Made by a program: the position numbers and the translations under genes
Origin: a virus
DNA length: 64,000 bases
IMG/VR virus record: IMGVR_UViG_3300034122_002202
Coordinates: 1 to 64,000 of that record
Strand: one strand, 5' to 3'
Shown: piece after piece, positions 1 through 64,000 of the stretch
How the letters are laid out: each line of letters begins with the position of its first letter
Position numbering within the stretch: the first letter of the stretch is position 1
The notes under the pieces: generated by a model
Databases searched by the model: none
What the model saw: only the letters and a program-made list of their open reading frames with translations
Told to the model about the DNA's origin: nothing

Positions 1-72
1 AAAAGCAGTTTGCTTTGTAACACCTGTTATATAACAGATATGTTCAGCTACTTCTTCTTCCCAAAAATCCAT
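1..72 (-). CDS. Partial small protein, runs off left edge
   Basis: Only the first 24 codons are inside the window; the frame is open to the left edge. The start at 72 is chosen because an AAAGG ribosome binding site lies just upstream and a copy of the left-arm promoter (91-120) points into it. The fragment begins MDFWEEEVAEHICYITG. No function can be assigned. Confidence 0.6.
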   Translation of the reverse strand, partial: MDFWEEEVAEHICYITGVTKQTAF

Positions 73-90
73 CTCATACCTTTCTATATT

Positions 91-120
91 ATTATTCGTT
101 TTAATCTAGAAATTATTCAC
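91..120 (-). promoter_or_regulatory. Left-arm promoter copy 1
   Basis: AATAAT box at 91-96 and GTGAAT box at 115-120 (minus strand), box starts 24 bp apart as in all copies. It reads into the partial gene at 1-72. Its -35 region also supplies the TAA stop of the upstream gene. Confidence 0.7.
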
Positions 121-379
121 CCATTCTCCCTAATATTTTTAATTTCCCTCGCTCATCCACACAAACAAAATAGCTAGCCACTATCTTGCCCAACTTAGGA
201 ATGAATGGATTACCAACAGATTGCCAAATGTTAATTCTGTATCTGTTTGAATATACATTTACAACAGATGTTTGAATTACATCTTCAACTCTATCTACTT
301 GTTTGTATAGGGCTTCTAGTATTGCCCCATCACTAACTTTATCTTTTTTAGCTTCTGGTTTGTTTTCTATTGATGTCAT
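113..379 (-). CDS. Small hypothetical protein (88 aa)
   Basis: An unrecognised 88-residue protein with a charged N-terminus. The ATG at 379 (MTSIENK) is preferred over a more upstream in-frame start because AAGGAGA sits at the right distance before it. The stop codon TAA (113-115) lies in the -35 region of the next promoter. Confidence 0.7.
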   Translation of the reverse strand: MTSIENKPEAKKDKVSDGAILEALYKQVDRVEDVIQTSVVNVYSNRYRINIWQSVGNPFIPKLGKIVASYFVCVDERGKLKILGRMGE

Positions 380-415
380 ACATATCTCCTTATAAAAAAG
401 TTTCAATCCTTAAAT

Positions 416-676
416 TCATACACCCTCAACTATACTAATGTTAGCTAGAATATATCGCTCGCCCTCATCATCTGTGAGTATGGATACCCTGCGAGATCCC
501 TTGACTGAGCTTTCCCATAGCAGAATAGCCTCGGCAGCAACTTTTGGTCTGTGGCTGAAATCGCCCACTTGGTAAGGTGTTGATTCATCGTCTAGAAGAA
601 TTGGGGATTTTGCATCCTTAAAATCTCCACGCATTGTCGCTACTAACTCTCCATTTGCTAAAATATTGTACTTCAT
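416..676 (-). CDS. Small hypothetical protein (86 aa)
   Basis: Unrecognised protein, probably soluble, beginning MKYNILANGELVATMRGDF. AAGGAG precedes the ATG. Its start overlaps the stop codon of the upstream gene at 676-903 by one base, so the two are probably translationally coupled. Confidence 0.75.
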   Translation of the reverse strand: MKYNILANGELVATMRGDFKDAKSPILLDDESTPYQVGDFSHRPKVAAEAILLWESSVKGSRRVSILTDDEGERYILANISIVEGV

Positions 677-903
677 TAGTTCCTACTCCTTTCTCGATCA
701 TCTAGTGCGTATAGTTTTTCAAGTAGTTCATTGCGGGAATCATGTTGTTTCCCTGTGGATTCCTGTTCAATCAATAGTTTTAATCCAGTAATTAAAACCT
801 CAATTTCATCAAGATGTAGATATATATTACTAATGTTATTAAACTCTTTTACCACCCATGTTTTGGGATTATTTAGAATTTTGTCAAGATCTTCGGGGGT
901 CAT
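676..903 (-). CDS. Small hypothetical protein (75 aa)
   Basis: Unrecognised, charged, probably helical protein (MTPEDLDKILNNPKTW), with a very good AAGGAG site 8 bases before the ATG. It forms a tight cluster with its neighbours at 416-676 and 916-1158. Confidence 0.75.
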   Translation of the reverse strand: MTPEDLDKILNNPKTWVVKEFNNISNIYLHLDEIEVLITGLKLLIEQESTGKQHDSRNELLEKLYALDDRERSRN

Positions 904-915
904 GATTGTTCTCCT

Positions 916-1158
916 TTAATAAACTTTACTTGCAAATAGATATTCAGATAAGGCTTTAATATAACTGGTTAGTTCTAAAACATTGTCTCGATCATCTTTA
1001 TCTAGAATATCATCTTCATGTATCCGATAGAGGTTCTTATCTGCACCTGTCGCTAACCACTTCTTATAAATCTTCACAGGTTTATACAAAGTGTAAATCG
1101 CAAAGTTATTTTCTGGCGTTCTGCAAACAACCACATCGTTTTCTTTATATTTTGTCAT
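916..1158 (-). CDS. Small hypothetical protein (80 aa)
   Basis: Unrecognised protein (MTKYKENDVVVCRTPENNF). Its ATG overlaps the TGA of the small upstream gene (1155-1310) in an ATGA arrangement, and the AAGGAG site lies inside that upstream gene, indicating translational coupling. Confidence 0.75.
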   Translation of the reverse strand: MTKYKENDVVVCRTPENNFAIYTLYKPVKIYKKWLATGADKNLYRIHEDDILDKDDRDNVLELTSYIKALSEYLFASKVY

Positions 1159-1310
1159 TTGATCTCCTTAAGTAATTGTAATTGTTCACGCAACGCTTTT
1201 ACTTCTTTACGCAACTTATCTAGTTCATTCTCATTATGTTTAATGGCAAGATGAGCAAGATCCCATCTGTTTAACTTTACAAGATTCTCAATGTCTTTTT
1301 CATTAATCAT
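1155..1310 (-). CDS. Small coiled-coil-like protein (51 aa)
   Basis: A 51-codon frame: MINEKDIENLVKLNRWDLA, followed by a Leu/Lys/Glu-rich stretch (ELDKLRKEVKALREQL) with heptad-like spacing that should form a coiled coil. AAGGAAAG precedes the ATG. The stop overlaps the next start by four bases. Function unknown. Confidence 0.65.
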   Translation of the reverse strand: MINEKDIENLVKLNRWDLAHLAIKHNENELDKLRKEVKALREQLQLLKEIK

Positions 1311-1383
1311 TTTCTTTCCTTGTTGTAGTGTGCTTGTGATATAAACCTAAAGCTTATCCATATCTCTGCCAGCCTTATATATA

Positions 1384-1413
1384 CTTATTCGTGTAGAACA
1401 CAAATTTATTCAA
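1384..1413 (-). promoter_or_regulatory. Left-arm promoter copy 2
   Basis: Boxes at 1384-1389 (AATAAG on minus) and 1408-1413 (TTGAAT). Lies between the tRNA and the small genes at 916-1310. Confidence 0.7.
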
Positions 1414-1418
1414 ATATT

Positions 1419-1490
1419 GGGGGCAGATGGGAACGATCCATCAACCTAATCTTTATGAGAGATTTGCTCTAGCCATTGAGCTATGCCCCC
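1419..1490 (-). tRNA. tRNA with CAT anticodon (Met or Ile2)
   Basis: A complete 72-nt cloverleaf reads on the minus strand. The acceptor stem is GGGGGCA/TGCCCCC, the D stem GCTC/GAGC, the anticodon stem AATCT/AGATT with loop CTCATAA (anticodon CAT, U33 present), a 5-nt variable loop, and the T stem GATGG/CCATC with loop ATCGTTC. CCA is not encoded; the discriminator base is A. CAT can be elongator or initiator Met, or Ile2 if a host lysidine synthetase modifies the C. The initiator C1-A72 mismatch is absent. It lies directly downstream of the gene at 1502-1723 and before promoter copy 2, so it is probably processed from that transcript. Confidence 0.9.
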
Positions 1491-1501
1491 TGTTTATATA
1501 A

Positions 1502-1723
1502 CTACACTCCCAAAACTTGCTTTTTACTAAAGTTATTTTGCGGGTTATCAATTGCTTGATCTTGTATCATATTTATTAGCTTAACTGTAGAATCTATTGA
1601 TTCTCTTTCTTCTGTAGATAGATGTGACCCAAGGTCAATCCTAAGAGCAAGACTTAAAATCTTAGCTTTAATATCTTGCAACTTGTTAAAGTCCAAGTCT
1701 AAAATCATTTTTACTTTTGGCAT
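1502..1723 (-). CDS. Small hypothetical protein (73 aa)
   Basis: Unrecognised helical protein (MPKVKMILDLDFNKLQDIK). AAGGAG before ATG; its start overlaps the end of the upstream gene by 13 bases. The tRNA follows 11 bp after its stop. Confidence 0.7.
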   Translation of the reverse strand: MPKVKMILDLDFNKLQDIKAKILSLALRIDLGSHLSTEERESIDSTVKLINMIQDQAIDNPQNNFSKKQVLGV

Positions 1724-1941
1724 TTAATACTCCTTACATCGTAAAGTTTTTCAATATCTTTTCTATTCAAAGGCAAAGTTACTGGTTCGCAAAGAGCATA
1801 TACCCAGTTCCTTTCCCATCGCTCCAAGTGAATATTTGATACGCTAATACATCTCAAAGTATTCTTTTCATTATCTATGATGATCTCACCTTCATATGGA
1901 TAGCCATCGCCAAGATTAGATATCTTATGTGTGTAATCCAT
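1711..1941 (-). CDS. Small hypothetical protein (76 aa)
   Basis: Unrecognised protein (MDYTHKISNLGDGYPYEGEI). A GAGGGA site lies before the ATG. It overlaps the next gene by 13 bases. Confidence 0.7.
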   Translation of the reverse strand: MDYTHKISNLGDGYPYEGEIIIDNEKNTLRCISVSNIHLERWERNWVYALCEPVTLPLNRKDIEKLYDVRSIKCQK

Positions 1942-1942
1942 T

Positions 1943-2224
1943 TTATAATCCCTCTACACTACAAAAGTGCCACGACCAACCGAAACCCTTTTCGATATAG
2001 CATTGGTGTTTCCTAGCTATCTTAATGATCGCATCCTTTTCTTTTCGCCCATGCTGACCATTTAGGGCGTAATAAAGCTCACCTTCTGCGACAAATACCA
2101 CTTCACCGAAATGACATTGACTTTCTTTCTTTTGCCATTCCTCTGCGGTATATACAGCAGTATCACAGTACTTAGATACAAACTTCTTTACATCTGCCAA
2201 TAATTTATCTCTAGTTTTAATCAT
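1943..2224 (-). CDS. Small hypothetical protein (93 aa)
   Basis: Unrecognised protein. The ATG at 2224 (MIKTRDKLLADVKKFV) is chosen over upstream alternatives because AAGGAG precedes it at normal distance. The middle contains two Cys and several His residues, but they do not form a recognisable zinc motif. Confidence 0.7.
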   Translation of the reverse strand: MIKTRDKLLADVKKFVSKYCDTAVYTAEEWQKKESQCHFGEVVFVAEGELYYALNGQHGRKEKDAIIKIARKHQCYIEKGFGWSWHFCSVEGL

Positions 2225-2234
2225 GTTATTCTCC

Positions 2235-2513
2235 TTAAATGTAGTGGTCTTGTTCATGTTGATTCATTATTCTTGGTTCTCTCTCTTTGGTGTTTATACT
2301 GTGTATTTTCAGTACAGCTTCACCTTTTTTTCTTGGCAAAACTTTAATGGTAAAGACTTCACCATTAGCATTGAGATCGTCTGCCATCTTGCGAGCCTTA
2401 TTTATGCACTCATCAAGAGTGCCTGTCCATGATGGAGTTTGTAACCATTTGCCATCCATCCAGCCATACTTACTAATCCTTGTAATTTTGTGAGTCCATC
2501 GTCTGCGATCCAT
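2235..2513 (-). CDS. Small basic hypothetical protein (92 aa)
   Basis: Unrecognised protein starting MDRRRWTHKITRISKYG; the ATG at 2513 follows AAGGAGAATAAC. The N-terminal half is basic and aromatic-rich, which would be compatible with nucleic-acid binding, but no fold is recognised. Confidence 0.7.
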   Translation of the reverse strand: MDRRRWTHKITRISKYGWMDGKWLQTPSWTGTLDECINKARKMADDLNANGEVFTIKVLPRKKGEAVLKIHSINTKEREPRIMNQHEQDHYI

Positions 2514-2523
2514 GTTATTCTCC

Positions 2524-2886
2524 TTATAAAGTTGGGAAATCAAGCCCATTTTCTTCATCTGTCTGTCCATCTTCACCAATTTCGTTTGCATACTTCCAGA
2601 TTGAATCTGCTTGTTCTTCAATCTCATCTATTGCTTTTTGAATAGTTTCTTCTGAGAAGTCTTTGTCATACTTAAGTTCAAAGACATCAGTTCCTTCGTC
2701 TGAACCTTCTACGATAGAACCAAGTTTAATGCCCCAGTCCTTAAATTCGATCCAAGCACCACAGTTTGTGTACTTGTACAAATTTCTTTCGCATTGTTTT
2801 TCATTTTCAGCAGAAAAGAATTTTAATACTGTTTTAAAACCATCTTCATACTGTTCGCTATATTCTTGTTCATGTTCTTCTATCAT
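2524..2886 (-). CDS. Acidic hypothetical protein (120 aa)
   Basis: Unrecognised, strongly acidic protein rich in Glu/Asp (MIEEHEQEYSEQYEDGF). Good AAGGAG site. The acidity is of the kind seen in small phage inhibitors of host proteins, but nothing specific points to that role. Confidence 0.75.
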   Translation of the reverse strand: MIEEHEQEYSEQYEDGFKTVLKFFSAENEKQCERNLYKYTNCGAWIEFKDWGIKLGSIVEGSDEGTDVFELKYDKDFSEETIQKAIDEIEEQADSIWKYANEIGEDGQTDEENGLDFPTL

Positions 2887-2956
2887 TTGACTCTCCTTGT
2901 ATATTTAACATTCTGTTTTAAATCTGCACACCAAAAAAATTCCATCCCCATACTTA

Positions 2957-2986
2957 CTTATTCGTTTCATCTGCCAAATTATTCAA
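2957..2986 (-). promoter_or_regulatory. Left-arm promoter copy 3
   Basis: Boxes at 2957-2962 (AATAAG) and 2981-2986 (TTGAAT); reads into the acidic gene at 2524-2886. Confidence 0.7.
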
Positions 2987-2992
2987 TCAAAT

Positions 2993-3262
2993 TTAAAAAT
3001 ACATACTTATAATGTATGAAACATGATTTTCTATATTTCCAAATGTTTTCTTTAATATCTCTTTGGTCATATCTGTACCGTTTTCCCAAACATCTTCTGT
3101 ATCTTTTACTTCTTTGAGAAATAAAGCTGCATCATCCCCTTGTAGATATACATTTGTTGTATTGTCAACTCTTTTTGATGCCTTAGAGTATAACCATAGG
3201 GTTACTGCATTAGCACTATTAGGCCAGACAGTATAGATATAAGACTTTTGTTCTTTTTTCAT
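2993..3262 (-). CDS. Small hypothetical protein (89 aa)
   Basis: Unrecognised protein (MKKEQKSYIYTVWPNSANAV). AAGGAG before the ATG, which lies one base from the stop of the gene at 3264-3428. Confidence 0.7.
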   Translation of the reverse strand: MKKEQKSYIYTVWPNSANAVTLWLYSKASKRVDNTTNVYLQGDDAALFLKEVKDTEDVWENGTDMTKEILKKTFGNIENHVSYIISMYF

Positions 3263-3263
3263 G

Positions 3264-3428
3264 CTATCTCCTTATGTTTAATAATATTTCTGAAATCTCA
3301 GAGTATTGTATTTCATTCAAAATTTCGGTTTCATCTGGATATAAGCACTCATTAAGCTCGTCATAGTTAGCCAAGCAATAACTAAGGACTACCCTTATAA
3401 TTTCACGCTGTCTATCGGTTAAGTTCAT
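3264..3428 (-). CDS. Small hypothetical protein (54 aa)
   Basis: A 54-residue frame beginning MNLTDRQREIIRVVLSYCLA, with AAGGAG 6 bases before the ATG. It ends immediately before the ATG of the next gene, supporting an operon. Helical, no recognised domain. Confidence 0.65.
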   Translation of the reverse strand: MNLTDRQREIIRVVLSYCLANYDELNECLYPDETEILNEIQYSEISEILLNIRR

Positions 3429-3472
3429 TGCTAACTCCTTTGCTACTGGTAAGACAAAACAGGGGTTTAAGT

Positions 3473-3658
3473 TTAATCATTTGCCACCAGCCTTTCTAAA
3501 AGTTTATTTATTTCTGCAACATCATACTTATCTGCTACAAACTCTGTTTCTTCGTCATCTTCAAGTGCATCTAAAAAGTAATTTGTGGCTTCAAGCAATA
3601 TTTTTAATTGCCATATTGATAATGATACTGGTACTGTTTTATTCTGATTGTCTGCCAT
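3473..3658 (-). CDS. Small acidic hypothetical protein (61 aa)
   Basis: Unrecognised helical acidic protein (MADNQNKTVPVSLSIWQLK). AAGGAG site present; driven by promoter copy 4. Confidence 0.7.
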   Translation of the reverse strand: MADNQNKTVPVSLSIWQLKILLEATNYFLDALEDDEETEFVADKYDVAEINKLLERLVAND

Positions 3659-3733
3659 GTTACTCTCCTTGTTAGTCCAGCATCGTTAACTAAGGAACGC
3701 CCTTAGTTCACGCAAAGCCGTTTCCCTTAACTT

Positions 3734-3763
3734 AGTATTCGTTTCACACTTCAAATTATTCAA
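3734..3763 (-). promoter_or_regulatory. Left-arm promoter copy 4
   Basis: Boxes at 3734-3739 (AATACT) and 3758-3763 (TTGAAT). The TGA in the -35 box is the stop codon of the upstream gene (3760-4062). Confidence 0.65.
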
Positions 3764-4062
3764 TAATTATTTCCAAAAACTTTATCTTTAATTGTATACA
3801 TACTGTAGTAAAGTTCATTGTTTGGTGCTGCTAAATTCAAATGTGTAGCACCAGTCTTAAAACTCCGTATGTGCTTATCATCAACAGGGTTATGTCCATC
3901 TACATAGATATATAGATCGGCACAATTAATAACGCCATGCTCATTCATTCTGCCTCTAAGTATATGTAGATATACTTTATCTATGTCTCTATAAGCATAA
4001 CCTTTGCCCACTTCTTGTCTTTTGATTCTCCATTGATTGCCCACCTGTTTAATTTCGATCAT
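3760..4062 (-). CDS. Hypothetical protein (100 aa), possible paralogue family
   Basis: Unrecognised protein. It has a central DLYIYVDG segment and a C-terminal NELYYSMYTI segment that resemble NLVIYRND and KELFYTSSSI in the gene at 6221-6688, and SIFVYVQG in the gene at 5783-6208. These may be diverged paralogues. AAGGAGG precedes the ATG; the stop TGA lies inside promoter copy 4. Confidence 0.7.
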   Translation of the reverse strand: MIEIKQVGNQWRIKRQEVGKGYAYRDIDKVYLHILRGRMNEHGVINCADLYIYVDGHNPVDDKHIRSFKTGATHLNLAAPNNELYYSMYTIKDKVFGNNY

Positions 4063-4261
4063 CGTATGTTCCTCCTTTCTCTGGATATCGCTCTGTTAAT
4101 TTAACCCCAATTACTCTGGCTATTTCTTCCAATACTTCAACCATATGACCAAACCCTTCTCTGCCAGAATCAGTCGAGCAATCCCACATTTTGTATTGCC
4201 CTTCTCTGCATGAATCATGTAGGTTTTGCAATAAGCTTTTAACTGTGTATATATTGTTCAT
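4049..4261 (-). CDS. Small hypothetical protein, paralogue of 4424-4672
   Basis: Residues 12-30 (NLHDSCREGQYKMWDCS) match TLHDSCTEVKYESWEPS in the gene two places upstream, followed in both by a GF.MV..L.EI segment. The two genes therefore derive from a duplication. Function unknown. Its start overlaps the stop of the 4261-4431 gene. Confidence 0.75.
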   Translation of the reverse strand: MNNIYTVKSLLQNLHDSCREGQYKMWDCSTDSGREGFGHMVEVLEEIARVIGVKLTERYPEKGGTYDDRN

Positions 4262-4431
4262 TAGATTTCATCCTCAAGAGTGCTTAATCTTTCATAAAGC
4301 TTTTTTAATTCTTTTTTGTACGAAGAATCTAAATTTTTGTTGGTAACCGCCCAAAGTTCATAGCTTAAGCTATTAGTTATCATGGATATCTCATTTGGTG
4401 TTAGCTGTACACTTACAATTGAATCATTCAT
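4261..4431 (-). CDS. Small hypothetical protein (56 aa)
   Basis: A 56-residue frame (MNDSIVSVQLTPNEISMITN) ending in a charged helix (KKELKKLYERLSTLEDEI). AAGGAG lies before the ATG. It overlaps both neighbours by a few bases and sits between the two LHDSC paralogues. Confidence 0.65.
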   Translation of the reverse strand: MNDSIVSVQLTPNEISMITNSLSYELWAVTNKNLDSSYKKELKKLYERLSTLEDEI

Positions 4432-4672
4432 TTGTTTCTACTCCTTCGCATTTGGAAAACGCAAATTCTTGTTCAAGTGCTTTAATTCTCAAGTTTAACA
4501 TATACATATGGATATATGTTTTTCCAAGTAATGTGACTATCTCTTGCAAATTTTTAACCATAGCAGAAAAGCCTTCTTTAGATGGTTCCCAAGATTCATA
4601 CTTGACCTCTGTGCATGAATCGTGCAAAGTCTGAATCATACCTTTAAGTTTTTCTTTAAATTGATCGTTCAT
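4424..4672 (-). CDS. Small hypothetical protein, paralogue of 4049-4261
   Basis: An 82-residue protein carrying the LHDSC(T/R)E-x2-Y motif shared with 4049-4261. AAGGAGAATAATC precedes the ATG. No known domain. Confidence 0.75.
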   Translation of the reverse strand: MNDQFKEKLKGMIQTLHDSCTEVKYESWEPSKEGFSAMVKNLQEIVTLLGKTYIHMYMLNLRIKALEQEFAFSKCEGVETNE

Positions 4673-4832
4673 GATTATTCTCCTTGTTAAATTTTGCTCT
4701 TAGTTCACTCAATGTTAAGGTTAGTTCTCTATTTTCTTGCCGAAAGATAAAAACGCCAAGCCCTCTTGCATCTAGCCTATAGCCAATTGATTCCATGTAC
4801 TGCAAGCACTCGTTAAGTGTTATGACTTTCAT
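4656..4832 (-). CDS. Small hypothetical protein (58 aa)
   Basis: Unrecognised protein (MKVITLNECLQYMESIGYRL). The ATG at 4832 is chosen because AAGGAGAGCAAAC precedes it; a longer upstream frame has no such site. Overlaps both neighbours by about 20 bases. Confidence 0.65.
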   Translation of the reverse strand: MKVITLNECLQYMESIGYRLDARGLGVFIFRQENRELTLTLSELRAKFNKENNHERSI

Positions 4833-5127
4833 GTTTGCTCTCCTTGTAATTTTGAACTTTGTAGTAATTTTCATTTACATAAGGAAGATCATCCTCTGTA
4901 TCAATCAACATTACGCAATCTGAAAATGGATTATATGCGTAGTCACCACACTTTATTTTTCCATAGTTTATCTTAAAGATATTCTTTTGATCAAGGACTG
5001 TGAGCAATCCTTTATAATTCTCTGCTGTCCACTTATCGTTGCCTAATTTTTCTTTAAGGGTAAACTTTTCCGCTATGCTGTCATTATCAACACGAACAAC
5101 ATCAACGCCACTTGCAAACTTACTCAT
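4813..5127 (-). CDS. Hypothetical protein (104 aa)
   Basis: Unrecognised protein (MSKFASGVDVVRVDNDSIAE), rich in Lys, Asp and Tyr. TAGGAG site before the ATG. Confidence 0.7.
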   Translation of the reverse strand: MSKFASGVDVVRVDNDSIAEKFTLKEKLGNDKWTAENYKGLLTVLDQKNIFKINYGKIKCGDYAYNPFSDCVMLIDTEDDLPYVNENYYKVQNYKESKHESHNT

Positions 5128-5129
5128 GT

Positions 5130-5486
5130 TTATTCTCCTATGTAATCCATATCTAATAATTTCATAACGCCATAAGTATGAACATTCTCTTCGCCACCAT
5201 CGTGGACAAACTCAATTTTTACTCTTACATATATGCCACCATTTTTATGAATAAGCTTTCGCCCACTTATATAGATATTGGTAGCTATTTCTGTAGTACC
5301 GAATGTGTAGCCAGTTGGCAGATAGAAGTCTGCTTTATCCCAGTCACTAGACTTCAAGCACTCTCCGAATTTCCAACCATCAGCGTGAACATAATAGCCA
5401 ACCTTGGCTTCAACCTTCCATCCATTGATCACTTTAAACTTCGGACAATCCTTTGGATTAAGTGCAATGCTCATTCTTTTTTTCAT
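5130..5486 (-). CDS. Hypothetical protein (118 aa)
   Basis: Unrecognised protein, probably beta-rich with many Gly and aromatic residues. The ATG at 5486 (MKKRMSIALNPKD) is preferred to the ATG two codons earlier because the latter abuts the AAGGAG site directly. Confidence 0.7.
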   Translation of the reverse strand: MKKRMSIALNPKDCPKFKVINGWKVEAKVGYYVHADGWKFGECLKSSDWDKADFYLPTGYTFGTTEIATNIYISGRKLIHKNGGIYVRVKIEFVHDGGEENVHTYGVMKLLDMDYIGE

Positions 5487-5522
5487 TTCCATCTCCTTGG
5501 TTAAGTTTAATCTCCATACTTA

Positions 5523-5552
5523 GTTATTCGTACAAACTCAATTTTTATTCAA
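5523..5552 (-). promoter_or_regulatory. Left-arm promoter copy 5
   Basis: Boxes at 5523-5528 (AATAAC) and 5547-5552 (TTGAAT). The TAA that begins inside it (5545-5547) terminates the upstream gene. Confidence 0.7.
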
Positions 5553-5769
5553 CTTTTTTTTCTTGAATATTTCCTAAATTTTCAATGTCAAAAGTTGGGT
5601 TAGGCAAGAACCTAAATTGCCCACTCCTAAAGTGACGAAGCTTTCCATCTACTTCAGAGACTATGGCGAATACATCATTTGAAAATGCCCCGCCATCTCG
5701 AACATATACAAGCAATCCATACCCAAGATTTGTTTCTACTGGCATTGGATTTCTAAATTCGTACAACAT
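5545..5769 (-). CDS. Small hypothetical protein (74 aa)
   Basis: Unrecognised, probably beta-rich protein (MLYEFRNPMPVETNLGYGL). AAGGAG site; ends inside promoter copy 5. Confidence 0.7.
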   Translation of the reverse strand: MLYEFRNPMPVETNLGYGLLVYVRDGGAFSNDVFAIVSEVDGKLRHFRSGQFRFLPNPTFDIENLGNIQEKKVE

Positions 5770-5782
5770 TTAATCTCCTTAG

Positions 5783-6208
5783 TTATGGAATATATTTTTG
5801 CATGATTGCATATTTACAATTATAGAACTTTCCATCATGTACATAAACTCGATCACTATAGTGCCAGTTCTTAAGGTCTTTTGAATCTGTATCGTTTAAG
5901 AAAGGAATATGCGGGAATGATCTTTTAATAATTGCAATCTTATTATCTTCCTTCTCGTTCCTGCCTTGCACATATACAAATATGCTTTTGCAAGTAATTA
6001 CATATTGATATGAGTATGTGTAAGGATAATTCGGAACTATTGGATCAAGTGTCTTAACTTCTTTACATGATTCAATACCTACAAGCTTAATGTAGACATC
6101 TTCCATATCTACCCAATCCGTTCTTGTTAGTCCATCCTTTTTCAAGGTTGTAATCTTATATCTATATGTGTTACTTATACCGCTATATTCTTTTGTGAAT
6201 GTAATCAT
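5783..6208 (-). CDS. Hypothetical protein (141 aa)
   Basis: Unrecognised protein. It contains CKSIFVYVQGRNEKEDNKIA and a C-terminal DGKFYNCKYAI segment that may be related to the proteins at 3760-4062, 6221-6688 and 6699-7019. AAGGAG site before the ATG. Confidence 0.7.
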   Translation of the reverse strand: MITFTKEYSGISNTYRYKITTLKKDGLTRTDWVDMEDVYIKLVGIESCKEVKTLDPIVPNYPYTYSYQYVITCKSIFVYVQGRNEKEDNKIAIIKRSFPHIPFLNDTDSKDLKNWHYSDRVYVHDGKFYNCKYAIMQKYIP

Positions 6209-6220
6209 GTTTGATTCTCC

Positions 6221-6688
6221 TTAAATACAAATTGGTTCAATTGAAGACTTACAGCTAATAGAAGACGATGTATAGAACAGTTCTTTGCCAGAAGAGAAGA
6301 TATTTAAGTTCTCAGCTTTGTCCATGTTTGTACCATCATGACCAGCCCAGTTCGGGGTTACTCTAGGATTGTATGACAACTTCATGTGTGTTTTTGCCAC
6401 AACTTTATTTATATGGTTAATGTTTGCTCTTCCACCAGCAGTATCATTTCTGTAGATAACTAGGTTCTCACACTCTACCCATGCACACACAGTCTTATTT
6501 GCCCCGCATTTGATCTTTGTAGCTGTAGCCACATGATTGACCAACTTGGCATTAATCATCTGTATACACACAGTAGAAGGGTCGCAATAGAATGGCTTGC
6601 CACTTGGCTTCTTTGGTGAAGCATCACCAGTAATCTGCCACTTCATGTAGTTCTCGCCCTTAGAAAGATGAAATCTTACCTTATACAT
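6221..6688 (-). CDS. Hypothetical protein (155 aa)
   Basis: Unrecognised protein with several Cys and His residues. The start at 6688 (MYKVRFHLSKGENYMKWQ) follows AAGGAGG. It shares the C-x-N-L-x-I-Y and E-L-F-Y patterns with its relatives in this arm. Confidence 0.7.
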   Translation of the reverse strand: MYKVRFHLSKGENYMKWQITGDASPKKPSGKPFYCDPSTVCIQMINAKLVNHVATATKIKCGANKTVCAWVECENLVIYRNDTAGGRANINHINKVVAKTHMKLSYNPRVTPNWAGHDGTNMDKAENLNIFSSGKELFYTSSSISCKSSIEPICI

Positions 6689-6698
6689 ATCGACCTCC

Positions 6699-7019
6699 TT
6701 ATTTAATCAGACTTGAATCAACTAATGGATAACAATATTCGCCCAAATGAGCATCTAAAACATCAGTAAAACCACCATGTGTAACTCTATAGATATTCTC
6801 ATAGCCAGCATAGCTAATGAAATTAACAGGTCTGTCTTTAAACGCCCTCTTTAATGCTGCTACTGTTTTGTTATATGTTCTTGGCTTGCATTCATCACCC
6901 TTAAGATTCCATGATGGTTTCCACCAATATTCAATCTGGTAGACAAGTTCTTGCTTGCCCTCAATGTTTAACTCTAGGTAGTTTCTAATCCCACTAAGTT
7001 TGTATACATAAGCACCCAT
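6699..7019 (-). CDS. Hypothetical protein (106 aa)
   Basis: Unrecognised protein (MGAYVYKLSGIRNYLELNIE). The ATG at 7019 follows AAAAGGAG; upstream in-frame codons lie in promoter copy 6. A K-x-V-A-A-L-K-R-A-F segment resembles KIAIIKRSF of the gene at 5783-6208. Confidence 0.7.
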   Translation of the reverse strand: MGAYVYKLSGIRNYLELNIEGKQELVYQIEYWWKPSWNLKGDECKPRTYNKTVAALKRAFKDRPVNFISYAGYENIYRVTHGGFTDVLDAHLGEYCYPLVDSSLIK

Positions 7020-7062
7020 ATCAATCTCCTTTTGTTGTAGTTGTCTTTCCTTGCCATACTGT

Positions 7063-7092
7063 ATTATTCGTACCAAAACCAATTTTATTCAA
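7063..7092 (-). promoter_or_regulatory. Left-arm promoter copy 6
   Basis: Boxes at 7063-7068 (AATAAT) and 7087-7092 (TTGAAT), 40 bp before the gene at 6699-7019. Confidence 0.75.
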
Positions 7093-7120
7093 TTTATTTT
7101 AAATATTTTTTCATACTGTG

Positions 7121-7333
7121 CTACGGTTTAATTGCACCAAATGCGTTTTCTACCCCCTCAAAGCTAAACTCTACTGTTTTATGCCCATTTAATGACATTA
7201 TTTTCACTCCATTTTTAGTGACTATGACCAAAGAACTACCCTTGATCTTCCACACCCACACTTCCTCATTAGGCAAATTAGGGTTGTTAACAGACACTAA
7301 AAAGTTGTTAGGTACTAAACTTGTTTCTTGCAT
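7121..7333 (-). CDS. Small hypothetical protein (70 aa)
   Basis: Unrecognised protein (MQETSLVPNNFLVSVNNPN). The ATG at 7333 is taken because a GGGGG stretch sits 5 bases before it; a TTG 15 codons upstream is less likely. Composition is beta-like (VWVWKIKGSSLVIV). Confidence 0.5.
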   Translation of the reverse strand: MQETSLVPNNFLVSVNNPNLPNEEVWVWKIKGSSLVIVTKNGVKIMSLNGHKTVEFSFEGVENAFGAIKP

Positions 7334-7543
7334 TTTTCCCCCATATTTATGCACTTTTTGACTGTTTATAATAACCAAAATTATTAATATTATCCTTACT
7401 AATATACATAGGGCAGAGAGGCTTTTTTACTATAGCGTATTAGGTGAACTAACATGGTATAAGAAAGTGGCTTCCACGCAACAAGATGTATAGTTTTGTA
7501 TACTTTGACATAAGTCCTTTGATACCATATGTTTACGGCTGAA
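7334..7543. other. Intergenic stretch with a GTATAG/GTATAC repeat
   Basis: No convincing gene is seen here. At about 7489-7507 lies ATGTATAGTTTTGTATAC, which recurs in extended form at about 7879-7909 with ten-base periodicity (TATAGTTTTG units). This suggests a binding site for a regulator, or iterons. Confidence 0.4.
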
Positions 7544-7714
7544 TTAATCCCTCCAGAGGCATAATCTAACGAGGTTTTTGTCTTCTGGAGACACGCCAGC
7601 ATCGTGGAGAATCTTCTTGAGTCGAAGGATTTCTGTGGCTAAGACACCGATATCTAGCTCATTAATCGGGTGTTTTTTCTCTAGTTTTTGTTGATACTTT
7701 ATCGATAGTCTCAT
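7544..7714 (-). CDS. Small hypothetical protein (56 aa)
   Basis: A 56-residue frame (MRLSIKYQQKLEKKHPINEL) with TAGGAG 8 bases before the ATG at 7714. Mostly helical and charged. It is preferred to an overlapping frame at 7399-7602 that lacks a ribosome binding site. Confidence 0.55.
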   Translation of the reverse strand: MRLSIKYQQKLEKKHPINELDIGVLATEILRLKKILHDAGVSPEDKNLVRLCLWRD

Positions 7715-7935
7715 TTTCTATACTCCTAATAGGTAAAAAGCTCATATTCCTGCGGAAAAACACACATTTTGTGTCCATAGTGACCACCAAGGTCAAGAAG
7801 GGTTAAAAAAGGCTTAAAAAGGTGCGAATTTGTGACGATTTGCCACTCAAAAACACCATAAAGCTTATTTTTTGTCCAAATGTATAGTTTTGTATAGTTT
7901 TGTATACTTTTGAAACTTCTTTCCTTCCATACCTC

Positions 7936-7965
7936 ATTATTCGTAATAGGTTCATATTTATTCAA
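7936..7965 (-). promoter_or_regulatory. Left-arm promoter copy 7
   Basis: Boxes at 7936-7941 (AATAAT) and 7960-7965 (TTGAAT). It would give a leader of about 200 nt before the gene at 7544-7714. Confidence 0.7.
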
Positions 7966-8114
7966 ATAAAAATTAAAAATATTCGTTTGAATAAAAATCG
8001 ATTTTTCACGAATACTATAATAGAAGCGTGAGGGTGACCGCCACAAACCCGCCTAGATGCAAGTGCTGATAGGGATCGGGGATGCGGTACGACCACAAAA
8101 AAAAAGATTTTTAG

Positions 8115-8160
8115 AGCCATACCTTGGCGAACCCGCTTAATGTCGCTAAGACAAAGCAGG
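8115..8160 (-). ncRNA. Family A structured element 1
   Basis: On the minus strand a stem pairs CCTGCTT with AAGCGGG around an inner stem TGTC/GACA (loop TTAGC). It is followed by the family A tail, which runs GGGTTCGCCAAGGTATGG. It lies downstream of promoter copy 8. Whether it is an independent RNA, a leader or a terminator is not known. Confidence 0.45.
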
Positions 8161-8199
8161 AAGATCATTTCTCAAGTCGAATCGTATTGGCTATACTTT

Positions 8200-8229
8200 A
8201 TTATTCGTATTAGAACGAAAAATATTCAA
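8200..8229 (-). promoter_or_regulatory. Left-arm promoter copy 8
   Basis: Boxes at 8200-8205 (AATAAT) and 8224-8229 (TTGAAT), immediately beyond the terminator that follows the DUF932 gene. Reads into element A1. Confidence 0.7.
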
Positions 8230-8235
8230 AAGAAA

Positions 8236-8278
8236 AAAGAAAAAAACGCAGAGTGGAGTTAAGGGATCTCCACCCTGC
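8236..8278 (-). terminator. Intrinsic terminator after DUF932 gene
   Basis: On the minus strand an 11-bp stem pairs GCAGGGTGGAG (8268-8278) with CTCCACTCTGC (8248-8258), with one mismatch and a 9-nt loop. A T-rich tract follows. A second hairpin (TCCTGC/GCAGGA) lies between it and the gene. Confidence 0.8.
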
Positions 8279-8368
8279 CTGAGTCCTGCCAGCGAGAGGT
8301 TTGCACCAGCAGGATTGTATTAATAAGGGGATAAGCTGCCCAGTTCTTACCCCCCCATCCAAACCATC

Positions 8369-9502
8369 TTAGGCGAACATAAGTTCTTTGCCCAAGATAG
8401 AGTGAACATCCTTGGTAGTCAAGGCATTAGCTTTGTTTCTCAGGCCGATGAACTCGGATTCTGAATAGCTAGCCAAAGCACCACCAACTTCGTTAAGCTT
8501 CTCCCAAGAGGCTTCACCCATCTTTTGGCTTCCTCTCGTAAGAGAGTTGACCATACCAAAGAGAGTCTTGGCGTAGAATGGAGTTTCTTGGCGTTCAATT
8601 GACCAACCATCTTGAACAGCATCGATCTCTGCCTTAGAGAACTTGTAGGTTTGAGCTACAGAAGCAAAGAGTGGAGTCATCGAAGCACCTTCTCCGAAGA
8701 CCATCTTCTTTGTACCCAACAACTTTTCAATCATAACTGGTATGGATTGAATGTGCTTGGCAATAGAAGACTGTATCTGCCTAGACAAGATATCAAGATC
8801 AACCTTACCTCGATGCACTACGCTAACATCGTCATGTCGTACCCATCCAATCATGCCGTTAGTGCAGATTGTACGGAACACGCCAGCAGAAATGTCCAAG
8901 CGGTGCGTACCGATTTCGCTGTTCTTAATTTTAATCAAGCCACCATAGTCGCTATCATCGTCAGACTTAAGGCTAGCAGGAAGCACAACTGAGAAGTTGA
9001 TGAAGTCATCACCAGACTTATCACACGCCACCGCCTGACCGCATTCTTGTGGCAAGAACTGCTTAGTCTGGTCTAAGACCCAATTGTTATCGATAACTGC
9101 ATACCTATCTGACAAGAAAGCCCTACAGCTATCATCCTGATCATTAAAGCGGAACAACATCTCCTTGCCAAAGTCCTCTTGGAAGCTAATGTCTACCAAG
9201 TCCTTAAGGATAGCTTGGTGCTTGACATTACCAGAGTTATATAACTTGTTTAAGGTGAAACTCCCCCACTTTGTCTTACTAGCCAATTGACTAAGGAAAT
9301 GCTTAGTAGGCTTGTATAGCTTATTAGCTCGCTTGTCGAGAATATGAAACTTCTCGTCTGCGATAACAGCTTTGACCCTTGGATCTTCGCCACCTACGGT
9401 GCATAGTGCATCGTGATAGTGATCTTTGTTTTCGTTATAGCGAGCGATAACGCCAGCGTAAGCACCACCAGTAAAACCACGGACAGATCTAACAGCATTC
9501 AT
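8369..9502 (-). CDS. DUF932-like phage protein (377 aa)
   Basis: Size and layout fit the DUF932 (phage/plasmid-like, TIGR03299-type) family. There is an N-terminal region ending in a YAVIDN-like segment and a central block with ICTNGMIGW, reminiscent of the family's conserved C(T/S)NGM motif. Helices follow that in the family end in a short conserved tail. These proteins are common in phages and plasmids. Their biochemical role is not established, although replication or anti-restriction links have been proposed. The ATG at 9502 follows AGGGAG. Promoter copy 9 drives it and a strong terminator follows, so it appears monocistronic. It is the largest protein of the left arm. Confidence 0.75.
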   Translation of the reverse strand: MNAVRSVRGFTGGAYAGVIARYNENKDHYHDALCTVGGEDPRVKAVIADEKFHILDKRANKLYKPTKHFLSQLASKTKWGSFTLNKLYNSGNVKHQAILKDLVDISFQEDFGKEMLFRFNDQDDSCRAFLSDRYAVIDNNWVLDQTKQFLPQECGQAVACDKSGDDFINFSVVLPASLKSDDDSDYGGLIKIKNSEIGTHRLDISAGVFRTICTNGMIGWVRHDDVSVVHRGKVDLDILSRQIQSSIAKHIQSIPVMIEKLLGTKKMVFGEGASMTPLFASVAQTYKFSKAEIDAVQDGWSIERQETPFYAKTLFGMVNSLTRGSQKMGEASWEKLNEVGGALASYSESEFIGLRNKANALTTKDVHSILGKELMFA

Positions 9503-9561
9503 AATAAACTCCCTGTGACTGTGTCACTATTAGTTAAAAATTTAAAACCTCTTACTACTAC

Positions 9562-9591
9562 ATTATTCGTACAAACACGAATTTTATTCAA
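9562..9591 (-). promoter_or_regulatory. Left-arm promoter copy 9
   Basis: Boxes at 9562-9567 (AATAAT) and 9586-9591 (TTGAAT); drives the DUF932-like gene. Its -35 TGA is the stop of the upstream gene. Confidence 0.75.
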
Positions 9592-9773
9592 CTACATTTT
9601 AAAAATCTTGGTTTTTTAGTTACAAGATTTCCATTCTCCCAAGCTCTACCTTCTGGAATTACTTGCCAGTCTTGGCCATCCACTGTAAATGTACCGCCAA
9701 ATACTGACCATGTTCCCTCATCTTTGGATTCCTGCCAAAGCCTTAACAACTCAACTTTAGTTTCTTCGTTCAT
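9588..9773 (-). CDS. Small hypothetical protein (61 aa)
   Basis: Unrecognised protein (MNEETKVELLRLWQESKDEG) with a C-terminal Trp/Gly-rich part. AGGGAG site; overlaps the upstream stop by four bases and ends in the -35 box of promoter copy 9. Confidence 0.7.
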   Translation of the reverse strand: MNEETKVELLRLWQESKDEGTWSVFGGTFTVDGQDWQVIPEGRAWENGNLVTKKPRFLKCS

Positions 9774-10126
9774 TCTGTACTCCCTATTTCATAGTTATCG
9801 CCCCAATGAACATACCCATCTTTCTTGAGCATATGGAAGACTTCAGCGTAATAGATATTATGCCAGTTGAAATCCATAGCCCCACAAGCTTCGATATACT
9901 CTTCGTAAAATTCGGTCATATCTATGTAATCATAGACCGCATCGTAAATGGTATTCTGTAGAACCTCATTATCGCTATCAATTTTGCCAAGTACTTCCAA
10001 ACCATATCTCAGAGCCAATCTACCTCCGAAATGCTCAGCAAGCAGGAATAAATCGCTTTCTGGTGGCTTCTCGTAAGGTTTATCCTTGATCTCTGGCAGA
10101 CTTCCTAGCTTATCGTAACTTCTCAT
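9770..10126 (-). CDS. Hypothetical protein (118 aa)
   Basis: Unrecognised acidic protein rich in Tyr (EFYEEYIEACGAMDFNWHNI). AAGGAG before the ATG. Confidence 0.7.
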   Translation of the reverse strand: MRSYDKLGSLPEIKDKPYEKPPESDLFLLAEHFGGRLALRYGLEVLGKIDSDNEVLQNTIYDAVYDYIDMTEFYEEYIEACGAMDFNWHNIYYAEVFHMLKKDGYVHWGDNYEIGSTE

Positions 10127-10137
10127 AGCTACTCTCC

Positions 10138-10404
10138 TTAGTTAGTAAAAACAAATAACGCATCATCTCCAACCCAACTGCCAACCATATCGCCTTCCCA
10201 CTTCAACTTCTCTGCGAAAAGCCTTGCAGCGTTTGCAAAGTTTTCCTTATATTCCAACTCGTAATCCCAACCAATGGTGAGGTTAGGTTGACGATTTTGC
10301 ATTTTACCGTTACCCAATCTGCACTTAAGGCGTTTGCCCTTTGTATCGGTAATAGGTAGAACCTTAACGAAAATAGTAGCACCACCAACAAACTTAATAG
10401 TCAT
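10138..10404 (-). CDS. Hypothetical protein (88 aa)
   Basis: Unrecognised protein (MTIKFVGGATIFVKVLPITD). The ATG at 10404 is chosen because an earlier ATG in another frame is followed directly by a stop; AAGGAG lies 8 bases upstream. Driven by promoter copy 10. Confidence 0.65.
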   Translation of the reverse strand: MTIKFVGGATIFVKVLPITDTKGKRLKCRLGNGKMQNRQPNLTIGWDYELEYKENFANAARLFAEKLKWEGDMVGSWVGDDALFVFTN

Positions 10405-10425
10405 TTCACATTCTCCTTGTATATA

Positions 10426-10455
10426 GTTATTCGTTAGAACTCCAAATTTATTCAC
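10426..10455 (-). promoter_or_regulatory. Left-arm promoter copy 10
   Basis: Boxes at 10426-10431 (AATAAC) and 10450-10455 (GTGAAT). It starts directly after the stop codon of the upstream gene. Confidence 0.65.
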
Positions 10456-10590
10456 TTACATTTCAAATTTTTTCACAAGTTCTCGATAAAGAAAATCGTA
10501 ATCTTCTTGCCTTATCTCATTAGCCATCAACTTATCATCCAATCTATCAACAGCTTTTTCAAATCTCACTTCTTTTTCTTGTTCGCTCAT
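10456..10590 (-). CDS. Small charged protein (44 aa)
   Basis: The start at 10590 (MSEQEKEVRFEKAVDRLDDK) follows AAAGGAG. The protein is entirely helical in character and highly charged. Unrecognised. It is preceded by the first A-site-promoter-B-site-promoter cassette. Confidence 0.65.
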   Translation of the reverse strand: MSEQEKEVRFEKAVDRLDDKLMANEIRQEDYDFLYRELVKKFEM

Positions 10591-10627
10591 CTCATCTCCT
10601 TTGTTTGTTGTGTCCTTCTCATACTTT

Positions 10628-10657
10628 ATTATTCGTACGAACATGATTTTTATTCAA
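10628..10657 (-). promoter_or_regulatory. Left-arm promoter copy 11
   Basis: Boxes at 10628-10633 and 10652-10657; drives the 44-aa gene. A palindromic upstream site begins 21 bp beyond the -35 box. Confidence 0.75.
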
Positions 10658-10678
10658 AAGATTTTTAAAATATTTTTT

Positions 10679-10696
10679 GTAATACTAAGTATTACC
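10679..10696. promoter_or_regulatory. Upstream site 1 (perfect palindrome)
   Basis: GTAATAC-TAA-GTATTAC plus a final C: a perfect 7-bp inverted repeat around TAA. It lies 21 bp upstream of the -35 box of promoter copy 11. Probable protein-binding site. Confidence 0.6.
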
Positions 10697-10703
10697 AGAA
10701 AAG

Positions 10704-10765
10704 CTATAGGCGTTCCGCATCCCCTATCCCTCTCCCGATACCAGAGAGGCGGGTTGTTTTACATC
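10704..10765 (-). ncRNA. Family B structured element 1
   Basis: On the minus strand a CCTCTC/GAGAGG hairpin is followed by a G-rich tail GGGATAGGGGATGCGG. It lies between promoter copies 12 and 11. It is the most divergent B member. Confidence 0.4.
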
Positions 10766-10816
10766 GGCCCTCCCGATTTTTTTCAAGTTTTAGATTCTTG
10801 TTTTCCTTTCTATACT

Positions 10817-10846
10817 ATTATTCGTTTGAACTTGAAAATTATTCAA
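10817..10846 (-). promoter_or_regulatory. Left-arm promoter copy 12
   Basis: Boxes at 10817-10822 and 10841-10846; reads into element B1. The upstream site begins 20 bp beyond the -35 box. Confidence 0.75.
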
Positions 10847-10866
10847 AAAAATCTTTTTATTTTATT

Positions 10867-10885
10867 GGTATAACAAAGTATAACC
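10867..10885. promoter_or_regulatory. Upstream site 2
   Basis: GGTATAACAAAGTATAACC, 20 bp upstream of the -35 box of promoter copy 12. Confidence 0.6.
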
Positions 10886-10924
10886 ATTTTTGGCTTTGGT
10901 GGTATGGGTAATCCGCTTGCTATT

Positions 10925-10970
10925 CGGGCATTACTTCGGGAACTCCGGTGGTATCCATAGGACACCGCCA
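10925..10970 (-). ncRNA. Family A structured element 2
   Basis: On the minus strand GGTGTCC and GGATACC form a 7-bp stem with loop TAT, flanked by GGC/GCC-type pairing. The family A tail GGAGTTCCCGAAGTAATGCC follows. Confidence 0.45.
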
Positions 10971-10975
10971 GATTA

Positions 10976-11187
10976 AAATTTAACTTTTTTGTTCATTGGA
11001 TAAAAGTTATAAACCAATTTCGCAATCTTTTCAGATTTCTCTTGACAGGTTTTTAACCCCATCAGTATAATTGTCTAGCAGAGGGATTTACTCTCACTTT
11101 TATTAAAAGCCTATCCTATCTCCAAATAGGTTAAAAATAATCTCCATCTGTAAGAGTTCTGTACTTGAGCAAAGATAAGAATAAATA
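10976..11187. other. Gene-free stretch with a plus-strand promoter
   Basis: I see no gene here. The only clear signal is the near-consensus sigma-70 promoter on the plus strand at 11042-11071. Confidence 0.4.
11042..11071 (+). promoter_or_regulatory. Near-consensus sigma-70 promoter, plus strand
   Basis: Perfect TTGACA (11042-11047) and perfect TATAAT (11066-11071) with an 18-bp spacer. It points right, against every gene in this arm, so its product would be antisense to the genes at 11188-11611 or a short RNA. Confidence 0.5.
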
Positions 11188-11382
11188 CTATACATTATCA
11201 CATTCCTCCAATAAAAAGTATTCTGGTACTGGTTCAAGTTCTTGCTTACCAAAGTGAAGCTTAATCCATAATTCTTTGATGTCTGCTTCCTTATAGAAAT
11301 GACCATCTTGTTTATCTAAACTTAATCTAATCAAAGAATGTTCAATCAATCTTTTCTCTGCATTACTTACTTCAATAATCAT
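11188..11382 (-). CDS. Small hypothetical protein (64 aa)
   Basis: Unrecognised protein starting MIIEVSNAEKRLIEHSLIRL at 11382, after TGGAGG. The ATG overlaps the TGA of the 26-aa membrane peptide (ATGA). Confidence 0.65.
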   Translation of the reverse strand: MIIEVSNAEKRLIEHSLIRLSLDKQDGHFYKEADIKELWIKLHFGKQELEPVPEYFLLEECDNV

Positions 11383-11459
11383 TGATCTACCTCCATAAAT
11401 ATCTTTATAAACAAAACCATAGACACATTTAAAAGAAAGCTTGCTGCGATTAATTCCAT
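11379..11459 (-). CDS. Tiny membrane peptide (26 aa)
   Basis: ATG at 11459 after AAGGAAGG encodes MELIAASFLLNVSMVLFIKI plus FMEVDQ, a single hydrophobic helix. It is coupled to both neighbours: its start follows the stop of 11459-11611 and its stop overlaps the next start. Phage micro-proteins of this type often act on host membranes, but no function can be inferred. Confidence 0.5.
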   Translation of the reverse strand: MELIAASFLLNVSMVLFIKIFMEVDQ

Positions 11460-11611
11460 TAAGCACCTTCCTTTATTAGTTTTAATTTTTCGCCCTGTCT
11501 GCCACCCTTGACAGACTTCTTTTTTGATTTGAATACCACCATGCCCCTTGGCGTTTCGCCCCTACGCTCGAAGGGCATATTTACTAATGTAAACCGAATA
11601 GTCCTGCTCAT
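11459..11611 (-). CDS. Small basic protein (50 aa)
   Basis: A 50-residue frame (MSRTIRFTLVNMPFERRGET) with a strongly basic C-terminal half (FKSKKKSVKGGRQGEKLKL). AAGGAG before the ATG at 11611; driven by promoter copy 13. A nucleic-acid-binding role is possible but unproven. Confidence 0.6.
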   Translation of the reverse strand: MSRTIRFTLVNMPFERRGETPRGMVVFKSKKKSVKGGRQGEKLKLIKEGA

Positions 11612-11631
11612 CGTACTTCTCCTTGTAAATT

Positions 11632-11661
11632 ATTATTCGTACAAACACACAATTTATTCAA
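11632..11661 (-). promoter_or_regulatory. Left-arm promoter copy 13
   Basis: Boxes at 11632-11637 and 11656-11661; drives 11459-11611, the membrane peptide and 11188-11382. Confidence 0.75.
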
Positions 11662-11671
11662 AACTTTTTTA

Positions 11672-12019
11672 CTAATCCCGATCATATCTACTTGGTTTAC
11701 GCATAGCATTGCCATGCTCATGAATGAAATCATCAATGCCTTGTGCTTCTTCGTTCTCAAACTCTCTATCTTCAAGCATTTTTGCTACTGCTTGACAACC
11801 ATCTAAGATCCTACAGTGTAAGTAGTTAGGATAAAGCCCAGTGTGACTATCTACATACCATCCCCATTCAAACTTTTCTTCCCATGATGTAACTTTGAAA
11901 GTATTCGACTTCGTGTCATAATCAACGCCCACATTATATTCCCTGCCATTAAGCAGGAGTGGTGGCATATGCTTGCGAAACTCGGCAAAATTCTCAACTT
12001 CGTGAATGATACTGGACAT
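11672..12019 (-). CDS. Hypothetical protein (115 aa)
   Basis: Unrecognised protein (MSSIIHEVENFAEFRKHMPP). The ATG at 12019 follows GGAGAAAG. The middle is rich in Trp and Tyr (KFEWGWYVDSHTGLYPNYLH). Confidence 0.7.
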   Translation of the reverse strand: MSSIIHEVENFAEFRKHMPPLLLNGREYNVGVDYDTKSNTFKVTSWEEKFEWGWYVDSHTGLYPNYLHCRILDGCQAVAKMLEDREFENEEAQGIDDFIHEHGNAMRKPSRYDRD

Positions 12020-12054
12020 TTTTCTTTCTCCGTTAGTGTTAGTTCTCATATCTT

Positions 12055-12084
12055 ATTATTCGTACAAACTTACTTTTTATTCAA
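12055..12084 (-). promoter_or_regulatory. Left-arm promoter copy 14
   Basis: Boxes at 12055-12060 and 12079-12084; drives 11672-12019. Confidence 0.75.
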
Positions 12085-12101
12085 AAAAATCTTTTTTATT
12101 T

Positions 12102-12272
12102 TTACCACCCTTGGCACTCTTCTTGCCTATCTTGTATTACCTTGCAATACTCTTGAGCTTCCTCCAAAGATTTAAACTCTTCCTCAATTTCCTCAATTTC
12201 CATCGTTTCAACGATCCAGTGACCACCAGCATCGTAATTCGCTAAAGCCCAATCGTAAATTTCTTTCCCCAT
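12102..12272 (-). CDS. Small acidic protein (56 aa)
   Basis: MGKEIYDWALANYDAGGHWI, then an acidic helix. ATG at 12272 after AAGGAAAG. The pattern (W-A-L-A-N-Y-D-A-G-G-H-W) is distinctive but not assigned. It is preceded by the second complete regulatory cassette. Confidence 0.65.
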   Translation of the reverse strand: MGKEIYDWALANYDAGGHWIVETMEIEEIEEEFKSLEEAQEYCKVIQDRQEECQGW

Positions 12273-12313
12273 CGTTCTTTCCTTTTCGTTAGTGTTGTTG
12301 TCTTCCATACTCT

Positions 12314-12343
12314 ATTATTCGTTTGAACTCTAAAATTATTCAA
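12314..12343 (-). promoter_or_regulatory. Left-arm promoter copy 15
   Basis: Boxes at 12314-12319 and 12338-12343; drives 12102-12272. Upstream site begins 21 bp beyond the -35 box. Confidence 0.75.
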
Positions 12344-12364
12344 AAGTTTTTTAAATTATTTTTA

Positions 12365-12382
12365 ATTATACTAAGTTATACC
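12365..12382. promoter_or_regulatory. Upstream site 3
   Basis: ATTATACTAAGTTATACC, 21 bp upstream of the -35 box of promoter copy 15. Confidence 0.6.
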
Positions 12383-12397
12383 TAATTTTATAAGTCC

Positions 12398-12436
12398 AGC
12401 CTCCCCCCATCCCCCCTAGATATTTCTCTAGGAGGC
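12398..12436 (-). ncRNA. Family B structured element 2
   Basis: Minus strand: hairpin CCTAGA/TCTAGG, then GGGGGGATGGGGGGAGGC. An outer GCCTCC/GGAGGC pairing is also possible. Lies between promoter copies 16 and 15. Confidence 0.5.
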
Positions 12437-12470
12437 AAGCTTATTTTGTATCGATCCTTCTCGATATTAT

Positions 12471-12500
12471 ATTATTCGTTTGAAACGCAAAATTATTCAA
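12471..12500 (-). promoter_or_regulatory. Left-arm promoter copy 16
   Basis: Boxes at 12471-12476 and 12495-12500; reads into element B2. Upstream site begins 18 bp beyond the -35 box. Confidence 0.75.
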
Positions 12501-12518
12501 AAAAAAATTAAAATAATT

Positions 12519-12536
12519 GGTATAACAAAGTATAAC
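12519..12536. promoter_or_regulatory. Upstream site 4
   Basis: GGTATAACAAAGTATAAC, 18 bp upstream of the -35 box of promoter copy 16; nearly identical to site 2. Confidence 0.6.
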
Positions 12537-12576
12537 TTTGCAAGCTTTTTGGCAGGGCAAAGACGCTTGCTAGCAA

Positions 12577-12630
12577 GGCATACCATCAGGAACCTCGGTG
12601 GTGTCCATAGGACACACCAAGCTTTTTTTT
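12577..12630 (-). ncRNA. Family A structured element 3
   Basis: Minus strand: GTGTCC/GGACAC stem with loop TAT, then the family A tail GAGGTTCCTGATGGTATGCC. Read on the plus strand, the hairpin is followed by eight T residues (12623-12630), so it could also be a plus-strand intrinsic terminator. Confidence 0.45.
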
Positions 12631-12734
12631 AAAGACTACTTTTTTCGTTTTCGGTATCTCACCGTGGTTTGCCCCTTAAAGTAGTAAACAGACCTATCGT
12701 TTAAACTTAATACATTTTTCTTTCCCTCTTGTTG

Positions 12735-12980
12735 TTATATTATATTATTCGTACTAGGCCCGATATTATTCAAAAAATAATCCCAATTCTTTTTAAAATC
12801 TGTATGCAGATATCGCATACAAGTTTGGGCAATGTTACGATATCCAACAATTTTGGCAACAACCTTTACTCTTGCCATATTGCATACCTTGCAATAGTGG
12901 CGTTGAAATATGTTTCCATCATCATCGGTATCTTGCCCTAGATTTTGCCACTTACCATGATTGCAATTCTTAACCTTCAT
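12735..12980 (-). CDS. Small putative zinc-finger protein (81 aa)
   Basis: The N-terminal half carries C6, H8, H28, C30 and C33 in the arrangement C-x-H ... R-H-Y-C-K-V-C, which could bind one zinc ion. ATG at 12980 after AAGGAAAG. Its last codons are formed by promoter copy 17, so coding and promoter sequence overlap. Probably cotranscribed with the gene at 13017-13700. Confidence 0.65.
   Translation of the reverse strand: MKVKNCNHGKWQNLGQDTDDDGNIFQRHYCKVCNMARVKVVAKIVGYRNIAQTCMRYLHTDFKKNWDYFLNNIGPSTNNII
12744..12773 (-). promoter_or_regulatory. Left-arm promoter copy 17
   Basis: Boxes at 12744-12749 and 12768-12773, lying inside the 3' end of the gene at 12735-12980. Reads into element A3. 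Confidence 0.7.
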
Positions 12981-13016
12981 TTTACTTTCCTTTTCTTTAT
13001 GGTCACAATATGTGAC

Positions 13017-13700
13017 CTAGTGATAGATATAGGCCACATTGTTGACATTCTTATCCCAACATTTACGGCAATCGTTGCAGTTTACCTTGCTTGCACCATT
13101 GAAAGCTTCAAGGCTTGCAGGGCAAATATTCTCATGACGATCATCGGCATTAACTGGTGTTCTTATTGCAGTGCTTGTGGGCAATCCTAGCCCCTTGCTA
13201 GGCACTTGATCGACCATGTACATACTTGGCCTAACTGTAAAATTCTTGGCAAATTCGCCATGTATAGCTAAGTATTCCCGAACCATGCCATGTTCTTTAG
13301 TTGGTAACCAGAATTTAACTTCTGGCAGGGCAAGAGCAATCTCATTCATTGCCACTAACATATCTAGACTTTGAACATCGCCACTTGTAAACCACCTAAA
13401 GTATGCATTAGACTTATCTTTCATGTGCTTATATTTCTTGGCTAGTGCTTTAATAAAAGCTTGCTTCCAAGACTCCAAGTCTTCTAGTTGACCTATCCTA
13501 ACATCATCGGCTTTTTTCTTGTTGCCAAAAAGGTATCTACCTTTAAGGGCATAACATCCCTCACATATACTACCCTTAACATCGACTAGCTTGCTTCCAG
13601 TCTTGCATTGTTTAGCTGGTAAATCCCAACTAATCCAAGGCATTTTTTCAGTTTGTGAGAAATTTATTTCTAATGGCTTGATAACTTCTAAACTTATCAT
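13017..13700 (-). CDS. GP88-like Cys-containing phage protein (227 aa)
   Basis: The layout resembles the phage Gene product 88 (GP88) family. An early tryptophan-containing motif (MPWISWDLPAKQC) is followed by a C-x2-CYA motif (SICEGCYALKGRY), a central RWFTSGDVQSLDML segment, and a C-terminal Cys cluster (C-x2-C-x2-C, NCNDCRKCW). The cysteines suggest a bound metal or Fe-S cluster. The biochemical role of the family is not established. AAGGAAAG precedes the ATG and promoter copy 18 drives it. The family assignment is from memory of the motifs and is moderately sure. Confidence 0.6.
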   Translation of the reverse strand: MISLEVIKPLEINFSQTEKMPWISWDLPAKQCKTGSKLVDVKGSICEGCYALKGRYLFGNKKKADDVRIGQLEDLESWKQAFIKALAKKYKHMKDKSNAYFRWFTSGDVQSLDMLVAMNEIALALPEVKFWLPTKEHGMVREYLAIHGEFAKNFTVRPSMYMVDQVPSKGLGLPTSTAIRTPVNADDRHENICPASLEAFNGASKVNCNDCRKCWDKNVNNVAYIYH

Positions 13701-13737
13701 CTTACTTTCCTTGTGTTAGTGTTACTTGCTATACTCT

Positions 13738-13767
13738 ATTATTCGTTTCAACTTTCAAATTATTCAA
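13738..13767 (-). promoter_or_regulatory. Left-arm promoter copy 18
   Basis: Boxes at 13738-13743 and 13762-13767; drives the GP88-like gene. The TGA in its -35 box ends the upstream gene. Confidence 0.75.
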
Positions 13768-13958
13768 AACTTTTCACAATTATTTTCAAATTCTTCAAGT
13801 AGTGCTTGCTCACATTCAAACTTATCGATCATCCTTGAAGTTAATTCTTCAAGATCAAATTCTTCAATTTCTTGACAAGTAGTTGGCATAAGCACTTCCC
13901 AGTTGGGTTCAATATTTTCATCATCGATCACAATTTCAAAATCAGAATCATCATTCAT
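13764..13958 (-). CDS. Small very acidic protein (64 aa)
   Basis: MNDDSDFEIVIDDENIEPNW and a helical, Glu-rich C-terminus. Strong negative charge suggests a DNA-mimic or inhibitor type protein, but this is only an inference. AAGGAAAAG before the ATG. Preceded by the third regulatory cassette. Confidence 0.65.
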   Translation of the reverse strand: MNDDSDFEIVIDDENIEPNWEVLMPTTCQEIEEFDLEELTSRMIDKFECEQALLEEFENNCEKF

Positions 13959-14001
13959 TTTACTTTTCCTTTTCTCTAGTGTTAGTTATCCCTTATACTC
14001 T

Positions 14002-14031
14002 ATTATTCGTTTTAACTTACAATTTATTCAA
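14002..14031 (-). promoter_or_regulatory. Left-arm promoter copy 19
   Basis: Boxes at 14002-14007 and 14026-14031; drives 13764-13958. Upstream site begins 30 bp beyond the -35 box. Confidence 0.75.
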
Positions 14032-14061
14032 ATAAAAATAAAATTATTTTAAATATATTTA

Positions 14062-14079
14062 GTAATACTAAATTATACC
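14062..14079. promoter_or_regulatory. Upstream site 5
   Basis: GTAATACTAAATTATACC, 30 bp upstream of the -35 box of promoter copy 19. Confidence 0.6.
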
Positions 14080-14090
14080 AAATTAAATTA

Positions 14091-14134
14091 GGGCAGGCTC
14101 CCCCCATCCTCCCTTAGTTGTTCACTAGGGGAGA
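14091..14134 (-). ncRNA. Family B structured element 3
   Basis: Minus strand: a 10-bp stem CTCCCCTAGT/ACTAAGGGAG with one mismatch and a 5-nt loop, then GATGGGGGGAGCCTG, matching element B2. Lies between promoter copies 20 and 19. Confidence 0.5.
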
Positions 14135-14171
14135 AGATTTTTATTAGGTTAATCTCCAACCTCTCTATAGT

Positions 14172-14201
14172 ATTATTCGTTTAAACTGTAAAATTATTCA
14201 A
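14172..14201 (-). promoter_or_regulatory. Left-arm promoter copy 20
   Basis: Boxes at 14172-14177 and 14196-14201; reads into element B3. Upstream site begins 28 bp beyond the -35 box. Confidence 0.75.
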
Positions 14202-14229
14202 ATAAAAATAAAAATATTTTGAGATAATT

Positions 14230-14248
14230 AGTATAACAAAGTAATACC
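14230..14248. promoter_or_regulatory. Upstream site 6
   Basis: AGTATAACAAAGTAATACC, 28 bp upstream of the -35 box of promoter copy 20. Confidence 0.6.
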
Positions 14249-14269
14249 AATTTTTGCTTTGATAGTAGT

Positions 14270-14288
14270 GGTAATACAAAGTAATACC
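14270..14288. promoter_or_regulatory. Upstream site 7 (second copy in the same region)
   Basis: GGTAATACAAAGTAATACC, 40 bp beyond site 6, i.e. about four helical turns. It overlaps the tail of element A4. Confidence 0.5.
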
Positions 14289-14332
14289 TCGGTAAGCCCG
14301 CTAGTCTTGGTAAGACTTGCAGGTTTTTTTTT
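14280..14332 (-). ncRNA. Family A structured element 4
   Basis: Minus strand: CCTGC-A-AGTCTT pairs with AAGACT-A-GCGGG around loop ACC, then GCTTACCGAGGTATTACC. On the plus strand the stem is followed by nine T residues (14324-14332), so a plus-strand terminator is an alternative reading. GC-rich hairpins continue to about 14390. Confidence 0.5.
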
Positions 14333-14397
14333 CTTGGCCTATCGGCCGGGCTTTCTCTTCGAGAAATCCATCGAGGGGCTTTCGCCCCCCTTCTTTC

Positions 14398-14490
14398 TTA
14401 TTTGTTCATATAGGCTATCGCCTGATATAAACAGCTTGAATACACAATCAGGCCAAACAAGAGTAGCATATTCATTTGTTCAATGGACAT
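14398..14490 (-). CDS. Tiny membrane peptide (30 aa)
   Basis: ATG at 14490, four bases after the stop of the gene at 14494-14685, preceded by a GAGGGGGG tract. It encodes MSIEQMNMLLLFGLIVYSSC and a short tail, one hydrophobic helix. Coupled to the upstream gene. Function unknown. Confidence 0.45.
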   Translation of the reverse strand: MSIEQMNMLLLFGLIVYSSCLYQAIAYMNK

Positions 14491-14493
14491 GGC

Positions 14494-14685
14494 TTATGCC
14501 CCCCTCTTGGCTAATTCAGCCTTGTAAACACTAATCTGATCATAGTATTTATTAGGGTTGATGTTAAGCTTGATACATTCCCGACAATCGTCAATACTAT
14601 ATCGCAAGGATGCTACTGTCATGGCCTTGGCCTTTTTAGCTTCCACCAACCAATTGCAAACAAAGGGATCATAACTATTATTCAT
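14494..14685 (-). CDS. Small hypothetical protein (63 aa)
   Basis: MNNSYDPFVCNWLVEAKKAK, helical, with four Cys in total. The ATG at 14685 follows GGAGAGTAGTAAG. Driven by promoter copy 21. Confidence 0.6.
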   Translation of the reverse strand: MNNSYDPFVCNWLVEAKKAKAMTVASLRYSIDDCRECIKLNINPNKYYDQISVYKAELAKRGA

Positions 14686-14728
14686 CTTACTACTCTCCAT
14701 GTTAATGGTTAAACTCTCTTGCTATACT

Positions 14729-14758
14729 ATTATTCGTAACAATCACAACTTTATTCAA
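14729..14758 (-). promoter_or_regulatory. Left-arm promoter copy 21
   Basis: Boxes at 14729-14734 and 14753-14758; drives 14494-14685 and the membrane peptide. Confidence 0.75.
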
Positions 14759-14778
14759 AAAAAACTTTTTTTATTTTA

Positions 14779-15030
14779 TTAGTCGTGGATTACTCCATCG
14801 ACTATATACCTTAGACTATAAGCCGATATCGTTTTTTCTCCATGATGGTTACCTTCATTGTATGATACTAATATATAGTATCCATTCTTAGACTTAGCTA
14901 TTCGCTCTAGTGTACCGAACCTAAATCCATCTACTTTACTATCGGCTTGACTATACTTATTAATGCTTATTCGCTTACCGATATTTTCAGAAAAAACGCC
15001 CGATACAGTACCATTTTCAATCTTAATCAT
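14779..15030 (-). CDS. Small hypothetical protein (83 aa)
   Basis: MIKIENGTVSGVFSENIGKR, probably a small beta-barrel by composition (regular Gly, Val, Ile, Tyr). AAAGGAT site; promoter copy 22. Unrecognised. Confidence 0.65.
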   Translation of the reverse strand: MIKIENGTVSGVFSENIGKRISINKYSQADSKVDGFRFGTLERIAKSKNGYYILVSYNEGNHHGEKTISAYSLRYIVDGVIHD

Positions 15031-15088
15031 CTTATCTATCCTTTACTTTTTATCCTTAAGGTTTAACATTGTGTTTCCCTTATGCTAT

Positions 15089-15118
15089 ATTATTCGTTTA
15101 AACTTAGAATTTATTCAA
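15089..15118 (-). promoter_or_regulatory. Left-arm promoter copy 22
   Basis: Boxes at 15089-15094 and 15113-15118; drives 14779-15030. Confidence 0.75.
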
Positions 15119-15145
15119 AACAATTTCAAAATATTTTAAAAATCT

Positions 15146-15167
15146 ATTAAGATAAACATATCCAATT
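15146..15167. repeat. 22-bp repeat, copy 1 of 2
   Basis: ATTAAGATAAACATATCC plus AATT; recurs with one mismatch at 15582-15603. In both places it lies between a family A element and the next promoter. Confidence 0.6.
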
Positions 15168-15181
15168 AGACTATGGGGTAT

Positions 15182-15227
15182 GGGCATACCTTCCCCAAGC
15201 CGACTATCTTGGTTAAGACAGTGGGTT
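15182..15227 (-). ncRNA. Family A structured element 5
   Basis: Minus strand: CTGTCTT/AAGATAG stem with loop AACC, then GGCTTGGGGAAGGTATGCCC. Confidence 0.5.
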
Positions 15228-15251
15228 CTCATTTGGTCTTGGCCTCTTGGC

Positions 15252-15428
15252 CTATATCTTTTTTTCGTATTCATAAAACTTTTCGTACTCTCTAATAATT
15301 TCTTCTTGCTTAACAGGAAATCCATATGCAGCCCTTAATACATGGGTTTTTCTACGATCCGAAAAGTGATTATGAAACGCACAAAGACCAATGCCAGCAG
15401 CCAAAACTCGCATATTAAATTCTTCCAT
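15252..15428 (-). CDS. Small hypothetical protein (58 aa)
   Basis: MEEFNMRVLAAGIGLCAFHN, then a charged helix (QEEIIREYEKFYEYEKKI). AGGGGA before the ATG at 15428. It is preferred to an overlapping frame at 15104-15325 without a ribosome binding site. Driven by promoter copy 23. Confidence 0.6.
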   Translation of the reverse strand: MEEFNMRVLAAGIGLCAFHNHFSDRRKTHVLRAAYGFPVKQEEIIREYEKFYEYEKKI

Positions 15429-15472
15429 TTTACCATCCCCTTTTTTCTAGTGTTGTTTCCCTTACCTATCAT

Positions 15473-15502
15473 ATTATTCGTTGTAACTTAGAATTTATTC
15501 AA
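15473..15502 (-). promoter_or_regulatory. Left-arm promoter copy 23
   Basis: Boxes at 15473-15478 and 15497-15502; drives 15252-15428. Upstream site begins 29 bp beyond the -35 box. Confidence 0.75.
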
Positions 15503-15531
15503 AATAAAATAAAAATAAATAAAAGAATTTT

Positions 15532-15550
15532 GGTATTACCTTGTTATACC
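15532..15550. promoter_or_regulatory. Upstream site 8
   Basis: GGTATTACCTTGTTATACC, a near palindrome, 29 bp upstream of the -35 box of promoter copy 23. Confidence 0.6.
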
Positions 15551-15581
15551 TAATTGGCATTGATAGTATAGGTAAGACAAT

Positions 15582-15603
15582 ATTAAGATAAAAATATCCA
15601 ATT
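15582..15603. repeat. 22-bp repeat, copy 2 of 2
   Basis: One mismatch to 15146-15167. Confidence 0.6.
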
Positions 15604-15627
15604 CAAATCAGCCGATCTTAGCCTATA

Positions 15628-15672
15628 GGCGTACCTTCCCTAAGCCCAGTGACTTTGGTAAGACACTAGGTT
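15628..15672 (-). ncRNA. Family A structured element 6
   Basis: Minus strand: AGTG-T-CTT pairs with AAG-T-CACT around loop ACCA. The tail GGGCTTAGGGAAGGTACGCC follows. Stem bases differ from A4 and A5 but pairing is kept. Confidence 0.5.
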
Positions 15673-15682
15673 ATTTTAAATA

Positions 15683-15706
15683 CCCCCTAGCTATTCGACT
15701 AGGGGG
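15683..15706 (-). terminator. Hairpin terminator after the sigma-like gene
   Basis: Perfect 8-bp stem CCCCCTAG/CTAGGGGG with an 8-nt loop, 14 bp after the stop of 15721-16221. The following tract (TATTT) is only weakly T-rich. Confidence 0.55.
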
Positions 15707-15720
15707 CTTGACTACCTTGC

Positions 15721-16221
15721 CTAGCTTGCCATCTTTGCGATGGCCTTGGCATGTAAACCGAAAGCACTCCCTTGGCTAATATCCAGTTTGCGAGCAATTT
15801 CATCGAAGTTATATCCCTTCGATCTTAAGGCCAAGATATTGTGTTCTGTAAAGTCGATAATACCAGCATCGTAAGCATCTCGAAGATGGAAAGTTAAAAC
15901 TTCCATTGTATTAGTAGGTCGGCCTTGCAATTCAATATTATTACCATTTTCAGAATCTTCGAACTTGGTAATAGTAACTGTTTTACCTTGACGCTTATTT
16001 GTATTCAAACGCCTATTTTCGTCAATAAGAATATTCTTAAAACAAGGGTATAAAATAGTATTAAACTTATTACCAAGACTAGGGTTGAAAAGTTCATTGG
16101 CCTTGGTAACGGACATAATAGCTAAATCTTCAAAATCGGTATAACCAAGGCGTTTGGCCTTACGGCTTAACTTGTCGATGCTAGCATAAAATAATTCTAC
16201 TGAAATTTTCAATTCGCTCAT
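15721..16221 (-). CDS. Sigma-70-like factor, left arm (166 aa)
   Basis: Residues about 24-72 resemble sigma region 2 (YTDFEDLAIMSVTKANELF, then KFNTILYPCFKNILIDENRR, the typical pattern before an N-x-LID-x2-R helix). Residues about 120-165 resemble a region 4 helix-turn-helix (TEHNILALRSKGYNFDEIAR, then KLDISQGSAFGLHAKAI). The protein is shorter than ECF sigma factors but has both halves. It is the first gene of the left arm, next to 23 uniform promoters, so it may direct RNA polymerase to them (inference). AAGGAAAAG precedes the ATG. Its own promoter region has a TATTATTCG box but no matching -35. A hairpin terminator follows. Confidence 0.7.
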   Translation of the reverse strand: MSELKISVELFYASIDKLSRKAKRLGYTDFEDLAIMSVTKANELFNPSLGNKFNTILYPCFKNILIDENRRLNTNKRQGKTVTITKFEDSENGNNIELQGRPTNTMEVLTFHLRDAYDAGIIDFTEHNILALRSKGYNFDEIARKLDISQGSAFGLHAKAIAKMAS

Positions 16222-16566
16222 GATACTTTTCCTTTTCCTTGTTTGCTATTTGTTGATTCTAAAAAGTAGAATCTAAAAAACAAATAACTTACTACCACTA
16301 TCCTATGGTATTATTCGACATAATCAAGAAAATATTTTAATAAAAATAAAAATAAATAAAGAATTGTCATTATGGCATATGTCGTGTTTTCCGTCTGTCT
16401 ATATGGCAGTCTAGGCACGCCAAAATGGCAGGCATGTCAAAATGGCAGGGGTTTATTCAAAATGTTAAGATAGGTAGAATGGGTAGTTTGAAGCGGGGGG
16501 CGTTGCCACTTACCAAGCCACACTTTCCCCAATGTACTACCAAAGCCATACTTGTTCGCCCCCTAA
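16222..16566. other. Divergent control region between the two arms
   Basis: No gene is seen. It holds a degenerate left-arm promoter, four ATGGCA repeats (16372, 16403, 16425, 16442; two in the longer form AAAATGGCAGG), and a long inverted repeat. The inverted repeat pairs GGGGGCG near 16497-16503 with CGCCCCC near 16558-16564, the loop being about 55 nt. Likely the regulatory switch between the arms. Confidence 0.55.
16310..16339 (-). promoter_or_regulatory. Degenerate left-arm promoter (copy 24)
   Basis: The AATAAT box with CGA context is kept at 16310-16315, but the -35 position reads TTAAAAT-like instead of TTGAAT. It would drive the sigma-like gene and may be read by host polymerase or be weak. 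Confidence 0.35.
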
Positions 16567-16580
16567 ATGCTTAATCTCAC

Positions 16581-16609
16581 TTGCAATGCGATTGAAACAA
16601 TAGTATCAT
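16581..16609 (+). promoter_or_regulatory. Candidate rightward promoter
   Basis: TTGCAA (16581-16586), 17-bp spacer, TATCAT (16604-16609), about 40 bp before the first right-arm start. Only a moderate match to sigma-70. Confidence 0.35.
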
Positions 16610-16653
16610 ACATAAGATGTACTAATACAATTTTCGCAGAAAATGGTGATGCC

Positions 16654-16800
16654 ATGAACAAAGATGAGCCAATTGAAGTAGAGACAAGAATTAAGGTGAT
16701 AGCAGGGTGTGTATTACCAGAACCAGAACTGTTAGCCCCAACACCCCCCATTGAACAAGCGTTAGCCAGTATCGAAGAGAACATCATAAAAGATGAATGA
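16654..16800 (+). CDS. Small hypothetical protein (48 aa)
   Basis: First rightward gene: MNKDEPIEVETRIKVIAGCV, Pro- and Glu-rich C-terminus. The ATG at 16654 has a GGTG tract 6 bases before it; an upstream in-frame ATG at 16567 has no ribosome binding site. It overlaps the next gene by 8 bases. Confidence 0.5.
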   Translation: MNKDEPIEVETRIKVIAGCVLPEPELLAPTPPIEQALASIEENIIKDE

Positions 16801-17386
16801 TTATCCGCATGGATTAAAGGAGGAAGATGTTATATTAGCTTTGAAGAAAGCAATTAACCTTCTTGCTCCAACATTTACTTTCGGATATTACGATGTGGAA
16901 GACATTAGGCAGGAAGCTTACATATTTGGACTTGAATCTTTATCTCGCTATGACCCATCTCGCCCCTTAGAAAACTTTCTTTATTCGCACATTAAAAACA
17001 GACTTATAAATTTTAAGAGAGACAAGTATCATAGAACAGATCCCCCATGTAAACTATGTCATGATTCAAACAAATGTTCAGATGGCAATTACTGCGAAAA
17101 GTATAAGGCATGGAAGAAAAGGAATTCATCTAAGCAAAATTTAATGCGACCCTTAGATATACAAACAATCTCAGACGATACAGAAAAGAACGCACACGGA
17201 AAACAATCTGTTGTAGATGAGGCGAACATCTCTGAGTGTTCTAATCTAATAGACTTGCACCTTCCTGTTGAACTTCGTTCAATATATCTTAGAATTAAAG
17301 CTGGTGAGTCTGTTCCCAAAATAAAAAAGCAAAGAGTTGAACAAGCAATTAAGGAGATCCTCAATGGCAGGAAAGAAGCTGAATAG
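16793..17386 (+). CDS. Sigma-70-like factor with Cys cluster (197 aa)
   Basis: Residues 33-80 match sigma region 2 (YDVEDIRQEAYIFGLESLSR, then FLYSHIKNRLINFKRD). Directly after this comes a four-cysteine cluster (C86-x2-C89-x5-C95-x5-C101) that could bind zinc, which is unusual for a sigma factor. The C-terminal part (LPVELRSIYLRIKAGESVPK, then QRVEQAIKEIL) is a reduced region 4-like helical stretch. It lies at the head of the packaging and structural operon, so a role as late-gene sigma factor is inferred. It overlaps both neighbours. Confidence 0.7.
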   Translation: MNDYPHGLKEEDVILALKKAINLLAPTFTFGYYDVEDIRQEAYIFGLESLSRYDPSRPLENFLYSHIKNRLINFKRDKYHRTDPPCKLCHDSNKCSDGNYCEKYKAWKKRNSSKQNLMRPLDIQTISDDTEKNAHGKQSVVDEANISECSNLIDLHLPVELRSIYLRIKAGESVPKIKKQRVEQAIKEILNGRKEAE

Positions 17387-18143
17387 AACTGATCGTGATT
17401 ATATAACTAAGCACCATGAAACTTTATCGTTAGAAGACTTAAGCTCGTTCTTGCTCAAGCCTGTGGTACTAATTGAAGAGTTTGTACAGACACTCAACGA
17501 TGAAAATCATAAAAATTTAAGAAGTAGTAAAGCTTGGAAGCAGCTTAAGCAGGAAATGGATGAGGAAGAGTTAGAATATTTTGAAGAGCAGTATGTAAAG
17601 TACATGGCCCAGTTCAGAGAAGATGTTCTCGTAACTGAGGAAACACAAATATTTTTGGTTATCAAGTTTGAAATAATGATGCATAGGAATGCCAAAAGCA
17701 AAAGAAACTCTGGCAAAGAGATAGCGAAGCTGATTAGAATGCAAGAAGAATACATGAGAAGATTTCCTGATATGCAAGGCATGTCCGAATCTGATCGTGA
17801 ATATGTGCTCGGCTTAGAGACACAGATACAAGCAGCTAAATCTTCTGAACAGGCTAGGTCTACAGAATTTATTAAACTTGAAGAGAAACATCAGGGATTA
17901 CTCAAAGACTTAAAAGCCACTAGAGATCAGCGTATTACTCGTATCGAGTCATCTAAAGAAACATACTTGGCGATTATTAAAAAACTTCAGAATGAGGAAG
18001 AGCGTGACTTAGTGGGTGGTACTATGGAAACCATGAAGCTTGCCACTAAAAAGGAAGAGAAGAAGTTAACTAGCGTTCATACATTTGATGATGGTAGTCA
18101 AGACCTACCAGTTTTAATTCCAAAGGATAAAGACGATGAATAA
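17364..18143 (+). CDS. Coiled-coil protein, possible small terminase (259 aa)
   Basis: The N-terminus (TDRDYITKHHETLSLEDLSS, then FLLKPVVLIEEFV) looks like a helix-turn-helix. The rest is a long charged helical region (about residues 60-230) typical of coiled coils. Position just before the packaging genes and the HTH plus oligomerisation layout fit a small terminase subunit, but the sequence alone does not prove it. The ATG at 17364 is chosen because AAGGAG precedes it. The C-terminus overlaps the next gene by 8 bases. Confidence 0.5.
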   Translation: MAGKKLNRTDRDYITKHHETLSLEDLSSFLLKPVVLIEEFVQTLNDENHKNLRSSKAWKQLKQEMDEEELEYFEEQYVKYMAQFREDVLVTEETQIFLVIKFEIMMHRNAKSKRNSGKEIAKLIRMQEEYMRRFPDMQGMSESDREYVLGLETQIQAAKSSEQARSTEFIKLEEKHQGLLKDLKATRDQRITRIESSKETYLAIIKKLQNEEERDLVGGTMETMKLATKKEEKKLTSVHTFDDGSQDLPVLIPKDKDDE

Positions 18144-19185
18144 GTTGGCACTAGTGTTTGGGGCGACAGGACAAGATGGTTCGTATCTCTGCGAAAGCCT
18201 TTTGGCAAAAAAGTACAATGTCTTAGCGGTAGCAAGACGGTCGTCAATAGATAATGGAGCAAGGCTTAATGGTTGTTCAGATCACAAAAACTTCACTCTC
18301 TTAAGAGGCGATGTCTGCGATCAATCATTTGTCTTCTCCACTATCTATAAATATACCCCTACGGAAATCTACAATCTGGCAGCACAGAGTCATGTGGGCG
18401 ATTCGTTTACGCAACCGCATCACACGATTGATGTGGATTTGAAGGGAACGCTTAATGTCTTGGAAGGGATTTTGAATTTTTCAAAATCTTCAAGACTATA
18501 TCAGGCATCAACAAGTGAAATGTATGGTTCATGCTTTTCTTATTATATTCCTATTGGTGGAATTAGAAAAGAATCTAAAACTGCTATTAGCAGAGAAGAT
18601 TTTATTAATAAAGATTGTTTTCAAGATGAAGACACTTTAATGGTTCCAAACTCTCCATATGGTGTGGCAAAACTGGCATCCCATAATTTGGTTAAAATTT
18701 ATAGGGAGTCTTATGGCTTGTACGCCTGTTCGGGCATTCTCTTCAATCACGAATCGCCTAGAAGGGGAGAGTTGTTTGTAACTAGGAAGATAACCTCTTG
18801 GATAGGTAAGTATGTTAATAAATTAACTAAAGATAAATTACAACTTGGGAATATAGATTCTCTGCGTGATTGGGGTCATGCAAAGGATTATGTTGAAGCA
18901 ATGCGTTTAATGCTTCAGTTAGACAACCCACAAGACTTTGTTATAGCTACTGGATCTACCTATTCTGTAGAAGATTTTTTAAACAAATCATTTGAAGCTG
19001 CTGGACTTGGCGATTGGGAAAAATATGTCACATTAAACAAGTCACTGAAAAGACCATTTGAGGTTGATGCTCTTCGTGGTGTATCAACAAAGGCAAGGGA
19101 AGTTCTTAAATGGAAACCACACTATAATTTTGATCTCCTTGTAAAAGAGATGGTCGAAAGCGATATCAATGGACATAAAGTATAA
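18136..19185 (+). CDS. gmd: GDP-mannose 4,6-dehydratase
   Basis: Short-chain dehydrogenase family enzyme that converts GDP-mannose to GDP-4-keto-6-deoxymannose, the precursor of GDP-fucose, rhamnose and perosamine. Visible motifs are the NADP-binding GATGQDG (residues 9-15), the catalytic STSEMYG (125-131) and YGVAK (Y175, K179). The GMD signatures FNHESPRRGE and RDWGHAKDYVEAM are also present. Length (349) is normal. Residues about 138-170 carry an insertion compared with the usual short loop before the catalytic Tyr. It lies between packaging genes, which suggests that the sugar is used during virion assembly, probably with the glycosyltransferases at 23890 and 49555. Confidence 0.93.
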   Translation: MNKLALVFGATGQDGSYLCESLLAKKYNVLAVARRSSIDNGARLNGCSDHKNFTLLRGDVCDQSFVFSTIYKYTPTEIYNLAAQSHVGDSFTQPHHTIDVDLKGTLNVLEGILNFSKSSRLYQASTSEMYGSCFSYYIPIGGIRKESKTAISREDFINKDCFQDEDTLMVPNSPYGVAKLASHNLVKIYRESYGLYACSGILFNHESPRRGELFVTRKITSWIGKYVNKLTKDKLQLGNIDSLRDWGHAKDYVEAMRLMLQLDNPQDFVIATGSTYSVEDFLNKSFEAAGLGDWEKYVTLNKSLKRPFEVDALRGVSTKAREVLKWKPHYNFDLLVKEMVESDINGHKV

Positions 19186-19675
19186 AGTAATCAGAGATAC
19201 GAGAGAGCAAAACGGCTGGACTTTTATGCCAGCAAAAGCTTGTGAAGGAACTGTATCTGGAACACTAAAGACTGGTGATTATTCCATAGAGGGATATCAA
19301 GACATACTGACAATAGAAAGAAAAGGTTCTATTGCAGAACTGGCAACAAATTTAGTTGAAGATAGATTTGAAAGAGAACTAGAAAGAATGCAGTCGTTTA
19401 AATATGCATTTATGATTTTAGAATTCTCTATGGATGACTTAATCAAATACCCAAAAGGAACTGGCATACCATCCTACAAGATGAAGAGCGTAAAGCTTAA
19501 TCCATTTTTCCTATTGAAAAGATTGATAGAAATAGAATTAAAGTATAAGGTTAAAATAATCTTTTGTGAAAATCATGGGCAAACAGTTGCCTCTTCCATA
19601 TTCAAACGAGTAATTGAAAATGAAGGACCAAGAGAAGTTAAAGAGGATAATAGACCGAGCTTGGATGCTTTCTGA
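19169..19675 (+). CDS. ERCC4-domain nuclease (168 aa)
   Basis: A compact ERCC4/XPF-Mus81 type nuclease domain. D10 and R12-E13-Q14, G36-D37-Y38 and E50-R51-K52 give the family pattern D-x-RE ... GDY ... ERK that forms the metal site. Such enzymes cleave branched or flap DNA. Being directly upstream of, and overlapping, the large terminase, it may resolve replicative branches before packaging (inference). It overlaps both neighbours by 17 and 56 bases. Confidence 0.8.
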   Translation: MDIKYKVIRDTREQNGWTFMPAKACEGTVSGTLKTGDYSIEGYQDILTIERKGSIAELATNLVEDRFERELERMQSFKYAFMILEFSMDDLIKYPKGTGIPSYKMKSVKLNPFFLLKRLIEIELKYKVKIIFCENHGQTVASSIFKRVIENEGPREVKEDNRPSLDAF

Positions 19676-21749
19676 GCAGGAAATGCTTGCGGTAAATCCT
19701 CTTACAGACATTAATGATATTCAACGAATAGTTGATGTTCCATTAAATACGATCCATCCTCTTAAAAACATTTCTAAAGCAGACATGGAAAGAATGGATA
19801 TATATCTGCTAAAGATAATGAGAAATCCAGACTACTTTCCTTTTACATGCAAGCTTCTGTTTGGAATAGATATATTTCCTTTTCAACACATCATTTTAAA
19901 AGAGCTTTGGAAAAGACCATTCCCAATGATCATCGCTGGTCGTGGTGCAGGGAAAAGTTATATCCTTGCGTTATATTCTATGCTTAGACTTTTGTTTACT
20001 CAAGGATGCAAGATTGCAATCATAGGTAAAGTATTTAGGCAGAGTAAAGTTATATTTGAATACATGGAAGGTCTATGGGCAAATGGGGTTATCTATAGAG
20101 ATATATGTGGTGTTGGCAAAGGTAGAAATAATAGAGATCAAGGTCCAAGACGAGATATAGATAGATGCGAAATGATTGTTGGGGAAAGCGTTGCTATGGC
20201 ATTGCCATTGGGAACAGGTGAAAAGATTAGAGGTCAAAGAGCTAACTATACAGTTTGTGACGAGTTCGCTTCTATTAGAGAAGACATTTATCAAAATGTG
20301 GTAAGGGGTTTCTCTAGCGTATCTTCTAACCCAAGTGAAAAAGTTCATAGGCAAGCAAAAATAAGATTGATGAAACAGCTTGGGGTTTGGACTGATGAAG
20401 ATGAAGCACAGGAAAGCAAGATACTTAGAAGCAATCAAAACATAGTTTCTGGTACAGCATACTACTCGTTTAATCATTTTTATAAAACATGGTTTAACTA
20501 TAAAAGAATTATTGAAAGTAATGGCGACAAAAATTTGTTGGAGCAAATATTTCAAGGCCCAGTTCCAGATGGCTTTGATTGGAGAGATTATTCCATCATA
20601 AGACTGCCTGTGGAAATATTACCGCCAGGTTTTATGGATGCTAAACAAATAACTTCTGCAAGAATAAATAGCACTAAGGCGAATTATCTAATTGAATATG
20701 GTGCTACATTTGCAACTGATTCAGATGGTTTCTTCAAGAGAAGCTTAATTGAATCTTGCGTTTCTGGAAATCCAAGTTCACCAATTGTTTTACCTAGTGG
20801 GGAAGTTTTATTTCATGCTTCTCTTCTTGGCGATTCATCTGTGCAGCATGTTATGGCTATTGATCCAGCATCTGAAAGAGATAATTTTGCAGTAATAATC
20901 TTGGCACTTTATCCAGATCATAGACGAATAGTATATTGCTGGACTACAACTAGATCTTCGTTTAAAGAAAAAATGAAAAGTGGAATTGTAAATGAAAAAG
21001 ACTTTTACAGTTATTGCTGTAGAAAAATAAGAAATTTAGCAAAGATGTTTCCCAATATGGTTCGCATAGCTTTGGATAGTCAAGGTGGAGGTATTGCTAT
21101 TGAGGAAGGACTTCAAGATACGAATAGATTGCAGGATTCAGAAAAAGCAATCTATAAAGTAATTGACCCACTTAAAAGAAAAGACTCAGACGATAAAAGT
21201 GGTGAACATATTTTATCAATGATAAATTTTGCTGATCCAAACTGGGTAGTAGAAGCAAATCATGGATTAAGAAAAGATTTAGAAGACAAGACTTTGCTAT
21301 TTCCATACTTTGACCCAATCTCATTGACTCTTGCACAAGAAGAAGATATGGCAACAGGAAGGGTTAATATGTATGACACCCTAGAAGATTGTGTGATGGA
21401 TATAGAAGAACTAAAAGATGAGCTTTCTAGTATTGTTCATGTTCATACCCCATCGGGTAGAGATAGATGGGATACTCCAGAAAGTAGAGATCCAGATGGT
21501 AAAAAGAGCAGAACAAGAAAAGATAGGTATTCTGCATTGCTTATGGCAAATATGGTAGCTAGAGCATTTCAAAGAATTGAAGTTCAAGATGAATATACTC
21601 ATACTGGTGGGTTTGCTAGGCATGTCGCATCTCAAAATGCAGAGGATAAAGAAATGTATATTGGACCAGAATGGTTCAAAAAAGCTACCAATCATGGTTC
21701 TGGTTATGGTATAGTTGTTCCCACAAGGTGTAATAACACTATAGAGTAA
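19620..21749 (+). CDS. terL: Terminase large subunit
   Basis: DNA-packaging ATPase and nuclease, which acts at the portal vertex. The Walker A motif AGRGAGKS is at residues 106-113 and the Walker B TVCDEF at 211-216. A C-terminal RNase H-like nuclease domain begins at VMAIDPASERDNFAVIIL (first acidic residue), continues with RIALDSQGGG and ends with DRYSALLMAN. Length 709 is at the upper end for the family. The ATG at 19620 overlaps the ERCC4 gene by 56 bases; another start at about 19668 is possible. No intein or intron is seen. Confidence 0.92.
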   Translation: MKDQEKLKRIIDRAWMLSEQEMLAVNPLTDINDIQRIVDVPLNTIHPLKNISKADMERMDIYLLKIMRNPDYFPFTCKLLFGIDIFPFQHIILKELWKRPFPMIIAGRGAGKSYILALYSMLRLLFTQGCKIAIIGKVFRQSKVIFEYMEGLWANGVIYRDICGVGKGRNNRDQGPRRDIDRCEMIVGESVAMALPLGTGEKIRGQRANYTVCDEFASIREDIYQNVVRGFSSVSSNPSEKVHRQAKIRLMKQLGVWTDEDEAQESKILRSNQNIVSGTAYYSFNHFYKTWFNYKRIIESNGDKNLLEQIFQGPVPDGFDWRDYSIIRLPVEILPPGFMDAKQITSARINSTKANYLIEYGATFATDSDGFFKRSLIESCVSGNPSSPIVLPSGEVLFHASLLGDSSVQHVMAIDPASERDNFAVIILALYPDHRRIVYCWTTTRSSFKEKMKSGIVNEKDFYSYCCRKIRNLAKMFPNMVRIALDSQGGGIAIEEGLQDTNRLQDSEKAIYKVIDPLKRKDSDDKSGEHILSMINFADPNWVVEANHGLRKDLEDKTLLFPYFDPISLTLAQEEDMATGRVNMYDTLEDCVMDIEELKDELSSIVHVHTPSGRDRWDTPESRDPDGKKSRTRKDRYSALLMANMVARAFQRIEVQDEYTHTGGFARHVASQNAEDKEMYIGPEWFKKATNHGSGYGIVVPTRCNNTIE

Positions 21750-21779
21750 TCCGATTGCAATCAGATTAGGGAAAATACA

Positions 21780-23924
21780 ATGTCAAATGATAAAGCAATG
21801 TTTGTAACTTGGGATGAAAATGATCCAGAATCAAAACAAAAAGCATTCGCAAAAGCCAGTCATGCAGACTCATTAAGTAGATCTGTTGCTGGTAATTCTT
21901 TTCAAAATGTTGCCACTAATCATGTTTCAGTTAGGGAATCGTTTGATCGAAGAGACTACGATTTCTTTAGACCAGGCGAGCAGATTCCTTTATTTGATAA
22001 AGACATTATGTTAGCTTGTATGCAAGCTTATGAACGCATTGGCATTGTGCGTAATGTAATAGATATGATGGCAGAATTTGCTTGTCAAGGAATAGAACTT
22101 GTTCATCCAAATGAAAAAATTCAAGATTTTTATCGAGAATGGTTTAAAAAAGTAAATGGGGTAGAAAGAACTGAGCGTATTTTAAATATGCTTTATCGTG
22201 CAGGAAATGTAATTATAAAACGATCCACTGCAAAACTTAAAAACTCAGAAGTTGAAAATTTGCAAAAAGGTTCAGCAGCAGATTTAGTTGTTGAAAAACC
22301 AGTGGCTACAGCTAAGAATGAAATTCCTTGGTCATACACGATTTATAATCCTTGTACTATTGAAGTATATGGAGAAGAGTTAGCACCATTTCTTGGGCCA
22401 AATGCATTTAGATATGGCGTTAGAATTCCAGAAATAATTGCCAAAAAATTAAAGAATCCAAAAGAAGAAATAGAAAAAGAAATGTTGTCTGGAGTACCTA
22501 CATCAAACTTCACCCCAAGTATTGCTGGTGGTAAATCAATTCCATTACCAGCAGATAAAACTGTTGCTATTTACTACAAGCGAGATGATTGGCAAGTTTG
22601 GGCAAAGCCAATGATCTATTGCATCTTAGAAGATTTGTTGATGCTTAAGAAAATGAAGCTTGCAGATCTTGCAGCATTAGATGGTGCGGTTAGTCATATT
22701 CGACTTTGGAAATTAGGCTCTTTAGAACATAGAATATTACCAACAGAAAATGCAATCGGCAGACTTGCAGATATGTTATTGAATAATGTTGGTGGTGGAT
22801 CTATCGATCTTATATGGGGTCCAGAATTAGACTTTAAAGAAACATCTACTGATGTAGCTAAATTTTTAGGTGAAGAAAAGTACAAGCCAATTTTAAATGC
22901 AATTTTTGCAGGTTTGGGTATACCACCATCTTTAACTGGTTTGCCTACTGGTCAAGGCTTTTCAAACAATTACATTAGTCTTAGAACATTAATTGAAAGA
23001 CTAGATTATGGCAGACAATTATTAGCTAGATTTTGGGAAACTGAAATAAAAGTAGTTCAGAAGGCAATGGGATTTAAGTTCCCTGCTCAAGTTGTTTTTG
23101 ATCATCAAACACTACAAGACGAAGCAGCAGAGAAGAGATTGCTTATCGACTTAATTGATAGAGATATTATTAGTGAAGAAGCAATTCAAGAAAGATTTAA
23201 CTTTGTTCCAGAAATTGAAAGTGTTAGAAGAAAAAGAGAGTTTAAGAAAAGGGAAAATGATCAAATGCCTAAGAAGGCTGGCCCTTGGCACAACCCACAA
23301 AGACTAGAAGAAATCAAAAAACTTTGGGCACAAATGGGTGTGCTTACCCCAAAAGATTTTGGGGTTGAAGCCTCTCAAGAAACAGCACCGCCAAAAGTTC
23401 CTCCAATGGGTCAAAATCCAAATCAATCTCAAGATAAACCTATTGGCATTGAAGGGCAAGGAAGACCAGTTGGCGTTAAAGATCAAGAAGTAAGAAAGAA
23501 AAAAGAAATAAAACCAAGGACTGCTGCTGAATTAGTAGAGATAATGTCTTGGGCAGAAGCTGCTCAAAAATCTATATCTGATTTAGTTAATCCAGCTTTT
23601 TTACATTCATCAAAAAAGAAATCTATAAGAGAACTATCTTCTGAAGATTTTAATTCTTTGGAAAAAACAAAGTTCCATATATTATGTAATTTAAGCTATT
23701 TGGAAAAAGTAGATAAGCAAACAATAGCAAAGATTATTAATACAGACATGAAAATTCATGACGATATAAATAAGGTGCTATCTATAGCCACTAAAAATTA
23801 TATTTCTAAAGAAGGAAATCAGCCGAATACGGAAACTAGAAGGAAAATTGAAGCATCATCTGTTGCAATTTATTTTATAGGCAAACAAGATGAAACCAAT
23901 AATTCTGATTACCCTATATCGTAG
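21780..23924 (+). CDS. Portal protein
   Basis: Located directly after the large terminase, 714 residues. It shows portal-like order: an N-terminal segment with DRRDYDFFRPGEQIP, the MLACMQAYERIGIVRNVIDM helix, an RAGNVIIKR strand, and a central part with LADLAALDGAVSHIRLWKLG. The PPSLTGLPTG and SLRTLIERLDYGRQ segments follow as in other portals. About 170 C-terminal residues beyond the core are Lys-rich and contain a proline-rich linker. It forms the dodecameric DNA entry ring (family knowledge). Confidence 0.85.
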   Translation: MSNDKAMFVTWDENDPESKQKAFAKASHADSLSRSVAGNSFQNVATNHVSVRESFDRRDYDFFRPGEQIPLFDKDIMLACMQAYERIGIVRNVIDMMAEFACQGIELVHPNEKIQDFYREWFKKVNGVERTERILNMLYRAGNVIIKRSTAKLKNSEVENLQKGSAADLVVEKPVATAKNEIPWSYTIYNPCTIEVYGEELAPFLGPNAFRYGVRIPEIIAKKLKNPKEEIEKEMLSGVPTSNFTPSIAGGKSIPLPADKTVAIYYKRDDWQVWAKPMIYCILEDLLMLKKMKLADLAALDGAVSHIRLWKLGSLEHRILPTENAIGRLADMLLNNVGGGSIDLIWGPELDFKETSTDVAKFLGEEKYKPILNAIFAGLGIPPSLTGLPTGQGFSNNYISLRTLIERLDYGRQLLARFWETEIKVVQKAMGFKFPAQVVFDHQTLQDEAAEKRLLIDLIDRDIISEEAIQERFNFVPEIESVRRKREFKKRENDQMPKKAGPWHNPQRLEEIKKLWAQMGVLTPKDFGVEASQETAPPKVPPMGQNPNQSQDKPIGIEGQGRPVGVKDQEVRKKKEIKPRTAAELVEIMSWAEAAQKSISDLVNPAFLHSSKKKSIRELSSEDFNSLEKTKFHILCNLSYLEKVDKQTIAKIINTDMKIHDDINKVLSIATKNYISKEGNQPNTETRRKIEASSVAIYFIGKQDETNNSDYPIS

Positions 23925-24651
23925 ATATCATGAATTTTGTAATAGCATTGAAAACATAGAAAGATATAAAAAATTTTTCAAGGTTAAGCCAGATATATAT
24001 GTAATATGGTCTTCTCCAGAACATGGAAAGTTTTGGTTGTTTGAAGATTTAATTAAAAAAGATATCATTCAAAAGTTAATTACAAGAAAAGGCTTTCCAA
24101 ACGAAAATGGAAAACTACCAACATCTTTTTTTGAGTCTCATAACATAAGACTAGGATTAGAAACTGTATTCAGAGATCATCCAGATTCATACTGCATAGT
24201 TCAAGCAGCAGATGTAAAAATAACAGAATATGGCTTTAATGTTATAGAAAACGAAATGCTTTCTGGTGCTAGTGCTGTAACTTTTATTTGGAATAATAGA
24301 TATACATCAGATGCTTGGGCAACAAATTGTTTTGCAGTTTCATCTGCCAGAAAATTTTGGCCTCCATTTGTTGAATACGACACAATTGATACTTTAGAAA
24401 GATACTGGTATAAAGAATTTGCTAAAAATAGTAAAAAAGATTATATTACAGTACTTGGAAATCAATCTAATTTTATATTTACTCATGAACATAAAAGCGA
24501 AAAACTTCCAAAATTTTTAGATAAATTTATTAATGAAAAAGAAAGCATGGGGTTGTTTATAAAAGGGCAAAAATCTTTAATTAAAAGAATATATGATTTT
24601 TGGGTGTATTTAATAGGGAGATACTATGCCAAAGATAAAAGTAATATATGA
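23890..24651 (+). CDS. Possible glycosyltransferase (253 aa)
   Basis: The N-terminus (MKPIILITLYRRYHEFCNSI) and the segment SYCIVQAADVKITEYGFNVI resemble a GT-A fold, with AADVKI in the place of a DxD-type site. Parts of the rest (AWATNCFAVSSARKFW) fit a transferase but are not diagnostic. No membrane segment. It overlaps the portal gene by 35 bases and ends inside the next gene. With the GMD and the gene at 49555, it suggests virion or host glycan modification. Assignment is tentative. Confidence 0.45.
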   Translation: MKPIILITLYRRYHEFCNSIENIERYKKFFKVKPDIYVIWSSPEHGKFWLFEDLIKKDIIQKLITRKGFPNENGKLPTSFFESHNIRLGLETVFRDHPDSYCIVQAADVKITEYGFNVIENEMLSGASAVTFIWNNRYTSDAWATNCFAVSSARKFWPPFVEYDTIDTLERYWYKEFAKNSKKDYITVLGNQSNFIFTHEHKSEKLPKFLDKFINEKESMGLFIKGQKSLIKRIYDFWVYLIGRYYAKDKSNI

Positions 24652-24880
24652 TACAGAAACTTCTGATGTAGAAGTATATATGGGCAAAAAGAAAGTTGAC
24701 GATATTTACGCAGTTTTTTTGCATCAAGATATTGAAAATTCATATAAGTTTACATTGCAATTGTTTAGTGTAGACGATGGTATTCTTAAATTTAAGAATG
24801 CAGATGTTGAAAAAGAAATAGATAATGTTTTGTTTTTAAGCAAAATAACAAACTATTTTAATTTAGGAGAAAACAAATGA
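24626..24880 (+). CDS. Small hypothetical protein (84 aa)
   Basis: MPKIKVIYDTETSDVEVYMG; alternating hydrophobic pattern suggests a small beta-sheet protein. GGGAG before the ATG. It sits between the portal and protease genes, so a head-related role is likely, but none is recognised. Confidence 0.65.
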   Translation: MPKIKVIYDTETSDVEVYMGKKKVDDIYAVFLHQDIENSYKFTLQLFSVDDGILKFKNADVEKEIDNVLFLSKITNYFNLGENK

Positions 24881-26337
24881 AAGAATTTGCAATTTTTAAG
24901 TCAGAAATACAAGACGGACTTAAAGAAAAAATTATTTCTAGCATGTCTATTTCTTCTACATGTGAATTAGAAATTTGCGATCCTTTCCTATTAAATAAGC
25001 CACTTAGGGCAGTAGCAGAAAATAAAAACCAGATGGATCTTCATTACTTGAAATCTATTTTAGTTACTACTGGCTGGAATAAAAACGATGATGTGTTTGA
25101 TAAAGCAGAAGTTTGGACTGCAAGAAATACTCCATCTGATAAGCCATTTAATTATGAGCATGATCAAAAACAAATAATTGGACATATTACTGGATCTAAA
25201 GTAATTGACGAAGATGGCAATGATGTGGCAGAAGGAGTGAGTGTTGATGAACTACCTAAAAAGTTTCACATCTTGACTTCTGCTGTACTTTACAAATTTT
25301 GGGAAGATCCAAAAAAACAAGAAGAGATGAATGATATAATCTCTGGCATAGCAAACAACAAATGGTTTGTTTCTATGGAAGCATTATTTAATAATTTTGA
25401 TTACGCTATGGATGATGGCGTTACTGCCAAAGTAATTGCTAGAAATGAAAAGACTGCTTTTCTAACTAAACATTTACGAGCATATGGCGGTAATGGTGTC
25501 TTTAATAATATCAAAATAGGAAGGGTTTTAAAGAACATTGTCTTCTCTGGAAAGGGGCTTGTACGCAAGCCAGCCAATCCAGAAAGTATTATTTTTGATG
25601 AAACGGAAGCTTTTATTACAAGTTCGGTGTACCAATTAGATGAGACTACAAAGTCAAAGGAGATCATTATGAGTATTGAAGAAGAAAAAATCGAAAAGCA
25701 AATTGCAGAAGTTACTGAAGAAGTAGCTGCTGCTTTTCCTCCAGAAGAAAAGCCCGAAGAAGAAAAAGAAGATACTGTTGAAGATCCAGCAGTTAAAAAA
25801 GAAGAAAAGATGGGCGAAGAAGAAGCTAATTATATGGAAGATAAAAAGAAAATGATGGCTGAATCTGAAGCCATGAAAAAACAACTTGACATGGTAGTTA
25901 ATGAACTTAACAACATGAAAAAAGAAAAAATGCAAGCTAATCGTGCAGAAATGGTAATTGAAAAGTTTGGCATGAATAAAGATGAAGCTACTTTGGTAGT
26001 TTCTGCATTAAGTGCTCTTAATGACGAATCTTTTGCCAGTGCAGTTACTATGCAGTCTGATTACTTTAATAAGAAAATGTCTGAATATAAATCTGGTAAA
26101 ACTGTTAATGAAGAAGCACCAGCAAAAGATCCAGAAGAAGACAAAAAGAAAGCTCCAAGTGAAAATGTAGAAATTAGTGAAGATCCAGCAGATGTTAAAG
26201 CATCTGCATCTATCTTGGATACTGCTGAAGTTAAATCAGATGCTGCTCTTGCAACTTCAGAAAGTTCTAATGGTGTAAAGCAAGTAGCATCGCAAATTGC
26301 GTCTTATTTTGGTTTAGAAACATCGGCCACAGAGTAA
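24877..26337 (+). CDS. Prohead protease fused to scaffold-like region
   Basis: Residues 1-250 resemble a phage prohead serine protease. YEHDQKQIIGHI (H95, H103) and WFVSMEALF (S166, E168) have the look of the herpesvirus-like protease triad region. Residues about 265-486 are acidic, Lys/Glu-rich and coiled-coil (EEEKIEKQIAEVTEEVAAAF and later), as in scaffolds. Proteases of this class cut the scaffold out of the prohead, so the fusion would self-process. It is followed by the putative decoration and capsid genes, the usual order. Good confidence for the protease, inferred for the scaffold. Confidence 0.75.
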   Translation: MKEFAIFKSEIQDGLKEKIISSMSISSTCELEICDPFLLNKPLRAVAENKNQMDLHYLKSILVTTGWNKNDDVFDKAEVWTARNTPSDKPFNYEHDQKQIIGHITGSKVIDEDGNDVAEGVSVDELPKKFHILTSAVLYKFWEDPKKQEEMNDIISGIANNKWFVSMEALFNNFDYAMDDGVTAKVIARNEKTAFLTKHLRAYGGNGVFNNIKIGRVLKNIVFSGKGLVRKPANPESIIFDETEAFITSSVYQLDETTKSKEIIMSIEEEKIEKQIAEVTEEVAAAFPPEEKPEEEKEDTVEDPAVKKEEKMGEEEANYMEDKKKMMAESEAMKKQLDMVVNELNNMKKEKMQANRAEMVIEKFGMNKDEATLVVSALSALNDESFASAVTMQSDYFNKKMSEYKSGKTVNEEAPAKDPEEDKKKAPSENVEISEDPADVKASASILDTAEVKSDAALATSESSNGVKQVASQIASYFGLETSATE

Positions 26338-26352
26338 TAAAAGGAGAGACTA

Positions 26353-26817
26353 ATGGCTCTTAAATCTGACCGTAATGTACTTGAGACTGACATTTCTTTG
26401 GTTTGCAACGATGTTGTAAGCAAGGGTCTTGTTCTTGTTTATGGTACTCAAGCTTCTGGTGTTGGTAACGAAACTCCAGGAATTGCATCTTTAGTTGTAA
26501 ATCCATCTGGATATAAAGTAGCTGGTTTGACTTTGGCAAGCTTTGTAAGCATTGACCAGACTCGTCAGCATCGCAACTTTATGAAAGATGAACAAGTAGT
26601 TGGCGAAAAAGCCCCACTACTTCGCAAAGGTTATGTTGTAACTGATGCGGTAGCTGGTACTCCAGCACCAGGTGCTCCAGCATATCTTGTTGGAACTGGT
26701 GTTCTATCAACTGTAATTTCTCCTGTTGGTGTAGTTGCTACTCCACTAGTAGGGGCTTTTGCTACTGCAAAAGACGAAAGTGGTTTCGCAAAAGTGTATA
26801 TTGACCTTCCTGCATAA
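26353..26817 (+). CDS. Putative capsid decoration protein (154 aa)
   Basis: The position between protease and major capsid protein matches lambda gpD-type decoration or stabilisation proteins. Small, Gly/Val/Pro-rich, beta in character (AGTPAPGAPAYLVGTGVLST). Strong AAGGAGAG site suggests high expression, as for a structural protein. No specific family motif was recognised. Confidence 0.55.
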   Translation: MALKSDRNVLETDISLVCNDVVSKGLVLVYGTQASGVGNETPGIASLVVNPSGYKVAGLTLASFVSIDQTRQHRNFMKDEQVVGEKAPLLRKGYVVTDAVAGTPAPGAPAYLVGTGVLSTVISPVGVVATPLVGAFATAKDESGFAKVYIDLPA

Positions 26818-26842
26818 CTTTTAAAAAAGGAGAGATAGTTCC

Positions 26843-27835
26843 ATGAAGACACCAACTCCAGAAATGGTAGACTTGTTGAAAAAGTCAGGCAGCAACAATT
26901 ATGAAGTTGCTTGTGCTGCACAAGTTGAATTGGCCAAAGCTTTAACCCTCCCTCTTCGTCAGGGTATTGTTAACGGAGATATCGTTAGCAATATTTTTGA
27001 AACTGTAAATTTTGCTCCTGGTACTTCGGTAGAATTTCCTTTGGATTTTCTTGCTCCTGGTACTGAGAAAGATTTCGTTGCTTATACGATTCCTGCACAG
27101 GGTAAAATTCCTGAGCGAAGCGTAGAAGGCGACTATGTAATGGTTCCTACCTATGAAGTTGGTGCTTCCATCGACTTCTCCCTGCGTTATGCTAGGGATG
27201 CAAGGTGGGATATCATTGGTCGAGCAATGCAAGTTCTTGAAGCATCCTTTGTTCGTAAAATGAATAGCGATGGCTGGAGAACTATTCTTGCTGCTGGCGT
27301 TGGTCGTGGCCTTGTCATTTATGACGATGTTGCTGCTGCTGGCTACTTTAGCAAGAGGCTAGTTGCTCTTCTCAAAACTTCCATGAGGCGAAATACTGGT
27401 GGTAATAGTACCTCGATTAATCGTGGTAAGCTTACTGACCTTTATATCAGTCCAGAAAGTCTTGAAGACATTCGTGGATGGCAGATTGGTGAAGTTGATG
27501 ACTTTACCCGAAGGGAAATCTTCGTTCAAGAAGAAACTCCACTTCCAAGGGTATTTGGCGTTAACCTTCACGATCTTGATGAAATTGGCGTTGGTCAAGA
27601 ATTCCAGAAGTATTATACTGGACCTCTTGGTGCATCTATGCCAGGCAGCAAACTTGAAATTGTTATCGGCTTAGACCTCGATAAACAAGACAGCTTTGTT
27701 CATCCTGTTCGTCAAGAAATCGAAGTTTACGAAGATCCTACTTTCCATCGTCAACGCAGGATGGGTATGTATGGTTTTGGTGAACACGGCTTTGCTGTAC
27801 TTGATAACCGAAGGGTTCTTCTTGGTGCAGTATAG
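26843..27835 (+). CDS. Major capsid protein (HK97-fold, inferred)
   Basis: 330 residues; follows protease and decoration candidates and precedes a strong terminator, as typical for the most expressed phage gene. An N-terminal helical part is followed by beta-rich segments. MVPTYEVGASIDFSLRYARD and QVLEASFVRKMNSDGWRTIL (spine-helix-like), and then KLTDLYISPESLEDIRGW, are common features in HK97-type capsid proteins. The 27399-27674 region carries other frames, which are shadows. Strong AAGGAGAG site. Confidence 0.8.
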   Translation: MKTPTPEMVDLLKKSGSNNYEVACAAQVELAKALTLPLRQGIVNGDIVSNIFETVNFAPGTSVEFPLDFLAPGTEKDFVAYTIPAQGKIPERSVEGDYVMVPTYEVGASIDFSLRYARDARWDIIGRAMQVLEASFVRKMNSDGWRTILAAGVGRGLVIYDDVAAAGYFSKRLVALLKTSMRRNTGGNSTSINRGKLTDLYISPESLEDIRGWQIGEVDDFTRREIFVQEETPLPRVFGVNLHDLDEIGVGQEFQKYYTGPLGASMPGSKLEIVIGLDLDKQDSFVHPVRQEIEVYEDPTFHRQRRMGMYGFGEHGFAVLDNRRVLLGAV

Positions 27836-27860
27836 TGTTAAAATATTAAATAAAATAAAG

Positions 27861-27889
27861 CAGTCCTCTTTACGAGGACTGTTTTTTTT
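27861..27889 (+). terminator. Intrinsic terminator after capsid gene
   Basis: Perfect 8-bp stem CAGTCCTC/GAGGACTG with loop TTTAC, followed by eight T residues. Confidence 0.95.
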
Positions 27890-27931
27890 GTTATATTGGT
27901 CAAAGGATTTGAAACACTAAAGGAGATTATC

Positions 27932-28183
27932 ATGGCTAAAGAACCAACAATTTTTGAAAAAGCAGCTAATTTTGCAGTAGCATTAACTAAACATGTAGCT
28001 ACTGGAATGCCAACCTTAACAGAAGATAAGGTAAAAATACGATTAGATATTTGTGATACATGCCCCGAAGTAAATAAGTCTAGCCCTAATTGGACATGTA
28101 CGAAGTGTGGTTGTAATTTAAAGGTAAAAGCTAGTTGGGCTGGTCAAGATTGTCCTATTAAAAAGTGGCCAGCGATTACTTAA
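27932..28183 (+). CDS. Small zinc-ribbon-like protein (83 aa)
   Basis: C41-x2-C44, then C56-x2-C59-x-C61 and C74 give a probable zinc ribbon (CDTCPEV ... WTCTKCGCNLKVKASW). Similar short Cys-rich proteins are often found near capsid or fibre genes. ATG at 27932 after AAGGAG. Function unknown. Confidence 0.7.
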   Translation: MAKEPTIFEKAANFAVALTKHVATGMPTLTEDKVKIRLDICDTCPEVNKSSPNWTCTKCGCNLKVKASWAGQDCPIKKWPAIT

Positions 28184-28187
28184 TATA

Positions 28188-28198
28188 TGGTGTATTTA
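28188..28198 (+). promoter_or_regulatory. GGTGTATT motif, copy 1
   Basis: TGGTGTATTTA lies just after a stop codon and 20 bp before the collagen-like gene. The same motif occurs at 48479, 51370 and 53521. Possible late promoter or RNA signal. Confidence 0.4.
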
Positions 28199-28217
28199 TC
28201 TTTGGAGAAAATAAAAC

Positions 28218-31200
28218 ATGCACTTCCAAAGAAACATAACAAGAATACAAGACCAAGACGACTTTTCTGGAGTACCTACCTCTGGAGAAGCCGTTTTTTT
28301 TGATGGTGAAAATTTTATTACAGCAGATATTACTGGGTATCAAGGATCGCAGGGTAATCAGGGTTCACAAGGAAACCAAGGATTTCAAGGCATAACTGGT
28401 TTTCAAGGTTTAACTGGAGCAGGAAGTCAGGGTGATCAAGGTCTAATTGGATTGCAAGGCTTTCAAGGAACAATTGGAAATCAAGGGTTACAAGGTAATC
28501 AAGGCAATCAAGGATTTCAAGGAACAATTGGAAATCAAGGCTTACAAGGTTATCAAGGCATTCAAGGCAATCAAGGTAATCAAGGCAATCAAGGATTCCA
28601 AGGAAGACAAGGGTTTCAAGGCCATCAAGGTGATCAGGGTTGGCAAGGAGATCAAGGATTTCAAGGAAGACAAGGATTTCAAGGTCACCAAGGAGATCAA
28701 GGTTTTCAAGGAAGACAAGGATTTCAAGGAGAACAAGGATTACAAGGCATAACTGGCTTTCAAGGAATTGAAGGCGTAGCTGGAATAGATGCATTATGGA
28801 ACTTCACAGGTGCTTATAATGGCGGTGCAGCATATGCCGTAGGTGATATAGCAACCTATTTAGGGCAAACTTGGTATCGTGTAAATTCTAATGGTGGGAA
28901 TGTTGGTGATTCCCCCATAGAAGGAACTTTTTGGACATTGATTTCTGCAAAAGGAGATCAAGGAGATCAGGGAGATCAAGGCAATCAGGGTGACCAAGGC
29001 GAACAAGGTTTTCAAGGCGAACAAGGCTATCAGGGTGGCCAAGGCGAACAAGGTGATCAAGGACAACAAGGATTTCAAGGTTATCAAGGAAATCAAGGAA
29101 ATCAAGGAAATCAGGGTTATCAAGGATTTCAAGGTGAACAAGGACTGCAAGGAAATCAAGGAGATCAAGGATCACAAGGTTTAAATGGAAACTTTGGTGG
29201 TGTCACAGTTGAATACCTTATAGATACTCTTAATTATACGATAAACGATCCAGGCGATAACTATATAAGATTTAACAATTCCTCTCTTCCATCAGCTACA
29301 CATGTCATTATTGATGATAATCCAAACAACTCAACCATTGATCTTTCTTTATATTTAAATACTATTTCTGCATCAACAAGCACGATGAAGGGGCACTTTA
29401 AATTATCTAAGAAAAATGATTCTACAGTATTTGCTCTTTATGCAATTAGTTCTGCAACAGAAGAAGAACCAAGTTTTTTTGACATTATTATTTCTTATCT
29501 ATCTGGAAGTGGAACATTTTCAAATAATGATGAAGTTCTTTTAACTTTTGCAAGAACTGGAGATAAGGGAGATACTGGCAATCAAGGCAATCAAGGCAAT
29601 CAAGGCTATCAGGGATTTCAAGGAGATCAAGGATTTCAAGGAAACCAAGGGGAACAGGGTTCTCAGGGCGATCAAGGATCGCAAGGTAATCAGGGCGAAC
29701 AGGGATTTCAAGGTGATCGTGGAATTGGTGCATTGTCTTGGACATACAAGGTAAACACAACAACTCTTACAGATCTTGATCCAACTAATGATTATATAAG
29801 TTTTAATGCTGATCCTTTTACTTCGGCCACTCAAGTTAAAGTAGATGATAATCCATACGGAATAAATACTACTTTACATGATTTATTCTTAAGTATTCAG
29901 AGTGGTTATTTAACTTTAACAGATCAAGCCAATCCTTCAACATATGTTACTTATCAAATAACTTCTTGTGTAGATGGTACTTCAACAAACGATACTGAAG
30001 ATGGAAGTTATGTAATATTTAATGTGGCACTAGTTAGTACATACGGAGTAATAAATAACGAAGATTTTGTTACTCTGTCTATTGGACTTGTTGGTTCACA
30101 AGGATCGCAAGGTAACCAAGGTTCACAGGGAAATCAGGGTGAGCAAGGAAATCAAGGTTTTCAAGGCAATCAAGGCTTACAAGGAAATCAAGGTTTTCAA
30201 GGAAACCAAGGAAATCAAGGCGATCAAGGATCGCAAGGCAATCAGGGTGACCAAGGAAATCAAGGCACAACACCTTTAATTTGCACTACGCAAAACACAG
30301 GTGAATATTATTTTCAAGCAGTAGGTGAAAATTACTATCAAAGCCCTATAGCAACAGGATTGGCATTTGCTGCTGGACAAATACTGTCTGTATACGCACC
30401 CACTGATAATATTATACAGTACATGAGAATAACTTCTTATAACCCCACAACAGGGGATATAGTTGCAGTCGTTACACATTCTTTAAGCCCAGGATTTAAA
30501 ACATATAACACGCTTTCAATTTGTCTTGCAGGAAAAATTGGCGAGCAAGGTTCACAGGGTGATCAAGGTTTTCAAGGAGAACAGGGTTCCCAAGGCAATC
30601 AAGGCGACCAAGGTAACCAAGGATTACAAGGCGAACAAGGAAATCAAGGAGATCAGGGAAATCAAGGCAACCAAGGAGATCGGGGATTTCAAGGAAATCA
30701 AGGTGATCAAGGATCACAAGGTAATTATGGAGAACAAGGTTCTCAGGGTGATCAAGGTTCGCAAGGAAACCAAGGATTTCAAGGCAATCAAGGATCAGAT
30801 GCATTATGGAATTTCACAGGTGCTTATAGCGGTGGTGCATCATACTCCATAGGTGATGTAGCAACTTACTCAGGTGAAACTTGGTATCGTGTTGGTGCTA
30901 ATGGTGGTAATGTTGGAGATATTCCTTCGCCAGGATTCTGGACATTGATTGCTCAGAAAGGCGAACAGGGATTACAAGGATACCAAGGTGAACAAGGTTC
31001 ACAAGGTAATCAAGGATTTCAAGGGCAACAAGGTTTTCAAGGAAGTCAAGGTGACCAAGGATATCAAGGAACATCTGGTTCTGGAGTAACTATTCAAGGA
31101 TCAGAAACATGGGAAAACATATTTAACAATGAAACTTCTGGTTCTATACTTGGTGATATGTGGATACTTACATCTACATTGCAAGGTACTGCATCTCAAG

Positions 31201-33629
31201 CATGTCCAAATCCTTCTGGTGGTACAGCTTCTGCTGGAGATGGTGTTGTATACACAGGAACATCGCCAATTTATTGGCAAAATGTTGGTCCTATTCGTGG
31301 TCCTCAAGGATCTAATGGTTCGCAAGGAAGTCAAGGTATTCAAGGAAGTCAAGGCGATCAAGGCAGTCAAGGATTTCAAGGTCAACAAGGCTTACAAGGC
31401 AATCAAGGCTTACAAGGCAATCAGGGAGAACAAGGAAATCAAGGTTTCCAAGGTCAACAAGGATCACAAGGACATCAGGGCAACCAAGGATTTCAAGGCA
31501 ACCAAGGATTTCAAGGCAACCAAGGAAATCAAGGATATAGAGGCGAGTCTACTGGGGAAACATATTATTTTAATTACTCTGTAGCATCTGATGTGGCTGG
31601 ATATAAAGAACTTTCTATAACCCCAATTGCTACAGCCCAACAGATGGTAACAACATCATTGGCTGGAAGCACAGACAATATACTTATCGCTAGTTTCATA
31701 ACGCCACAATTAGGGTTTTCAGTTATACCAGGTGGATCTCAGTTATTCCACCAACACTTTCTAAAGCAAGCCTCAAACGACCACATTCAAACTTATATTA
31801 CAATACAATTAGCAAACTCTACTGGAACTCCAATAGGGCCAATATTATCAACAAATGCTCCAATGATAGGGTGGACTGATAGTACTAATGCAGTAGAAAC
31901 CTTAATGGATTTAGTGTTAACAACAACGACTATAGATCCTACTAATCGTATGATCGTTAAGATTTATGCAAATAACGATGATAGTAATTCTCACTCTTTG
32001 AAATGGTATACCGAAGGAACCGCATATTATTCGTTTGTAAGAACAACTGTCAGCGTAGTGCCGGTAATAGGCGAACAGGGTTTTCAAGGTTTTCAAGGAA
32101 ATCAAGGTAGTCAAGGTTCACAGGGAGAACAAGGATTCCAAGGAGATCAGGGCAGTCAGGGGGAACAGGGTTTTCAAGGTCATCAAGGCGAACAGGGATT
32201 TCAAGGTCAACAGGGTTTCCAAGGAAACCAAGGAGATCAAGGACTACAAGGAAATCAAGGTTTACAAGGAAATCAGGGTGAACAAGGCAATCAAGGCAAT
32301 CAAGGCGAACAGGGTTTTCAAGGAAATCAAGGGGAACAAGGCTATCAAGGAAATCAAGGTGAACAGGGAGATCAAGGATTTCAAGGTAGTCAAGGAGATC
32401 AAGGTTTTCAAGGTGAACAAGGATTCCAAGGAAATCAAGGAGAACAGGGATTTCAAGGTTTTCAAGGAGATCAGGGAAATCAAGGTTGGCAGGGTGAACA
32501 AGGTTCACAGGGCGATCAAGGATTCCAAGGAGAACAAGGCAATCAGGGTGAGCAAGGTTTCCAAGGAAATCAAGGCGACCAAGGTTTCCAAGGTGAGCAA
32601 GGATTTCAAGGCAATCAAGGATTCCAAGGCGAACAGGGCGAGCAAGGATTTCAAGGAGAACAAGGGAATCAAGGCGATCAAGGTTGGCAGGGCGAACAAG
32701 GCAATCAAGGAGAACAGGGAAATCAAGGTGATCAGGGATCACAGGGAGATCAAGGTAATTATGGCAATCAAGGCGACCAAGGATATCAGGGAGCAACTGG
32801 TAGCTTTGGCGGTGTAACAGTTGAATATAAAATAGATACAAATAATTATTCAATCAATGATCCAGGCGACAATTATATAAGATTTAATAATGCTTCTCTT
32901 GCATCAGCTACGCATGTTATAATTGATGATAATCCAAATAATGCAAACATAGATCTTTCTCTGTTCTTAGCTACAATCGCTGCTTCAACAAGCACTATGA
33001 AAGGTCATTTTAAATTATCCAAGAAAAATGACTCTACAGTATTTGCACTTTACACTATAAGCAATTCTTTAGAGCAAGAGCCTAGCTTCTTTGATGTCAC
33101 AATTTCTTATCTGTCTGGAATCGGAACATTTTCTAATGATGATGAAGTATTGCTCACTTTTGCAAGAACTGGGGATAAGGGCGATACTGGATATCAAGGT
33201 AGCCAAGGATTACAAGGCGTTGTTGGAACCACAGGCAATCAAGGCTCACAAGGCTATCAGGGTGTCGTAGGAACAACTGGTAATCAAGGATCACAAGGAA
33301 ACCAAGGTTATCAGGGTGTTGTTGGAACCATTGGAAACCAAGGCTACCAAGGAGTCGTTGGAACAACTGGATCACAGGGTTCGCAAGGTTTTCAAGGAGT
33401 CGTTGGAACAACAGGAAACCAAGGCTCACAAGGCAACCAAGGGTATCAAGGTTACCAAGGTGTAACTGGCCCAGTTGCCGGAACTGCTAATCAAGTTGTT
33501 TATAAAAATATAACTAACGATGCTGCTGGTTCTTCAAATTTTACTTTTGATGGAACAAATGCAGTACTTGCTGGAAGCTTATCATCTTCGGCAATAATCG
33601 GTGCGGATATAGATGGGGGTGCATTCTAA
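28218..33629 (+). CDS. Giant collagen-like fibre protein (1803 aa)
   Basis: Long runs of Gly-x-Gln triplets (QGNQGFQGDQG type), nearly without proline, are interrupted by globular modules. An ALWNFTGAYNGGAAYAVGD module occurs twice, near residues 192 and 861, with GQTWYRV; it resembles small carbohydrate-binding (CBM5/12-like) domains. A GGVTVEY module with THVIIDDNPNN is present twice, near 327 and 1531, with a relative near 507. Other unique inserts are near 690, 960 and 1120. The C-terminus (ANQVVYKNITNDAAGSSNFT) looks like a tail-fibre end. A trimeric fibre exposed on the virion is inferred. GGAGA site before the ATG; the next ATG overlaps its stop. Confidence 0.85.
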   Translation: MHFQRNITRIQDQDDFSGVPTSGEAVFFDGENFITADITGYQGSQGNQGSQGNQGFQGITGFQGLTGAGSQGDQGLIGLQGFQGTIGNQGLQGNQGNQGFQGTIGNQGLQGYQGIQGNQGNQGNQGFQGRQGFQGHQGDQGWQGDQGFQGRQGFQGHQGDQGFQGRQGFQGEQGLQGITGFQGIEGVAGIDALWNFTGAYNGGAAYAVGDIATYLGQTWYRVNSNGGNVGDSPIEGTFWTLISAKGDQGDQGDQGNQGDQGEQGFQGEQGYQGGQGEQGDQGQQGFQGYQGNQGNQGNQGYQGFQGEQGLQGNQGDQGSQGLNGNFGGVTVEYLIDTLNYTINDPGDNYIRFNNSSLPSATHVIIDDNPNNSTIDLSLYLNTISASTSTMKGHFKLSKKNDSTVFALYAISSATEEEPSFFDIIISYLSGSGTFSNNDEVLLTFARTGDKGDTGNQGNQGNQGYQGFQGDQGFQGNQGEQGSQGDQGSQGNQGEQGFQGDRGIGALSWTYKVNTTTLTDLDPTNDYISFNADPFTSATQVKVDDNPYGINTTLHDLFLSIQSGYLTLTDQANPSTYVTYQITSCVDGTSTNDTEDGSYVIFNVALVSTYGVINNEDFVTLSIGLVGSQGSQGNQGSQGNQGEQGNQGFQGNQGLQGNQGFQGNQGNQGDQGSQGNQGDQGNQGTTPLICTTQNTGEYYFQAVGENYYQSPIATGLAFAAGQILSVYAPTDNIIQYMRITSYNPTTGDIVAVVTHSLSPGFKTYNTLSICLAGKIGEQGSQGDQGFQGEQGSQGNQGDQGNQGLQGEQGNQGDQGNQGNQGDRGFQGNQGDQGSQGNYGEQGSQGDQGSQGNQGFQGNQGSDALWNFTGAYSGGASYSIGDVATYSGETWYRVGANGGNVGDIPSPGFWTLIAQKGEQGLQGYQGEQGSQGNQGFQGQQGFQGSQGDQGYQGTSGSGVTIQGSETWENIFNNETSGSILGDMWILTSTLQGTASQACPNPSGGTASAGDGVVYTGTSPIYWQNVGPIRGPQGSNGSQGSQGIQGSQGDQGSQGFQGQQGLQGNQGLQGNQGEQGNQGFQGQQGSQGHQGNQGFQGNQGFQGNQGNQGYRGESTGETYYFNYSVASDVAGYKELSITPIATAQQMVTTSLAGSTDNILIASFITPQLGFSVIPGGSQLFHQHFLKQASNDHIQTYITIQLANSTGTPIGPILSTNAPMIGWTDSTNAVETLMDLVLTTTTIDPTNRMIVKIYANNDDSNSHSLKWYTEGTAYYSFVRTTVSVVPVIGEQGFQGFQGNQGSQGSQGEQGFQGDQGSQGEQGFQGHQGEQGFQGQQGFQGNQGDQGLQGNQGLQGNQGEQGNQGNQGEQGFQGNQGEQGYQGNQGEQGDQGFQGSQGDQGFQGEQGFQGNQGEQGFQGFQGDQGNQGWQGEQGSQGDQGFQGEQGNQGEQGFQGNQGDQGFQGEQGFQGNQGFQGEQGEQGFQGEQGNQGDQGWQGEQGNQGEQGNQGDQGSQGDQGNYGNQGDQGYQGATGSFGGVTVEYKIDTNNYSINDPGDNYIRFNNASLASATHVIIDDNPNNANIDLSLFLATIAASTSTMKGHFKLSKKNDSTVFALYTISNSLEQEPSFFDVTISYLSGIGTFSNDDEVLLTFARTGDKGDTGYQGSQGLQGVVGTTGNQGSQGYQGVVGTTGNQGSQGNQGYQGVVGTIGNQGYQGVVGTTGSQGSQGFQGVVGTTGNQGSQGNQGYQGYQGVTGPVAGTANQVVYKNITNDAAGSSNFTFDGTNAVLAGSLSSSAIIGADIDGGAF
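28336..33460 (+). repeat. Gly-x-Gln coding repeats (9-base units)
   Basis: DNA repeats of the type CAAGGAAATCAAGG, with the third codon varied (aat, gat, gaa, ttt, tca, tta) and only synonymous changes otherwise. Interrupted by the globular modules. Many spurious frames on both strands arise from it. Confidence 0.9.
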
Positions 33630-35854
33630 TGCCTAGCGTTTGCGTTTCTGGTGCTGGTAACCCTGTTGCAAATGGAACCTATACACAAAGTGGCAGCGTA
33701 TGGATAAAAGATGTAAACACAAGCATAGAATATGAAAATGACTATGGTGACAGAGACTATGCTTGGATGTTACGATATCAGGGCAATTTATTATATCAAA
33801 GTGCATCAGCTTCAGCTACACCAGCAACTACTGGATGGGTAACTGTTTATGGCACTGCTCCTGCACCAACAGTTACAGCAGGAGCATGTGCAGAACCTAC
33901 TACTACAACTACTACAACAACTGCTGAACCTACTACAACTACTACAACTACTACTACAGCAGCACCTTTAGTTGACCCATACTGTGTTTCTGGTGCTGGA
34001 ACCGCTGTTGCTAACGGAACATACACTTTTGTAAATAGTTCGTACAACATGTTTATGTCTGGATATTGGCAGCATGTGAGCGAGATAAATTTGAAGATGG
34101 GCTATGGCATGATGGGGTCGTATGAAATCTACAATGATTACACTAGACTTTATTACGCATCGACCTTAACTGGCACTTGGACTGTAGATTATGGTACTGG
34201 ACCTGCACCAACAGTAGCATCAGGGGAGTGTGGAACAACTACTACCACTACTACTTCAGCACCAACTACTACAACTACTACTACTGCTGCACCAACTACT
34301 ACAACTACTACAACTACTACTACTGCTGCACCTACGACTACAACCACAACAACACTACCTCCAGATAAAATTCGTATTAAAAGATCTAGTACATCTTCTT
34401 CTGTTCCTGCTACACTTTTATTGGGTGAATTAGGGATAAATATAGTAGATCAAAAAGTTTGGGTTGGAAACAGTAGCGAAGTTCCTGTTGTGTTGTCAGA
34501 TTATCAAAATACTTTTGTATATCAAGGGGATTGGGATCTTGCTGTTAATTACAAAAAGAACGATGTGGTAAAACGGAATGGTTCTTTTTATATGACCACT
34601 CGTTCTGTTGCTAACAATGGAGTAGACCCCGCTACAGATAACGGAACAGGTGGTTGGCAAATATTTTCTAACACTGTTGGAAACCAAGGATTTCAAGGAA
34701 GCCAAGGACTACAAGGTTTGCAAGGCAATCAAGGTGCAGCAGGAACTAATGGATCTCAGGGGAACCAAGGTTACCAAGGTGTCGTTGGAACTACTGGTTC
34801 ACAAGGTTTACAAGGATTGCAAGGTGCATCAGGAAACAATGGATCGCAAGGTTTTCAAGGATTAACTGGAACAGGGAATCAAGGTTGGCAAGGTGAACAG
34901 GGATGGCAAGGACATCAAGGGGATCAAGGATGGCAGGGCGATCAAGGATTCCAAGGAAGACAAGGTTTTCAAGGTCATCAAGGGGATCAGGGTTGGCAGG
35001 GTGATCAAGGTTTTCAAGGCATAACAGGAACAGGCAATCAAGGCAATCAAGGTTTTCAAGGTATAACAGGAACAGGGAATCAAGGTTCTCAAGGAAACCA
35101 AGGTTCACAAGGCAATCAAGGAAATCAAGGCACACAAGGATTTCAAGGTCAACAAGGAAACCAAGGATTTCAAGGAAACCAAGGATTTCAAGGAAATCAA
35201 GGCACAACCGGAACGGCTGCTACTGCTGGGGGGTCTAGTGGGCAATTTCAATACAAAAATGTATCTGGGGGACTTTCTGGGGCTGCTGCATTAACTTATC
35301 AAGCTGTAGCTGGAGATGATATAGGTGTTTACGCTACTTCTAGTTCTCAAGTTCCACTTGTTGTCCAAGGAGCAACTAGTCAAACCAACAATCTTTTTGA
35401 AATTAGATCTTCAAATGCAACAGTTCTTTTATATGTTACTCAATCTGGTGGTTTAAATGTTAGTGGTGGAGACATAGTAGTAGCTGATAGCAATTTAGTT
35501 ATCAAAAATAGTGGTAATGGTCGAACAATCACAATAGCAAAACCTTCTACATTTGCAGCCAGTTATACGCTAACTTTACCTCAGAATGCAGGAACAGCTA
35601 ATTATGCACTTGTAACTAACGGGTCAGGTACATTATCATGGGCTTCAAGTGTTTTAAGTGCAACTAATCTCGCTGGTGGTGGTGCAGGGCAGATACCTTA
35701 CAATACTGCATCTGGTGCAACAAGCTTTCTTGCTGCTGGAACAGCGGGGCAAGTATTGCAATCCAATGGAACAGCAGCACCTTCTTGGGGTACACAAACT
35801 TCTAAGTCATCAGGAAGCGATATTTTCTTAGCTAACAATTTTGGAGGTTTATAA
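33629..35854 (+). CDS. Collagen-like fibre with Thr-rich linkers (741 aa)
   Basis: Two N-terminal modules of about 90 residues begin CVSGAGNPVANGTYTQSG and CVSGAGTAVANGTYTFVN and end TVYGTAPAPTV or TVDYGTGPAPTV. They are joined by poly-Thr linkers (A-E-P-T-rich). Next comes a fibre-type segment (KIRIKRSS, then a YQGDWDLAVNYKKNDVV module), then Gly-x-Gln triplets to about residue 530. The end is a tail-fibre-like domain with GGGAGQIPYNTASGATSFLA. The Thr stretches are good O-glycan acceptors (inference). Start overlaps the previous stop. Confidence 0.8.
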   Translation: MPSVCVSGAGNPVANGTYTQSGSVWIKDVNTSIEYENDYGDRDYAWMLRYQGNLLYQSASASATPATTGWVTVYGTAPAPTVTAGACAEPTTTTTTTTAEPTTTTTTTTTAAPLVDPYCVSGAGTAVANGTYTFVNSSYNMFMSGYWQHVSEINLKMGYGMMGSYEIYNDYTRLYYASTLTGTWTVDYGTGPAPTVASGECGTTTTTTTSAPTTTTTTTAAPTTTTTTTTTTAAPTTTTTTTLPPDKIRIKRSSTSSSVPATLLLGELGINIVDQKVWVGNSSEVPVVLSDYQNTFVYQGDWDLAVNYKKNDVVKRNGSFYMTTRSVANNGVDPATDNGTGGWQIFSNTVGNQGFQGSQGLQGLQGNQGAAGTNGSQGNQGYQGVVGTTGSQGLQGLQGASGNNGSQGFQGLTGTGNQGWQGEQGWQGHQGDQGWQGDQGFQGRQGFQGHQGDQGWQGDQGFQGITGTGNQGNQGFQGITGTGNQGSQGNQGSQGNQGNQGTQGFQGQQGNQGFQGNQGFQGNQGTTGTAATAGGSSGQFQYKNVSGGLSGAAALTYQAVAGDDIGVYATSSSQVPLVVQGATSQTNNLFEIRSSNATVLLYVTQSGGLNVSGGDIVVADSNLVIKNSGNGRTITIAKPSTFAASYTLTLPQNAGTANYALVTNGSGTLSWASSVLSATNLAGGGAGQIPYNTASGATSFLAAGTAGQVLQSNGTAAPSWGTQTSKSSGSDIFLANNFGGL
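33895..33963 (+). repeat. Poly-threonine linker, first
   Basis: Act/aca codons coding (T)n-A-E-P-(T)n; low complexity. Confidence 0.9.
34231..34358 (+). repeat. Poly-threonine linker, second
   Basis: Three to four blocks of Thr separated by AAP or SAP; same design as the first linker. Confidence 0.9.
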
Positions 35855-35856
35855 CT

Positions 35857-36303
35857 ATGCCAGTGACATCAACACCTATTTTTCCTCAAGCCCCATACTT
35901 TGTTGCAAAAACACTTGCAGCACAAACAGCATGTACAACTAGAGGCCCAACAGCAACGGCTAGCCTTGCAGCAGCTAACATCATCGAAGTTGTGCCGACT
36001 TCTACCAATGGCCTAAGAATTGATAGCATCCAAGTCAATGCTTGTTCTACTTCTTTTACTGCACCTACCGCTGGTAATATCGTAGGCATATGGGTATGGG
36101 ATGGCACTACAGCTTATTTGTTTACAGAAATACTTGTGACCGCTGTAACTCCTTCAACTACTGTTGCTGGATTTACTACTACATTGACTTTTGCCAACCC
36201 TCTTGTTTTACCATCTACATTTAAACTTTTTGCCTCCGTTAGTGTTACTACTACCGCTAGCACTACTGCATTGCAAGTTTGTGTAATGGGGGGAAGTTAT
36301 TAA
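35857..36303 (+). CDS. Putative structural protein (148 aa)
   Basis: Thr/Ala/Val-rich, probably all-beta (MPVTSTPIFPQAPYFVAKTL). GGAGG site before the ATG. Lies between fibre genes; likely a small virion or fibre accessory protein. Unrecognised. Confidence 0.6.
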   Translation: MPVTSTPIFPQAPYFVAKTLAAQTACTTRGPTATASLAAANIIEVVPTSTNGLRIDSIQVNACSTSFTAPTAGNIVGIWVWDGTTAYLFTEILVTAVTPSTTVAGFTTTLTFANPLVLPSTFKLFASVSVTTTASTTALQVCVMGGSY

Positions 36304-36989
36304 TGGCTGGAGCGTTTAACTATGGCATGATACCAAGCAATTCGCCAAAGGGTTCTGCGTTTCAAGCAGTCCAAGAAACTACTATATCGTCTGGTATTAT
36401 TCAAATGTTTGCTGGTTCTACTGCTCCAAATGGGTGGCTTATATGTGATGGAAGTACTGTTAGTAGAAAGACTTATGGCGATTTATTTAAAGTTATTGGA
36501 ACCACATATGGGGCTGGCAATTCCAATACTACATTTGCATTACCAGATATGAGAGGGCGATTACCCATAGGTGCTGGAACAGGCACATCTTTGACAACTA
36601 GAACTTTAGGGGCGAATTTGGGTGCAGAGACAGTAACATTAGCACAAACAAATCTTCCACCACATACCCATACCGCTACAGTTGGAACACAAAGTGCTAA
36701 TCATACTCACACAGGTACAAGCGGTGGTCAAAGTGTAAATCATACACATAGCTATGGTTTACCGATAGGAACTACTGGAGCTACAAATGGTATTATAGAT
36801 TCGCTTACTGCTAGTAGTTCGGGAACACCGCAAACAGGTGGTAATTCTGTTGGTCATACTCATTCAACTACATTCGGAACTCAAAGTGCTACGCATACAC
36901 ATACAGTTACCAATTCAAACACAGGTAGTGGAACGCCATTTGGAATTATGCCCCCATCAATAGCTATTAATTTTATTATAAAGATATAG
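36303..36989 (+). CDS. Tail-collar (microcystin-dependent-like) protein 1
   Basis: Residues 42-90 contain the tail-collar signature NGWLICDGSTVSRKTYGDLF, then FALPDMRGRLPIGAG. The second half carries paired histidines (HTHT, NHTH, GHTHS), as in metal-coordinating phage fibre tips, and ends FGIMPPSIAINFIIKI. The ATG at 36303 overlaps the previous stop. First of three tandem paralogues, each 227-228 aa. Confidence 0.88.
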   Translation: MAGAFNYGMIPSNSPKGSAFQAVQETTISSGIIQMFAGSTAPNGWLICDGSTVSRKTYGDLFKVIGTTYGAGNSNTTFALPDMRGRLPIGAGTGTSLTTRTLGANLGAETVTLAQTNLPPHTHTATVGTQSANHTHTGTSGGQSVNHTHSYGLPIGTTGATNGIIDSLTASSSGTPQTGGNSVGHTHSTTFGTQSATHTHTVTNSNTGSGTPFGIMPPSIAINFIIKI

Positions 36990-37028
36990 GTGAAAATTGG
37001 CTGGATCTTTTTCTTATAATTCGATACC
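36967..37028 (+). repeat. 62-bp direct repeat, copy 1
   Basis: Identical to 37658-37719. It spans the end of one collar gene, the intergenic gap and the start of the next, and marks a recent tandem duplication or ongoing exchange. Confidence 0.95.
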
Positions 37029-37680
37029 CACTAACTTCCCTAAAGGTAGTTCTTTTGAGCCTATAAAAACACCAATCATACCGACTGGTGTAATAGAAAT
37101 GTTTGCTGGTTCTGTTGCTCCAATTGGATGGTTGATTTGTGATGGAAGTATTGTGAGTAGAGTAGCTTTTAGCGATTTATTTAAAATTATAGGCACTACT
37201 TATGGTTCTGGAAATTCTAATAGTACATTTACTTTACCAGACATGAGAGGCAGACTACCTATTGGTGTTGGTTCTGGTTCTGGTTTAACCACAAGGACAT
37301 TAGCAGCAACTCTTGGTTCAGAAACAGCGACATTAGCAGAAACCAATTTGCCTTCTCACACACATGCAACTACAGTAGGAACAGAAAGTGTTACGCATAC
37401 ACACACAGGAACAAGTGGAGGTGAAAGTGCAAATCATGTACACAACTTTTCTCATACTGCGGGTACATCTGGTTCATATGGGTTAATGGACTCAGGAACA
37501 GCTAGTAGTTCTGGTCAACCTAATACTGGTGGCATTCAGCAAAACCATACTCATGCTACTACGACAGGAACAGAAAGTGCTACCCATAACCATTCGGTGT
37601 CTAATTCTAATACTGGAAGTGGAACAGCATTTGGTATTATGCCTCCATCCATAGTTGTTAATTTTATTATAAAGATATAG
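36997..37680 (+). CDS. Tail-collar protein 2 (TTG start)
   Basis: Same architecture as the first: GWLICDGSIVSRVAFSDLFK, FTLPDMRGRLPIG, histidine pairs, and the same C-terminus. The start is TTG at 36997 (MAGSFSYNSIPTNFPKG) with AGGTG 6 bases before it; no ATG fits the alignment. It differs from copy 1 mainly in the His-rich tip, so the copies may recognise different receptors. Confidence 0.85.
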   Translation: MAGSFSYNSIPTNFPKGSSFEPIKTPIIPTGVIEMFAGSVAPIGWLICDGSIVSRVAFSDLFKIIGTTYGSGNSNSTFTLPDMRGRLPIGVGSGSGLTTRTLAATLGSETATLAETNLPSHTHATTVGTESVTHTHTGTSGGESANHVHNFSHTAGTSGSYGLMDSGTASSSGQPNTGGIQQNHTHATTTGTESATHNHSVSNSNTGSGTAFGIMPPSIVVNFIIKI

Positions 37681-37719
37681 GTGAAAATTGGCTGGATCTT
37701 TTTCTTATAATTCGATACC
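37658..37719 (+). repeat. 62-bp direct repeat, copy 2
   Basis: Identical to 36967-37028. Confidence 0.95.
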
Positions 37720-38371
37720 AACTAACTCCCCTAAAGGTAGCTCCTTTCAAGGTTTACAATCATCCATTACTCCTATTGGTGTTATAAGATTTTTTGCTGG
37801 ATCTGTAGTTCCTAACGGATGGCTTTTATGCAATGGAAGTACTGTTAGCAGAAAAGCTTATGGCGATTTATTTAAAGTAATAGGAACAACTTTTGGTGCT
37901 GGCAATTCTAATGACACTTTTACTTTGCCTGATATGAGAGGCAGGATTCCAATTTGTGCAGGAACAGGCACTTCTTTAACCACTAGAACTTTAGGGTCAA
38001 ATGTAGGAGCAGAAACCGCAACACTATCTGAAGCTAATATGGCTTCTCATACTCATACAGCCACAGTAGGAACGCAAACCGCTAATCATACACACTCAGG
38101 AACAAGTGGTACAGTGTCTGCTGATCATACGCATGGTTGGGGAAGAAATGTGGGATCGTTTGGATCATATGGCTTAAGAGATGGCACGAATAGAAGTGCT
38201 AATGGAACCCCTAATACGCAAGGAGCACATCAAGATCATAGTCATGGTACTACTACTGGAACTGAAAGTGCTAATCATAATCATACAGTTACAAATTCCA
38301 GTACTGGAGGTGGAACTGCATTCGGGATTATTCCACCAGCGATAGTTGTTAATTTCATCATAAAAGCATAG
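37688..38371 (+). CDS. Tail-collar protein 3 (TTG start)
   Basis: Third paralogue: NGWLLCNGSTVSRKAYGDLF, FTLPDMRGRIPICAG, His pairs (HTHS, DHTHG, DHSHG), C-terminus VVNFIIKA. The TTG start and ribosome binding site are identical to copy 2 through the 62-bp repeat. Confidence 0.85.
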   Translation: MAGSFSYNSIPTNSPKGSSFQGLQSSITPIGVIRFFAGSVVPNGWLLCNGSTVSRKAYGDLFKVIGTTFGAGNSNDTFTLPDMRGRIPICAGTGTSLTTRTLGSNVGAETATLSEANMASHTHTATVGTQTANHTHSGTSGTVSADHTHGWGRNVGSFGSYGLRDGTNRSANGTPNTQGAHQDHSHGTTTGTESANHNHTVTNSSTGGGTAFGIIPPAIVVNFIIKA

Positions 38372-38379
38372 GAGCAAAA

Positions 38380-38940
38380 ATGTTAAGCTTAAGTATCATA
38401 CTGACAAATAGGATAGATAACTCTGGAATAGCAACAGAGGACATATACAACATCAATCTGATTAAAACAAATTCAGATGGTGTTTCAAGAAATATAACCA
38501 TGCCAGTTTTACTTGACTCAGAAATTGGCAAATTTATATCTAAGCTTGCTGATCAAACATGGGATTATATAGCTGCTGCACCTCCAGATGCTCTCTCTCA
38601 AGCAAAGGCGTGGTCATTTCAAAATATAGACAATGAATGGGCAGCTTTAGAAAAAGTTGGTTGGGATTCTGGTCGTGGCTATCGTTTAGGCATTTCACCT
38701 TCTGATGTGGCACTTCTTGTGGGTGTATTTTCTCTTGCAAAAGAGGCAGCAGCATTGGGCCTAGAACTTCCCAACCTAATTAGCATGGATAATACGCCTG
38801 TTGTTTTCTCGTCTATAGAAGAAATGACCGCTGTTCTTTTAGAATATGGTCAAGCTCGTTCAATCTTAGCTAGCACCTTTGCAGAAAAAAGAAAGGTAGT
38901 AGAGAATGCCACAGAAGTTGGAGTGACAGGTGTAATTTAA
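38380..38940 (+). CDS. Hypothetical protein, possibly fibre-related (186 aa)
   Basis: The C-terminal half (GYRLGISPSDVALLVGVFSL, then AALGLELPNLISMDNTPVVF and SIEEMTAVLLEYGQARS) recalls the DUF4376-like regions next to phage fibre genes. The N-terminal half is beta-like. GGAG site. A tail-fibre assembly or fibre-attached role is possible. Confidence 0.5.
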   Translation: MLSLSIILTNRIDNSGIATEDIYNINLIKTNSDGVSRNITMPVLLDSEIGKFISKLADQTWDYIAAAPPDALSQAKAWSFQNIDNEWAALEKVGWDSGRGYRLGISPSDVALLVGVFSLAKEAAALGLELPNLISMDNTPVVFSSIEEMTAVLLEYGQARSILASTFAEKRKVVENATEVGVTGVI

Positions 38941-38975
38941 TGTAGGCACAACTACATTATTTGGGGGTTAGAACA

Positions 38976-39263
38976 ATGGATGATAAAGACTTTATCCTAT
39001 TAATTGAACGATTAGGTGTTTCTTGCAGCTTTTTAATATTCTTTGTTTGGACAACCTATAGAGCATCTACTTGGTTGGGTGAGAAGATCATCCTTCCTTT
39101 GCATGATAGACACATCAAATTTATAGATAGGTTGGAAAATGGTCTAGAAAGTGTGGTCAAAAGCCAAGAAAACACTATGGACATACTTAATCAGATATTG
39201 TTGAACACTAGGGAATTACACGAACTCAAAAGGAATAAAAAGGAAACTGCCAATGCAGAATGA
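38976..39263 (+). CDS. Small membrane protein, holin-like (95 aa)
   Basis: One membrane segment near residues 14-28 (VSCSFLIFFVWTTYRAS) is followed by a charged, coiled-coil-like tail (KFIDRLENGLESVVKSQENT). This resembles class III-type holins or spanin-like proteins, but no lysin is found next to it, so the function is open. The ATG at 38976 follows GGGGG. Confidence 0.5.
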   Translation: MDDKDFILLIERLGVSCSFLIFFVWTTYRASTWLGEKIILPLHDRHIKFIDRLENGLESVVKSQENTMDILNQILLNTRELHELKRNKKETANAE

Positions 39264-39366
39264 GATTATTTACACAAACGACACCATTGTTGCTGTACAA
39301 TACACTGTATTAAATAGCAATGAGTGTACTTACATATATACAAGTGGGTTTGTTTATGGCATGTGA
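39253..39366 (+). CDS. Tiny protein (37 aa)
   Basis: MQNEIIYTNDTIVAVQYTVL, overlapping the end of the previous gene by 11 bases and the next start by about 11. Its ribosome binding site would be within the previous gene (AAAAGGAAAC). Plausible coupled micro-gene; low support. Confidence 0.35.
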   Translation: MQNEIIYTNDTIVAVQYTVLNSNECTYIYTSGFVYGM

Positions 39367-39604
39367 TTGTGCTCCAGATCAAGGTGCTGTTTATCCACCA
39401 AATTATGTTGGTGCAGCAGTAAATGCAGCTTCGTTGTTGCTCATAGAATGTGCTGATTGTTATGGGAGATGTGTTTATAAAATGCAAACTATTAATCAAA
39501 TAGCTACTTGGGTTTTAGATGCTAATACTTGTTCTGAAACAATGCCTTCTGATGGAACTAGTCCATCTTCAAGCATGAGTGTAATTTATATTGCTTGGGA
39601 ATAA
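39356..39604 (+). CDS. Small Cys-rich protein (82 aa)
   Basis: [20 protein letters not shown] with six Cys in all, including CADCYGRC. The ATG at 39356 is my choice; an ATG at 39320 in the same frame is an alternative. Unrecognised; precedes the protease gene. Confidence 0.45.
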
Positions 39605-39606
39605 TA

Positions 39607-41607
39607 ATGAAGTTAACTGATGAGATAAAGAATAAAATACAAGAATTATATGACTTAACACCAGATGATGTTCATGGTGTTTCTTTTGGTTTTAAACATA
39701 CAAATAATATTAACACTGGAAAAGTTGGGGTTGTTTTTAATGTAATAAAAAAATTAAATGAAAATGAGTTAGGAAACAATGAAATACTTCCAAAAACTAT
39801 TCGTGTAGATGGTATTGACATAATAACAGATGTTGTAGAATCAGAACCCATAAAAGGTTTAGCTTGCTACAACGATTTATATGGTCAACCACTAGAATAT
39901 TTTAATTTTACTTCTACAAATACAAATGTTACTAGATTAAGTGGTAGTTATGGTATGATAACACCATTTCAAGGTGGTCAAGAAATATCTCGTTTTCCAG
40001 ATAAATATTCTGGGAGTTGGTTTACAACAAAACCTTATATAAACACTAATGTTGGAACGCTTGGTTTTTGGGCAACAGATGAAATAGACAATAAAGTTGT
40101 TGGTGTTACTAATGCACATGTTGCAATTTCAGACTTCATAATTGCATCAGATAGAGACACACAAAAAGAATTAGATTATACATATAATATTTATGATGAA
40201 TTAGAATGGTTTATTGACAAAAAAAAACATAGACCAGGACTTTTTAGTTTTGATAATGACAGCACTAAAAAAGTTATCCGTATAGGTTCTACTAAAAGAT
40301 ATTATCCAGTTAGTTTAACAAATGCTAACTATATTGATGCTGCACTTTATTATCCAGAAAATATAAGTCATATTAATCATATTCATACCCCAACAACTAA
40401 TCCAGATAGTTATTCTTTAGAATATCCTTTTGCAACAACAGAAGAGATAGATGATTTACTATTTAATCCAACAGAAGTTTATAGTACTGGTAGAACTACT
40501 GGCCCAAAAGGTTGGAATACTTGTAAATTACAAATACAATCTATAGGTTTTTCAACTACAATTGGTTATGACGATATAAGAGGATCTAGTGTTTCTGGAG
40601 TTTCATATTCTGATTGCATACAATTTAAATATCAGCCTAGTTATAATAATTCTTTTTGGCCAGTTTTTTCTGGAGATTCTGGATCTGCATTAGTTAAAGT
40701 TATTAATGGCGTTAAAAAAATTATAGGTTTGGTTTTTGCTGGAGGAAGATTTGATGGTATAGCTGCAAGAATAGATAGAGTTGCATCTTTAATGAAGATA
40801 AAGGCTTATGATAGTGCATCATCAACCACACCATCGACACCTACTATTTATTCAATTAGTGTTACAGACCCAAGAATAAGCCAGCCAACATTAACTATAG
40901 ATGGAAAATTATATTATCAAGCTGGATTTAGAAGTTTGGGTGGTGCAACTCCCACCCCGACTCCTACGCCAACACCTAGTCCGACTCCTAGTCCAACACC
41001 TACGCCTACACCAACACCAACACCAACACCAACACCGACTCCTACGCCAACACCAACGCCTACACCGAGTCCAACACCGACTCCTACGCCAACACCAACG
41101 CCTACACCGAGTCCAACACCGACTCCTACGCCAACGCCTACACCAACGCCAGTACCGACTCCTACGCCAACACCAACGCCTACACCGAGTCCAACACCGA
41201 CTCCTACGCCAACGCCTACACCAACGCCAGTACCGACTCCTACGCCTAGCCCAACGCCAGTTGCTATACCAGAAAACAACATAAAATATAATGCTGGCGA
41301 AACATTAGACTTAAGATTAACAGATGATTATTATGCAATAGATGGTAGGGGTATAAACTTTATTTCTGATGATTATCCAAATTTAAGTGAAGTAACATCA
41401 ATGTTTTATGTTGATGGCAAAATAAATTTTTCAAAGACAATTTCTTATATTGATAGCAAAACTTTAAGACTTGAACTTAGCAGCACAAACTTACAAAGTA
41501 TTGGTGCTGGAAGATGGTCTTATGAAATTAGATCTATTTTTCCTAGTGGTCATACTGTGACAATTAGTGTTGGCAATTTAATTATCACGCCAGCATTTGG
41601 AGATTAA
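39607..41607 (+). CDS. Trypsin-like serine protease with Pro/Thr stalk (666 aa)
   Basis: Residues 1-400 form a chymotrypsin-fold (S1-like) protease: H171 in VTNAHVAI, D244 in NYIDAALYY and S358 in [10 protein letters not shown] give the catalytic triad in the right order. Residues about 445-555 are a stalk of PTPTPTPSP repeats. The last 105 residues ([20 protein letters not shown] to [12 protein letters not shown]) form a beta domain also found at the C-terminus of the protein at 44866-48474. There is no signal peptide, so it is probably a virion protein that digests host surface polymers, or the C-terminal domain anchors it. The ATG at 39607 has a weak ribosome binding site. Confidence 0.8.
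40949..41266 (+). repeat. Pro-Thr/Ser stalk repeats
   Basis: About 100 codons of (P-T)n with occasional P-S and P-V; low-complexity DNA, hypothetical frames on both strands are shadows. Confidence 0.9.
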
Positions 41608-41610
41608 AAA

Positions 41611-44600
41611 ATGTCTAATTGTATTGATCCATTAAACATAAACTTTAAACCATCTTATGAGGGAGAACTTTTACTGTTGGGGGCATGTTCCTATACTGCA
41701 ACAGAAAAAGATGGGAATTTAATTTGGGAAGAGAATGAAGAATTGAAGGTTTATGGGGTTGGTGGTTGTAATTGTAGTGTATCACCACCACCAATATCAG
41801 ATGAAAATTTAAATCCAATACTTGCAAATTTGCCAACCTCACAAGGACAAATATATTCTACTGGAACATGTTCTGGTAATTGTGCTGAAGGAAGTACTAC
41901 ATGTCAGATTGTTGGTTTTCTTTCTAATGGTACTAATTGTGATATGGGTTGTGGATGGACTACTGAAGGTTGTGCTGAAGGATCAACTACTGAAGCACCA
42001 TTATGTTCTCCTAGTTCTTGCACTTTTAATCTGTCTGAAATTTCACCAGGAATGTATTATTATATGGAAGGCACAACATGTTTGTACGGTTGTATTTGCG
42101 ATGGAGAACGACCAGCTAGTGCAACCGAAGTGTCTCAACCTACAGTTACTTATAATTGTATACCAGCACCTACTAGTACTTCAACTTCAACTTCAAGTAC
42201 TGCTGCACCAACAACTTCAACTACTTGTAATCCAACAAGTTGCAATGGAGTTAATGCATGTTGTAATGGCGTATGTACAAATCTTAATGAAGACCAGAAT
42301 CATTGTGGTGCATGTGATGCCCCTCCATGTGCTGGCCCTTGTTGCGTTGGAATATGTTGTGCAGCAATGGAGTCATGTAGCGATGGAGTTTGTTGTCCAG
42401 CAGGGCAAGAAGGTTGCAATGGGGTGTGTTGTCCAGCAGGGCAAGGATGTTGCGATGGGCAATGTGTGACACTTCAAACTGATGCACATTGTGGTGGTAC
42501 TGGACCAGGAAGGAATGGTTGTGAGCCTTGTCTAGCAGGAAGGACATGTTGTCCTTTTAATGAATCAATAGGTATTTGCATAAATGTAAATGGCACAGAT
42601 TGGAACAATTGTGGTGGGTGTGGTGTTCCATGTCAGACTAATCAAATATGTTGTGATGGGGTGTGTGTTAGTACTGGAACTGCTGAACATTGTGCTGGGT
42701 GTGCTCCTTGTGGAGCTAATGCAACATGTTGTGGTGGTCAATGTCTTAATAATCTACCACAACAAGAATGTAATGCTTTAGTTTGGGCTGCAACTCCTGG
42801 TGGTGATAGTCCAGCATGTTATTCTGTTGGTCCAGCAAATAGTCAATTTGGTTCATGTGCAACTGGAATGCAAGTTGGTAGCAATACTTGTAATCGTCAA
42901 ATTTGTGGCGATTGTCCTTTTGAAGATTATTTAATATGTTCAACAGCATGTACTGCACTTTTAACATCTAATCCCAGTCCATCAGTTGAAGATGGCGATA
43001 CATTTTATTTTAGCACAAAAGCAGATGCAGAAGCTTTTGCTGGTGCAAATACTGGCGATTGTTTTCTTGGGTGGACAAAATTTTCTTCATCTTGTGGTTG
43101 CACTGGTTGTGAAAAGATATATTTAAATAGTCTTCCGTCTGACAGTGGTAGTGCAGGACCATTTAAAACTAAAGGATTTTGTGAATCAACCATAACCTCA
43201 AATGCATGTACAGAAGAAGAACTTCCAAATACTTATGCAGCAGATTTGACAAATAATCAATGTGGCAGTGGTGCTGCTGGTTGTTTTTCAAATGGTGCAT
43301 GTAGATGCCCTGGATCTGAGTGTCTTAGTGGTGGAACAGTTTGTGGGGATGGCGAATCTAATTTTTGTATTGGTGCATCAAGTTGTCAAGTTCAAATTAC
43401 TATAAGTTATAGTGTTAATACTGGTGGTGTAAATGTTCCACAAACATCTACTACTATAGCAAGTGGAACTATGTTGTCTCAGTATTCTCTTGTTCAAGTT
43501 GCAAATGTAATACCAGAAAACATTAATGATACAGTTTATGGTTATTTAAAATTAGAAACAAGCGATACTTTTGTTAATAGCACAGGGCAGAGTTTAGGGG
43601 CGAATGTTACTTCATCTGTTACAATTTTTCAAAACACAATAGAAAGTGAGCTTTCTGGATCGGCAACAGTAACTGTTCTTCCATATTGTCCTGCATCTCC
43701 ACCACCATCGCCCCCATCGCCCCCAAGCCCTAGTCCATCGCCTAGCCCCAGTCCGTCACCTTCACCGAGTCCATCACCTTCGCCATCGCCTTCACCTAGT
43801 CCTAGTCCATCACCTACACCGAGTCCAAGCCCGACTCCTAGTCCATCGCCAACGCCTAGCCCAACACCGAGTCCTACACCAAGCCCGACTCCTAGTCCAA
43901 CGCCTTCACCGACACCGAGTCCAACGCCTAGCCCTACACCTTCACCTAGTCCTACACCTAGTCCATCGCCATCGCCTAGCCCGACTCCAAGCCCAACGCC
44001 AAGCCCGACTCCTAGTCCAACGCCTTCACCTACACCGAGTCCAAGCCCGACTCCTAGTCCAACGCCTTCACCGACACCGAGTCCAACGCCTAGCCCTACA
44101 CCTTCACCTAGTCCTACACCTAGTCCATCGCCATCGCCTAGCCCGACTCCAAGCCCTAGTCCAACCCCTTCACCTACACCGAGTCCTACACCGAGTCCTA
44201 CACCTAGTCCATCGCCATCGCCTAGCCCGACTCCAAGCCCTAGTCCAACCCCTTCACCTACACCGAGCCCTACACCAAGCCCGACTCCTAGTCCAACGCC
44301 TTCACCGACACCGAGTCCAACGCCTAGCCCTACACCTTCACCTAGTCCTACACCTAGTCCATCGCCATCGCCTAGCCCGACTCCAAGTCCAACGCCTAGT
44401 CCAACACCTAGTCCAAGCCCAAGCCCAACGCCTTCACCTACACCGAGTCCAAGCCCGACTCCTAGTCCATCGCCAACGCCTAGCCCAACACCGAGTCCTA
44501 CACCAAGCCCGACTCCTAGTCCAACGCCTTCACCGACACCGAGTCCAACGCCATCGCCTAGCCCGACTCCTAGTCCAACGCCTTCACCTACAACTATTCC

Positions 44601-44856
44601 AAGTCCTTTAATTTACAACATTGATTATTCTGCAAGAACAACAACATCAGTAACAGTTACTTGGCGAAGTGAGATACCATTAACTAGTCGTGTTTTATAT
44701 GGAACAACACAGGTTTTATCTCCATCGACTTATCCAAATTATGGTTATCAAAATTCAACAATAGAAAATACTCAACTAACTACAACACATAGCATTACTG
44801 TCACTGGTCTTTTGCCCAACACAACATATTATTTTAGACCAGTTGGTCATATATAG
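41611..44856 (+). CDS. Cys-rich stalk protein with FnIII-like end (1081 aa)
   Basis: The N-terminal 130 residues are followed by a Cys-rich part to about residue 580. Units of the type CC-D/N-G-x-C, NCG-x-CG and C-x-G-x-CC (for example [10 protein letters not shown]-like and [10 protein letters not shown]) are typical of disulfide-bonded repeat proteins. A Thr/Ser-rich linker lies near residue 190. Residues about 690-995 are (P-S/T)n. The C-terminal 85 residues ([20 protein letters not shown] to [12 protein letters not shown]) are a fibronectin type III-like domain. Likely a surface spike or stalk. GGAG site. Confidence 0.7.
43690..44592 (+). repeat. Pro-Ser/Thr stalk repeats (first long)
   Basis: About 300 codons of P-S-P-S and P-S-P-T in an irregular order, with internal DNA repeats of 36-60 bp. 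Confidence 0.9.
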
Positions 44857-44865
44857 GAGTTTAAA

Positions 44866-47800
44866 ATGAGTTGTTCTCAAAGTTGTACTTATTCATTCGA
44901 CACTTACTCAGGATATTGGGTTCTTGTAAACCCATGCAGTGAAGGTAGTTGTGTGTGTCCACCATCACCTCAAAGGGTTGGAACTCTTGGTGAGCAGGTA
45001 ACTTATGATTGTATACCAGATGGATCAGGAGATGATGGTTGTTTTCCATCATGTGGCGAAGGTCTTACTTGTTGTGCTTTTCAAGATGTAATACCAGGAC
45101 CATTTGCATATGAATGTGTAAATTTGTTAACAAATGATCAAAATTGTGGCAGTTGTGACAATTGGATAATTGGCACAATCTGTTGTAATGGTGTTCAAAA
45201 ATATTATTTGACTGATGAAAACAACTGTGGAACTTGTGGTCATGTATGTGCTCCAGATGAACATTGTTGTGGGGGTGCATGTGTTCCTAGATTACAAAGA
45301 TGGAATTGCTCAACTTGTGGCACAGTTTGTGAAAATAATGAAACATGTTGTAATAGTGGTTGTTCAAATATTTGGTATGATGCAGCAAATTGTGCTGGTT
45401 GTGAAAATGCTTGTCCTCCTGGTCAAATATGCAATCTTGGCGTATGTACGCCTCCCTGTCCTACTGGTACTCATCCATGTGCTGGAGAGTGCGTTTCAGA
45501 TAATGCAGAATGTGATGTCTGTAATAATTCATGCGTATACCCTTTGGGATGTTGCAATAATCAATGTGTCAATGTAAATACAGATAATTCAAATTGTGGT
45601 AGCTGTGGAAATATTTGTCCTATTGGTCAAATATGTTGTAATGGAAATTGTATAGATCCTCTAACAGATAGTTCAAATTGTGGTGATTGTGGAATAGTTT
45701 GTGAAGCAGGAAGACTCTGTTGTGATGGGCAATGCGTAACACTTAATACTAATGCAAATTGTCGTGGTTGTGGAATTACTTGTGCTGAAGAAGAAGAATG
45801 TTGTGGCAATGGTTGCACAAATACTTTAACTGATAATTCAAATTGTGGTGCTTGTGGAACTGTTTGTGGTACTGGAACGGCTTGCTGTAATGGAATCTGT
45901 ATAGATATCTTAGAAAACGATGCAAATTGTGGTGCTTGTGGAGTAACCTGTGGCGTAGGAGAAGCATGTTGTGACGGAAGCTGTATAGATATATTAAGCG
46001 ATGAATTACATTGTGGTGGTTGCACTGCTTGTGCTCAAGATGAAATGTGTTGCGATGGAATATGTAAAGAAGTATTAACAGATAGATTAAATTGCGGTAG
46101 CTGTGGAACTATTTGTCAGGGAATATGTTGCAATGGAATTTGTATAGATCAAACAATAGATAATGCTAATTGTGGTGATTGTGGAGTAGTTTGTGCAGCA
46201 GGAAGAACTTGTTGTGAGGGTCAATGCGTTTTAGATTCAGTTGCTCTATGTTGTGTAAATCCAGTTTCTTTACAGAAAAAAATAACATATTTTAAAGGTG
46301 ATAATAATAATTGTGGCAGTTGTGGAAATGTCTGTGCTATAGGAGAAACATGTTGTGATGGTCAATGTAAAAATATAAGTACTGACAATGATAATTGTGG
46401 TGCTTGTACATGGGATTGTCTTCCTCCTGCTACATGTATAGAGGGAGAATGTACCAGTCCATTTTGTGGCGGTTCATATATTCCTTGTGCGAGTGATGAA
46501 TTTGGTGATCCCTATGCGTGTTGTTTTGGAGAATGTAAAGATCTAAATTTAGATTCAGAAAACTGTGGTTCTTGTGGAAATGTTTGTGGTCCTGATGAAG
46601 AATGCTGTAATGGTCAATGTACAAACACTATGGGTGATCCTAATAATTGTGGTGCATGTGATGCTTTTCCATGTGTTGGTTCTTGTTGTTCTGGAGTTTG
46701 TTGTGATCAAGCAGAAAAAGTGTGTTGTTTTGGTGAATGTATAAATTTAAATACAGATTTTTCAAATTGTGGAGATTGTGGAGTTCAATGTGCATCAGGA
46801 GAATATTGTTGTGATGGAATATGCATAAATATAAGAATAGATATTGAAAATTGTGGGGGTTGTGCAACTCCTTGTGCAGAAGGTCAAATATGTGTTGATT
46901 GGGAGTGTGTTAATCAATCGCCTAGTCCAAGCCCCAGTCCATCACCTTCACCGAGTCCTAGCCCTAGTCCATCGCCATCGCCTAGCCCAAGCCCCAGTCC
47001 GTCACCTTCACCGAGTCCTAGCCCTAGTCCATCGCCTTCACCAAGTCCTAGCCCTAGTCCATCGCCATCGCCTAGCCCAAGCCCCAGTCCGTCACCTTCA
47101 CCAAGTCCTAGCCCTAGTCCATCGCCTTCACCAAGTCCTAGTCCAACGCCTTCGCCTACACCTAGCCCAACGCCTTCACCGACTCCAAGTCCAACGCCTA
47201 GCCCAACGCCTTCACCAAGTCCTAGTCCAACGCCTTCACCGACTCCGAGTCCAACACCTAGCCCTAGTCCAACGCCTTCACCGACTCCGAGTCCAACACC
47301 TAGCCCGACTCCTAGTCCAACGCCATCGCCTACACCAAGCCCAACACCTAGCCCGACTCCTTCGCCAACGCCTTCACCGACTCCGAGTCCAACACCTAGC
47401 CCGACTCCTAGTCCAACGCCATCGCCTACACCAAGTCCAACGCCTTCACCGACTCCTAGTCCGACTCCTAGTCCAACGCCTAGCCCTACACCTTCACCTA
47501 GTCCAACGCCTAGCCCAACGCCTAGTCCAACACCGAGTCCTACACCTAGCCCGACTCCAAGCCCAAGCCCAACGCCTTCACCGACACCTAGTCCATCGCC
47601 AACGCCTAGTCCGACTCCAAGCCCAAGCCCAACGCCTTCACCTACACCGAGTCCTACACCTAGCCCGACTCCAACTCCAACACCGACTCCAACGCCAACT
47701 CCTACACCAACTCCAACACCGACACCTACCCCAACGCCTACACCTACTCCTACGCCAACGCCTACTTCAGAAGAATATCTTGGTTATGAAATAGCTGTAT

Positions 47801-48474
47801 TTACATCTAACTTAAATCCTAATCCATCAGAAGGATTTACTTTAGGGGTTAGTCTTTCTTTGGGAAAAAGATATGAAAATTGTCAAAACATATATGCACA
47901 ATTAATAAATGGTGATGGAACAAATTATGGCGTTTCACATTCAACAGGATTTGTAAATCTTACAAACGGAAATTATCTATTTACTGGAATAATACCAACA
48001 TCATTTAGAGGTGCGATTAAGTTTTATTGTGGGTCTGAACTTTTAGGTGCTACTGCAATTAATCCAGAAGAATATGAAAATGTAGATGTTAAAGTAAGTA
48101 CAAGGTGTGCTACTTCTGGAGTAGGAGTTCCAGCATTAACAAATCCAATACCAATTAATCCAGAAGATCCTATAGAACTAAGACTCACAGATGACTACTT
48201 AACAGAAGAATCAAGGTCGATAGACATAACTTCTGTTGATTGGCCAGATCTAACTGGTTCTACTACAGACTTTATGATTGATTCTAGACCAACATTCATT
48301 AAACGAGCACAGCTACTTAATGGAACATCTTTAAGAATTGAACTTAGCAATGAAGAATTAGCACAAATTGGGGCAGGAAGGTGGTCATATGAATTTAGAT
48401 CTACATTATCTAATACCCATATAATTACGCTGTCTGTTGGCAATATAGTTATAGTGCCACCATTTACCGATTAA
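44866..48474 (+). CDS. Cys-rich stalk protein with protease-type C-domain (1202 aa)
   Basis: Residues about 60-680 carry roughly 15 units of about 38 residues with the pattern NCG-x-CG-x2-C-x4-CC-x-G-x-C. Residues about 684-965 are (P-S)n, then (P-T)n. The C-terminal part holds a unique beta domain (residues about 970-1085). The last about 110 residues ([39 protein letters not shown]) match the C-terminal domain of the serine protease. The design (compact disulfide head, rigid stalk, shared attachment domain) suggests a capsid or tail spike. Disulfides imply that it folds after lysis or is extracellular. GGAG site. Confidence 0.72.
46915..47767 (+). repeat. Pro-Ser then Pro-Thr stalk repeats (second long)
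   Basis: About 285 codons; changes gradually from P-S to P-T; related to the repeats at 43690-44592 and 40949-41266. Confidence 0.9.
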
Positions 48475-48478
48475 AATA

Positions 48479-48490
48479 TGGTGTATTATT
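48479..48490 (+). promoter_or_regulatory. GGTGTATT motif, copy 2
   Basis: TGGTGTATTATT directly after the stop of the spike gene and 34 bp before the connector gene. Confidence 0.4.
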
Positions 48491-48523
48491 AATTGAAACA
48501 ATACTCTAACCATAGAGGCTATT

Positions 48524-49054
48524 ATGTACTGGCAAGCAGAATTCATAACATTATTGAGAGTTTTACTAGACGATTTAGTTTCTCCACAACTCTATACAGA
48601 CAAACGACTTACGCAAGTAATTGCTGTTGCTGCTCAACTAGTTACTTCAGAATTAAGATTTGCAAATAATTTTCAAGTTGATATTCAAGCACTTACAATT
48701 AATCCTAGTCCAGTAGATAGGGCGACTACTAGAGATGACAACTTTATAAATTTAGTGACTATAAAATCAGCATGTTTAATAGAGCGTGGCGAGACAAGAA
48801 GGGCTGTTGGTCAAGGAATTGCTATTAGAGATGGTAGTTCTTCTATTGACTTGCGTGGAACTATGGATGGTAGAATGAAATTACTAGAAAAGGGTTGGTG
48901 TTCTGTTTACGAAGAAGTTAAACTAGAATATCAAACGGCAAGAGTTGGATTAGTAGCTGGTGCTGCTATAATGAGTCCGTTTAGAATATTTGCTGGTTCT
49001 AGAGATCAAGTTTATTATACTAGCAATGAAGGCAGAACATTTTTCCCAAGATAA
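48524..49054 (+). CDS. Putative head-tail connector (176 aa)
   Basis: MYWQAEFITLLRVLLDDLVS, helical N-terminus, then a region (RRAVGQGIAIRDGSSSIDLR) like the loops of gp6/gp15-type connector proteins. Size, helical content and position before tail genes fit, but the sequence does not show a diagnostic motif. AGAGG site. Confidence 0.5.
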   Translation: MYWQAEFITLLRVLLDDLVSPQLYTDKRLTQVIAVAAQLVTSELRFANNFQVDIQALTINPSPVDRATTRDDNFINLVTIKSACLIERGETRRAVGQGIAIRDGSSSIDLRGTMDGRMKLLEKGWCSVYEEVKLEYQTARVGLVAGAAIMSPFRIFAGSRDQVYYTSNEGRTFFPR

Positions 49055-49065
49055 GGAGTAGGTAG

Positions 49066-49524
49066 ATGGCAACTCATCATATAATTAATAGCGGTGTGAT
49101 TAAAATTGGATCTTCAACTATTCAACCAACTGAAGGGCATCCTTCTGGAGAAGTAACTACTTACAATAGGGTTGATGTTAGAACATTTTCTGATATTGAA
49201 CCAGTAAATTTAAGTAGAAATTTTGGCTATTACAATGTAGATACTAGCATGAGCGATAGTCTTGAAGATGGTTCTAGTGCTATTGCTGCAACAGGAATTA
49301 GCCAACAAATCTTCCCTGCAAAATCAGGAAGAAATTATTTTTACTTTAAAAACAATTCTACTGGAATTATGCACTTGAATTTTGGTGAAGATGCTGATAC
49401 AACTACATCATATAATTTGGCAGCAAGTCAAGAACTAGTATTTGAAAATGGATTTGTTCCATTGGATGCTGTCAATGTTTATTCAGTTGAGCTATCTGGA
49501 TTGTTTGTTGCAAAACAGGCTTAA
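49066..49524 (+). CDS. Putative structural protein (152 aa)
   Basis: Beta-rich (MATHHIINSGVIKIGSSTIQ); contains NYFYFKNNSTGIMHLNFGED. Strong AAGGAG site. Possibly a small virion or decoration protein. Unrecognised. Confidence 0.6.
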   Translation: MATHHIINSGVIKIGSSTIQPTEGHPSGEVTTYNRVDVRTFSDIEPVNLSRNFGYYNVDTSMSDSLEDGSSAIAATGISQQIFPAKSGRNYFYFKNNSTGIMHLNFGEDADTTTSYNLAASQELVFENGFVPLDAVNVYSVELSGLFVAKQA

Positions 49525-49554
49525 TTTAAGTTTTAGGAAGCTAAAGGAGGATTT

Positions 49555-51354
49555 ATGTTTTTAACTATTGGTATGCCTACATACGATGATTTCGATGGTG
49601 TTTACTTTACACTTCAATCTCTAAAAGCTTATCATGATCTAGAAGGTGTTGAGCTTTTAGTAGTAGATACAAAGCCAAAACTTTGTGAAGACACCAAAAA
49701 ATTGTGCGAAAGTGTTGGTGCTTCCTATTATCATAGACCTGATTGTCAGGGAACAGCACCAGCTAAAAATGCAGTATTTGAACTTGCAAAAGGTAAGTTT
49801 GTTATGTGTGTTGATTGCCATGTTTTGTTAGTCAAAGACTCAATTAAAAAACTTAAAGAGTATTTAAAGCAAAACGAAAATACAAAAAATTTAATTCAAG
49901 GACCACTTCTTTACGATGATCAAAAAAGCACATCTACGCATTTTGATCCAGGCTGGAGAGGTCATATGTATGGAACTTGGGGCAATGATCCTAGAGCTAT
50001 TTCAGAAGAAGAATTTGAAATTCCAATGCAGGGTGGTGGGCTTTATTGCTGTAGAAAAGATGCTTGGCCAAAATTTCATCCAGCATTTCGTGGATTTGGT
50101 TCTGAAGAAGGATACATTCAAGAAAAGTTTAGGCAGAATGGTGGCAAAGCAGTTTGTCTAACATTTTTAAAATGGATACATAGATTTGGCAGACCAAAAG
50201 GTGTTCCATACCCATTATCTGTTGTAGATAGAATTTTTAATTATATTGTTGGTTGGACAGAAATTGGTTGGAATCATAGAGAAGTAATTAATTATTTTAG
50301 TGGTAAAGTAACGCAAGAAGAGCTATTTAAAGCAATTTCTGATTCAGCTAAATTTATTGGCAATCCCACTCCAATAAACTCTTCAGAAAAAAATGCAATT
50401 AAAGTTAAAGCTTATGTTATTGGAAGAGAAAGTGTAACTACTGAAGAATCATTTAAAAAAATTAAATGGACTAAAGAAAAAGAATATATGTTGGGTGCAA
50501 ATTTAAAATCTGTATTAGAAAAATTTATCGCAGAAGGAAATGACTATGCGTTAATATGTAAGGGTAATTTAAGGCTAGAAAAAAATATAAATATAATGAT
50601 TGATTTTTGGCCATTAATTAAAACAGGTCAAGCAAAGATAACTATATTTGATCAGATAAATAAGTCATCTCTAAAGACAAAGCATTCTCAACTTTCTTAT
50701 AAAATTGCAGATATTGACGAACTAGACGATGCACCTTTATATTTTGTTAGCAAAGATTTTGCACAAAAAGTTCTAGATGATTACAAAGAAGGTGCAGAGT
50801 TTTCTTATATTTGTGAAAAAGAAAATATTGTTCCTTTTCTTTATACATTTGAAGAAAACATTCTTAGACTTAGAATGCAATATGTTCCTCTACCTAATGT
50901 TGATGGTGGGCTTTCAGTTGAAGCAGTAAGAGAAATTGTTTGGGCAGCAAGCAACTCGTATTGTTTAGATATAAGCTCAGAAGGTCTACAAACCACCATT
51001 GCTCTTTGCCAAAGGGGTCTTGGAGTAGTTAGAGTAGATGAATATAAAAATAAATCTAAAGAGCAATTACAAACAACAATAAAGAATTTTAGCTATGAAA
51101 ACTTTATTCTTACAGATAAAGAAGATGATTTTCAAGCACCAGAAGAGAACCCTAGAACTCTACTGATTAACTATAAAGGCTTGTCTCAAGAACTTATTGA
51201 TTTTTCATTGGTCAAACAAGAAACATTTTTAAGGTCTAAGGACTGCTTAATTATAGTCAATGCAGACCAAGAAGTTGCAGATATTTATAAAAAATCTGAA
51301 AAACTTAGTGTAATTAATTCATCAGACGATTATTTAATTTTAAAGAAGCTTTAA
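49555..51354 (+). CDS. GT2-like glycosyltransferase (599 aa)
   Basis: The N-terminal 240 residues are a GT-A fold: LTIGMPTYDDFDGVYFTLQS, then LLVVDTKPK, TAPAKNAVFELAKGKFVMCV and D-C-H (in place of DxD), then GFGSEEGYIQEKFRQNG and KWIHRFGR. These fit a family 2-like transferase. The C-terminal 350 residues are a second, unassigned domain with alternating helices and strands (LRLRMQYVPLPNVDGGLSVE). It sits inside the structural cluster, which makes a virion protein a likely acceptor (inference). AAAGGAGG before the ATG. Confidence 0.75.
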   Translation: MFLTIGMPTYDDFDGVYFTLQSLKAYHDLEGVELLVVDTKPKLCEDTKKLCESVGASYYHRPDCQGTAPAKNAVFELAKGKFVMCVDCHVLLVKDSIKKLKEYLKQNENTKNLIQGPLLYDDQKSTSTHFDPGWRGHMYGTWGNDPRAISEEEFEIPMQGGGLYCCRKDAWPKFHPAFRGFGSEEGYIQEKFRQNGGKAVCLTFLKWIHRFGRPKGVPYPLSVVDRIFNYIVGWTEIGWNHREVINYFSGKVTQEELFKAISDSAKFIGNPTPINSSEKNAIKVKAYVIGRESVTTEESFKKIKWTKEKEYMLGANLKSVLEKFIAEGNDYALICKGNLRLEKNINIMIDFWPLIKTGQAKITIFDQINKSSLKTKHSQLSYKIADIDELDDAPLYFVSKDFAQKVLDDYKEGAEFSYICEKENIVPFLYTFEENILRLRMQYVPLPNVDGGLSVEAVREIVWAASNSYCLDISSEGLQTTIALCQRGLGVVRVDEYKNKSKEQLQTTIKNFSYENFILTDKEDDFQAPEENPRTLLINYKGLSQELIDFSLVKQETFLRSKDCLIIVNADQEVADIYKKSEKLSVINSSDDYLILKKL

Positions 51355-51369
51355 TTGTATAATTATCAG

Positions 51370-51380
51370 TGGTGTATTAT
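51370..51380 (+). promoter_or_regulatory. GGTGTATT motif, copy 3
   Basis: TGGTGTATTAT, only 5 bp before the next ATG, too close for an ordinary promoter of this gene. Confidence 0.35.
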
Positions 51381-51385
51381 ACATT

Positions 51386-51907
51386 ATGGGCAAATTATTT
51401 ACATTATCTGATGATGTCAAAAAAATAGCTCAAGATGCTATAGATGACCTAATAGATCAATTGGGCAAGGATTGCCTATTGGTTTATCCTCCACTTCCAA
51501 ATGTTTGTGTTAACTGCGTTATAGATCCAATTGGAAATAAGTCATCAAATCATTGGACTAATGGTGGACCTATGCCATTTCCAAATAACAGTATTTGCCC
51601 TATGTGTGATGGTAGGGGGTATCATTTTTCAGAAACAACAACTCCGATAAAGCTTTTAATATCAAATAGCCCTTCTGATTGGTTTGTTAAAATTCCAGCA
51701 AACATACAGCATCCAGCAGGAACAATTCAGACCAAGGGATATATAAAAGATTTAGCAAATGTTTTGCAGTCAAGAAAAATGATTATGCAAATAAGCTTAG
51801 AGCCAATGATTAGATATACATATGAACTTGCTGGCGAGCCTATTGATCAAGGAAACATAGTGCAAAACAGATATTGGGTTGCTGTATGGAATAGAATAGG
51901 AGCTTAA
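51386..51907 (+). CDS. Putative neck protein with zinc knuckle (173 aa)
   Basis: C-V-N-C and C-P-M-C-D-G-R-G motifs (residues about 51-54 and 71-77) can form one zinc site. The rest is alpha/beta. No ribosome binding site is visible upstream, where the GGTGTATTAT motif lies. Position suggests a head-completion or neck protein. Confidence 0.55.
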   Translation: MGKLFTLSDDVKKIAQDAIDDLIDQLGKDCLLVYPPLPNVCVNCVIDPIGNKSSNHWTNGGPMPFPNNSICPMCDGRGYHFSETTTPIKLLISNSPSDWFVKIPANIQHPAGTIQTKGYIKDLANVLQSRKMIMQISLEPMIRYTYELAGEPIDQGNIVQNRYWVAVWNRIGA

Positions 51908-51908
51908 A

Positions 51909-52565
51909 ATGGCTTCTTTTAGATACAATGTTGAGCTTAACCAACAACAATTTGCATTAGCTGTAGCACAAGAACTAAAAGCAATTCTTGATCGAACAAT
52001 CAGTCAGTTAATTAGAAAAATAAGGCCAAGTCTTATTGCCTATATTGAAAACAAATTAAGAAAAGACCCTAATAATACATACTACTCTTTAGATATTGGA
52101 GATTTAAGAAACGATTTTGGCTTTAGGTCAGGACAAAATGCTGGAGAAAGAGTTGTAAAAGCAATATCTGGATCAATTGAACTTACAAAACTTGGACCAA
52201 CTTCAGCAAGTTTGGGCGGGGTTAGATTGCAATTGTTAAAGGGTGGCATAGAATTTTTATTAGATAAAGATTTTGGGGCTTATGATTCAAATGGAAATAC
52301 TGTAGATTGGCTAAGATGGCTATTGACTGCTGGCGACACTATAGTTGTTGCTGATTATCAGGTAATGAAAGACAAGGGTACGCCTTTAAAGGGTTCAAGA
52401 AGTGGTTACGCATTAATGATTTCTCCAAAAATGTCAAAGGGTTTTAGGGTAGACCCAAATCATTCTGGAACAATAGATGATAATTGGATAACTAGGGCAT
52501 TAGCTGCAACAGAAGTAGACATGCTAGCAAAGTTACAACAAGGCTTAGAGGAATTATTAAAATGA
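51909..52565 (+). CDS. Putative tail completion protein (218 aa)
   Basis: MASFRYNVELNQQQFALAVA; helical N-terminus, then a mixed core. GGAG site, one-base gap to the previous gene and four-base overlap with the next, as expected in a neck/tail gene series. No family recognised. Confidence 0.55.
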   Translation: MASFRYNVELNQQQFALAVAQELKAILDRTISQLIRKIRPSLIAYIENKLRKDPNNTYYSLDIGDLRNDFGFRSGQNAGERVVKAISGSIELTKLGPTSASLGGVRLQLLKGGIEFLLDKDFGAYDSNGNTVDWLRWLLTAGDTIVVADYQVMKDKGTPLKGSRSGYALMISPKMSKGFRVDPNHSGTIDDNWITRALAATEVDMLAKLQQGLEELLK

Positions 52566-53518
52566 GTATAAAATTTCATGGCGTAACAAATTATGGTGAT
52601 GCCTTAACTTCAGACCTATTAGAAACATCTGTCCATATGTTTATGCAGAATGGATTTTTATCTGCTGGTGCTTTTACAAATATTTATGTTCCAACAGGAG
52701 TTTACCCGACAGGAGTTGGCTCACATTCTTTACCATCTTATAAGATGAGACTTTCTAGAGATCCTAGATATGCAAATGGTTCTGTTTGGGAAGGTGCTAG
52801 ATCAGATTGGGTGTGGGAGTCTGGAGTTGAATATACCCATCAGCCTATAAGCATTAGTGGTATATATGTAAACACATCTTTTATACCTAAAAATACATCT
52901 GGACCTTCTGGATATAAGATAAATTATCCCGAAGGAAAAATTATTTTTAATTCCCCAATAGCTACAACTAGTACAGTTAAATGCGAACATTCTTATAGAA
53001 ATGTAAAGATTGTATCTGCTGATATACCTTGGTTTCAAACTATACAATACGACAGCTTTAGAGTTGATGATGTTCAATTTTCGTCTAAAGGGTCTGGTGC
53101 TTGGGATGTCCTTTCCCTAAATAGAATACAGCTTCCTGCCATAGTTTTAGAAACATTGCCATCCGTGAGCATGACACCTTATGAGCTAGGAGCTATTAAT
53201 AGGGTTCATAAACAAGATATATTAATGCATGTTTTTGCAGAAACACCTTGGGATAGAAGGCAAGTTCATGATGTTATTATTAATCAATGGGAAAAAAGAT
53301 TTTGGGGTATAGATAAGACAAAACTTTTAGCCGATCAAAAATACCCGCTTACATATGATGGGCAAATAGCTCCATCTGGATTAAATTATGGAGATATAAC
53401 AACTGATTATCAATGGAAGCTGATATCTTTTGATAAAATTAGATCTCAAGAGCAGTTTGCTGCCCCACCTATGTATAGATCTAGCATAAGAGTTACTTTC
53501 TCAATAGATTCTCTTTAA
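52562..53518 (+). CDS. Putative tail structural protein (318 aa)
   Basis: Beta-rich protein with Pro/Tyr-containing loops (SISGIYVNTSFIPKNTSGPS). GAGGA site. In this position terminator-like proteins or tail-base components are usual. Unrecognised. Confidence 0.5.
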   Translation: MSIKFHGVTNYGDALTSDLLETSVHMFMQNGFLSAGAFTNIYVPTGVYPTGVGSHSLPSYKMRLSRDPRYANGSVWEGARSDWVWESGVEYTHQPISISGIYVNTSFIPKNTSGPSGYKINYPEGKIIFNSPIATTSTVKCEHSYRNVKIVSADIPWFQTIQYDSFRVDDVQFSSKGSGAWDVLSLNRIQLPAIVLETLPSVSMTPYELGAINRVHKQDILMHVFAETPWDRRQVHDVIINQWEKRFWGIDKTKLLADQKYPLTYDGQIAPSGLNYGDITTDYQWKLISFDKIRSQEQFAAPPMYRSSIRVTFSIDSL

Positions 53519-53520
53519 AT

Positions 53521-53531
53521 TGGTGTATTAA
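53521..53531 (+). promoter_or_regulatory. GGTGTATT motif, copy 4
   Basis: TGGTGTATTAA directly after a stop codon, 51 bp before the tail tube candidate. Confidence 0.4.
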
Positions 53532-53581
53532 TTAAATGAGGGTTGATTTTTGGACAGAATTTTATATGGGAGATTCATAAA

Positions 53582-54682
53582 ATGGCAAATCGAAGAATAT
53601 TTTACGCTTGTCAAGCAGTAGGTATCGCAGCAGATGGTAGCAGCACTTACCAAGAAGTTCGTGGTCTTCAATCTGTTGGTATTAATACCACTTTTAATCT
53701 TCAACAAGTTTTTGAAATCGGTATGATTTCAATCTATGAAAACATTGAAGGCGTTGCAGATGTAGAAGTTACACTTGAAAAAGTACTCGATGGTTTTCCA
53801 TTGTTGTACCATCTTGGAACTCAAGGTGCTTCTAGTTCTACTTTGGTTGGTCGATCTAATAAGAAAGCAATTCTTGCTCTTTCTATTACTGACGATACTC
53901 AAGAAGCTGCTTCTGGAGTTCCAAGTTCTACTTGTATTGTTTCTGGATGCTTTGTAAGTCAAGTTTCTTACAAAATTGGCATCGATGGAAATGCTACTGA
54001 ATCAGTAACTATGGTTGCAAACAATAAAGTTTGGAATACTGGTTCTACTGGCAAGTGGACACCAAACTTCCAACCAGTAGACAATAGTGGTAGCAATCCT
54101 ACTTGGGATGCTGATCCATATGATGAGGCGACTAATTTTAGTGCTCAACGATCTGCTTCTGGCATTGCCCAAAGACAGCATCTTAATATGAGCAAATCAC
54201 TTTTCCCAACTCAGATTCCTGGTATTGATGCTTCTGGTAAAAATACTCTTAATACTACTTTAAATTGCTTTAATACATCTTTCCAATCTGCTTCTGCTTC
54301 TGCGACTCTTGGTCGTGAACAGATTCTTGAATTGGGTCGAAAAGCACCTTACTTCCGATATACTAAATTCCCAGTAGAAGTTACTGCTGAATTTGAAGTA
54401 TTGGCAAAAGGTGGAGATGATATTGAAGTAACCGAAAGTGGTTCTGCTTTCAATAGTTACAATGGTAACAACTTGAAAGATCAGACAATTAAGTTAGTTC
54501 TTACTGAAGGTACTGTTATTGATCTTGGTACAAAAAACAAGATGCAATCTTGTAATTACCAAGGTGGTGGTGTTGACGGCAATAATGCAACTGTCACCTA
54601 CTCATTCCGAACCTTCAATGACTTTACTGTTAAGCATCCAGTAGATCCTACATCTGCTTTACGAAGCACTGCTGATCTATAA
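53582..54682 (+). CDS. Tail tube protein candidate (366 aa)
   Basis: MANRRIFYACQAVGIAADGS, then beta-rich segments with a long loop insert. High expression is suggested by the strong following terminator and the G/T-rich codon choice like that of the capsid gene. Located upstream of the chaperone-like genes and the tape measure, where the tube protein is always found in siphoviruses. The ATG at 53582 follows GGGAG. Confidence 0.65.
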   Translation: MANRRIFYACQAVGIAADGSSTYQEVRGLQSVGINTTFNLQQVFEIGMISIYENIEGVADVEVTLEKVLDGFPLLYHLGTQGASSSTLVGRSNKKAILALSITDDTQEAASGVPSSTCIVSGCFVSQVSYKIGIDGNATESVTMVANNKVWNTGSTGKWTPNFQPVDNSGSNPTWDADPYDEATNFSAQRSASGIAQRQHLNMSKSLFPTQIPGIDASGKNTLNTTLNCFNTSFQSASASATLGREQILELGRKAPYFRYTKFPVEVTAEFEVLAKGGDDIEVTESGSAFNSYNGNNLKDQTIKLVLTEGTVIDLGTKNKMQSCNYQGGGVDGNNATVTYSFRTFNDFTVKHPVDPTSALRSTADL

Positions 54683-54702
54683 TAGTTTGCAAACAAATAT
54701 GT

Positions 54703-54735
54703 GGGCAGCAGGGAAACCTGTTGCCCCTTATTTTT
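54703..54735 (+). terminator. Intrinsic terminator after tail tube candidate
   Basis: 10-bp stem GGGCAGCAGG/CCTGTTGCCC with a GAAA tetraloop, then CTTATTTTT. Partial termination here would set the tube expression above that of downstream genes. Confidence 0.85.
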
Positions 54736-54746
54736 AGGAATATAGG

Positions 54747-55793
54747 ATGGATCAGTTTAAGAAGGAATTATATATTAGTAGAATTATTACTGGATTTTTT
54801 CGTTGTAAAATCAACGGAAAAGTCTATTTGCTTAAACAGCCAGATCGCCACACTCGCCACATCGCTCAAGAAATATTCATAGAATCATTTGAAGAAGCAG
54901 AATTAGAAGGTCTATACAATCAAGAAGAATTAGAATTCTTCATGTATAGCAATAATGTATGGGATGAAGAAAAAGAAAAACAAATCGTTCAAATGCCAAA
55001 AGATATTGAGGAATTAAAAGTAAGACTATTTGAAGCCACATTTAAAACAGAAGAACGAAAAATAATTAGAAAAATGTTAAAAATAGCAAAGCAATCATTC
55101 TCTGAACTATACAGAGAAAAAAATGCATATAATCATTTATCATGTGAGGGCATTTCCTCTATGAATAAAATGAGGTATTTAGTTGGTAAAGGGCTTTTAT
55201 TTGAAGATGGAACTAGAGTTTGGGAAGGCGATGATTTTTGGAAGCAGACAGAACCACTTTTAGAAGATGCCACTTCGGTATTTGTTGAAAATAAAATATC
55301 TGATTCTGAATTTAGAGAAATAGCAAGAACAGATCCTTGGCGATCTACATGGTCATGTAAAAAGTCTGAGGGGAGCTTATTTGGTGTTCCTGCTGTAGAT
55401 TTAACAGAAGAACAAAAAAGCGTTATCATTTGGTCATCACTCTATGATAATATATATGAGCATCCAGAATCACCATCAGAAGAAGTTTTAGAAGATGATG
55501 ATATGCTTGATGGATGGTTGATTTTGCAAAGAAGAAAAAGGGTTAAAAAAGGAGTAGAAACTGGAATAGATGGATTACTATCAAATGACAAAATAAGAAA
55601 CAGCAAAGAAATATTTATAATTGCAGAAAGCAAGGAAGATGCTAAGAAGATAGAATCTTTAAATGATATGAATGCAAGGATGATTAAGAAAGAAAGATCA
55701 CAAGCTCTAAAAAAACATGGCACTCTTGCAGAAGAAAATATGCCCGACTCCATAAGGGATATTCAAATGCAAATGAATGCTGGAGGTAAGTAA
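54747..55793 (+). CDS. Putative tail assembly protein (348 aa)
   Basis: Highly charged helical protein (MDQFKKELYISRIITGFFRC). Position between tube and tape measure is that of tail assembly chaperones, which are usually made with a frameshift; no slippery overlap is visible to the next gene. AGGA site. Confidence 0.5.
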   Translation: MDQFKKELYISRIITGFFRCKINGKVYLLKQPDRHTRHIAQEIFIESFEEAELEGLYNQEELEFFMYSNNVWDEEKEKQIVQMPKDIEELKVRLFEATFKTEERKIIRKMLKIAKQSFSELYREKNAYNHLSCEGISSMNKMRYLVGKGLLFEDGTRVWEGDDFWKQTEPLLEDATSVFVENKISDSEFREIARTDPWRSTWSCKKSEGSLFGVPAVDLTEEQKSVIIWSSLYDNIYEHPESPSEEVLEDDDMLDGWLILQRRKRVKKGVETGIDGLLSNDKIRNSKEIFIIAESKEDAKKIESLNDMNARMIKKERSQALKKHGTLAEENMPDSIRDIQMQMNAGGK

Positions 55794-55794
55794 A

Positions 55795-56160
55795 ATGGAC
55801 ATATATTCACAAATGGAAGATGCTTCTAACTTTTCTAAAAAGGATGAAGAAAGAAACAGGAAAAAGTATGAGACTGAATCAAAAGCAAGATTGCAAAAAA
55901 TTATAACTACTAAGCTAAGAACATCATTTATTGGTGCTCTTTCTTCTTTTGAACAAAACTTCGGAGAGATTTGGGGATATGGAATAAGTGAAGCTGATTT
56001 AACTGACAAACAAAGAAAGTGGAGGGAACTATGGGATCTGTGTAGAACAAATGTTTTGAACAATGGTAATCATCAAATTAGATCTTGCGAAAATGAGATA
56101 ATGCAGTATATTGTTTATTGGAACAGACACCAGAATATTCTTAAGCAAAAGGAGGATTAG
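55795..56160 (+). CDS. Putative tail assembly protein (121 aa)
   Basis: MDIYSQMEDASNFSKKDEER; charged and helical. GGAGG before the ATG at 55795, one base after the previous stop. Coexpressed with the neighbours. Confidence 0.55.
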   Translation: MDIYSQMEDASNFSKKDEERNRKKYETESKARLQKIITTKLRTSFIGALSSFEQNFGEIWGYGISEADLTDKQRKWRELWDLCRTNVLNNGNHQIRSCENEIMQYIVYWNRHQNILKQKED

Positions 56161-56162
56161 TT

Positions 56163-57035
56163 ATGAGTGTCACAAATAAGAAGCAGTTTAAGGTAACTTT
56201 GGATAGCAAAGAAATCGAACTTTGTGTTGTTCGACCTAATGTTAAGCAAAGGCAAGAAGGGCAAAAGATTTACAATAAAGCATTTAGAGATGCTGTCGAA
56301 TCTGGAGCAATTCTTCGTGGTAAAGTCAATAATGTTATGCGAGAGCAGAATCTTTGGGATGATAACAAAGAAGCTGAATATCGCAAATTATTGGAAAAAA
56401 TTAATGGGGCAGAAAGAAAGATTAAGTCTGGCGGTATTAAACTCAATCAGGCTAAGGACTTAGCTCTTGAAATGAGGAAAGATCGTGCGGAACTTAGGGC
56501 TTTAACCTCTGAGCGATCATCTCTAGATAATAATACTGCTGAAGGTCAAGCAGATAATGCCCAATTCAATTACTGGGTTAGTTCGTGTACGGTGTATTCA
56601 GAGACAGGGAAAACATATTTTAGTAATTATGAAGATTACTTAAATAGAGATGACGATCCAGCAACTGGACAGGCAGCAGGAAGTCTTGCTATGTTGCTTT
56701 ATAATCTTGATCCAGATTATGAAAAGAAGCTCCCTGAGAACCAGTTTTTATCTAAATATAACTTTGTGGATGAAGAGTTGCATTTAGTTGATAAGACAGG
56801 CCGAAGGATTGATTCTGAGGGTAGGCTAGTCAATAAGGATGGTAGGTATATTAATGAGGCTGGTGAACTCATTGATATTAACGGCAATCGAGTTAACGAG
56901 GAAGGAGATTATGTTGTTGACTTCTCTCCATTCCTTGATGACGAAGGCAAGCCGATTCAAGAAAAAGTTGAAGCTGTTAAAACAACAGAAGCACCAGCAG
57001 TTGTTGTTGAACCAGCAAAGGTCGTTGAGAACTAA
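56163..57035 (+). CDS. Tail protein with G-rich turn repeats (290 aa)
   Basis: The N-terminal 130 residues are helical (VTNKKQFKVTLDSKEIELCV). Near residues 205-262 are tandem short units such as LVDKTGRRIDSEGRL and VNKDGRYINEAGELI (D-x-x-G-R-x-I-x-E-x-G pattern), likely a small beta-hairpin repeat. It ends with an Ala/Pro/Val-rich tail. AAAGGAGG site. Confidence 0.55.
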   Translation: MSVTNKKQFKVTLDSKEIELCVVRPNVKQRQEGQKIYNKAFRDAVESGAILRGKVNNVMREQNLWDDNKEAEYRKLLEKINGAERKIKSGGIKLNQAKDLALEMRKDRAELRALTSERSSLDNNTAEGQADNAQFNYWVSSCTVYSETGKTYFSNYEDYLNRDDDPATGQAAGSLAMLLYNLDPDYEKKLPENQFLSKYNFVDEELHLVDKTGRRIDSEGRLVNKDGRYINEAGELIDINGNRVNEEGDYVVDFSPFLDDEGKPIQEKVEAVKTTEAPAVVVEPAKVVEN

Positions 57036-57055
57036 ACGGACAGTATCGCATAGAT

Positions 57056-57105
57056 GGGCAGGGTTTAATCGTAGAAGTAACTACGCTTATGCTCTGCCCT
57101 TTTTT
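57056..57105 (+). terminator. Intrinsic terminator before tape measure
   Basis: GGGCAG/CTGCCC stem with an inner hairpin CGTAG/CTACG, followed by a run of T. It separates the tape measure from the upstream genes. Confidence 0.7.
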
Positions 57106-57119
57106 ATTGAGGTATAAAA

Positions 57120-60100
57120 ATGGCTTTTAATTTAACTGCTCAATTGAATATTGCTCTCAATAGTGCTTCTTTGAGAAATGCTTCAAGTCAGATAAATTCA
57201 GCATTAAATACAAACACGCAAATAAAGCTTGGTATTGATAGAAATAGTTCTTCTGGATTGGGGCAAATAAAGTCTCAAATTTCTGAAGCTACTGATTCTA
57301 TGGAGAACTTTGGTAGACAAGCTGGCTTTGCTGCCAAAAGGTTTGCTGCATTTGCCGTTACTGCTGGCTCAATCATTGCTTTTACTAACACAATGAAAGA
57401 AGCCGTTTCTGCTGCCGTAGATTTTGATAGAGAAATGATTAGATTAAGACAAGTTTCTTCAGACACAGTACAAGATGTTGCTGCTGTAGGTGATCAAGTA
57501 ACAAATTTATCTAAAAATTTAGGTGTTTCTAGCAAGGATTTGATTGGCGTAGCAGTAGTTTTAAAACAAGCTAACTTAACTCTTTCTGAAACTAAAGATG
57601 CCTTAGAAGCAATGGCACAAGCTGCTTTAGCACCAAACTTTGATAACCTCAAAGATACGACTGAAGGTGCTATTGCTATTATGAAGCAGTTTAAGGTTGA
57701 GGCAAAAGACCTTGGTGCAGCTTTAGGTTCTGTTAATGCTGTAGCGGGTGAGTTTGCTGTTGAAGCATCAGACATTATTGAGGCGATTAGAAAGACAGGG
57801 GGTGCATTTAAAGCTGCTGGTGGTCAATTAAATGAACTTATAGCTTTATTTACATCAGTACGACAAACGACAAGAGAAAGTGCCGAAAGTATTGGTACTG
57901 GTTTGCGAACTATATTTACACGAATACAAAGAAATGATACGGCTAACGCCCTAAAAGAAGTTGGTATAAATCTTAGGTATACAGCAGAAGAGGCTAGAGC
58001 TTTAGGAGATGTTGGATTAGAACAGCAGTTTGTTGGTCCATATGAAGCAGTCAAAAGATTATCTGCTGGACTTTCTGAACTAAGGTCAACAGACCCCCGA
58101 TTTAGTGCCATTGTTGAGCAATTAGGTGGTTATAGGCAGATCAGTAAGGTTATCCCACTTATTCAAGAATTTGCTACTGCACAGAAGGCATTGGGTATAG
58201 CTCAAGCTGGTAGTGTGTCTTTAGCTGTTAATGCTGGTCAAGCACAGGATGCTCTTGCTGTAAAACTACAGAAGTTGAAGGAAAGCTTTTTTGAGGTTGG
58301 TAGAAGTATTGTTAATAGCCCCGGCTTTAGAAGTTTAGCTGATACATTCATTGGTGCTGCCACTTCTGTTTTGTCATTAATCAATTCACTTAAAGGTTTA
58401 CTCCCATTATTTACTGCCCTTGCTGCCGTAAAAATTGGTCAAGGACTTGGCTCTTTTGCCACAGGTTTTGTAAAAGGTGCTGGTGCAGATACTTCATCTA
58501 TTAAAAAGACAGGGTCAGCTAGAAAAGCAGATGGTGGTTTTCTTAGGATGCAAAAAGGTGGCATAGTTCCTGGAAGTGGAACTGGAGATAAAGTGCCAGC
58601 TTTGCTTGAGCCAGGTGAGTTGGTTGTGCCTAGAAATCAAGTTGTAAGACAAAAGTACAATCAAGAAAACATGCCAGGAAATGCTGGAGAAGTAAAAAGT
58701 GCAACAATAAAAGGAAGACAAAGATTAAAAAACAAAGAAGGGCAAAATTTATTTTCAACATTGGATTTGCCACAAAACACACGCAAGATTTCTGTATCTG
58801 AATGGTTGTCTAAAAAAATTCCTGGAAGTGAAAATATAGATGTTGATGATGAAAAACAAGTTTCAGAATATTTAGCTAAAAAGAAAAAAAATAAATCAAA
58901 TAAAGCTAAAAAAGAAACTCATTTTACTCATGGTGATTTAGGGTATACTTATGAAATTAAAGATGCAAGTGGACAAACGACACAAACAAAACATTATTCA
59001 AATATTGGTATAGATTTACCGAGCAATTGGAATTTAGATTGGAATAAACAACCAAACCATATTTTTGTTAAAGGAAAAACGCTTCAGAATTACATTCAAA
59101 AAAGAAATGTTTTTAAGACATTCCAAGGAAAAGGATCAACATCAAGTTTATATACAACAAAAGACTTAAAAGAATTTTTTAGTAAAAAAGAAAATATAAA
59201 AAATGCAAAGTCAATATTAATTAATTCAATAAATGCAGATCAAAAATATGATATTGATCCACAGGTTTCTAATTCTTTAGAACCAGCGTTTGCTAATATT
59301 AACAATTTAATCAATAAGTTTCATGACAAAGAAGAAGGCAATCAAAATTTTGGAATAACCGCATTTTCAAAAAATAAAAAAATAATAAGAGTACCAAAAA
59401 ATACTGGTGGATCGGTTAATAGACAGAGATTTATGGAAGGTGAAGAAGTAACTCATCGTAAAGCTTTTCTCGATAATTCATTTAATCCTGGCATGAAGTT
59501 AAAGTCTGCATTGCAGGACACCCCAAGAATTATATTCAAAAGACAACCAAAGGAATATGAAAAATTCCCAAACATGGATCACACATCCCCTCATTTTGAA
59601 CAATTTTCAGAAATGTTTGTTGGTTCCAGAAAAGCATCTCAGTTTAAAAGAGCCGTTGAATATCAAAGGTTGTACCAAGAAGCACTTAAAAATAATGATG
59701 TAGAATCAGCTAATAAATACGACAAACTTAATAAATTGCCAGCCAATATGAGATTGTTGGCAGCAGCAAAAGCATTGCCTTCAGCCCAAGAAAAAGCCAG
59801 AACAAATTCGTTTGAGGATGGAAATTTTGATTATGAGAAAAATCTATTAGTTAATTATAGTGGTAAAAAAACCACAACAAGACATGAATTAGGTGCTCAT
59901 GCTGCTGCTTATGGGGCTTCAAAAGAAGGTTCTCCTTTAGCAAATTCTCTTTTTGGATCTATTGGTAGGCGTATGGGGGCATATGGCAAAGGAAGCGGTG
60001 AAACGACTCTTATTTCTGAAATGCAAGCACATACTATTCAGTCTGCAAAACAAAAAGATAAAATTAACTCTTTGAAAGAGTTTATTTCTTCAGAGAAAAT

Positions 60101-63100
60101 GGCAAAACTTTATAAAAGTGAAGCTCATGGAACACTTGCTGATTCAATGCAAAAAGGTTCTGAGATACCAACAGCAGGAGTATTGGGTGGTAGACATAAA
60201 GATATAGAAATTGATGTTCTTAAAAGAATGATGCAAGATGCTTATGGAGATAATCCAGAAGTTCTAGCTGAAAAAATGTCTCTTTTAAATCCAAGTGATT
60301 CATCTAATAGGGTTAATTTTGGTGCTCTTTTTGCAGACTCAAAAGAAACTAAAAGATATGCTTTTGGTGGAAATGTAGGCAGACAAATGTTTGCTGATGG
60401 CGATAAGGCTACTGCAAAGCCACAAAGCTTTGAAGAATTTTCTAAAGGATTAAACCCAAAACAATTGGCAGATTTTAAAGAAAAAATAAAATCAGCTAAA
60501 CAAATAATAGTAAATGCAAGAACATCTGGATCAATGAAATTAAAGTCTGTTGGATTTAATTTTCTTGGTACAAAATTTAATATGATACCAAATAAAGATC
60601 TTGCAGACAAAGGAAGTGCAAAATCAAAAGATGGAAAACCAACATATGACTTAAAAGGAGTTAAATCTTTAGATGAGCTTCTTTCTAAAATACCACCAAA
60701 TTATTCAGAAGAACTAAGAGCAAAAATTGGTAGAGCACAAGATAAGTTTCTAGGAACAAAAAATATTAAAGACCTTAAGTTTGCTTATGATTTTGGCGAT
60801 AAGCGTGGCCCATTAAATATACAGCTAGAAAAAGATGTGATAAAATTTGGAAGTATTGCTTCATTTCCTTGGAAACCAAAAACAAGAAAAGAAAAACGCA
60901 CTGAAGAATTAAGAATAGCCACAGAAAGAAACGCTAGAAAAAAAGCTGAGAATATAGATAAATCAAGACAAAAATCAGAAACGGCATCAGGATTAAGTTC
61001 TTTAATTTCATCAATAGATGAAGAAAATCAACAAAATAAATTTTACGGAATCGCTAGAGATACAAAAGTATTTGAGGGTTCAGATCAATATAAAGAGTTA
61101 CAAAAAAAATTAGCTTTAGATAGACAGCGAAGAGAAGGAAGAGGACTGCCTAATTCAACAGAAAGCGTAGAGCCAGAAAATCTAATTGGAATAAATGAAA
61201 ACTATAAAGCAATTCAACCTATTAGTGGAACATCGCCACAAGCACAAAAATTAAGAATGCAAATGGAAGAAAGGGAATTTCAAGGCCCAATTATTGGAAT
61301 AGCAAAAAACCAAAAAACTAAAAAAGAACCAAGAGTTAAAAAAACAGAAAGTGAAAGATATAAATTAGCAAGAACACAATCTGCACCAAGACAAGAAAAA
61401 ACCTTATTTGATGAAAGCGAACTTTCTAAAATAGGTACATATCAAACACAAGAACAGAAGTTTAAAGACAATGCTGATAAGATAAAGAGATTTAGGGATG
61501 CAGCAAGTGAAAGTGCTAGAGTTAAATTTAACTTAAATCCAAGACAACAAAGAAGAGCAATAGCTAATGAAAATTTGGCAGATAACTTAATGAGTTTAAG
61601 GTCTAAGGGAACTGGAAAGCCAATCGTATCACAGGCACAAGCAGTAGCACCAGCACCAGCACCAGCATCAATTGCTGCACAAGCAACAAATAGAAATTCT
61701 GCTGTTGAAAGTGTAATTCTTAAGGCTTTAGCTGGTAAACAAAGTGAATTCTGGAAAACACTTAGGGAAAAAGTAGGTGATAACGAATCTATTAATAAAG
61801 CACTTGCAAGCTTACAAGATCAAGGAAAAGTAGTAGGAGATCCAAACAAAATTGGTTTCTACTTACTTGCAGAAAAAAATAAAGTAGCTAAAACTCGAAA
61901 AACAAAGCCAGTTGTTTCAGAGCCAATAACAACTACTTCAACTAGAGCACCATCACCACAAATTCCAGAAGATTCCTATAATCCCTATGGTAAACCAAAA
62001 AAACCAAGGGCGAAAAAAAATACTGCCAGTTCTGCACAACAAAGCAATTTTTATAATGCACAAGAATCTGAATATCAAAAACTATTAGATAGCATTAATG
62101 CTCAGTCCAGATCTAAAAAAGTAAGTCGTTTTGCATCTGGTGGATTAGTACCAGGAACTGGCAATTCTGACACTGTTCCTATGGATTTGCCCGAAGGCTC
62201 TTTTGTAATTAGAAAGTCTTCAGTTAATAAGATAGGGGCAGATAATTTAGCAAAAGCCTCAAGATTCGCCAATGGTGGTATTGTTCCTGCGTTACTAACT
62301 CCTGGTGAATATGTATATAGTCCAGAAGAAGCAAGTAAAATTGGATCTTCAAAATTACATGCAATGAATAAGTTTGCCAAATTTGCTAGGGGTGGACCTA
62401 TTGGTCTTGGAAGAAGCGGTAAGTTTGATCCAAATAATCCAGATGATATTAAAAAATTAAAAGAAACTCTTGAAGAACAATTAAGGTATGAAGACCCAAA
62501 CAAAGATGAAAATACTGTACAAATAGAAGTTAAACAAAATACAGATGAAATACAAAGAAGAGCACAGCAATATACATCAGATGAAAATGCAAGACAACAA
62601 GCAGAAACAACTGTTAATAGTAGAAATGCATTGGTTGCTAGACAAAGAGGAAGGGTTGGTGCTTCACAACAAAATGTTAATGCTGCAAGATCAAATGTTC
62701 AATCTGCTACTACAGCAAGAGACTCATATATTGATGAGGCAAACACACAAAGAGGATTAGTTGCATCTAATCGACAAGAAGCCACAAGACAGCAAGCAAG
62801 AATAACATCTTTAACTGCTAGGGGTGCATCAGCAACTGACCCTAGATTGATTGCTGCTAATGCTGCTTTGATAGCAGCTACTACTGCGGAAGCAACTGCT
62901 AGAAATTTACAAGCTAGAGCAACAAGGAACGCAATTTCTGCTAACAATCAAGTTGTTGCTAATACAAACACACTTAATGGATTATTAGTTACGCATGGAC
63001 AAGAAGTAAGGAATTTAACTAGAGCCGAAAATGCAGCAACAACCGCAGTACAAGGTCTTGAGGCAGCAACACTAAAGGCTGAAGGATCAGCACAACTATT

Positions 63101-64000
63101 AGATGAATATCAACAAGATGCAGCAGGAAAAGTTTTGCTTGCTGGAAAAGTAATTGGAGAAACAAAGCCACTTTCTGGTCGTGGCTCAATGGAAAATATA
63201 TTAAAAAGAAAAGAAGCAGATTACGAAAAACAAACAGGTAGAAAAGCAGGAAAAAACGAAAGAGAAACATTAAAAGGTGATGCACTTTCTGAATATAGAA
63301 CGGCATCAGAAAAACAACTTAGAGCAAAAGCAGTACAAAGTGGTAAACCAATAAGCGAATTAAATCTTCAAGCTACTGCTGATCAATACACTAGGGAATT
63401 TTCTGAAGGAAAAAGAAAAGCTAATTATAATAAACAAGGAGAAATTATTGGAGATAGATCTTTAGCTGGAGATCTTACTGGTAATGCAAGAAGAGGAAAA
63501 ACAAATACTGATTATACTGCCGAAGGCGATTTAACTTCTAAAGGTAAAGTAAAAGACTTTGCTTCTAGAGCAATTTTTGGTGCAAAAAGAACTGACTTTG
63601 AAGCTGGATCAGAAGGGGATCAACAGTTTAAAGAATCAAGAGGAAGTACTTTAGCTAACAGACTAACTACTGCTGCCGTTGGAGCTAGTTTTTTAAGTGA
63701 AAGAATTAAGTCTTCTGGTGGAACAGTAGCGGGAATAGTTTCTAAGGGCGAAGGAGATACTGTAAAAGTAGATGAAGGTGCAGCTTCTAGTTTTAAATCA
63801 GCACAAGCTTTTGGTGCAGCACTAAGTTCAGCAAGTACATATGCTGCTGTTGCTGGTCAATCATTAGCTAAATATGGTCTAGTTGTTGCTGGTGTAGGTG
63901 CTGGATTAGCTGGAATAGTTGGTGCATTTGAAGGCTATCATAATGGAATAAAACAAGCAGAAGCAGAAATAAGAGAAGCAAAGATTGCTCAAGCATTAAA
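57120..64000 (+). CDS. Tape measure protein, 3' truncated by window
   Basis: The frame stays open to the window end (at least 2293 codons). The N-terminal 300 residues fit the phage tail minor/tape measure family (helical, DREMIRLRQVSSDTVQDVAA and SAESIGTGLRTIFTRIQR). GG-x-VPG-x-G-x-x-D-x-VP ... PGE-x-V units are at residues about 472, 1674 and 1719. Residues about 765-970 carry two metallopeptidase-like segments: EEVTH (775-779, first His replaced) and HELGAH (922-927), with E967 as possible third ligand. The end region is hydrophobic (VVAGVGAGLAGIVGAFEG). The protein sets tail length and is ejected with DNA. GAGG site. Confidence 0.9.
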   Translation, partial: MAFNLTAQLNIALNSASLRNASSQINSALNTNTQIKLGIDRNSSSGLGQIKSQISEATDSMENFGRQAGFAAKRFAAFAVTAGSIIAFTNTMKEAVSAAVDFDREMIRLRQVSSDTVQDVAAVGDQVTNLSKNLGVSSKDLIGVAVVLKQANLTLSETKDALEAMAQAALAPNFDNLKDTTEGAIAIMKQFKVEAKDLGAALGSVNAVAGEFAVEASDIIEAIRKTGGAFKAAGGQLNELIALFTSVRQTTRESAESIGTGLRTIFTRIQRNDTANALKEVGINLRYTAEEARALGDVGLEQQFVGPYEAVKRLSAGLSELRSTDPRFSAIVEQLGGYRQISKVIPLIQEFATAQKALGIAQAGSVSLAVNAGQAQDALAVKLQKLKESFFEVGRSIVNSPGFRSLADTFIGAATSVLSLINSLKGLLPLFTALAAVKIGQGLGSFATGFVKGAGADTSSIKKTGSARKADGGFLRMQKGGIVPGSGTGDKVPALLEPGELVVPRNQVVRQKYNQENMPGNAGEVKSATIKGRQRLKNKEGQNLFSTLDLPQNTRKISVSEWLSKKIPGSENIDVDDEKQVSEYLAKKKKNKSNKAKKETHFTHGDLGYTYEIKDASGQTTQTKHYSNIGIDLPSNWNLDWNKQPNHIFVKGKTLQNYIQKRNVFKTFQGKGSTSSLYTTKDLKEFFSKKENIKNAKSILINSINADQKYDIDPQVSNSLEPAFANINNLINKFHDKEEGNQNFGITAFSKNKKIIRVPKNTGGSVNRQRFMEGEEVTHRKAFLDNSFNPGMKLKSALQDTPRIIFKRQPKEYEKFPNMDHTSPHFEQFSEMFVGSRKASQFKRAVEYQRLYQEALKNNDVESANKYDKLNKLPANMRLLAAAKALPSAQEKARTNSFEDGNFDYEKNLLVNYSGKKTTTRHELGAHAAAYGASKEGSPLANSLFGSIGRRMGAYGKGSGETTLISEMQAHTIQSAKQKDKINSLKEFISSEKMAKLYKSEAHGTLADSMQKGSEIPTAGVLGGRHKDIEIDVLKRMMQDAYGDNPEVLAEKMSLLNPSDSSNRVNFGALFADSKETKRYAFGGNVGRQMFADGDKATAKPQSFEEFSKGLNPKQLADFKEKIKSAKQIIVNARTSGSMKLKSVGFNFLGTKFNMIPNKDLADKGSAKSKDGKPTYDLKGVKSLDELLSKIPPNYSEELRAKIGRAQDKFLGTKNIKDLKFAYDFGDKRGPLNIQLEKDVIKFGSIASFPWKPKTRKEKRTEELRIATERNARKKAENIDKSRQKSETASGLSSLISSIDEENQQNKFYGIARDTKVFEGSDQYKELQKKLALDRQRREGRGLPNSTESVEPENLIGINENYKAIQPISGTSPQAQKLRMQMEEREFQGPIIGIAKNQKTKKEPRVKKTESERYKLARTQSAPRQEKTLFDESELSKIGTYQTQEQKFKDNADKIKRFRDAASESARVKFNLNPRQQRRAIANENLADNLMSLRSKGTGKPIVSQAQAVAPAPAPASIAAQATNRNSAVESVILKALAGKQSEFWKTLREKVGDNESINKALASLQDQGKVVGDPNKIGFYLLAEKNKVAKTRKTKPVVSEPITTTSTRAPSPQIPEDSYNPYGKPKKPRAKKNTASSAQQSNFYNAQESEYQKLLDSINAQSRSKKVSRFASGGLVPGTGNSDTVPMDLPEGSFVIRKSSVNKIGADNLAKASRFANGGIVPALLTPGEYVYSPEEASKIGSSKLHAMNKFAKFARGGPIGLGRSGKFDPNNPDDIKKLKETLEEQLRYEDPNKDENTVQIEVKQNTDEIQRRAQQYTSDENARQQAETTVNSRNALVARQRGRVGASQQNVNAARSNVQSATTARDSYIDEANTQRGLVASNRQEATRQQARITSLTARGASATDPRLIAANAALIAATTAEATARNLQARATRNAISANNQVVANTNTLNGLLVTHGQEVRNLTRAENAATTAVQGLEAATLKAEGSAQLLDEYQQDAAGKVLLAGKVIGETKPLSGRGSMENILKRKEADYEKQTGRKAGKNERETLKGDALSEYRTASEKQLRAKAVQSGKPISELNLQATADQYTREFSEGKRKANYNKQGEIIGDRSLAGDLTGNARRGKTNTDYTAEGDLTSKGKVKDFASRAIFGAKRTDFEAGSEGDQQFKESRGSTLANRLTTAAVGASFLSERIKSSGGTVAGIVSKGEGDTVKVDEGAASSFKSAQAFGAALSSASTYAAVAGQSLAKYGLVVAGVGAGLAGIVGAFEGYHNGIKQAEAEIREAKIAQAL

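Follow-up and report, generated by a model that had tools for sequence, protein, structure and literature searches.

The intergenic spaces of an uncultured tailed phage (IMG/VR record IMGVR_UViG_3300034122_002202, 141.8 kb in total) carry three near-identical cassettes on the minus (leftward) strand, at 10.63-10.97, 12.31-12.62 and 14.00-14.32 kb of the 64,000-nucleotide stretch analysed here (hereafter the window; the cassettes are called 10, 12 and 14). The original prediction of one seven-part order in three regions was borne out in full: all seven parts, namely hairpin A, palindrome, promoter, hairpin B, palindrome, promoter and small gene, follow each other in this order on the minus strand in 3/3 regions (Table 1). 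The best reading of this arrangement, to which we give a probability of roughly 60%, is a regulator-dependent promoter and leader-RNA module that doubles as a recombination point.

Table 1. Positions of cassette parts and neighbouring features in the window
Feature	Position	Strand	Evidence or remark
B-like element	8022..8092	+	reads ACCCGCC...GGGATCGGGGATGCGG; not scored by R1; just after promoter-like sequence 7987-8015; faces the A-like element
A-like element	8116..8160	-	weak R2 match, E 0.12; just after promoter 8200-8229; equivalents in L014/L015 clearer (R2 E 0.001, 0.02)
Cassette 10 small gene, 44 aa	10456..10590	-	57-100% identical in L010, L014, L015, L018
Cassette 10 proximal promoter	10628..10657	-	exact promoter match
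Cassette 10 proximal palindromic site	10679..10697	-	sequence match
Cassette 10 element B, two hairpins and G-rich tail	10712..10778	-	R1 E 8e-6, outside training set
Cassette 10 distal promoter	10817..10846	-	exact promoter match
Cassette 10 distal palindromic site, GGTTATACTTTGTTATACC	10867..10885	-	sequence match
Cassette 10 element A, main hairpin	10944..10972	-	fold and strand comparison; structured on to ~10889; place and order kept in L010, L014, L015, L018
Cassette 12 small gene, 56 aa	12102..12272	-	L018: unrelated gene behind same cassette instead
Cassette 12 proximal promoter	12314..12343	-	exact promoter match
Cassette 12 proximal palindromic site	12364..12382	-	right half degenerate
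Cassette 12 element B	12394..12466	-	R1 training member
Cassette 12 distal promoter	12471..12500	-	exact promoter match
Cassette 12 distal palindromic site	12519..12537	-	sequence match
Cassette 12 element A, main hairpin	12594..12621	-	fold and strand comparison; structured on to ~12541; place kept in L010, L014, L015, L018, L064, L069, L073
Cassette 14 small gene, 64 aa	13764..13958	-	46-81% identical in relatives
Cassette 14 proximal promoter	14002..14031	-	exact promoter match
Cassette 14 proximal palindromic site	14061..14079	-	
Cassette 14 element B	14091..14162	-	R1 E 5e-5, outside training set
Cassette 14 distal promoter	14172..14201	-	exact promoter match
Cassette 14 distal palindromic site	14230..14248	-	sequence match
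Further palindrome	14270-14288		overlaps end of cassette 14 element A
Cassette 14 element A	14281..14323	-	R2 training member
Single A unit	15183..15225	-	R2 E 6e-5; then second-type site GGATATGTTTATC 15151-15163 and promoter 15089-15118
Single A unit	15628..15670	-	R2 E 1e-4; then second-type site 15587-15599, first-type site 15531-15550 and promoter 15473-15502
Phage sigma-like factor	15721..16221	-	PHROG 351 sigma E 1e-5; Pfam Sigma70_ECF E 5e-4, just below cut-off

Promoters, palindromic sites and a sigma-like gene

The repeated promoter (TTGAATAA-N13-ACGAATAAT) has 16 exact matches in the window, all on the minus strand, against 0.00 expected from 100 dinucleotide shuffles, and a slightly relaxed search of the whole record returned 22 matches, again all minus, with 20/22 within 0-16 kb. 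The cassette promoters otherwise match the ~20 promoters of the region and would probably be read with a phage-encoded sigma factor. The sigma-like gene of Table 1 is a possible reader: sigma genes adjoin the cassette region, which we count in favour of sigma use, and its syntenic relatives in the related phages L015 and L016 gave a Sigma70_r2 match above cut-off. Across L013-L017 this gene falls to 43-48% identity while the promoter is unchanged, which makes the pairing of sigma factor and promoter somewhat less probable.

The palindrome GTWWTACTTNGTWWTA occurs in five exact copies in the 141.8-kb record, all of them within the window and in the cassettes, and in none of the shuffles. The distance from its centre to the downstream -35 element is 27-29 or 37-40 bases in almost all cases, two classes about one helical turn apart, and the phase concentration of the sites at a 10-11 base period was 0.88, a value reached in 0/20,000 simulations, in a set of related promoters that are not independent of each other. 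A search for the palindrome at conserved spacing ahead of ordinary gene promoters found no case. Each cassette may be pictured as a control module for the leftward region of the phage, in which a putative dimeric DNA-binding protein on the palindrome, ~65 or 75 bases ahead of the start, would share the same helix face with RNA polymerase and switch both cassette promoters, perhaps as an activator; its position alone is compatible with activation or repression. Our search for a regulator protein of the palindrome found none, which counts against the control-module reading.

Elements A and B as RNA structures

Judged from their sequences, A and B are structured RNAs of the minus strand. Misaligned stems kept MAFFT with RNAalifold from yielding a structure for the two elements, and hand alignment and covariance models were used instead. 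The model for B (R1) was trained on the 12-kb-type and relatives' copies, the 10- and 14-kb copies of the window being left out; a search of the genome recovered both of these, with no other significant match. B spans 67-73 nt with two covarying helices and starts ~10-50 nt past the distal -10 element; 97.1% of cells are paired (slid controls <=56%) and 12/14 pairs show compensatory changes on both sides. The model for A (R2) matches the 14.3-kb copy and two more copies at 15.2 and 15.65 kb, and the A copies at 10 and 12 kb form a diverged subtype that L018 and L073 link to the other copies. In A 92.5% are paired, with changes on both sides in 4/11 pairs, all in the lower stem. The minus-strand fold was the better one in 14/14 B and 15/17 A, and the hand-aligned stems hold 32 G-U against 2 A-C pairs on that strand. 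Neither element had a match in Rfam, at the gathering threshold or at E up to 5.

Two functions considered for B were rejected. A short ATG frame follows the G-rich tail, but its changes are by eye mostly amino-acid-altering and it is absent in L013; a CsrA-type decoy is contradicted by the missing GGA of the first hairpin loop in cassette 14 of L018 and in the 8-kb copy. A loop-to-linker pseudoknot (GGG with CCC, AAG with CUU) is suggestive only and is not claimed, its register shifting between types. Beyond the three cassettes, A-site-promoter units were observed at 15.1 and 15.5 kb, and A and B stand face to face at 8.02-8.23 kb, each just after its own promoter.

We propose that the longer transcript from the distal promoter would carry folded B as its 5' leader, a role that rests on the place of B after that promoter, and that the transcript of the preceding unit would have A at its 3' end; in cassette 12 that transcript would come from a promoter without a gene of its own. 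For both elements action in cis would be most likely, on the nascent transcript or on the mature one, through processing, stability or polymerase behaviour. Alternatively, A and B could be trans-acting small regulatory RNAs, in which case the cassettes would be small-RNA genes that bring their own promoters, and the gene following each cassette would be incidental. This explanation, rather unlikely in our estimation though the strongest of the competitors, draws on the conserved structures, on the 8-kb pair with no sense gene downstream, and on cassette 12, where A is preceded by a conserved promoter, a two-codon frame and a three-way-junction RNA but by no other gene. Promoters of their own, at 8.2 kb and 12.77 kb, do precede RNA elements, but terminator searches in the cassettes found neither A nor B to end in a clear intrinsic terminator in the leftward direction (one search gave a single weak match in the B tail of cassette 14, 14089-14106, and a second did not confirm it), and B is followed by site, promoter and gene at a close, conserved distance. 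The original prediction of a regulated pair of small RNAs is possible as regards structure, transcribed strand and own promoters at 8 kb, whereas the missing leftward terminator and the place of B as 5' leader of the gene's longer transcript make a cis-acting leader at least as likely.

The T-runs at the cassette hairpins lie on the opposite (plus) strand, and the hairpins might instead be rightward terminators that shield the leftward region from antisense transcription, the minus-strand folds being a by-product. Read on the plus strand, element A of cassettes 12 and 14 has a hairpin running into T8-T9 that scores as a terminator, the B hairpins at 10 and 14 kb score too, and a perfect TTGACA-18-TATAAT promoter, the only one in the record, points rightward at 11042-11071. 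We consider this improbable, since G-U pairs favour the minus strand (32 vs 2), the minus folds are more stable, cassette 10 and several relatives have a weak T-run or none, and the idea gives no account of the conserved G-rich tail of B.

An equally improbable proposal, made by analogy, is that B modifies polymerase as the put RNA of phage HK022 does, so that the distal transcript would read through later terminators. put is a ~70-nt RNA of two stem-loops, present twice per genome shortly after early phage promoters, and suppresses termination through the zinc-binding domain of polymerase beta' (PMC9378689). B is alike in being ~70 nt with two stem-loops just downstream of promoters, here putatively early, and in several copies per genome; its sequence context is different. 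Against the proposal, one clear leftward terminator only (8246) was found downstream in 10 kb.

Relatives, recombination and known systems

The cassette order is conserved across several related uncultured phages, and the original prediction, which was to be refuted in part by a lack of such conservation, was not refuted by this check. Exchange, loss and duplication affect both the cassettes and the genes that follow them. L015 lacks the genes that separate the 15.5-kb unit from cassette 14, and its join falls in an A/T-rich stretch ahead of the -35 element; cassette 14 of L018 has the 10-kb-type B, L073 has a tandem promoter-B-promoter-B, and L013 has an extra cassette. In L018 the promoter is altered to CTAAATAA...ACGAATATA, with A, B and the sites all kept. 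Being repeated, the module would also serve as a point of homologous recombination, where small genes are exchanged, lost and added, and from these few events it may mediate gene shuffling between relatives. Of the predicted modular unit copying itself by recombination, the spread by recombination is supported by L015, L018 and L073, but self-copying is not shown, because ordinary homologous recombination between repeats accounts for the data. A further view, that the promoters are ordinary tandem ones and the hairpins incidental, with recent duplication as the sole source of their likeness, would suit the similarity of the copies and the evident recombination. It is highly improbable given that all of B and the stem of A show compensatory changes, and that a relative with ~30% divergence in a neighbouring protein keeps the order although its promoter sequence changed.

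A gp88-family protein matches L091-L097 at 56-57% identity; L091 and L097 were rejected as cassette-bearing relatives, their gene context being different and the cassettes absent. Neither a relative of this protein nor the B pattern was found in GTDB genomes, and isolated-phage records gave no DNA match to 9-17 kb.

The nearest known parallels are the promoter early stem-loops (PeSLs) of T4-type phages (Arbiol et al. 2010; Comeau et al. 2014, via PMC4503421, PMC3950731). As summarised there, PeSLs are likewise intergenic cassettes of promoter and stem-loop, numerous around small genes without known function, and sites of gene shuffling, as seen here, in few events, in L015, L018, L073 and L013. 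PeSLs, however, use a host-type early promoter in a T4-like myovirus and their stem-loop is the terminator of the upstream gene (the 2014 title speaks of promoter-terminator motifs), whereas here the promoter is phage-specific, two different structured RNAs alternate together with a palindromic site, and the cassette stem-loops are not leftward terminators. By the genes seen, with replication genes of Pol III alpha, DnaB and Toprim/primase type, the phage is not T4-type. The haloarchaeal virus HGTV-1, whose motif its own authors compared to PeSLs, repeats a promoter-like motif carrying an inverted repeat ahead of most ORFs in one genome arm, but the promoter is of archaeal TATA type and paired A/B RNAs are not described there (PMC3950731). 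Cluster K mycobacteriophages have SAS/ESAS repeats, whose 17-bp inverted repeats lie upstream of many small genes; these too are conserved between relatives and of unknown function. The 13-bp SAS abut start codons and were linked to translation (PMC3203893), whereas the palindromes here lie 5' of promoters in helical phase.

More tentatively, and with less confidence than in the module itself, A and B may be two new phage RNA families which, with the palindrome and its putative regulator, form a transferable unit, a regulon spread by recombination in which every small gene, once gained, would come under transcriptional control and in the same step obtain an RNA leader or a small RNA. Both RNA families, like the operator, are well defined and open to direct testing, and natural recombinants in the relatives already reveal which parts travel together. 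If true, this would be a worked case, outside the T4-type phages, of control over fast-changing small genes, in which the control moves along with the recombination point.

The repeated cassette and its promoters

The original prediction of a seven-part order recurring in three intergenic control regions was borne out. Reading along the minus strand, cassettes 10, 12 and 14 (10.63-10.97, 12.31-12.62 and 14.00-14.32 kb) each hold hairpin A, a palindromic site, a distal promoter, hairpin B, a palindromic site, a proximal promoter and a small gene, with every part present in all three. The promoter, TTGAATAA-N13-ACGAATAAT, equivalent to a -35 TTGAAT, 18 bases and a -10 AATAAT, occurs 16 times in the window, always on the minus strand, and 0 times in shuffles. 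A relaxed search of the whole record returned 22 matches, all leftward and 20 of them inside 0-16 kb, and many leftward genes of this region are preceded by such a promoter.

The palindromic site GTWWTACTTNGTWWTA has five exact matches in 141.8 kb, all within cassettes, and a palindrome at conserved spacing was found only at promoters of the cassettes and of the two single A units (15.1 and 15.5 kb). In nearly all cases 27-29 or 37-40 bases separate the site centre from the first -35 base, and in several units a second palindrome, GGATATNTTTATCC, replaces the first-type site at 38-40. The two spacings are about one helical turn apart, and a phase test on them peaked at 10-11 bases, the related promoters not being independent; this is the layout expected of a putative regulator touching polymerase from upstream. 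A look-alike 57 bases from promoter 12084 lies inside a gene and was taken as chance.

The first 100 bases of the 141,809-base virus record, of which the window is bases 1-64000, are repeated from 141682 to the end, thus the record probably represents the whole phage map, circular and ~141.7 kb long. From 16.3 kb the genes point leftward, and from 16.6 kb rightward; those for replication comprise Pol III alpha, DnaB, Toprim/primase and a RecA-like protein. We take the DUF1501 protein, possibly a host gene, as a hint towards planctomycetes or relatives as host. A 4694-codon open frame (57120-71204, +) extends beyond the window. The sole perfect TTGACA-N16-18-TATAAT promoter of the record (11042-11071, +) opposes all genes there, is by eye intact in the related contig L018 (complement of 12.76-12.80 kb), and may be read by a host sigma factor to make an antisense or short RNA.

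Features discussed, with coordinates in the record
Feature	Coordinates	Strand	Remark
B-like (+) and A-like (-) elements, facing	7978-8230		A9/T9 between
Ribosome site, two-codon frame, three-way-junction RNA, then A	12635-12715	-	paired changes in the three-way-junction RNA
Sigma-like protein	15721-16221		matches phage sigma family
Second sigma-like protein (sigma-70 region 2)	16793-17386	+	diverging from the first
DUF1501 protein	133488-134765 (L101, a piece of the record: 9488-10765)		E 5e-91

Two structured RNA elements

Element B measures 67-73 nt and comprises two helices plus a G-rich tail, which reads GGGAUGGGGGGAG or GGGAUNGGGGAUGCGG. A covariance model trained on four sequences (three 12-kb cassette copies and one cassette 14 copy of the related contig L014) recovered the 10- and 14-kb copies of the window, neither of which was in training. 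Both partners have changed in 12 of 14 pairs across 18 distinct sequences, and pairing holds in 97.1% of cells, in an alignment fitted to the model and thus biased towards the structure; with slid partners, pairing was <=56%. Element A folds into a hairpin whose loop region, GUCUUAYC, is strongly conserved. Four pairs of its lower stem show compensatory changes, and in the main type the hairpin is followed by GGGCUU(A)GGGAAGGUAYGCC. The 10- and 12-kb copies form a subtype, and the same-place copies in L018 and L073 match the main type. G-U outnumbers A-C by 32 to 2 in hand-drawn stems, a count biased by drawing on the minus strand; a fold comparison independent of those stems favoured the minus strand in 14/14 cases for B and 15/17 for A. 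An Rfam search returned no family matching A or B.

Conservation and exchange among relatives

Cassettes or their elements are present in contigs of related uncultured phages, namely L010, L013, L014, L015, L016/L017, L035, L018 and the L064/L069/L073 group; GTDB genomes yielded none, and isolated-phage records gave no DNA match to 9-17 kb. In L018, with 70% identity in the protein at 13017-13700 and its promoter changed to CTAAATAA...ACGAATATA, the predicted order is kept at all three places, A, B and sites included.

Several relatives carry rearranged units. In L015, A and the second-type site of the 15.5-kb unit are joined directly to cassette 14 at its proximal promoter and gene, with a 14-base overlap of the two parent-like matches in the A/T-rich stretch preceding the -35. 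L013 has one extra full cassette adjoining the sigma gene, cassette 14 of L018 holds a 10-kb-type B and its cassette 12 precedes an unrelated gene, L073 shows promoter-B-promoter-B in tandem, and cassette 10 of L073 and L064 is without the A hairpin. The spread of the unit is thus most simply explained by exchange at the cassette repeats.

The first sigma-like protein is a plausible candidate partner of the repeated promoter. Of its syntenic relatives, those in L015 and L016 pass the curated cut-off for Sigma70_r2, and those in L010, L013 and L018 match the family below that threshold. Among L013-L017 the protein diverges much faster than the promoter does, and in L018 protein and promoter both differ. 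A second promoter form with ATCGGATAAT adjoins the sigma gene in L013, L014, L016 and L035. This second form, TTGAATAA...TCGGATAAT, is absent from this record and lies close to that gene in only some relatives (L013 7104-7820, L014 8480, L016 8046, L035 ~1130 and 1800).

Roles of the RNAs and related systems

The distal promoter, if active, would necessarily yield a transcript with B at its head. The A of cassette 12 lies downstream of promoter 12744-12773, with only SD-AUG-UAU-UAA and the conserved three-way-junction RNA between; the two-codon frame, AUG AUC UAG in L018, resembles the lambda bar minigenes. At 8 kb the facing elements each directly follow their own promoter, and a strong leftward terminator at 8246 lies just upstream of the pair. 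All of this fits leader and small-RNA roles alike. Since leftward terminators are lacking at A and B in the cassettes, we prefer cis-acting leaders, put-like action included, with a probability of about 0.55; that A and B are small RNAs is a less likely possibility, and the little probability left falls to rightward termination and other roles.

B is alike to HK022 put (PMC9378689) in length, stem-loop number and place, so far a likeness of form. Among known systems the PeSL cassettes of T4-type phages come nearest; as papers citing the original work describe them, these are units of promoter and stem-loop between small genes that mediate shuffling (PMC4503421, PMC3950731). The likeness lies in exchange; the terminator feature described there was looked for in the phage cassettes and not found, thus we do not file them as PeSL members. 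The cassettes are real, conserved and structured: they are promoter/stem-loop exchange units with two undescribed RNA elements and a candidate operator.

Follow-up and report, generated by a model that had tools for sequence, protein, structure and literature searches.

A multicopy family of candidate phage small RNAs with a predicted H-type pseudoknot and a G-rich tail

The window analyzed here (64,000 nucleotides, the first part of the 141,809-base viral record IMGVR_UViG_3300034122_002202) carries three elements on its minus strand, at ~14.1, 12.4, and 10.7 kb, in which a stem is joined to a G-rich tract, as the initial annotation had described. Judged from their sequences, all three are copies of a single RNA family, here called B, which reads from 5′ to 3′ as a hairpin (P1), an A-rich linker, a strand that pairs into the P1 loop to give an H-type pseudoknot, a second hairpin (P2), and the G-rich tail; the conserved 5′ hairpin and the pseudoknot were missing from the earlier description. 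The copy w14 (type I, 14098-14162) has P1 AGGUU/AACCU, pseudoknot GGAGAU/AUCUUC, a P2 hairpin, and the tail GAUGGGGGGAG. In w12 (type I, 12401-12465), P1 spans 12465-12450, the A-rich linker 12449-12441, the pseudoknot strand 12440-12436, P2 12435-12412, and the tail GATGGGGGGAG 12411-12401. The third copy, w10 (type II, 10710-10777), has P1 AUCGG/CCGAU, pseudoknot GGG/CCC, P2 CCUCUC/GAGAGG, and the tail GAUAGGGGAUGCGGAACG. A weaker element on the plus strand, w8 (8026-8092; P1 of 3 pairs, pseudoknot GGGU/ACCC, P2 CCUA/UAGG, type II tail GATCGGGGATGCGGTACG), is probably a fourth copy; it and a minus-strand A-type element are convergent.

Each B copy starts 4-38 bases past a promoter-like site of its own. 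For w14 this site (TTGAATAA-n13-ACGAATAATA) lies at 14171-14201, 8 bases upstream, for w12 at 12470-12500, 4 bases upstream, and for w10 at 10816-10846, 38 bases upstream, all three on the minus strand with 0 mismatches to the repeated consensus; the site of w8 (7987-8017, plus strand) has 2 mismatches and lies 8 bases upstream. Promoter-like sites of the form TCGGATAATA are also present in the related records L008 and L004. It is the placement of these sites that speaks for transcription of the B elements, and the pairing of a conserved RNA structure with its own promoter, as in a phage small RNA, is found here as covariation together with predicted promoter-like sites. Past the tails of w14, w12, and w10 come stretches of 79 bases with 81-90% A+T, as well as repeat blocks on the minus strand: GTATAATTTAGTATTAC after w14 (14062-14078), GTATAACTTAGTATAAT after w12 (12365-12381), and GTAATACTTAGTATTAC after w10 (10679-10695).

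Compensatory changes support P1, the pseudoknot, and P2. Among nine type I copies, 95.8% of cells in the proposed stems are paired, compared with 25-53% for slid versions, and 6 of 16 pairs show changes on both sides, a count reached by 1 of 500 shuffles; the tally of additional pair types is unremarkable (matched or exceeded in 396 of 500 shuffles), and, as the copies all derive from a single group of related phages, their sequence changes are not fully independent. Some pairs are broken (7-29 and 8-28 in one of the nine copies each, the P2 pair 33-52 in three), and these counts leave out two alignments, A1 with w14 misplaced and A3 with P1 misplaced in several type II copies. For the pseudoknot, each element's own loop and strand outpaired swapped partners, with 6 exceptions among 20,000 permutations across 11 distinct classes, and P2 was paired at 109 of 115 positions in 16 elements vs. 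188 of 250 with swapped arms, the arms in both tests having been picked by eye. Such covariation between loop and downstream strand, seen by comparison of copies, is that of an H-type pseudoknot as in ToxI-like RNA, and in most type I copies the pseudoknot consists of only 3 pairs. Folding of single copies is unremarkable for three of the four window elements (z of -0.6 to -1.5), with w12 at z -3.8. An alternative stem, P3, which joins a C-rich strand to the tail (GCCUCC/GGAGGC) and belongs to the minimum-energy fold of w12, had 81.5% of cells paired and zero both-side changes, and P2 is therefore preferred.

A covariance model (R1) seeded with the nine type I copies, including w12 and leaving out w14 and w10, recovers both unseeded elements on their own record (w14 at 14.1 kb, E 7.4e-5; w10 at 10.7 kb, E 4.3e-6), while w8 was absent from its report at E up to 1. 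B elements are present in seven of eight records gathered by the promoter alone and in all eight gathered by the neighboring GP88 protein, seven of these eight being shared with the promoter set. A search with the tail pattern found 24 stretches, 7 of them in this phage group; by eye, no B scaffold was seen in 13 of the 17 stretches outside the group, nor in L052. The layout is also kept: the order of three clusters is the same in the window and in L044, whose GP88 protein is 70% identical, although in the first cluster the copy is of type I in the window and of type II in L044.

The tails fall into two subtypes, RAUGGGGGGAG and GGGGAUGCGGAACG. Exact GGATGGGGGG is found at 3 places of the window vs. 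0.03 expected, a number not attained in any of 100 dinucleotide shuffles; if one mismatch is tolerated, these 3 places stand against 1.46 expected and 17 of 100 shuffles reach 3, which is not unusual. The longer GGATGGGGGGAG is confined, within the 141,809-base record, to 12401-12412 and 14098-14109. The reported tract is present in w14 and w12, whereas w10 carries GATAGGGGATGCGGAACG rather than GGATGGGGGG, the second tail subtype in the same family. Stems vary yet stay paired while the tail sequence is largely kept, and this comparison supports the view of the tail as a conserved, functional segment of an RNA. The tract reported after the DUF932 gene (~8351) does contain GGATGGGGGG; it is, however, not a member of B, as no promoter-like site precedes it and it lies in the DUF932 3′ untranslated region, where, by eye, a GGGGTAAG/CTTATCCCC stem takes up its Gs. 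This tract is kept in L011, L013, L040, and L041, reads GTAAGGGGGGG in L051 and L053, and the corresponding part is absent from L050.

It had also been suggested that the tail could pair with pyrimidine-rich RNA, and for phage RNA the complement search of the 141,809-base record gives this no good support. No exact 10- or 12-base tail complement exists in the record beyond the elements and the 8351 tract: CCCCCCATCC and CTCCCCCCATCC occur only as complements of these, and CCGCATCCCC is confined to the strand opposite the two type II tails. The 8-base CCCCCATC has three extra occurrences, at 33619 (minus strand), 36951 (plus), and 43711 (plus), so that a short tail match in late-region transcripts may exist. 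Pairing between B elements and neighboring A elements, assessed for 23 pairs, was no better than with shuffled A (11 to 88 of 100 shuffles as strong).

B matches no known RNA family. Against Rfam 15 (4227 families, gathering cut-offs) the window matched one tRNA only, and at E up to 5 no match overlapped a B element in window positions 7700-16200 or in L044. The preQ1-I riboswitch is an H-type pseudoknot in which the hairpin loop pairs with a strand past an A-rich linker, and B likewise has loop-to-downstream-strand pairing across an A-rich linker; unlike it, B adds a second hairpin and a tail, lacks an Rfam match, and is followed by a gene with a separate promoter-like site. ToxI is also a pseudoknot RNA and is arranged in tandem repeats. 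B resembles the ToxI antitoxin RNA and its phage mimics in its small H-type pseudoknot and A-rich stretch, and differs in having single pseudoknots in separate units, an extra hairpin, and a G-rich tail, again with no Rfam match. The vrRNAs of VIPR systems, as described in PMC13142463, are ~100-nt intergenic phage RNAs, several per phage, whose structured part, which may hold a pseudoknot, forms the 3′ tail and which carry 9-16 YNNGG repeats. B is similarly small, intergenic, multicopy, and equipped with a pseudoknot, yet its structure lies 5′ of the tail, and neither strand of the 141,809-base record holds a run of at least 4 YNNGG units. With phage small regulatory RNAs in general (review PMC12197685), B shares short length, an own promoter-like site, and a region of small, closely spaced genes; it is distinct in its common pseudoknot, hairpin, and G-rich tail in 3-4 copies and in being known from sequence alone. 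No description of the B family was found in the literature searched by titles and abstract starts, which does not prove its absence from print.

On balance, we somewhat favor the reading that the B copies are standalone phage small RNAs with the G-rich tail as a contact surface, and a B element would then probably be a regulatory RNA during infection. Each RNA would start 4-38 bases past a phage-type promoter-like site; the pseudoknot would cap and stabilize the 5′ end and present the tail; and the tail would contact a partner common to the copies, for which a protein of host or phage is likelier than a phage mRNA. Having the same tail on different stems several times over may provide a higher dose or serve two related partners. 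We infer a standalone transcript rather than a leader because the next gene after each of w14, w12, and w10 has its own promoter-like site and because two B elements follow one another in L051. Of the three minus-strand copies, w14 alone ends at a terminator-like site, so that read-through is possible.

The same observations weigh on an alternative that we regard as unlikely, namely that B is the 5′ part of the next gene's mRNA and governs how that mRNA is translated, decays, or terminates early. Consistent with such a cis-acting leader, the three clusters come in the same order in the window and in L044, the genes after clusters 1 and 3 match in the two (by eye), and w12 and w10 end without a clear terminator. 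Against it, the next gene's promoter-like site in the window falls between B and the start codon, cluster 2 is followed in L044 by a small gene different from that in the window (by eye), the elements of L051 stand in tandem, each with diverged promoter-like sequence ahead of it (by eye), and w8, on the plus strand, points toward the 3′ end of DUF932 and an A element on the minus strand rather than toward a gene start.

The tail AUG could instead open a short frame, making B a micropeptide gene or translated leader with ribosome-binding purines in P2 and the G-tract. The tails of 25 elements of 26 were read, 24 to a stop and L049 to the end of its locus, with L050 7222-7292 left out as its tail pattern was unmatched; ATG is present in 22, GTG or TTG in 2, and no start codon in 1. 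With a start codon in 24 of 25 tails, a short peptide is kept as a rival and lowers confidence in the small-RNA reading, even if we consider it rather improbable. Most type I frames begin MGG(G/A)(W/C).. and most type II frames MRNA(Y/H).F.., two tail changes in the w14-like copy of L051 are synonymous (GGG to GGC, GGA to GGG), and the L008 copy at 3584 reads GCT for GCC. Frame length, however, varies from 4 to 37 codons from ATG (4-47 over all start codons); the type I copy at L008 40-110 stops after 4 codons, the copy at L008 1701-1768 lacks a start codon, and in type II several of the changes are not synonymous (AGC, GCC, TGC, and ATC at one codon). Open reading frames wholly inside the 101-113-base stretch are absent in 7 of 12 elements, longer frames being outside that count. 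In addition, the G-run adjoins the AUG in most copies rather than lying 5-9 bases upstream, and the compensatory stem changes would require a separate cause.

There is little reason to expect that B is an RNA decoy against host defense, in the way that some phage RNAs imitate the ToxI antitoxin. Escape of phages from ToxIN through RNA mimicry has been published (PMC3475682), and several copies of a small H-type pseudoknot with an A-rich linker would suit such a role; yet ToxI-style tandem pseudoknot units were not found in the window, where there is one pseudoknot per promoter-like site, and no Rfam match at E up to 5 falls on the elements. A search of the phage for ToxN (PF13958) was empty, as was its control, and the toxin is expected in the host.

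It is very unlikely that B is a 3′-end or insulator element, in which the hairpins and following repeat would stop or block transcription between tightly packed promoters. A GTATAAC-TTA-GTATAAC-like block occurs at 8 places, all within or after A or B elements, with 1 weak occurrence elsewhere in the record, the search pattern having been derived from those same 8 places; the minus-strand terminator scan gave a single site, at w14 (14106-14089). That scan found no intrinsic terminator (G+C-rich hairpin plus T-run) at w12 or w10, the repeat block was not found after w8 or after the A elements at 15.2 and 8.2 kb, and the structure directly follows the promoter-like site and includes a pseudoknot, which has no role in termination. 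Least probable of all is an R-loop replication origin, in which a promoter and a structured RNA bearing a G-tract would precede an AT-rich stretch (a layout reportedly like that of ColE1 RNA II or T4 origins), for which the A+T-rich DNA after w14, w12, and w10 would fit, but DNA ahead of promoter-like sites is AT-rich in general (by eye), type II tails have few Gs, several origins inside 6 kb would be odd, and the cumulative GC skew reaches its extremes at the end of the record and around 79 kb, away from these elements, with gene orientation confounding the skew.

Within the standalone small-RNA reading, a more specific and tentative version, which we hold to be possible though doubtful, is that B would be the first example to be recognized of a class of small phage RNAs, each capped by an H-type pseudoknot and presenting its G-rich tail to a host protein, with two tail isoforms and in cassettes with the structured RNA A. 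The tail would then be a decoy against defense or a switch of host RNA metabolism, and A would be a second structured RNA with the same promoter type and mostly a common 3′ repeat. Structured RNAs of large environmental phages are, to our knowledge, poorly catalogued, and B is supported directly by covariation, is present several times in a genome, keeps a fixed genomic layout, and has a searchable model; if expressed and bound by a host protein, it would be a short, testable RNA tool of the phage acting on its host. Relatives of GP88 in named phages (15 of 16 records listed) are <40% identical and have several alphaproteobacteria and Acinetobacter as hosts, and terminase matches are at 23-29% identity; because of these low identities, no host is named for the phage. 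The promoter pattern had 0 matches in the genome contigs searched, and the cassette's best match among named phages was at E 0.08. As for the tail itself, the canonical G-quadruplex pattern (four runs of at least 3 G, loops 1-7) occurs in 0 of 12 elements, and a weaker rule with runs of 2 G is matched by 11 of the 12.

The G-rich-tailed elements of the window lie at 14098-14162, 12401-12465 and 10710-10777 on the minus strand (w14, w12 and w10) and at 8026-8092 on the plus strand (w8), and comparison gives them one order of parts: a hairpin (P1), an A-rich linker, a strand pairing with the P1 loop, a second hairpin (P2), and a tail. We lean towards reading them, from sequence comparison, as standalone small structured RNAs of the phage with the tail as a contact surface. 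In an alignment of nine type-I copies, with w14 left out and 16 pairs scored, 95.8% of 142 cells were paired, 6 of the 16 pairs were changed on both sides, and 0 to 1 of 500 shuffles were as good on four of five measures; the count of further pair types was not unusual (396 of 500 shuffles as high). Slid versions of the structure gave only 25–53% pairing. P1 arms, picked by eye, were fully complementary in 19 listed elements (3–5 pairs, G-U allowed), and the pseudoknot pairings, with G-U again allowed, were AAG/CUU, AAGG/CCUU, GGAGAU/AUCUUC, GGGGAU/AUCCUC, GGGG/CCUC, GGG/CCC, and GGGU/ACCC. For the 11 distinct loop-strand classes, 6 of 20,000 permutations matched loops to strands as well as the real assignment does, a count that overstates independence, as the classes are related by descent. 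In P2, whose arms were also picked by eye, pairing holds at 109 of 115 positions across 16 elements and at 188 of 250 when arms are swapped, with independence again inflated by kinship. All copies come from one phage group, and single-copy folding scores were ordinary, w12 excepted.

A covariance model built from this alignment had the copies at 14.1 and 10.7 kb outside its seed. With E up to 1, it matched its own record three times: at 12395-12465 (a seed copy), 10713-10777 (4.3e-6), and 14092-14162 (7.4e-5). At that threshold w8 had no match in the record; its probable membership rests on a promoter-like site, the GGGU/ACCC pseudoknot, a CCUA/UAGG P2, and the tail GGGGAUGCGG. Among locus-derived records, 12 of 12 and then 2 of 3 matched; with a record present in both sets counted once, that makes 13 of 14. 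Some had been gathered by tail pattern and are thus circular for this purpose. Records gathered by promoter alone matched in 7 of 8 cases, the single miss being a 17.9 kb record. Rfam gave no match to the elements at curated cut-offs or when E was relaxed to 5, and a description of the family was not found in the titles or abstract beginnings searched.

The tails are of two types. Exact GGATGGGGGG occurs three times against 0.03 expected (in the tails at 12403 and 14100, and at 8351 outside the family), and GGGGATGCGG twice against 0.01 expected (10715 on the minus strand and 8078 on the plus strand). Type I, RAUGGGGGGAG, is found for example in w14, w12, and the related contig stretches L005, L009, L011, L021, L044, and L049, with a deviant form, AAAGGGGAGAG, in L008 (1701-1768). 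Type II, GGGGAUGCGGAACG, is found for example in w10, L021, L044 (twice), L050, and L051, and with one change in w8. A w14-like copy in L051 has the tail AUGGGCGGGGG, and its pseudoknot loop and strand are both altered with pairing kept.

Because tail sequence is kept while the stems keep only their pairing, the tail is the likely contact surface. The initial annotation had proposed that it could pair with pyrimidine-rich RNA or bind a protein. For phage RNA the pairing is poorly supported: the record has no exact 10-base tail complement beyond the elements themselves and the G-rich tract at 8351 after the DUF932 gene, although the shorter CCCCCATC, of 8 bases, is found at three further places. 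Duplexes with the neighboring A elements, a second structured family, were no better than chance, and repeats like those of the VIPR vrRNAs (PMC13142463) are absent from the record. Hence a protein partner is our leading inference. Alternatively, the tail could encode a micropeptide beginning at its own start codon, which we consider improbable. Such a codon is present in 24 of 25 elements read (ATG in 22, GTG or TTG in two, none in one; one further element is outside the count), and certain type-I changes are synonymous. However, frames from ATG run from 4 to 37 codons (42 and 47 from GTG and TTG); the frame of one copy ends after four codons, and another copy has no start codon at all. Residues are altered by several of the type II changes, and in most copies the start codon directly adjoins the G-run. 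These start codons count against a purely non-coding reading and have slightly lowered our confidence, still a little above even, in the main reading of a standalone RNA.

The layout also bears on the standalone RNA reading. A repeated promoter-like sequence, TTGAATAA-n13-ACGAATAATA, lies upstream of many minus-strand genes, many of them small, at 7-16 kb of the window. Sites at 14201, 12500, and 10846 (minus strand) are followed by a G-rich element rather than an ordinary gene, and after 139, 126, and 158 bases, respectively, by another such site that serves the next gene. The elements look standalone because a promoter-like site precedes each window copy and another the gene after each minus-strand copy, and because L051 has two tandem elements and w8 faces no gene. 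About 15–20 bases 3′ of the tails is GTATAAC-TTA-GTATAAC or a variant; across the whole record this repeat falls in or after A or G-rich-tailed elements at eight places, several of them seen on either strand, with one weak match outside them. No copy of it was found after w8, nor after the 15.2 and 8.2 kb A elements. The promoter-like sites carry a GAATAA direct repeat at 21-base spacing, and an ECF-like sigma gene (15721-16221, just below the Pfam cut-off) is nearby, which together suggest that a phage sigma factor or activator serves the sites.

The record has 141,809 bases, and its first 127 are identical to its last, so the genome is probably circular and complete, at about 141.7 kb. Among ten of its proteins put through family searches were a terminase, a DUF932 protein, a GP88 protein, and a pair resembling sigma factors, of which one exceeds its Pfam cut-off and the other falls just short. 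Megablast of its first 25,000 bases against 50,697 phage records gave no match. The promoter pattern retrieved 12 stretches from eight viral contigs; a GP88 search retrieved eight contigs, seven of them in that set and one more distant (L044, protein 70% identical), and additional contigs were collected by tail patterns. L044 holds three clusters in the window's order despite diverged promoters. By eye, clusters 1 and 3 have the same downstream genes as in the window and cluster 2 a different one; the copy in cluster 1 is type II, against type I in the window.

An A element, by eye a GUCUUACCAAGAC-like hairpin enclosed by an outer stem and then GGUAUGCC, lies upstream of each minus-strand G-rich-tailed copy and elsewhere (minus strand: 14230-14395, 12525-12660, 10880-11000, 15140-15250, 15560-15700, and 8100-8200), and likewise occurs in L044 and L051. 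A promoter-like site at 12773 is followed, at 12600-12743 (minus strand), by a Met-Tyr-stop mini-ORF with a stem region and then an A element; by eye, relatives differ compensatorily in this stem (CUACUUU/AAAGUAG vs. CUGCUUU/AAAGCAG). Within the minus-strand gene block, 11042-11071 (plus strand) is a perfect sigma-70 consensus promoter, TTGACA-18-TATAAT, with a terminator-like hairpin downstream (11081-11095); by eye, L044 keeps it and L051 has TTGACA with TAAAAT. The DUF932 gene's 3′ untranslated region (8242-8365, minus strand) has several stems, a terminator by eye, and an Rfam match to BjrC80 that stays below threshold (32.2 bits against a cut-off of 80). Another sub-threshold match, to DUF2815 RNA (30.5 bits, cut-off 41.2), lies upstream of a small gene in L044 (4440-4497, plus strand). 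Long repeat proteins, with collagen-like GxQGxQG and SPSPTP repeats, lie within 28218-48474 of the window.
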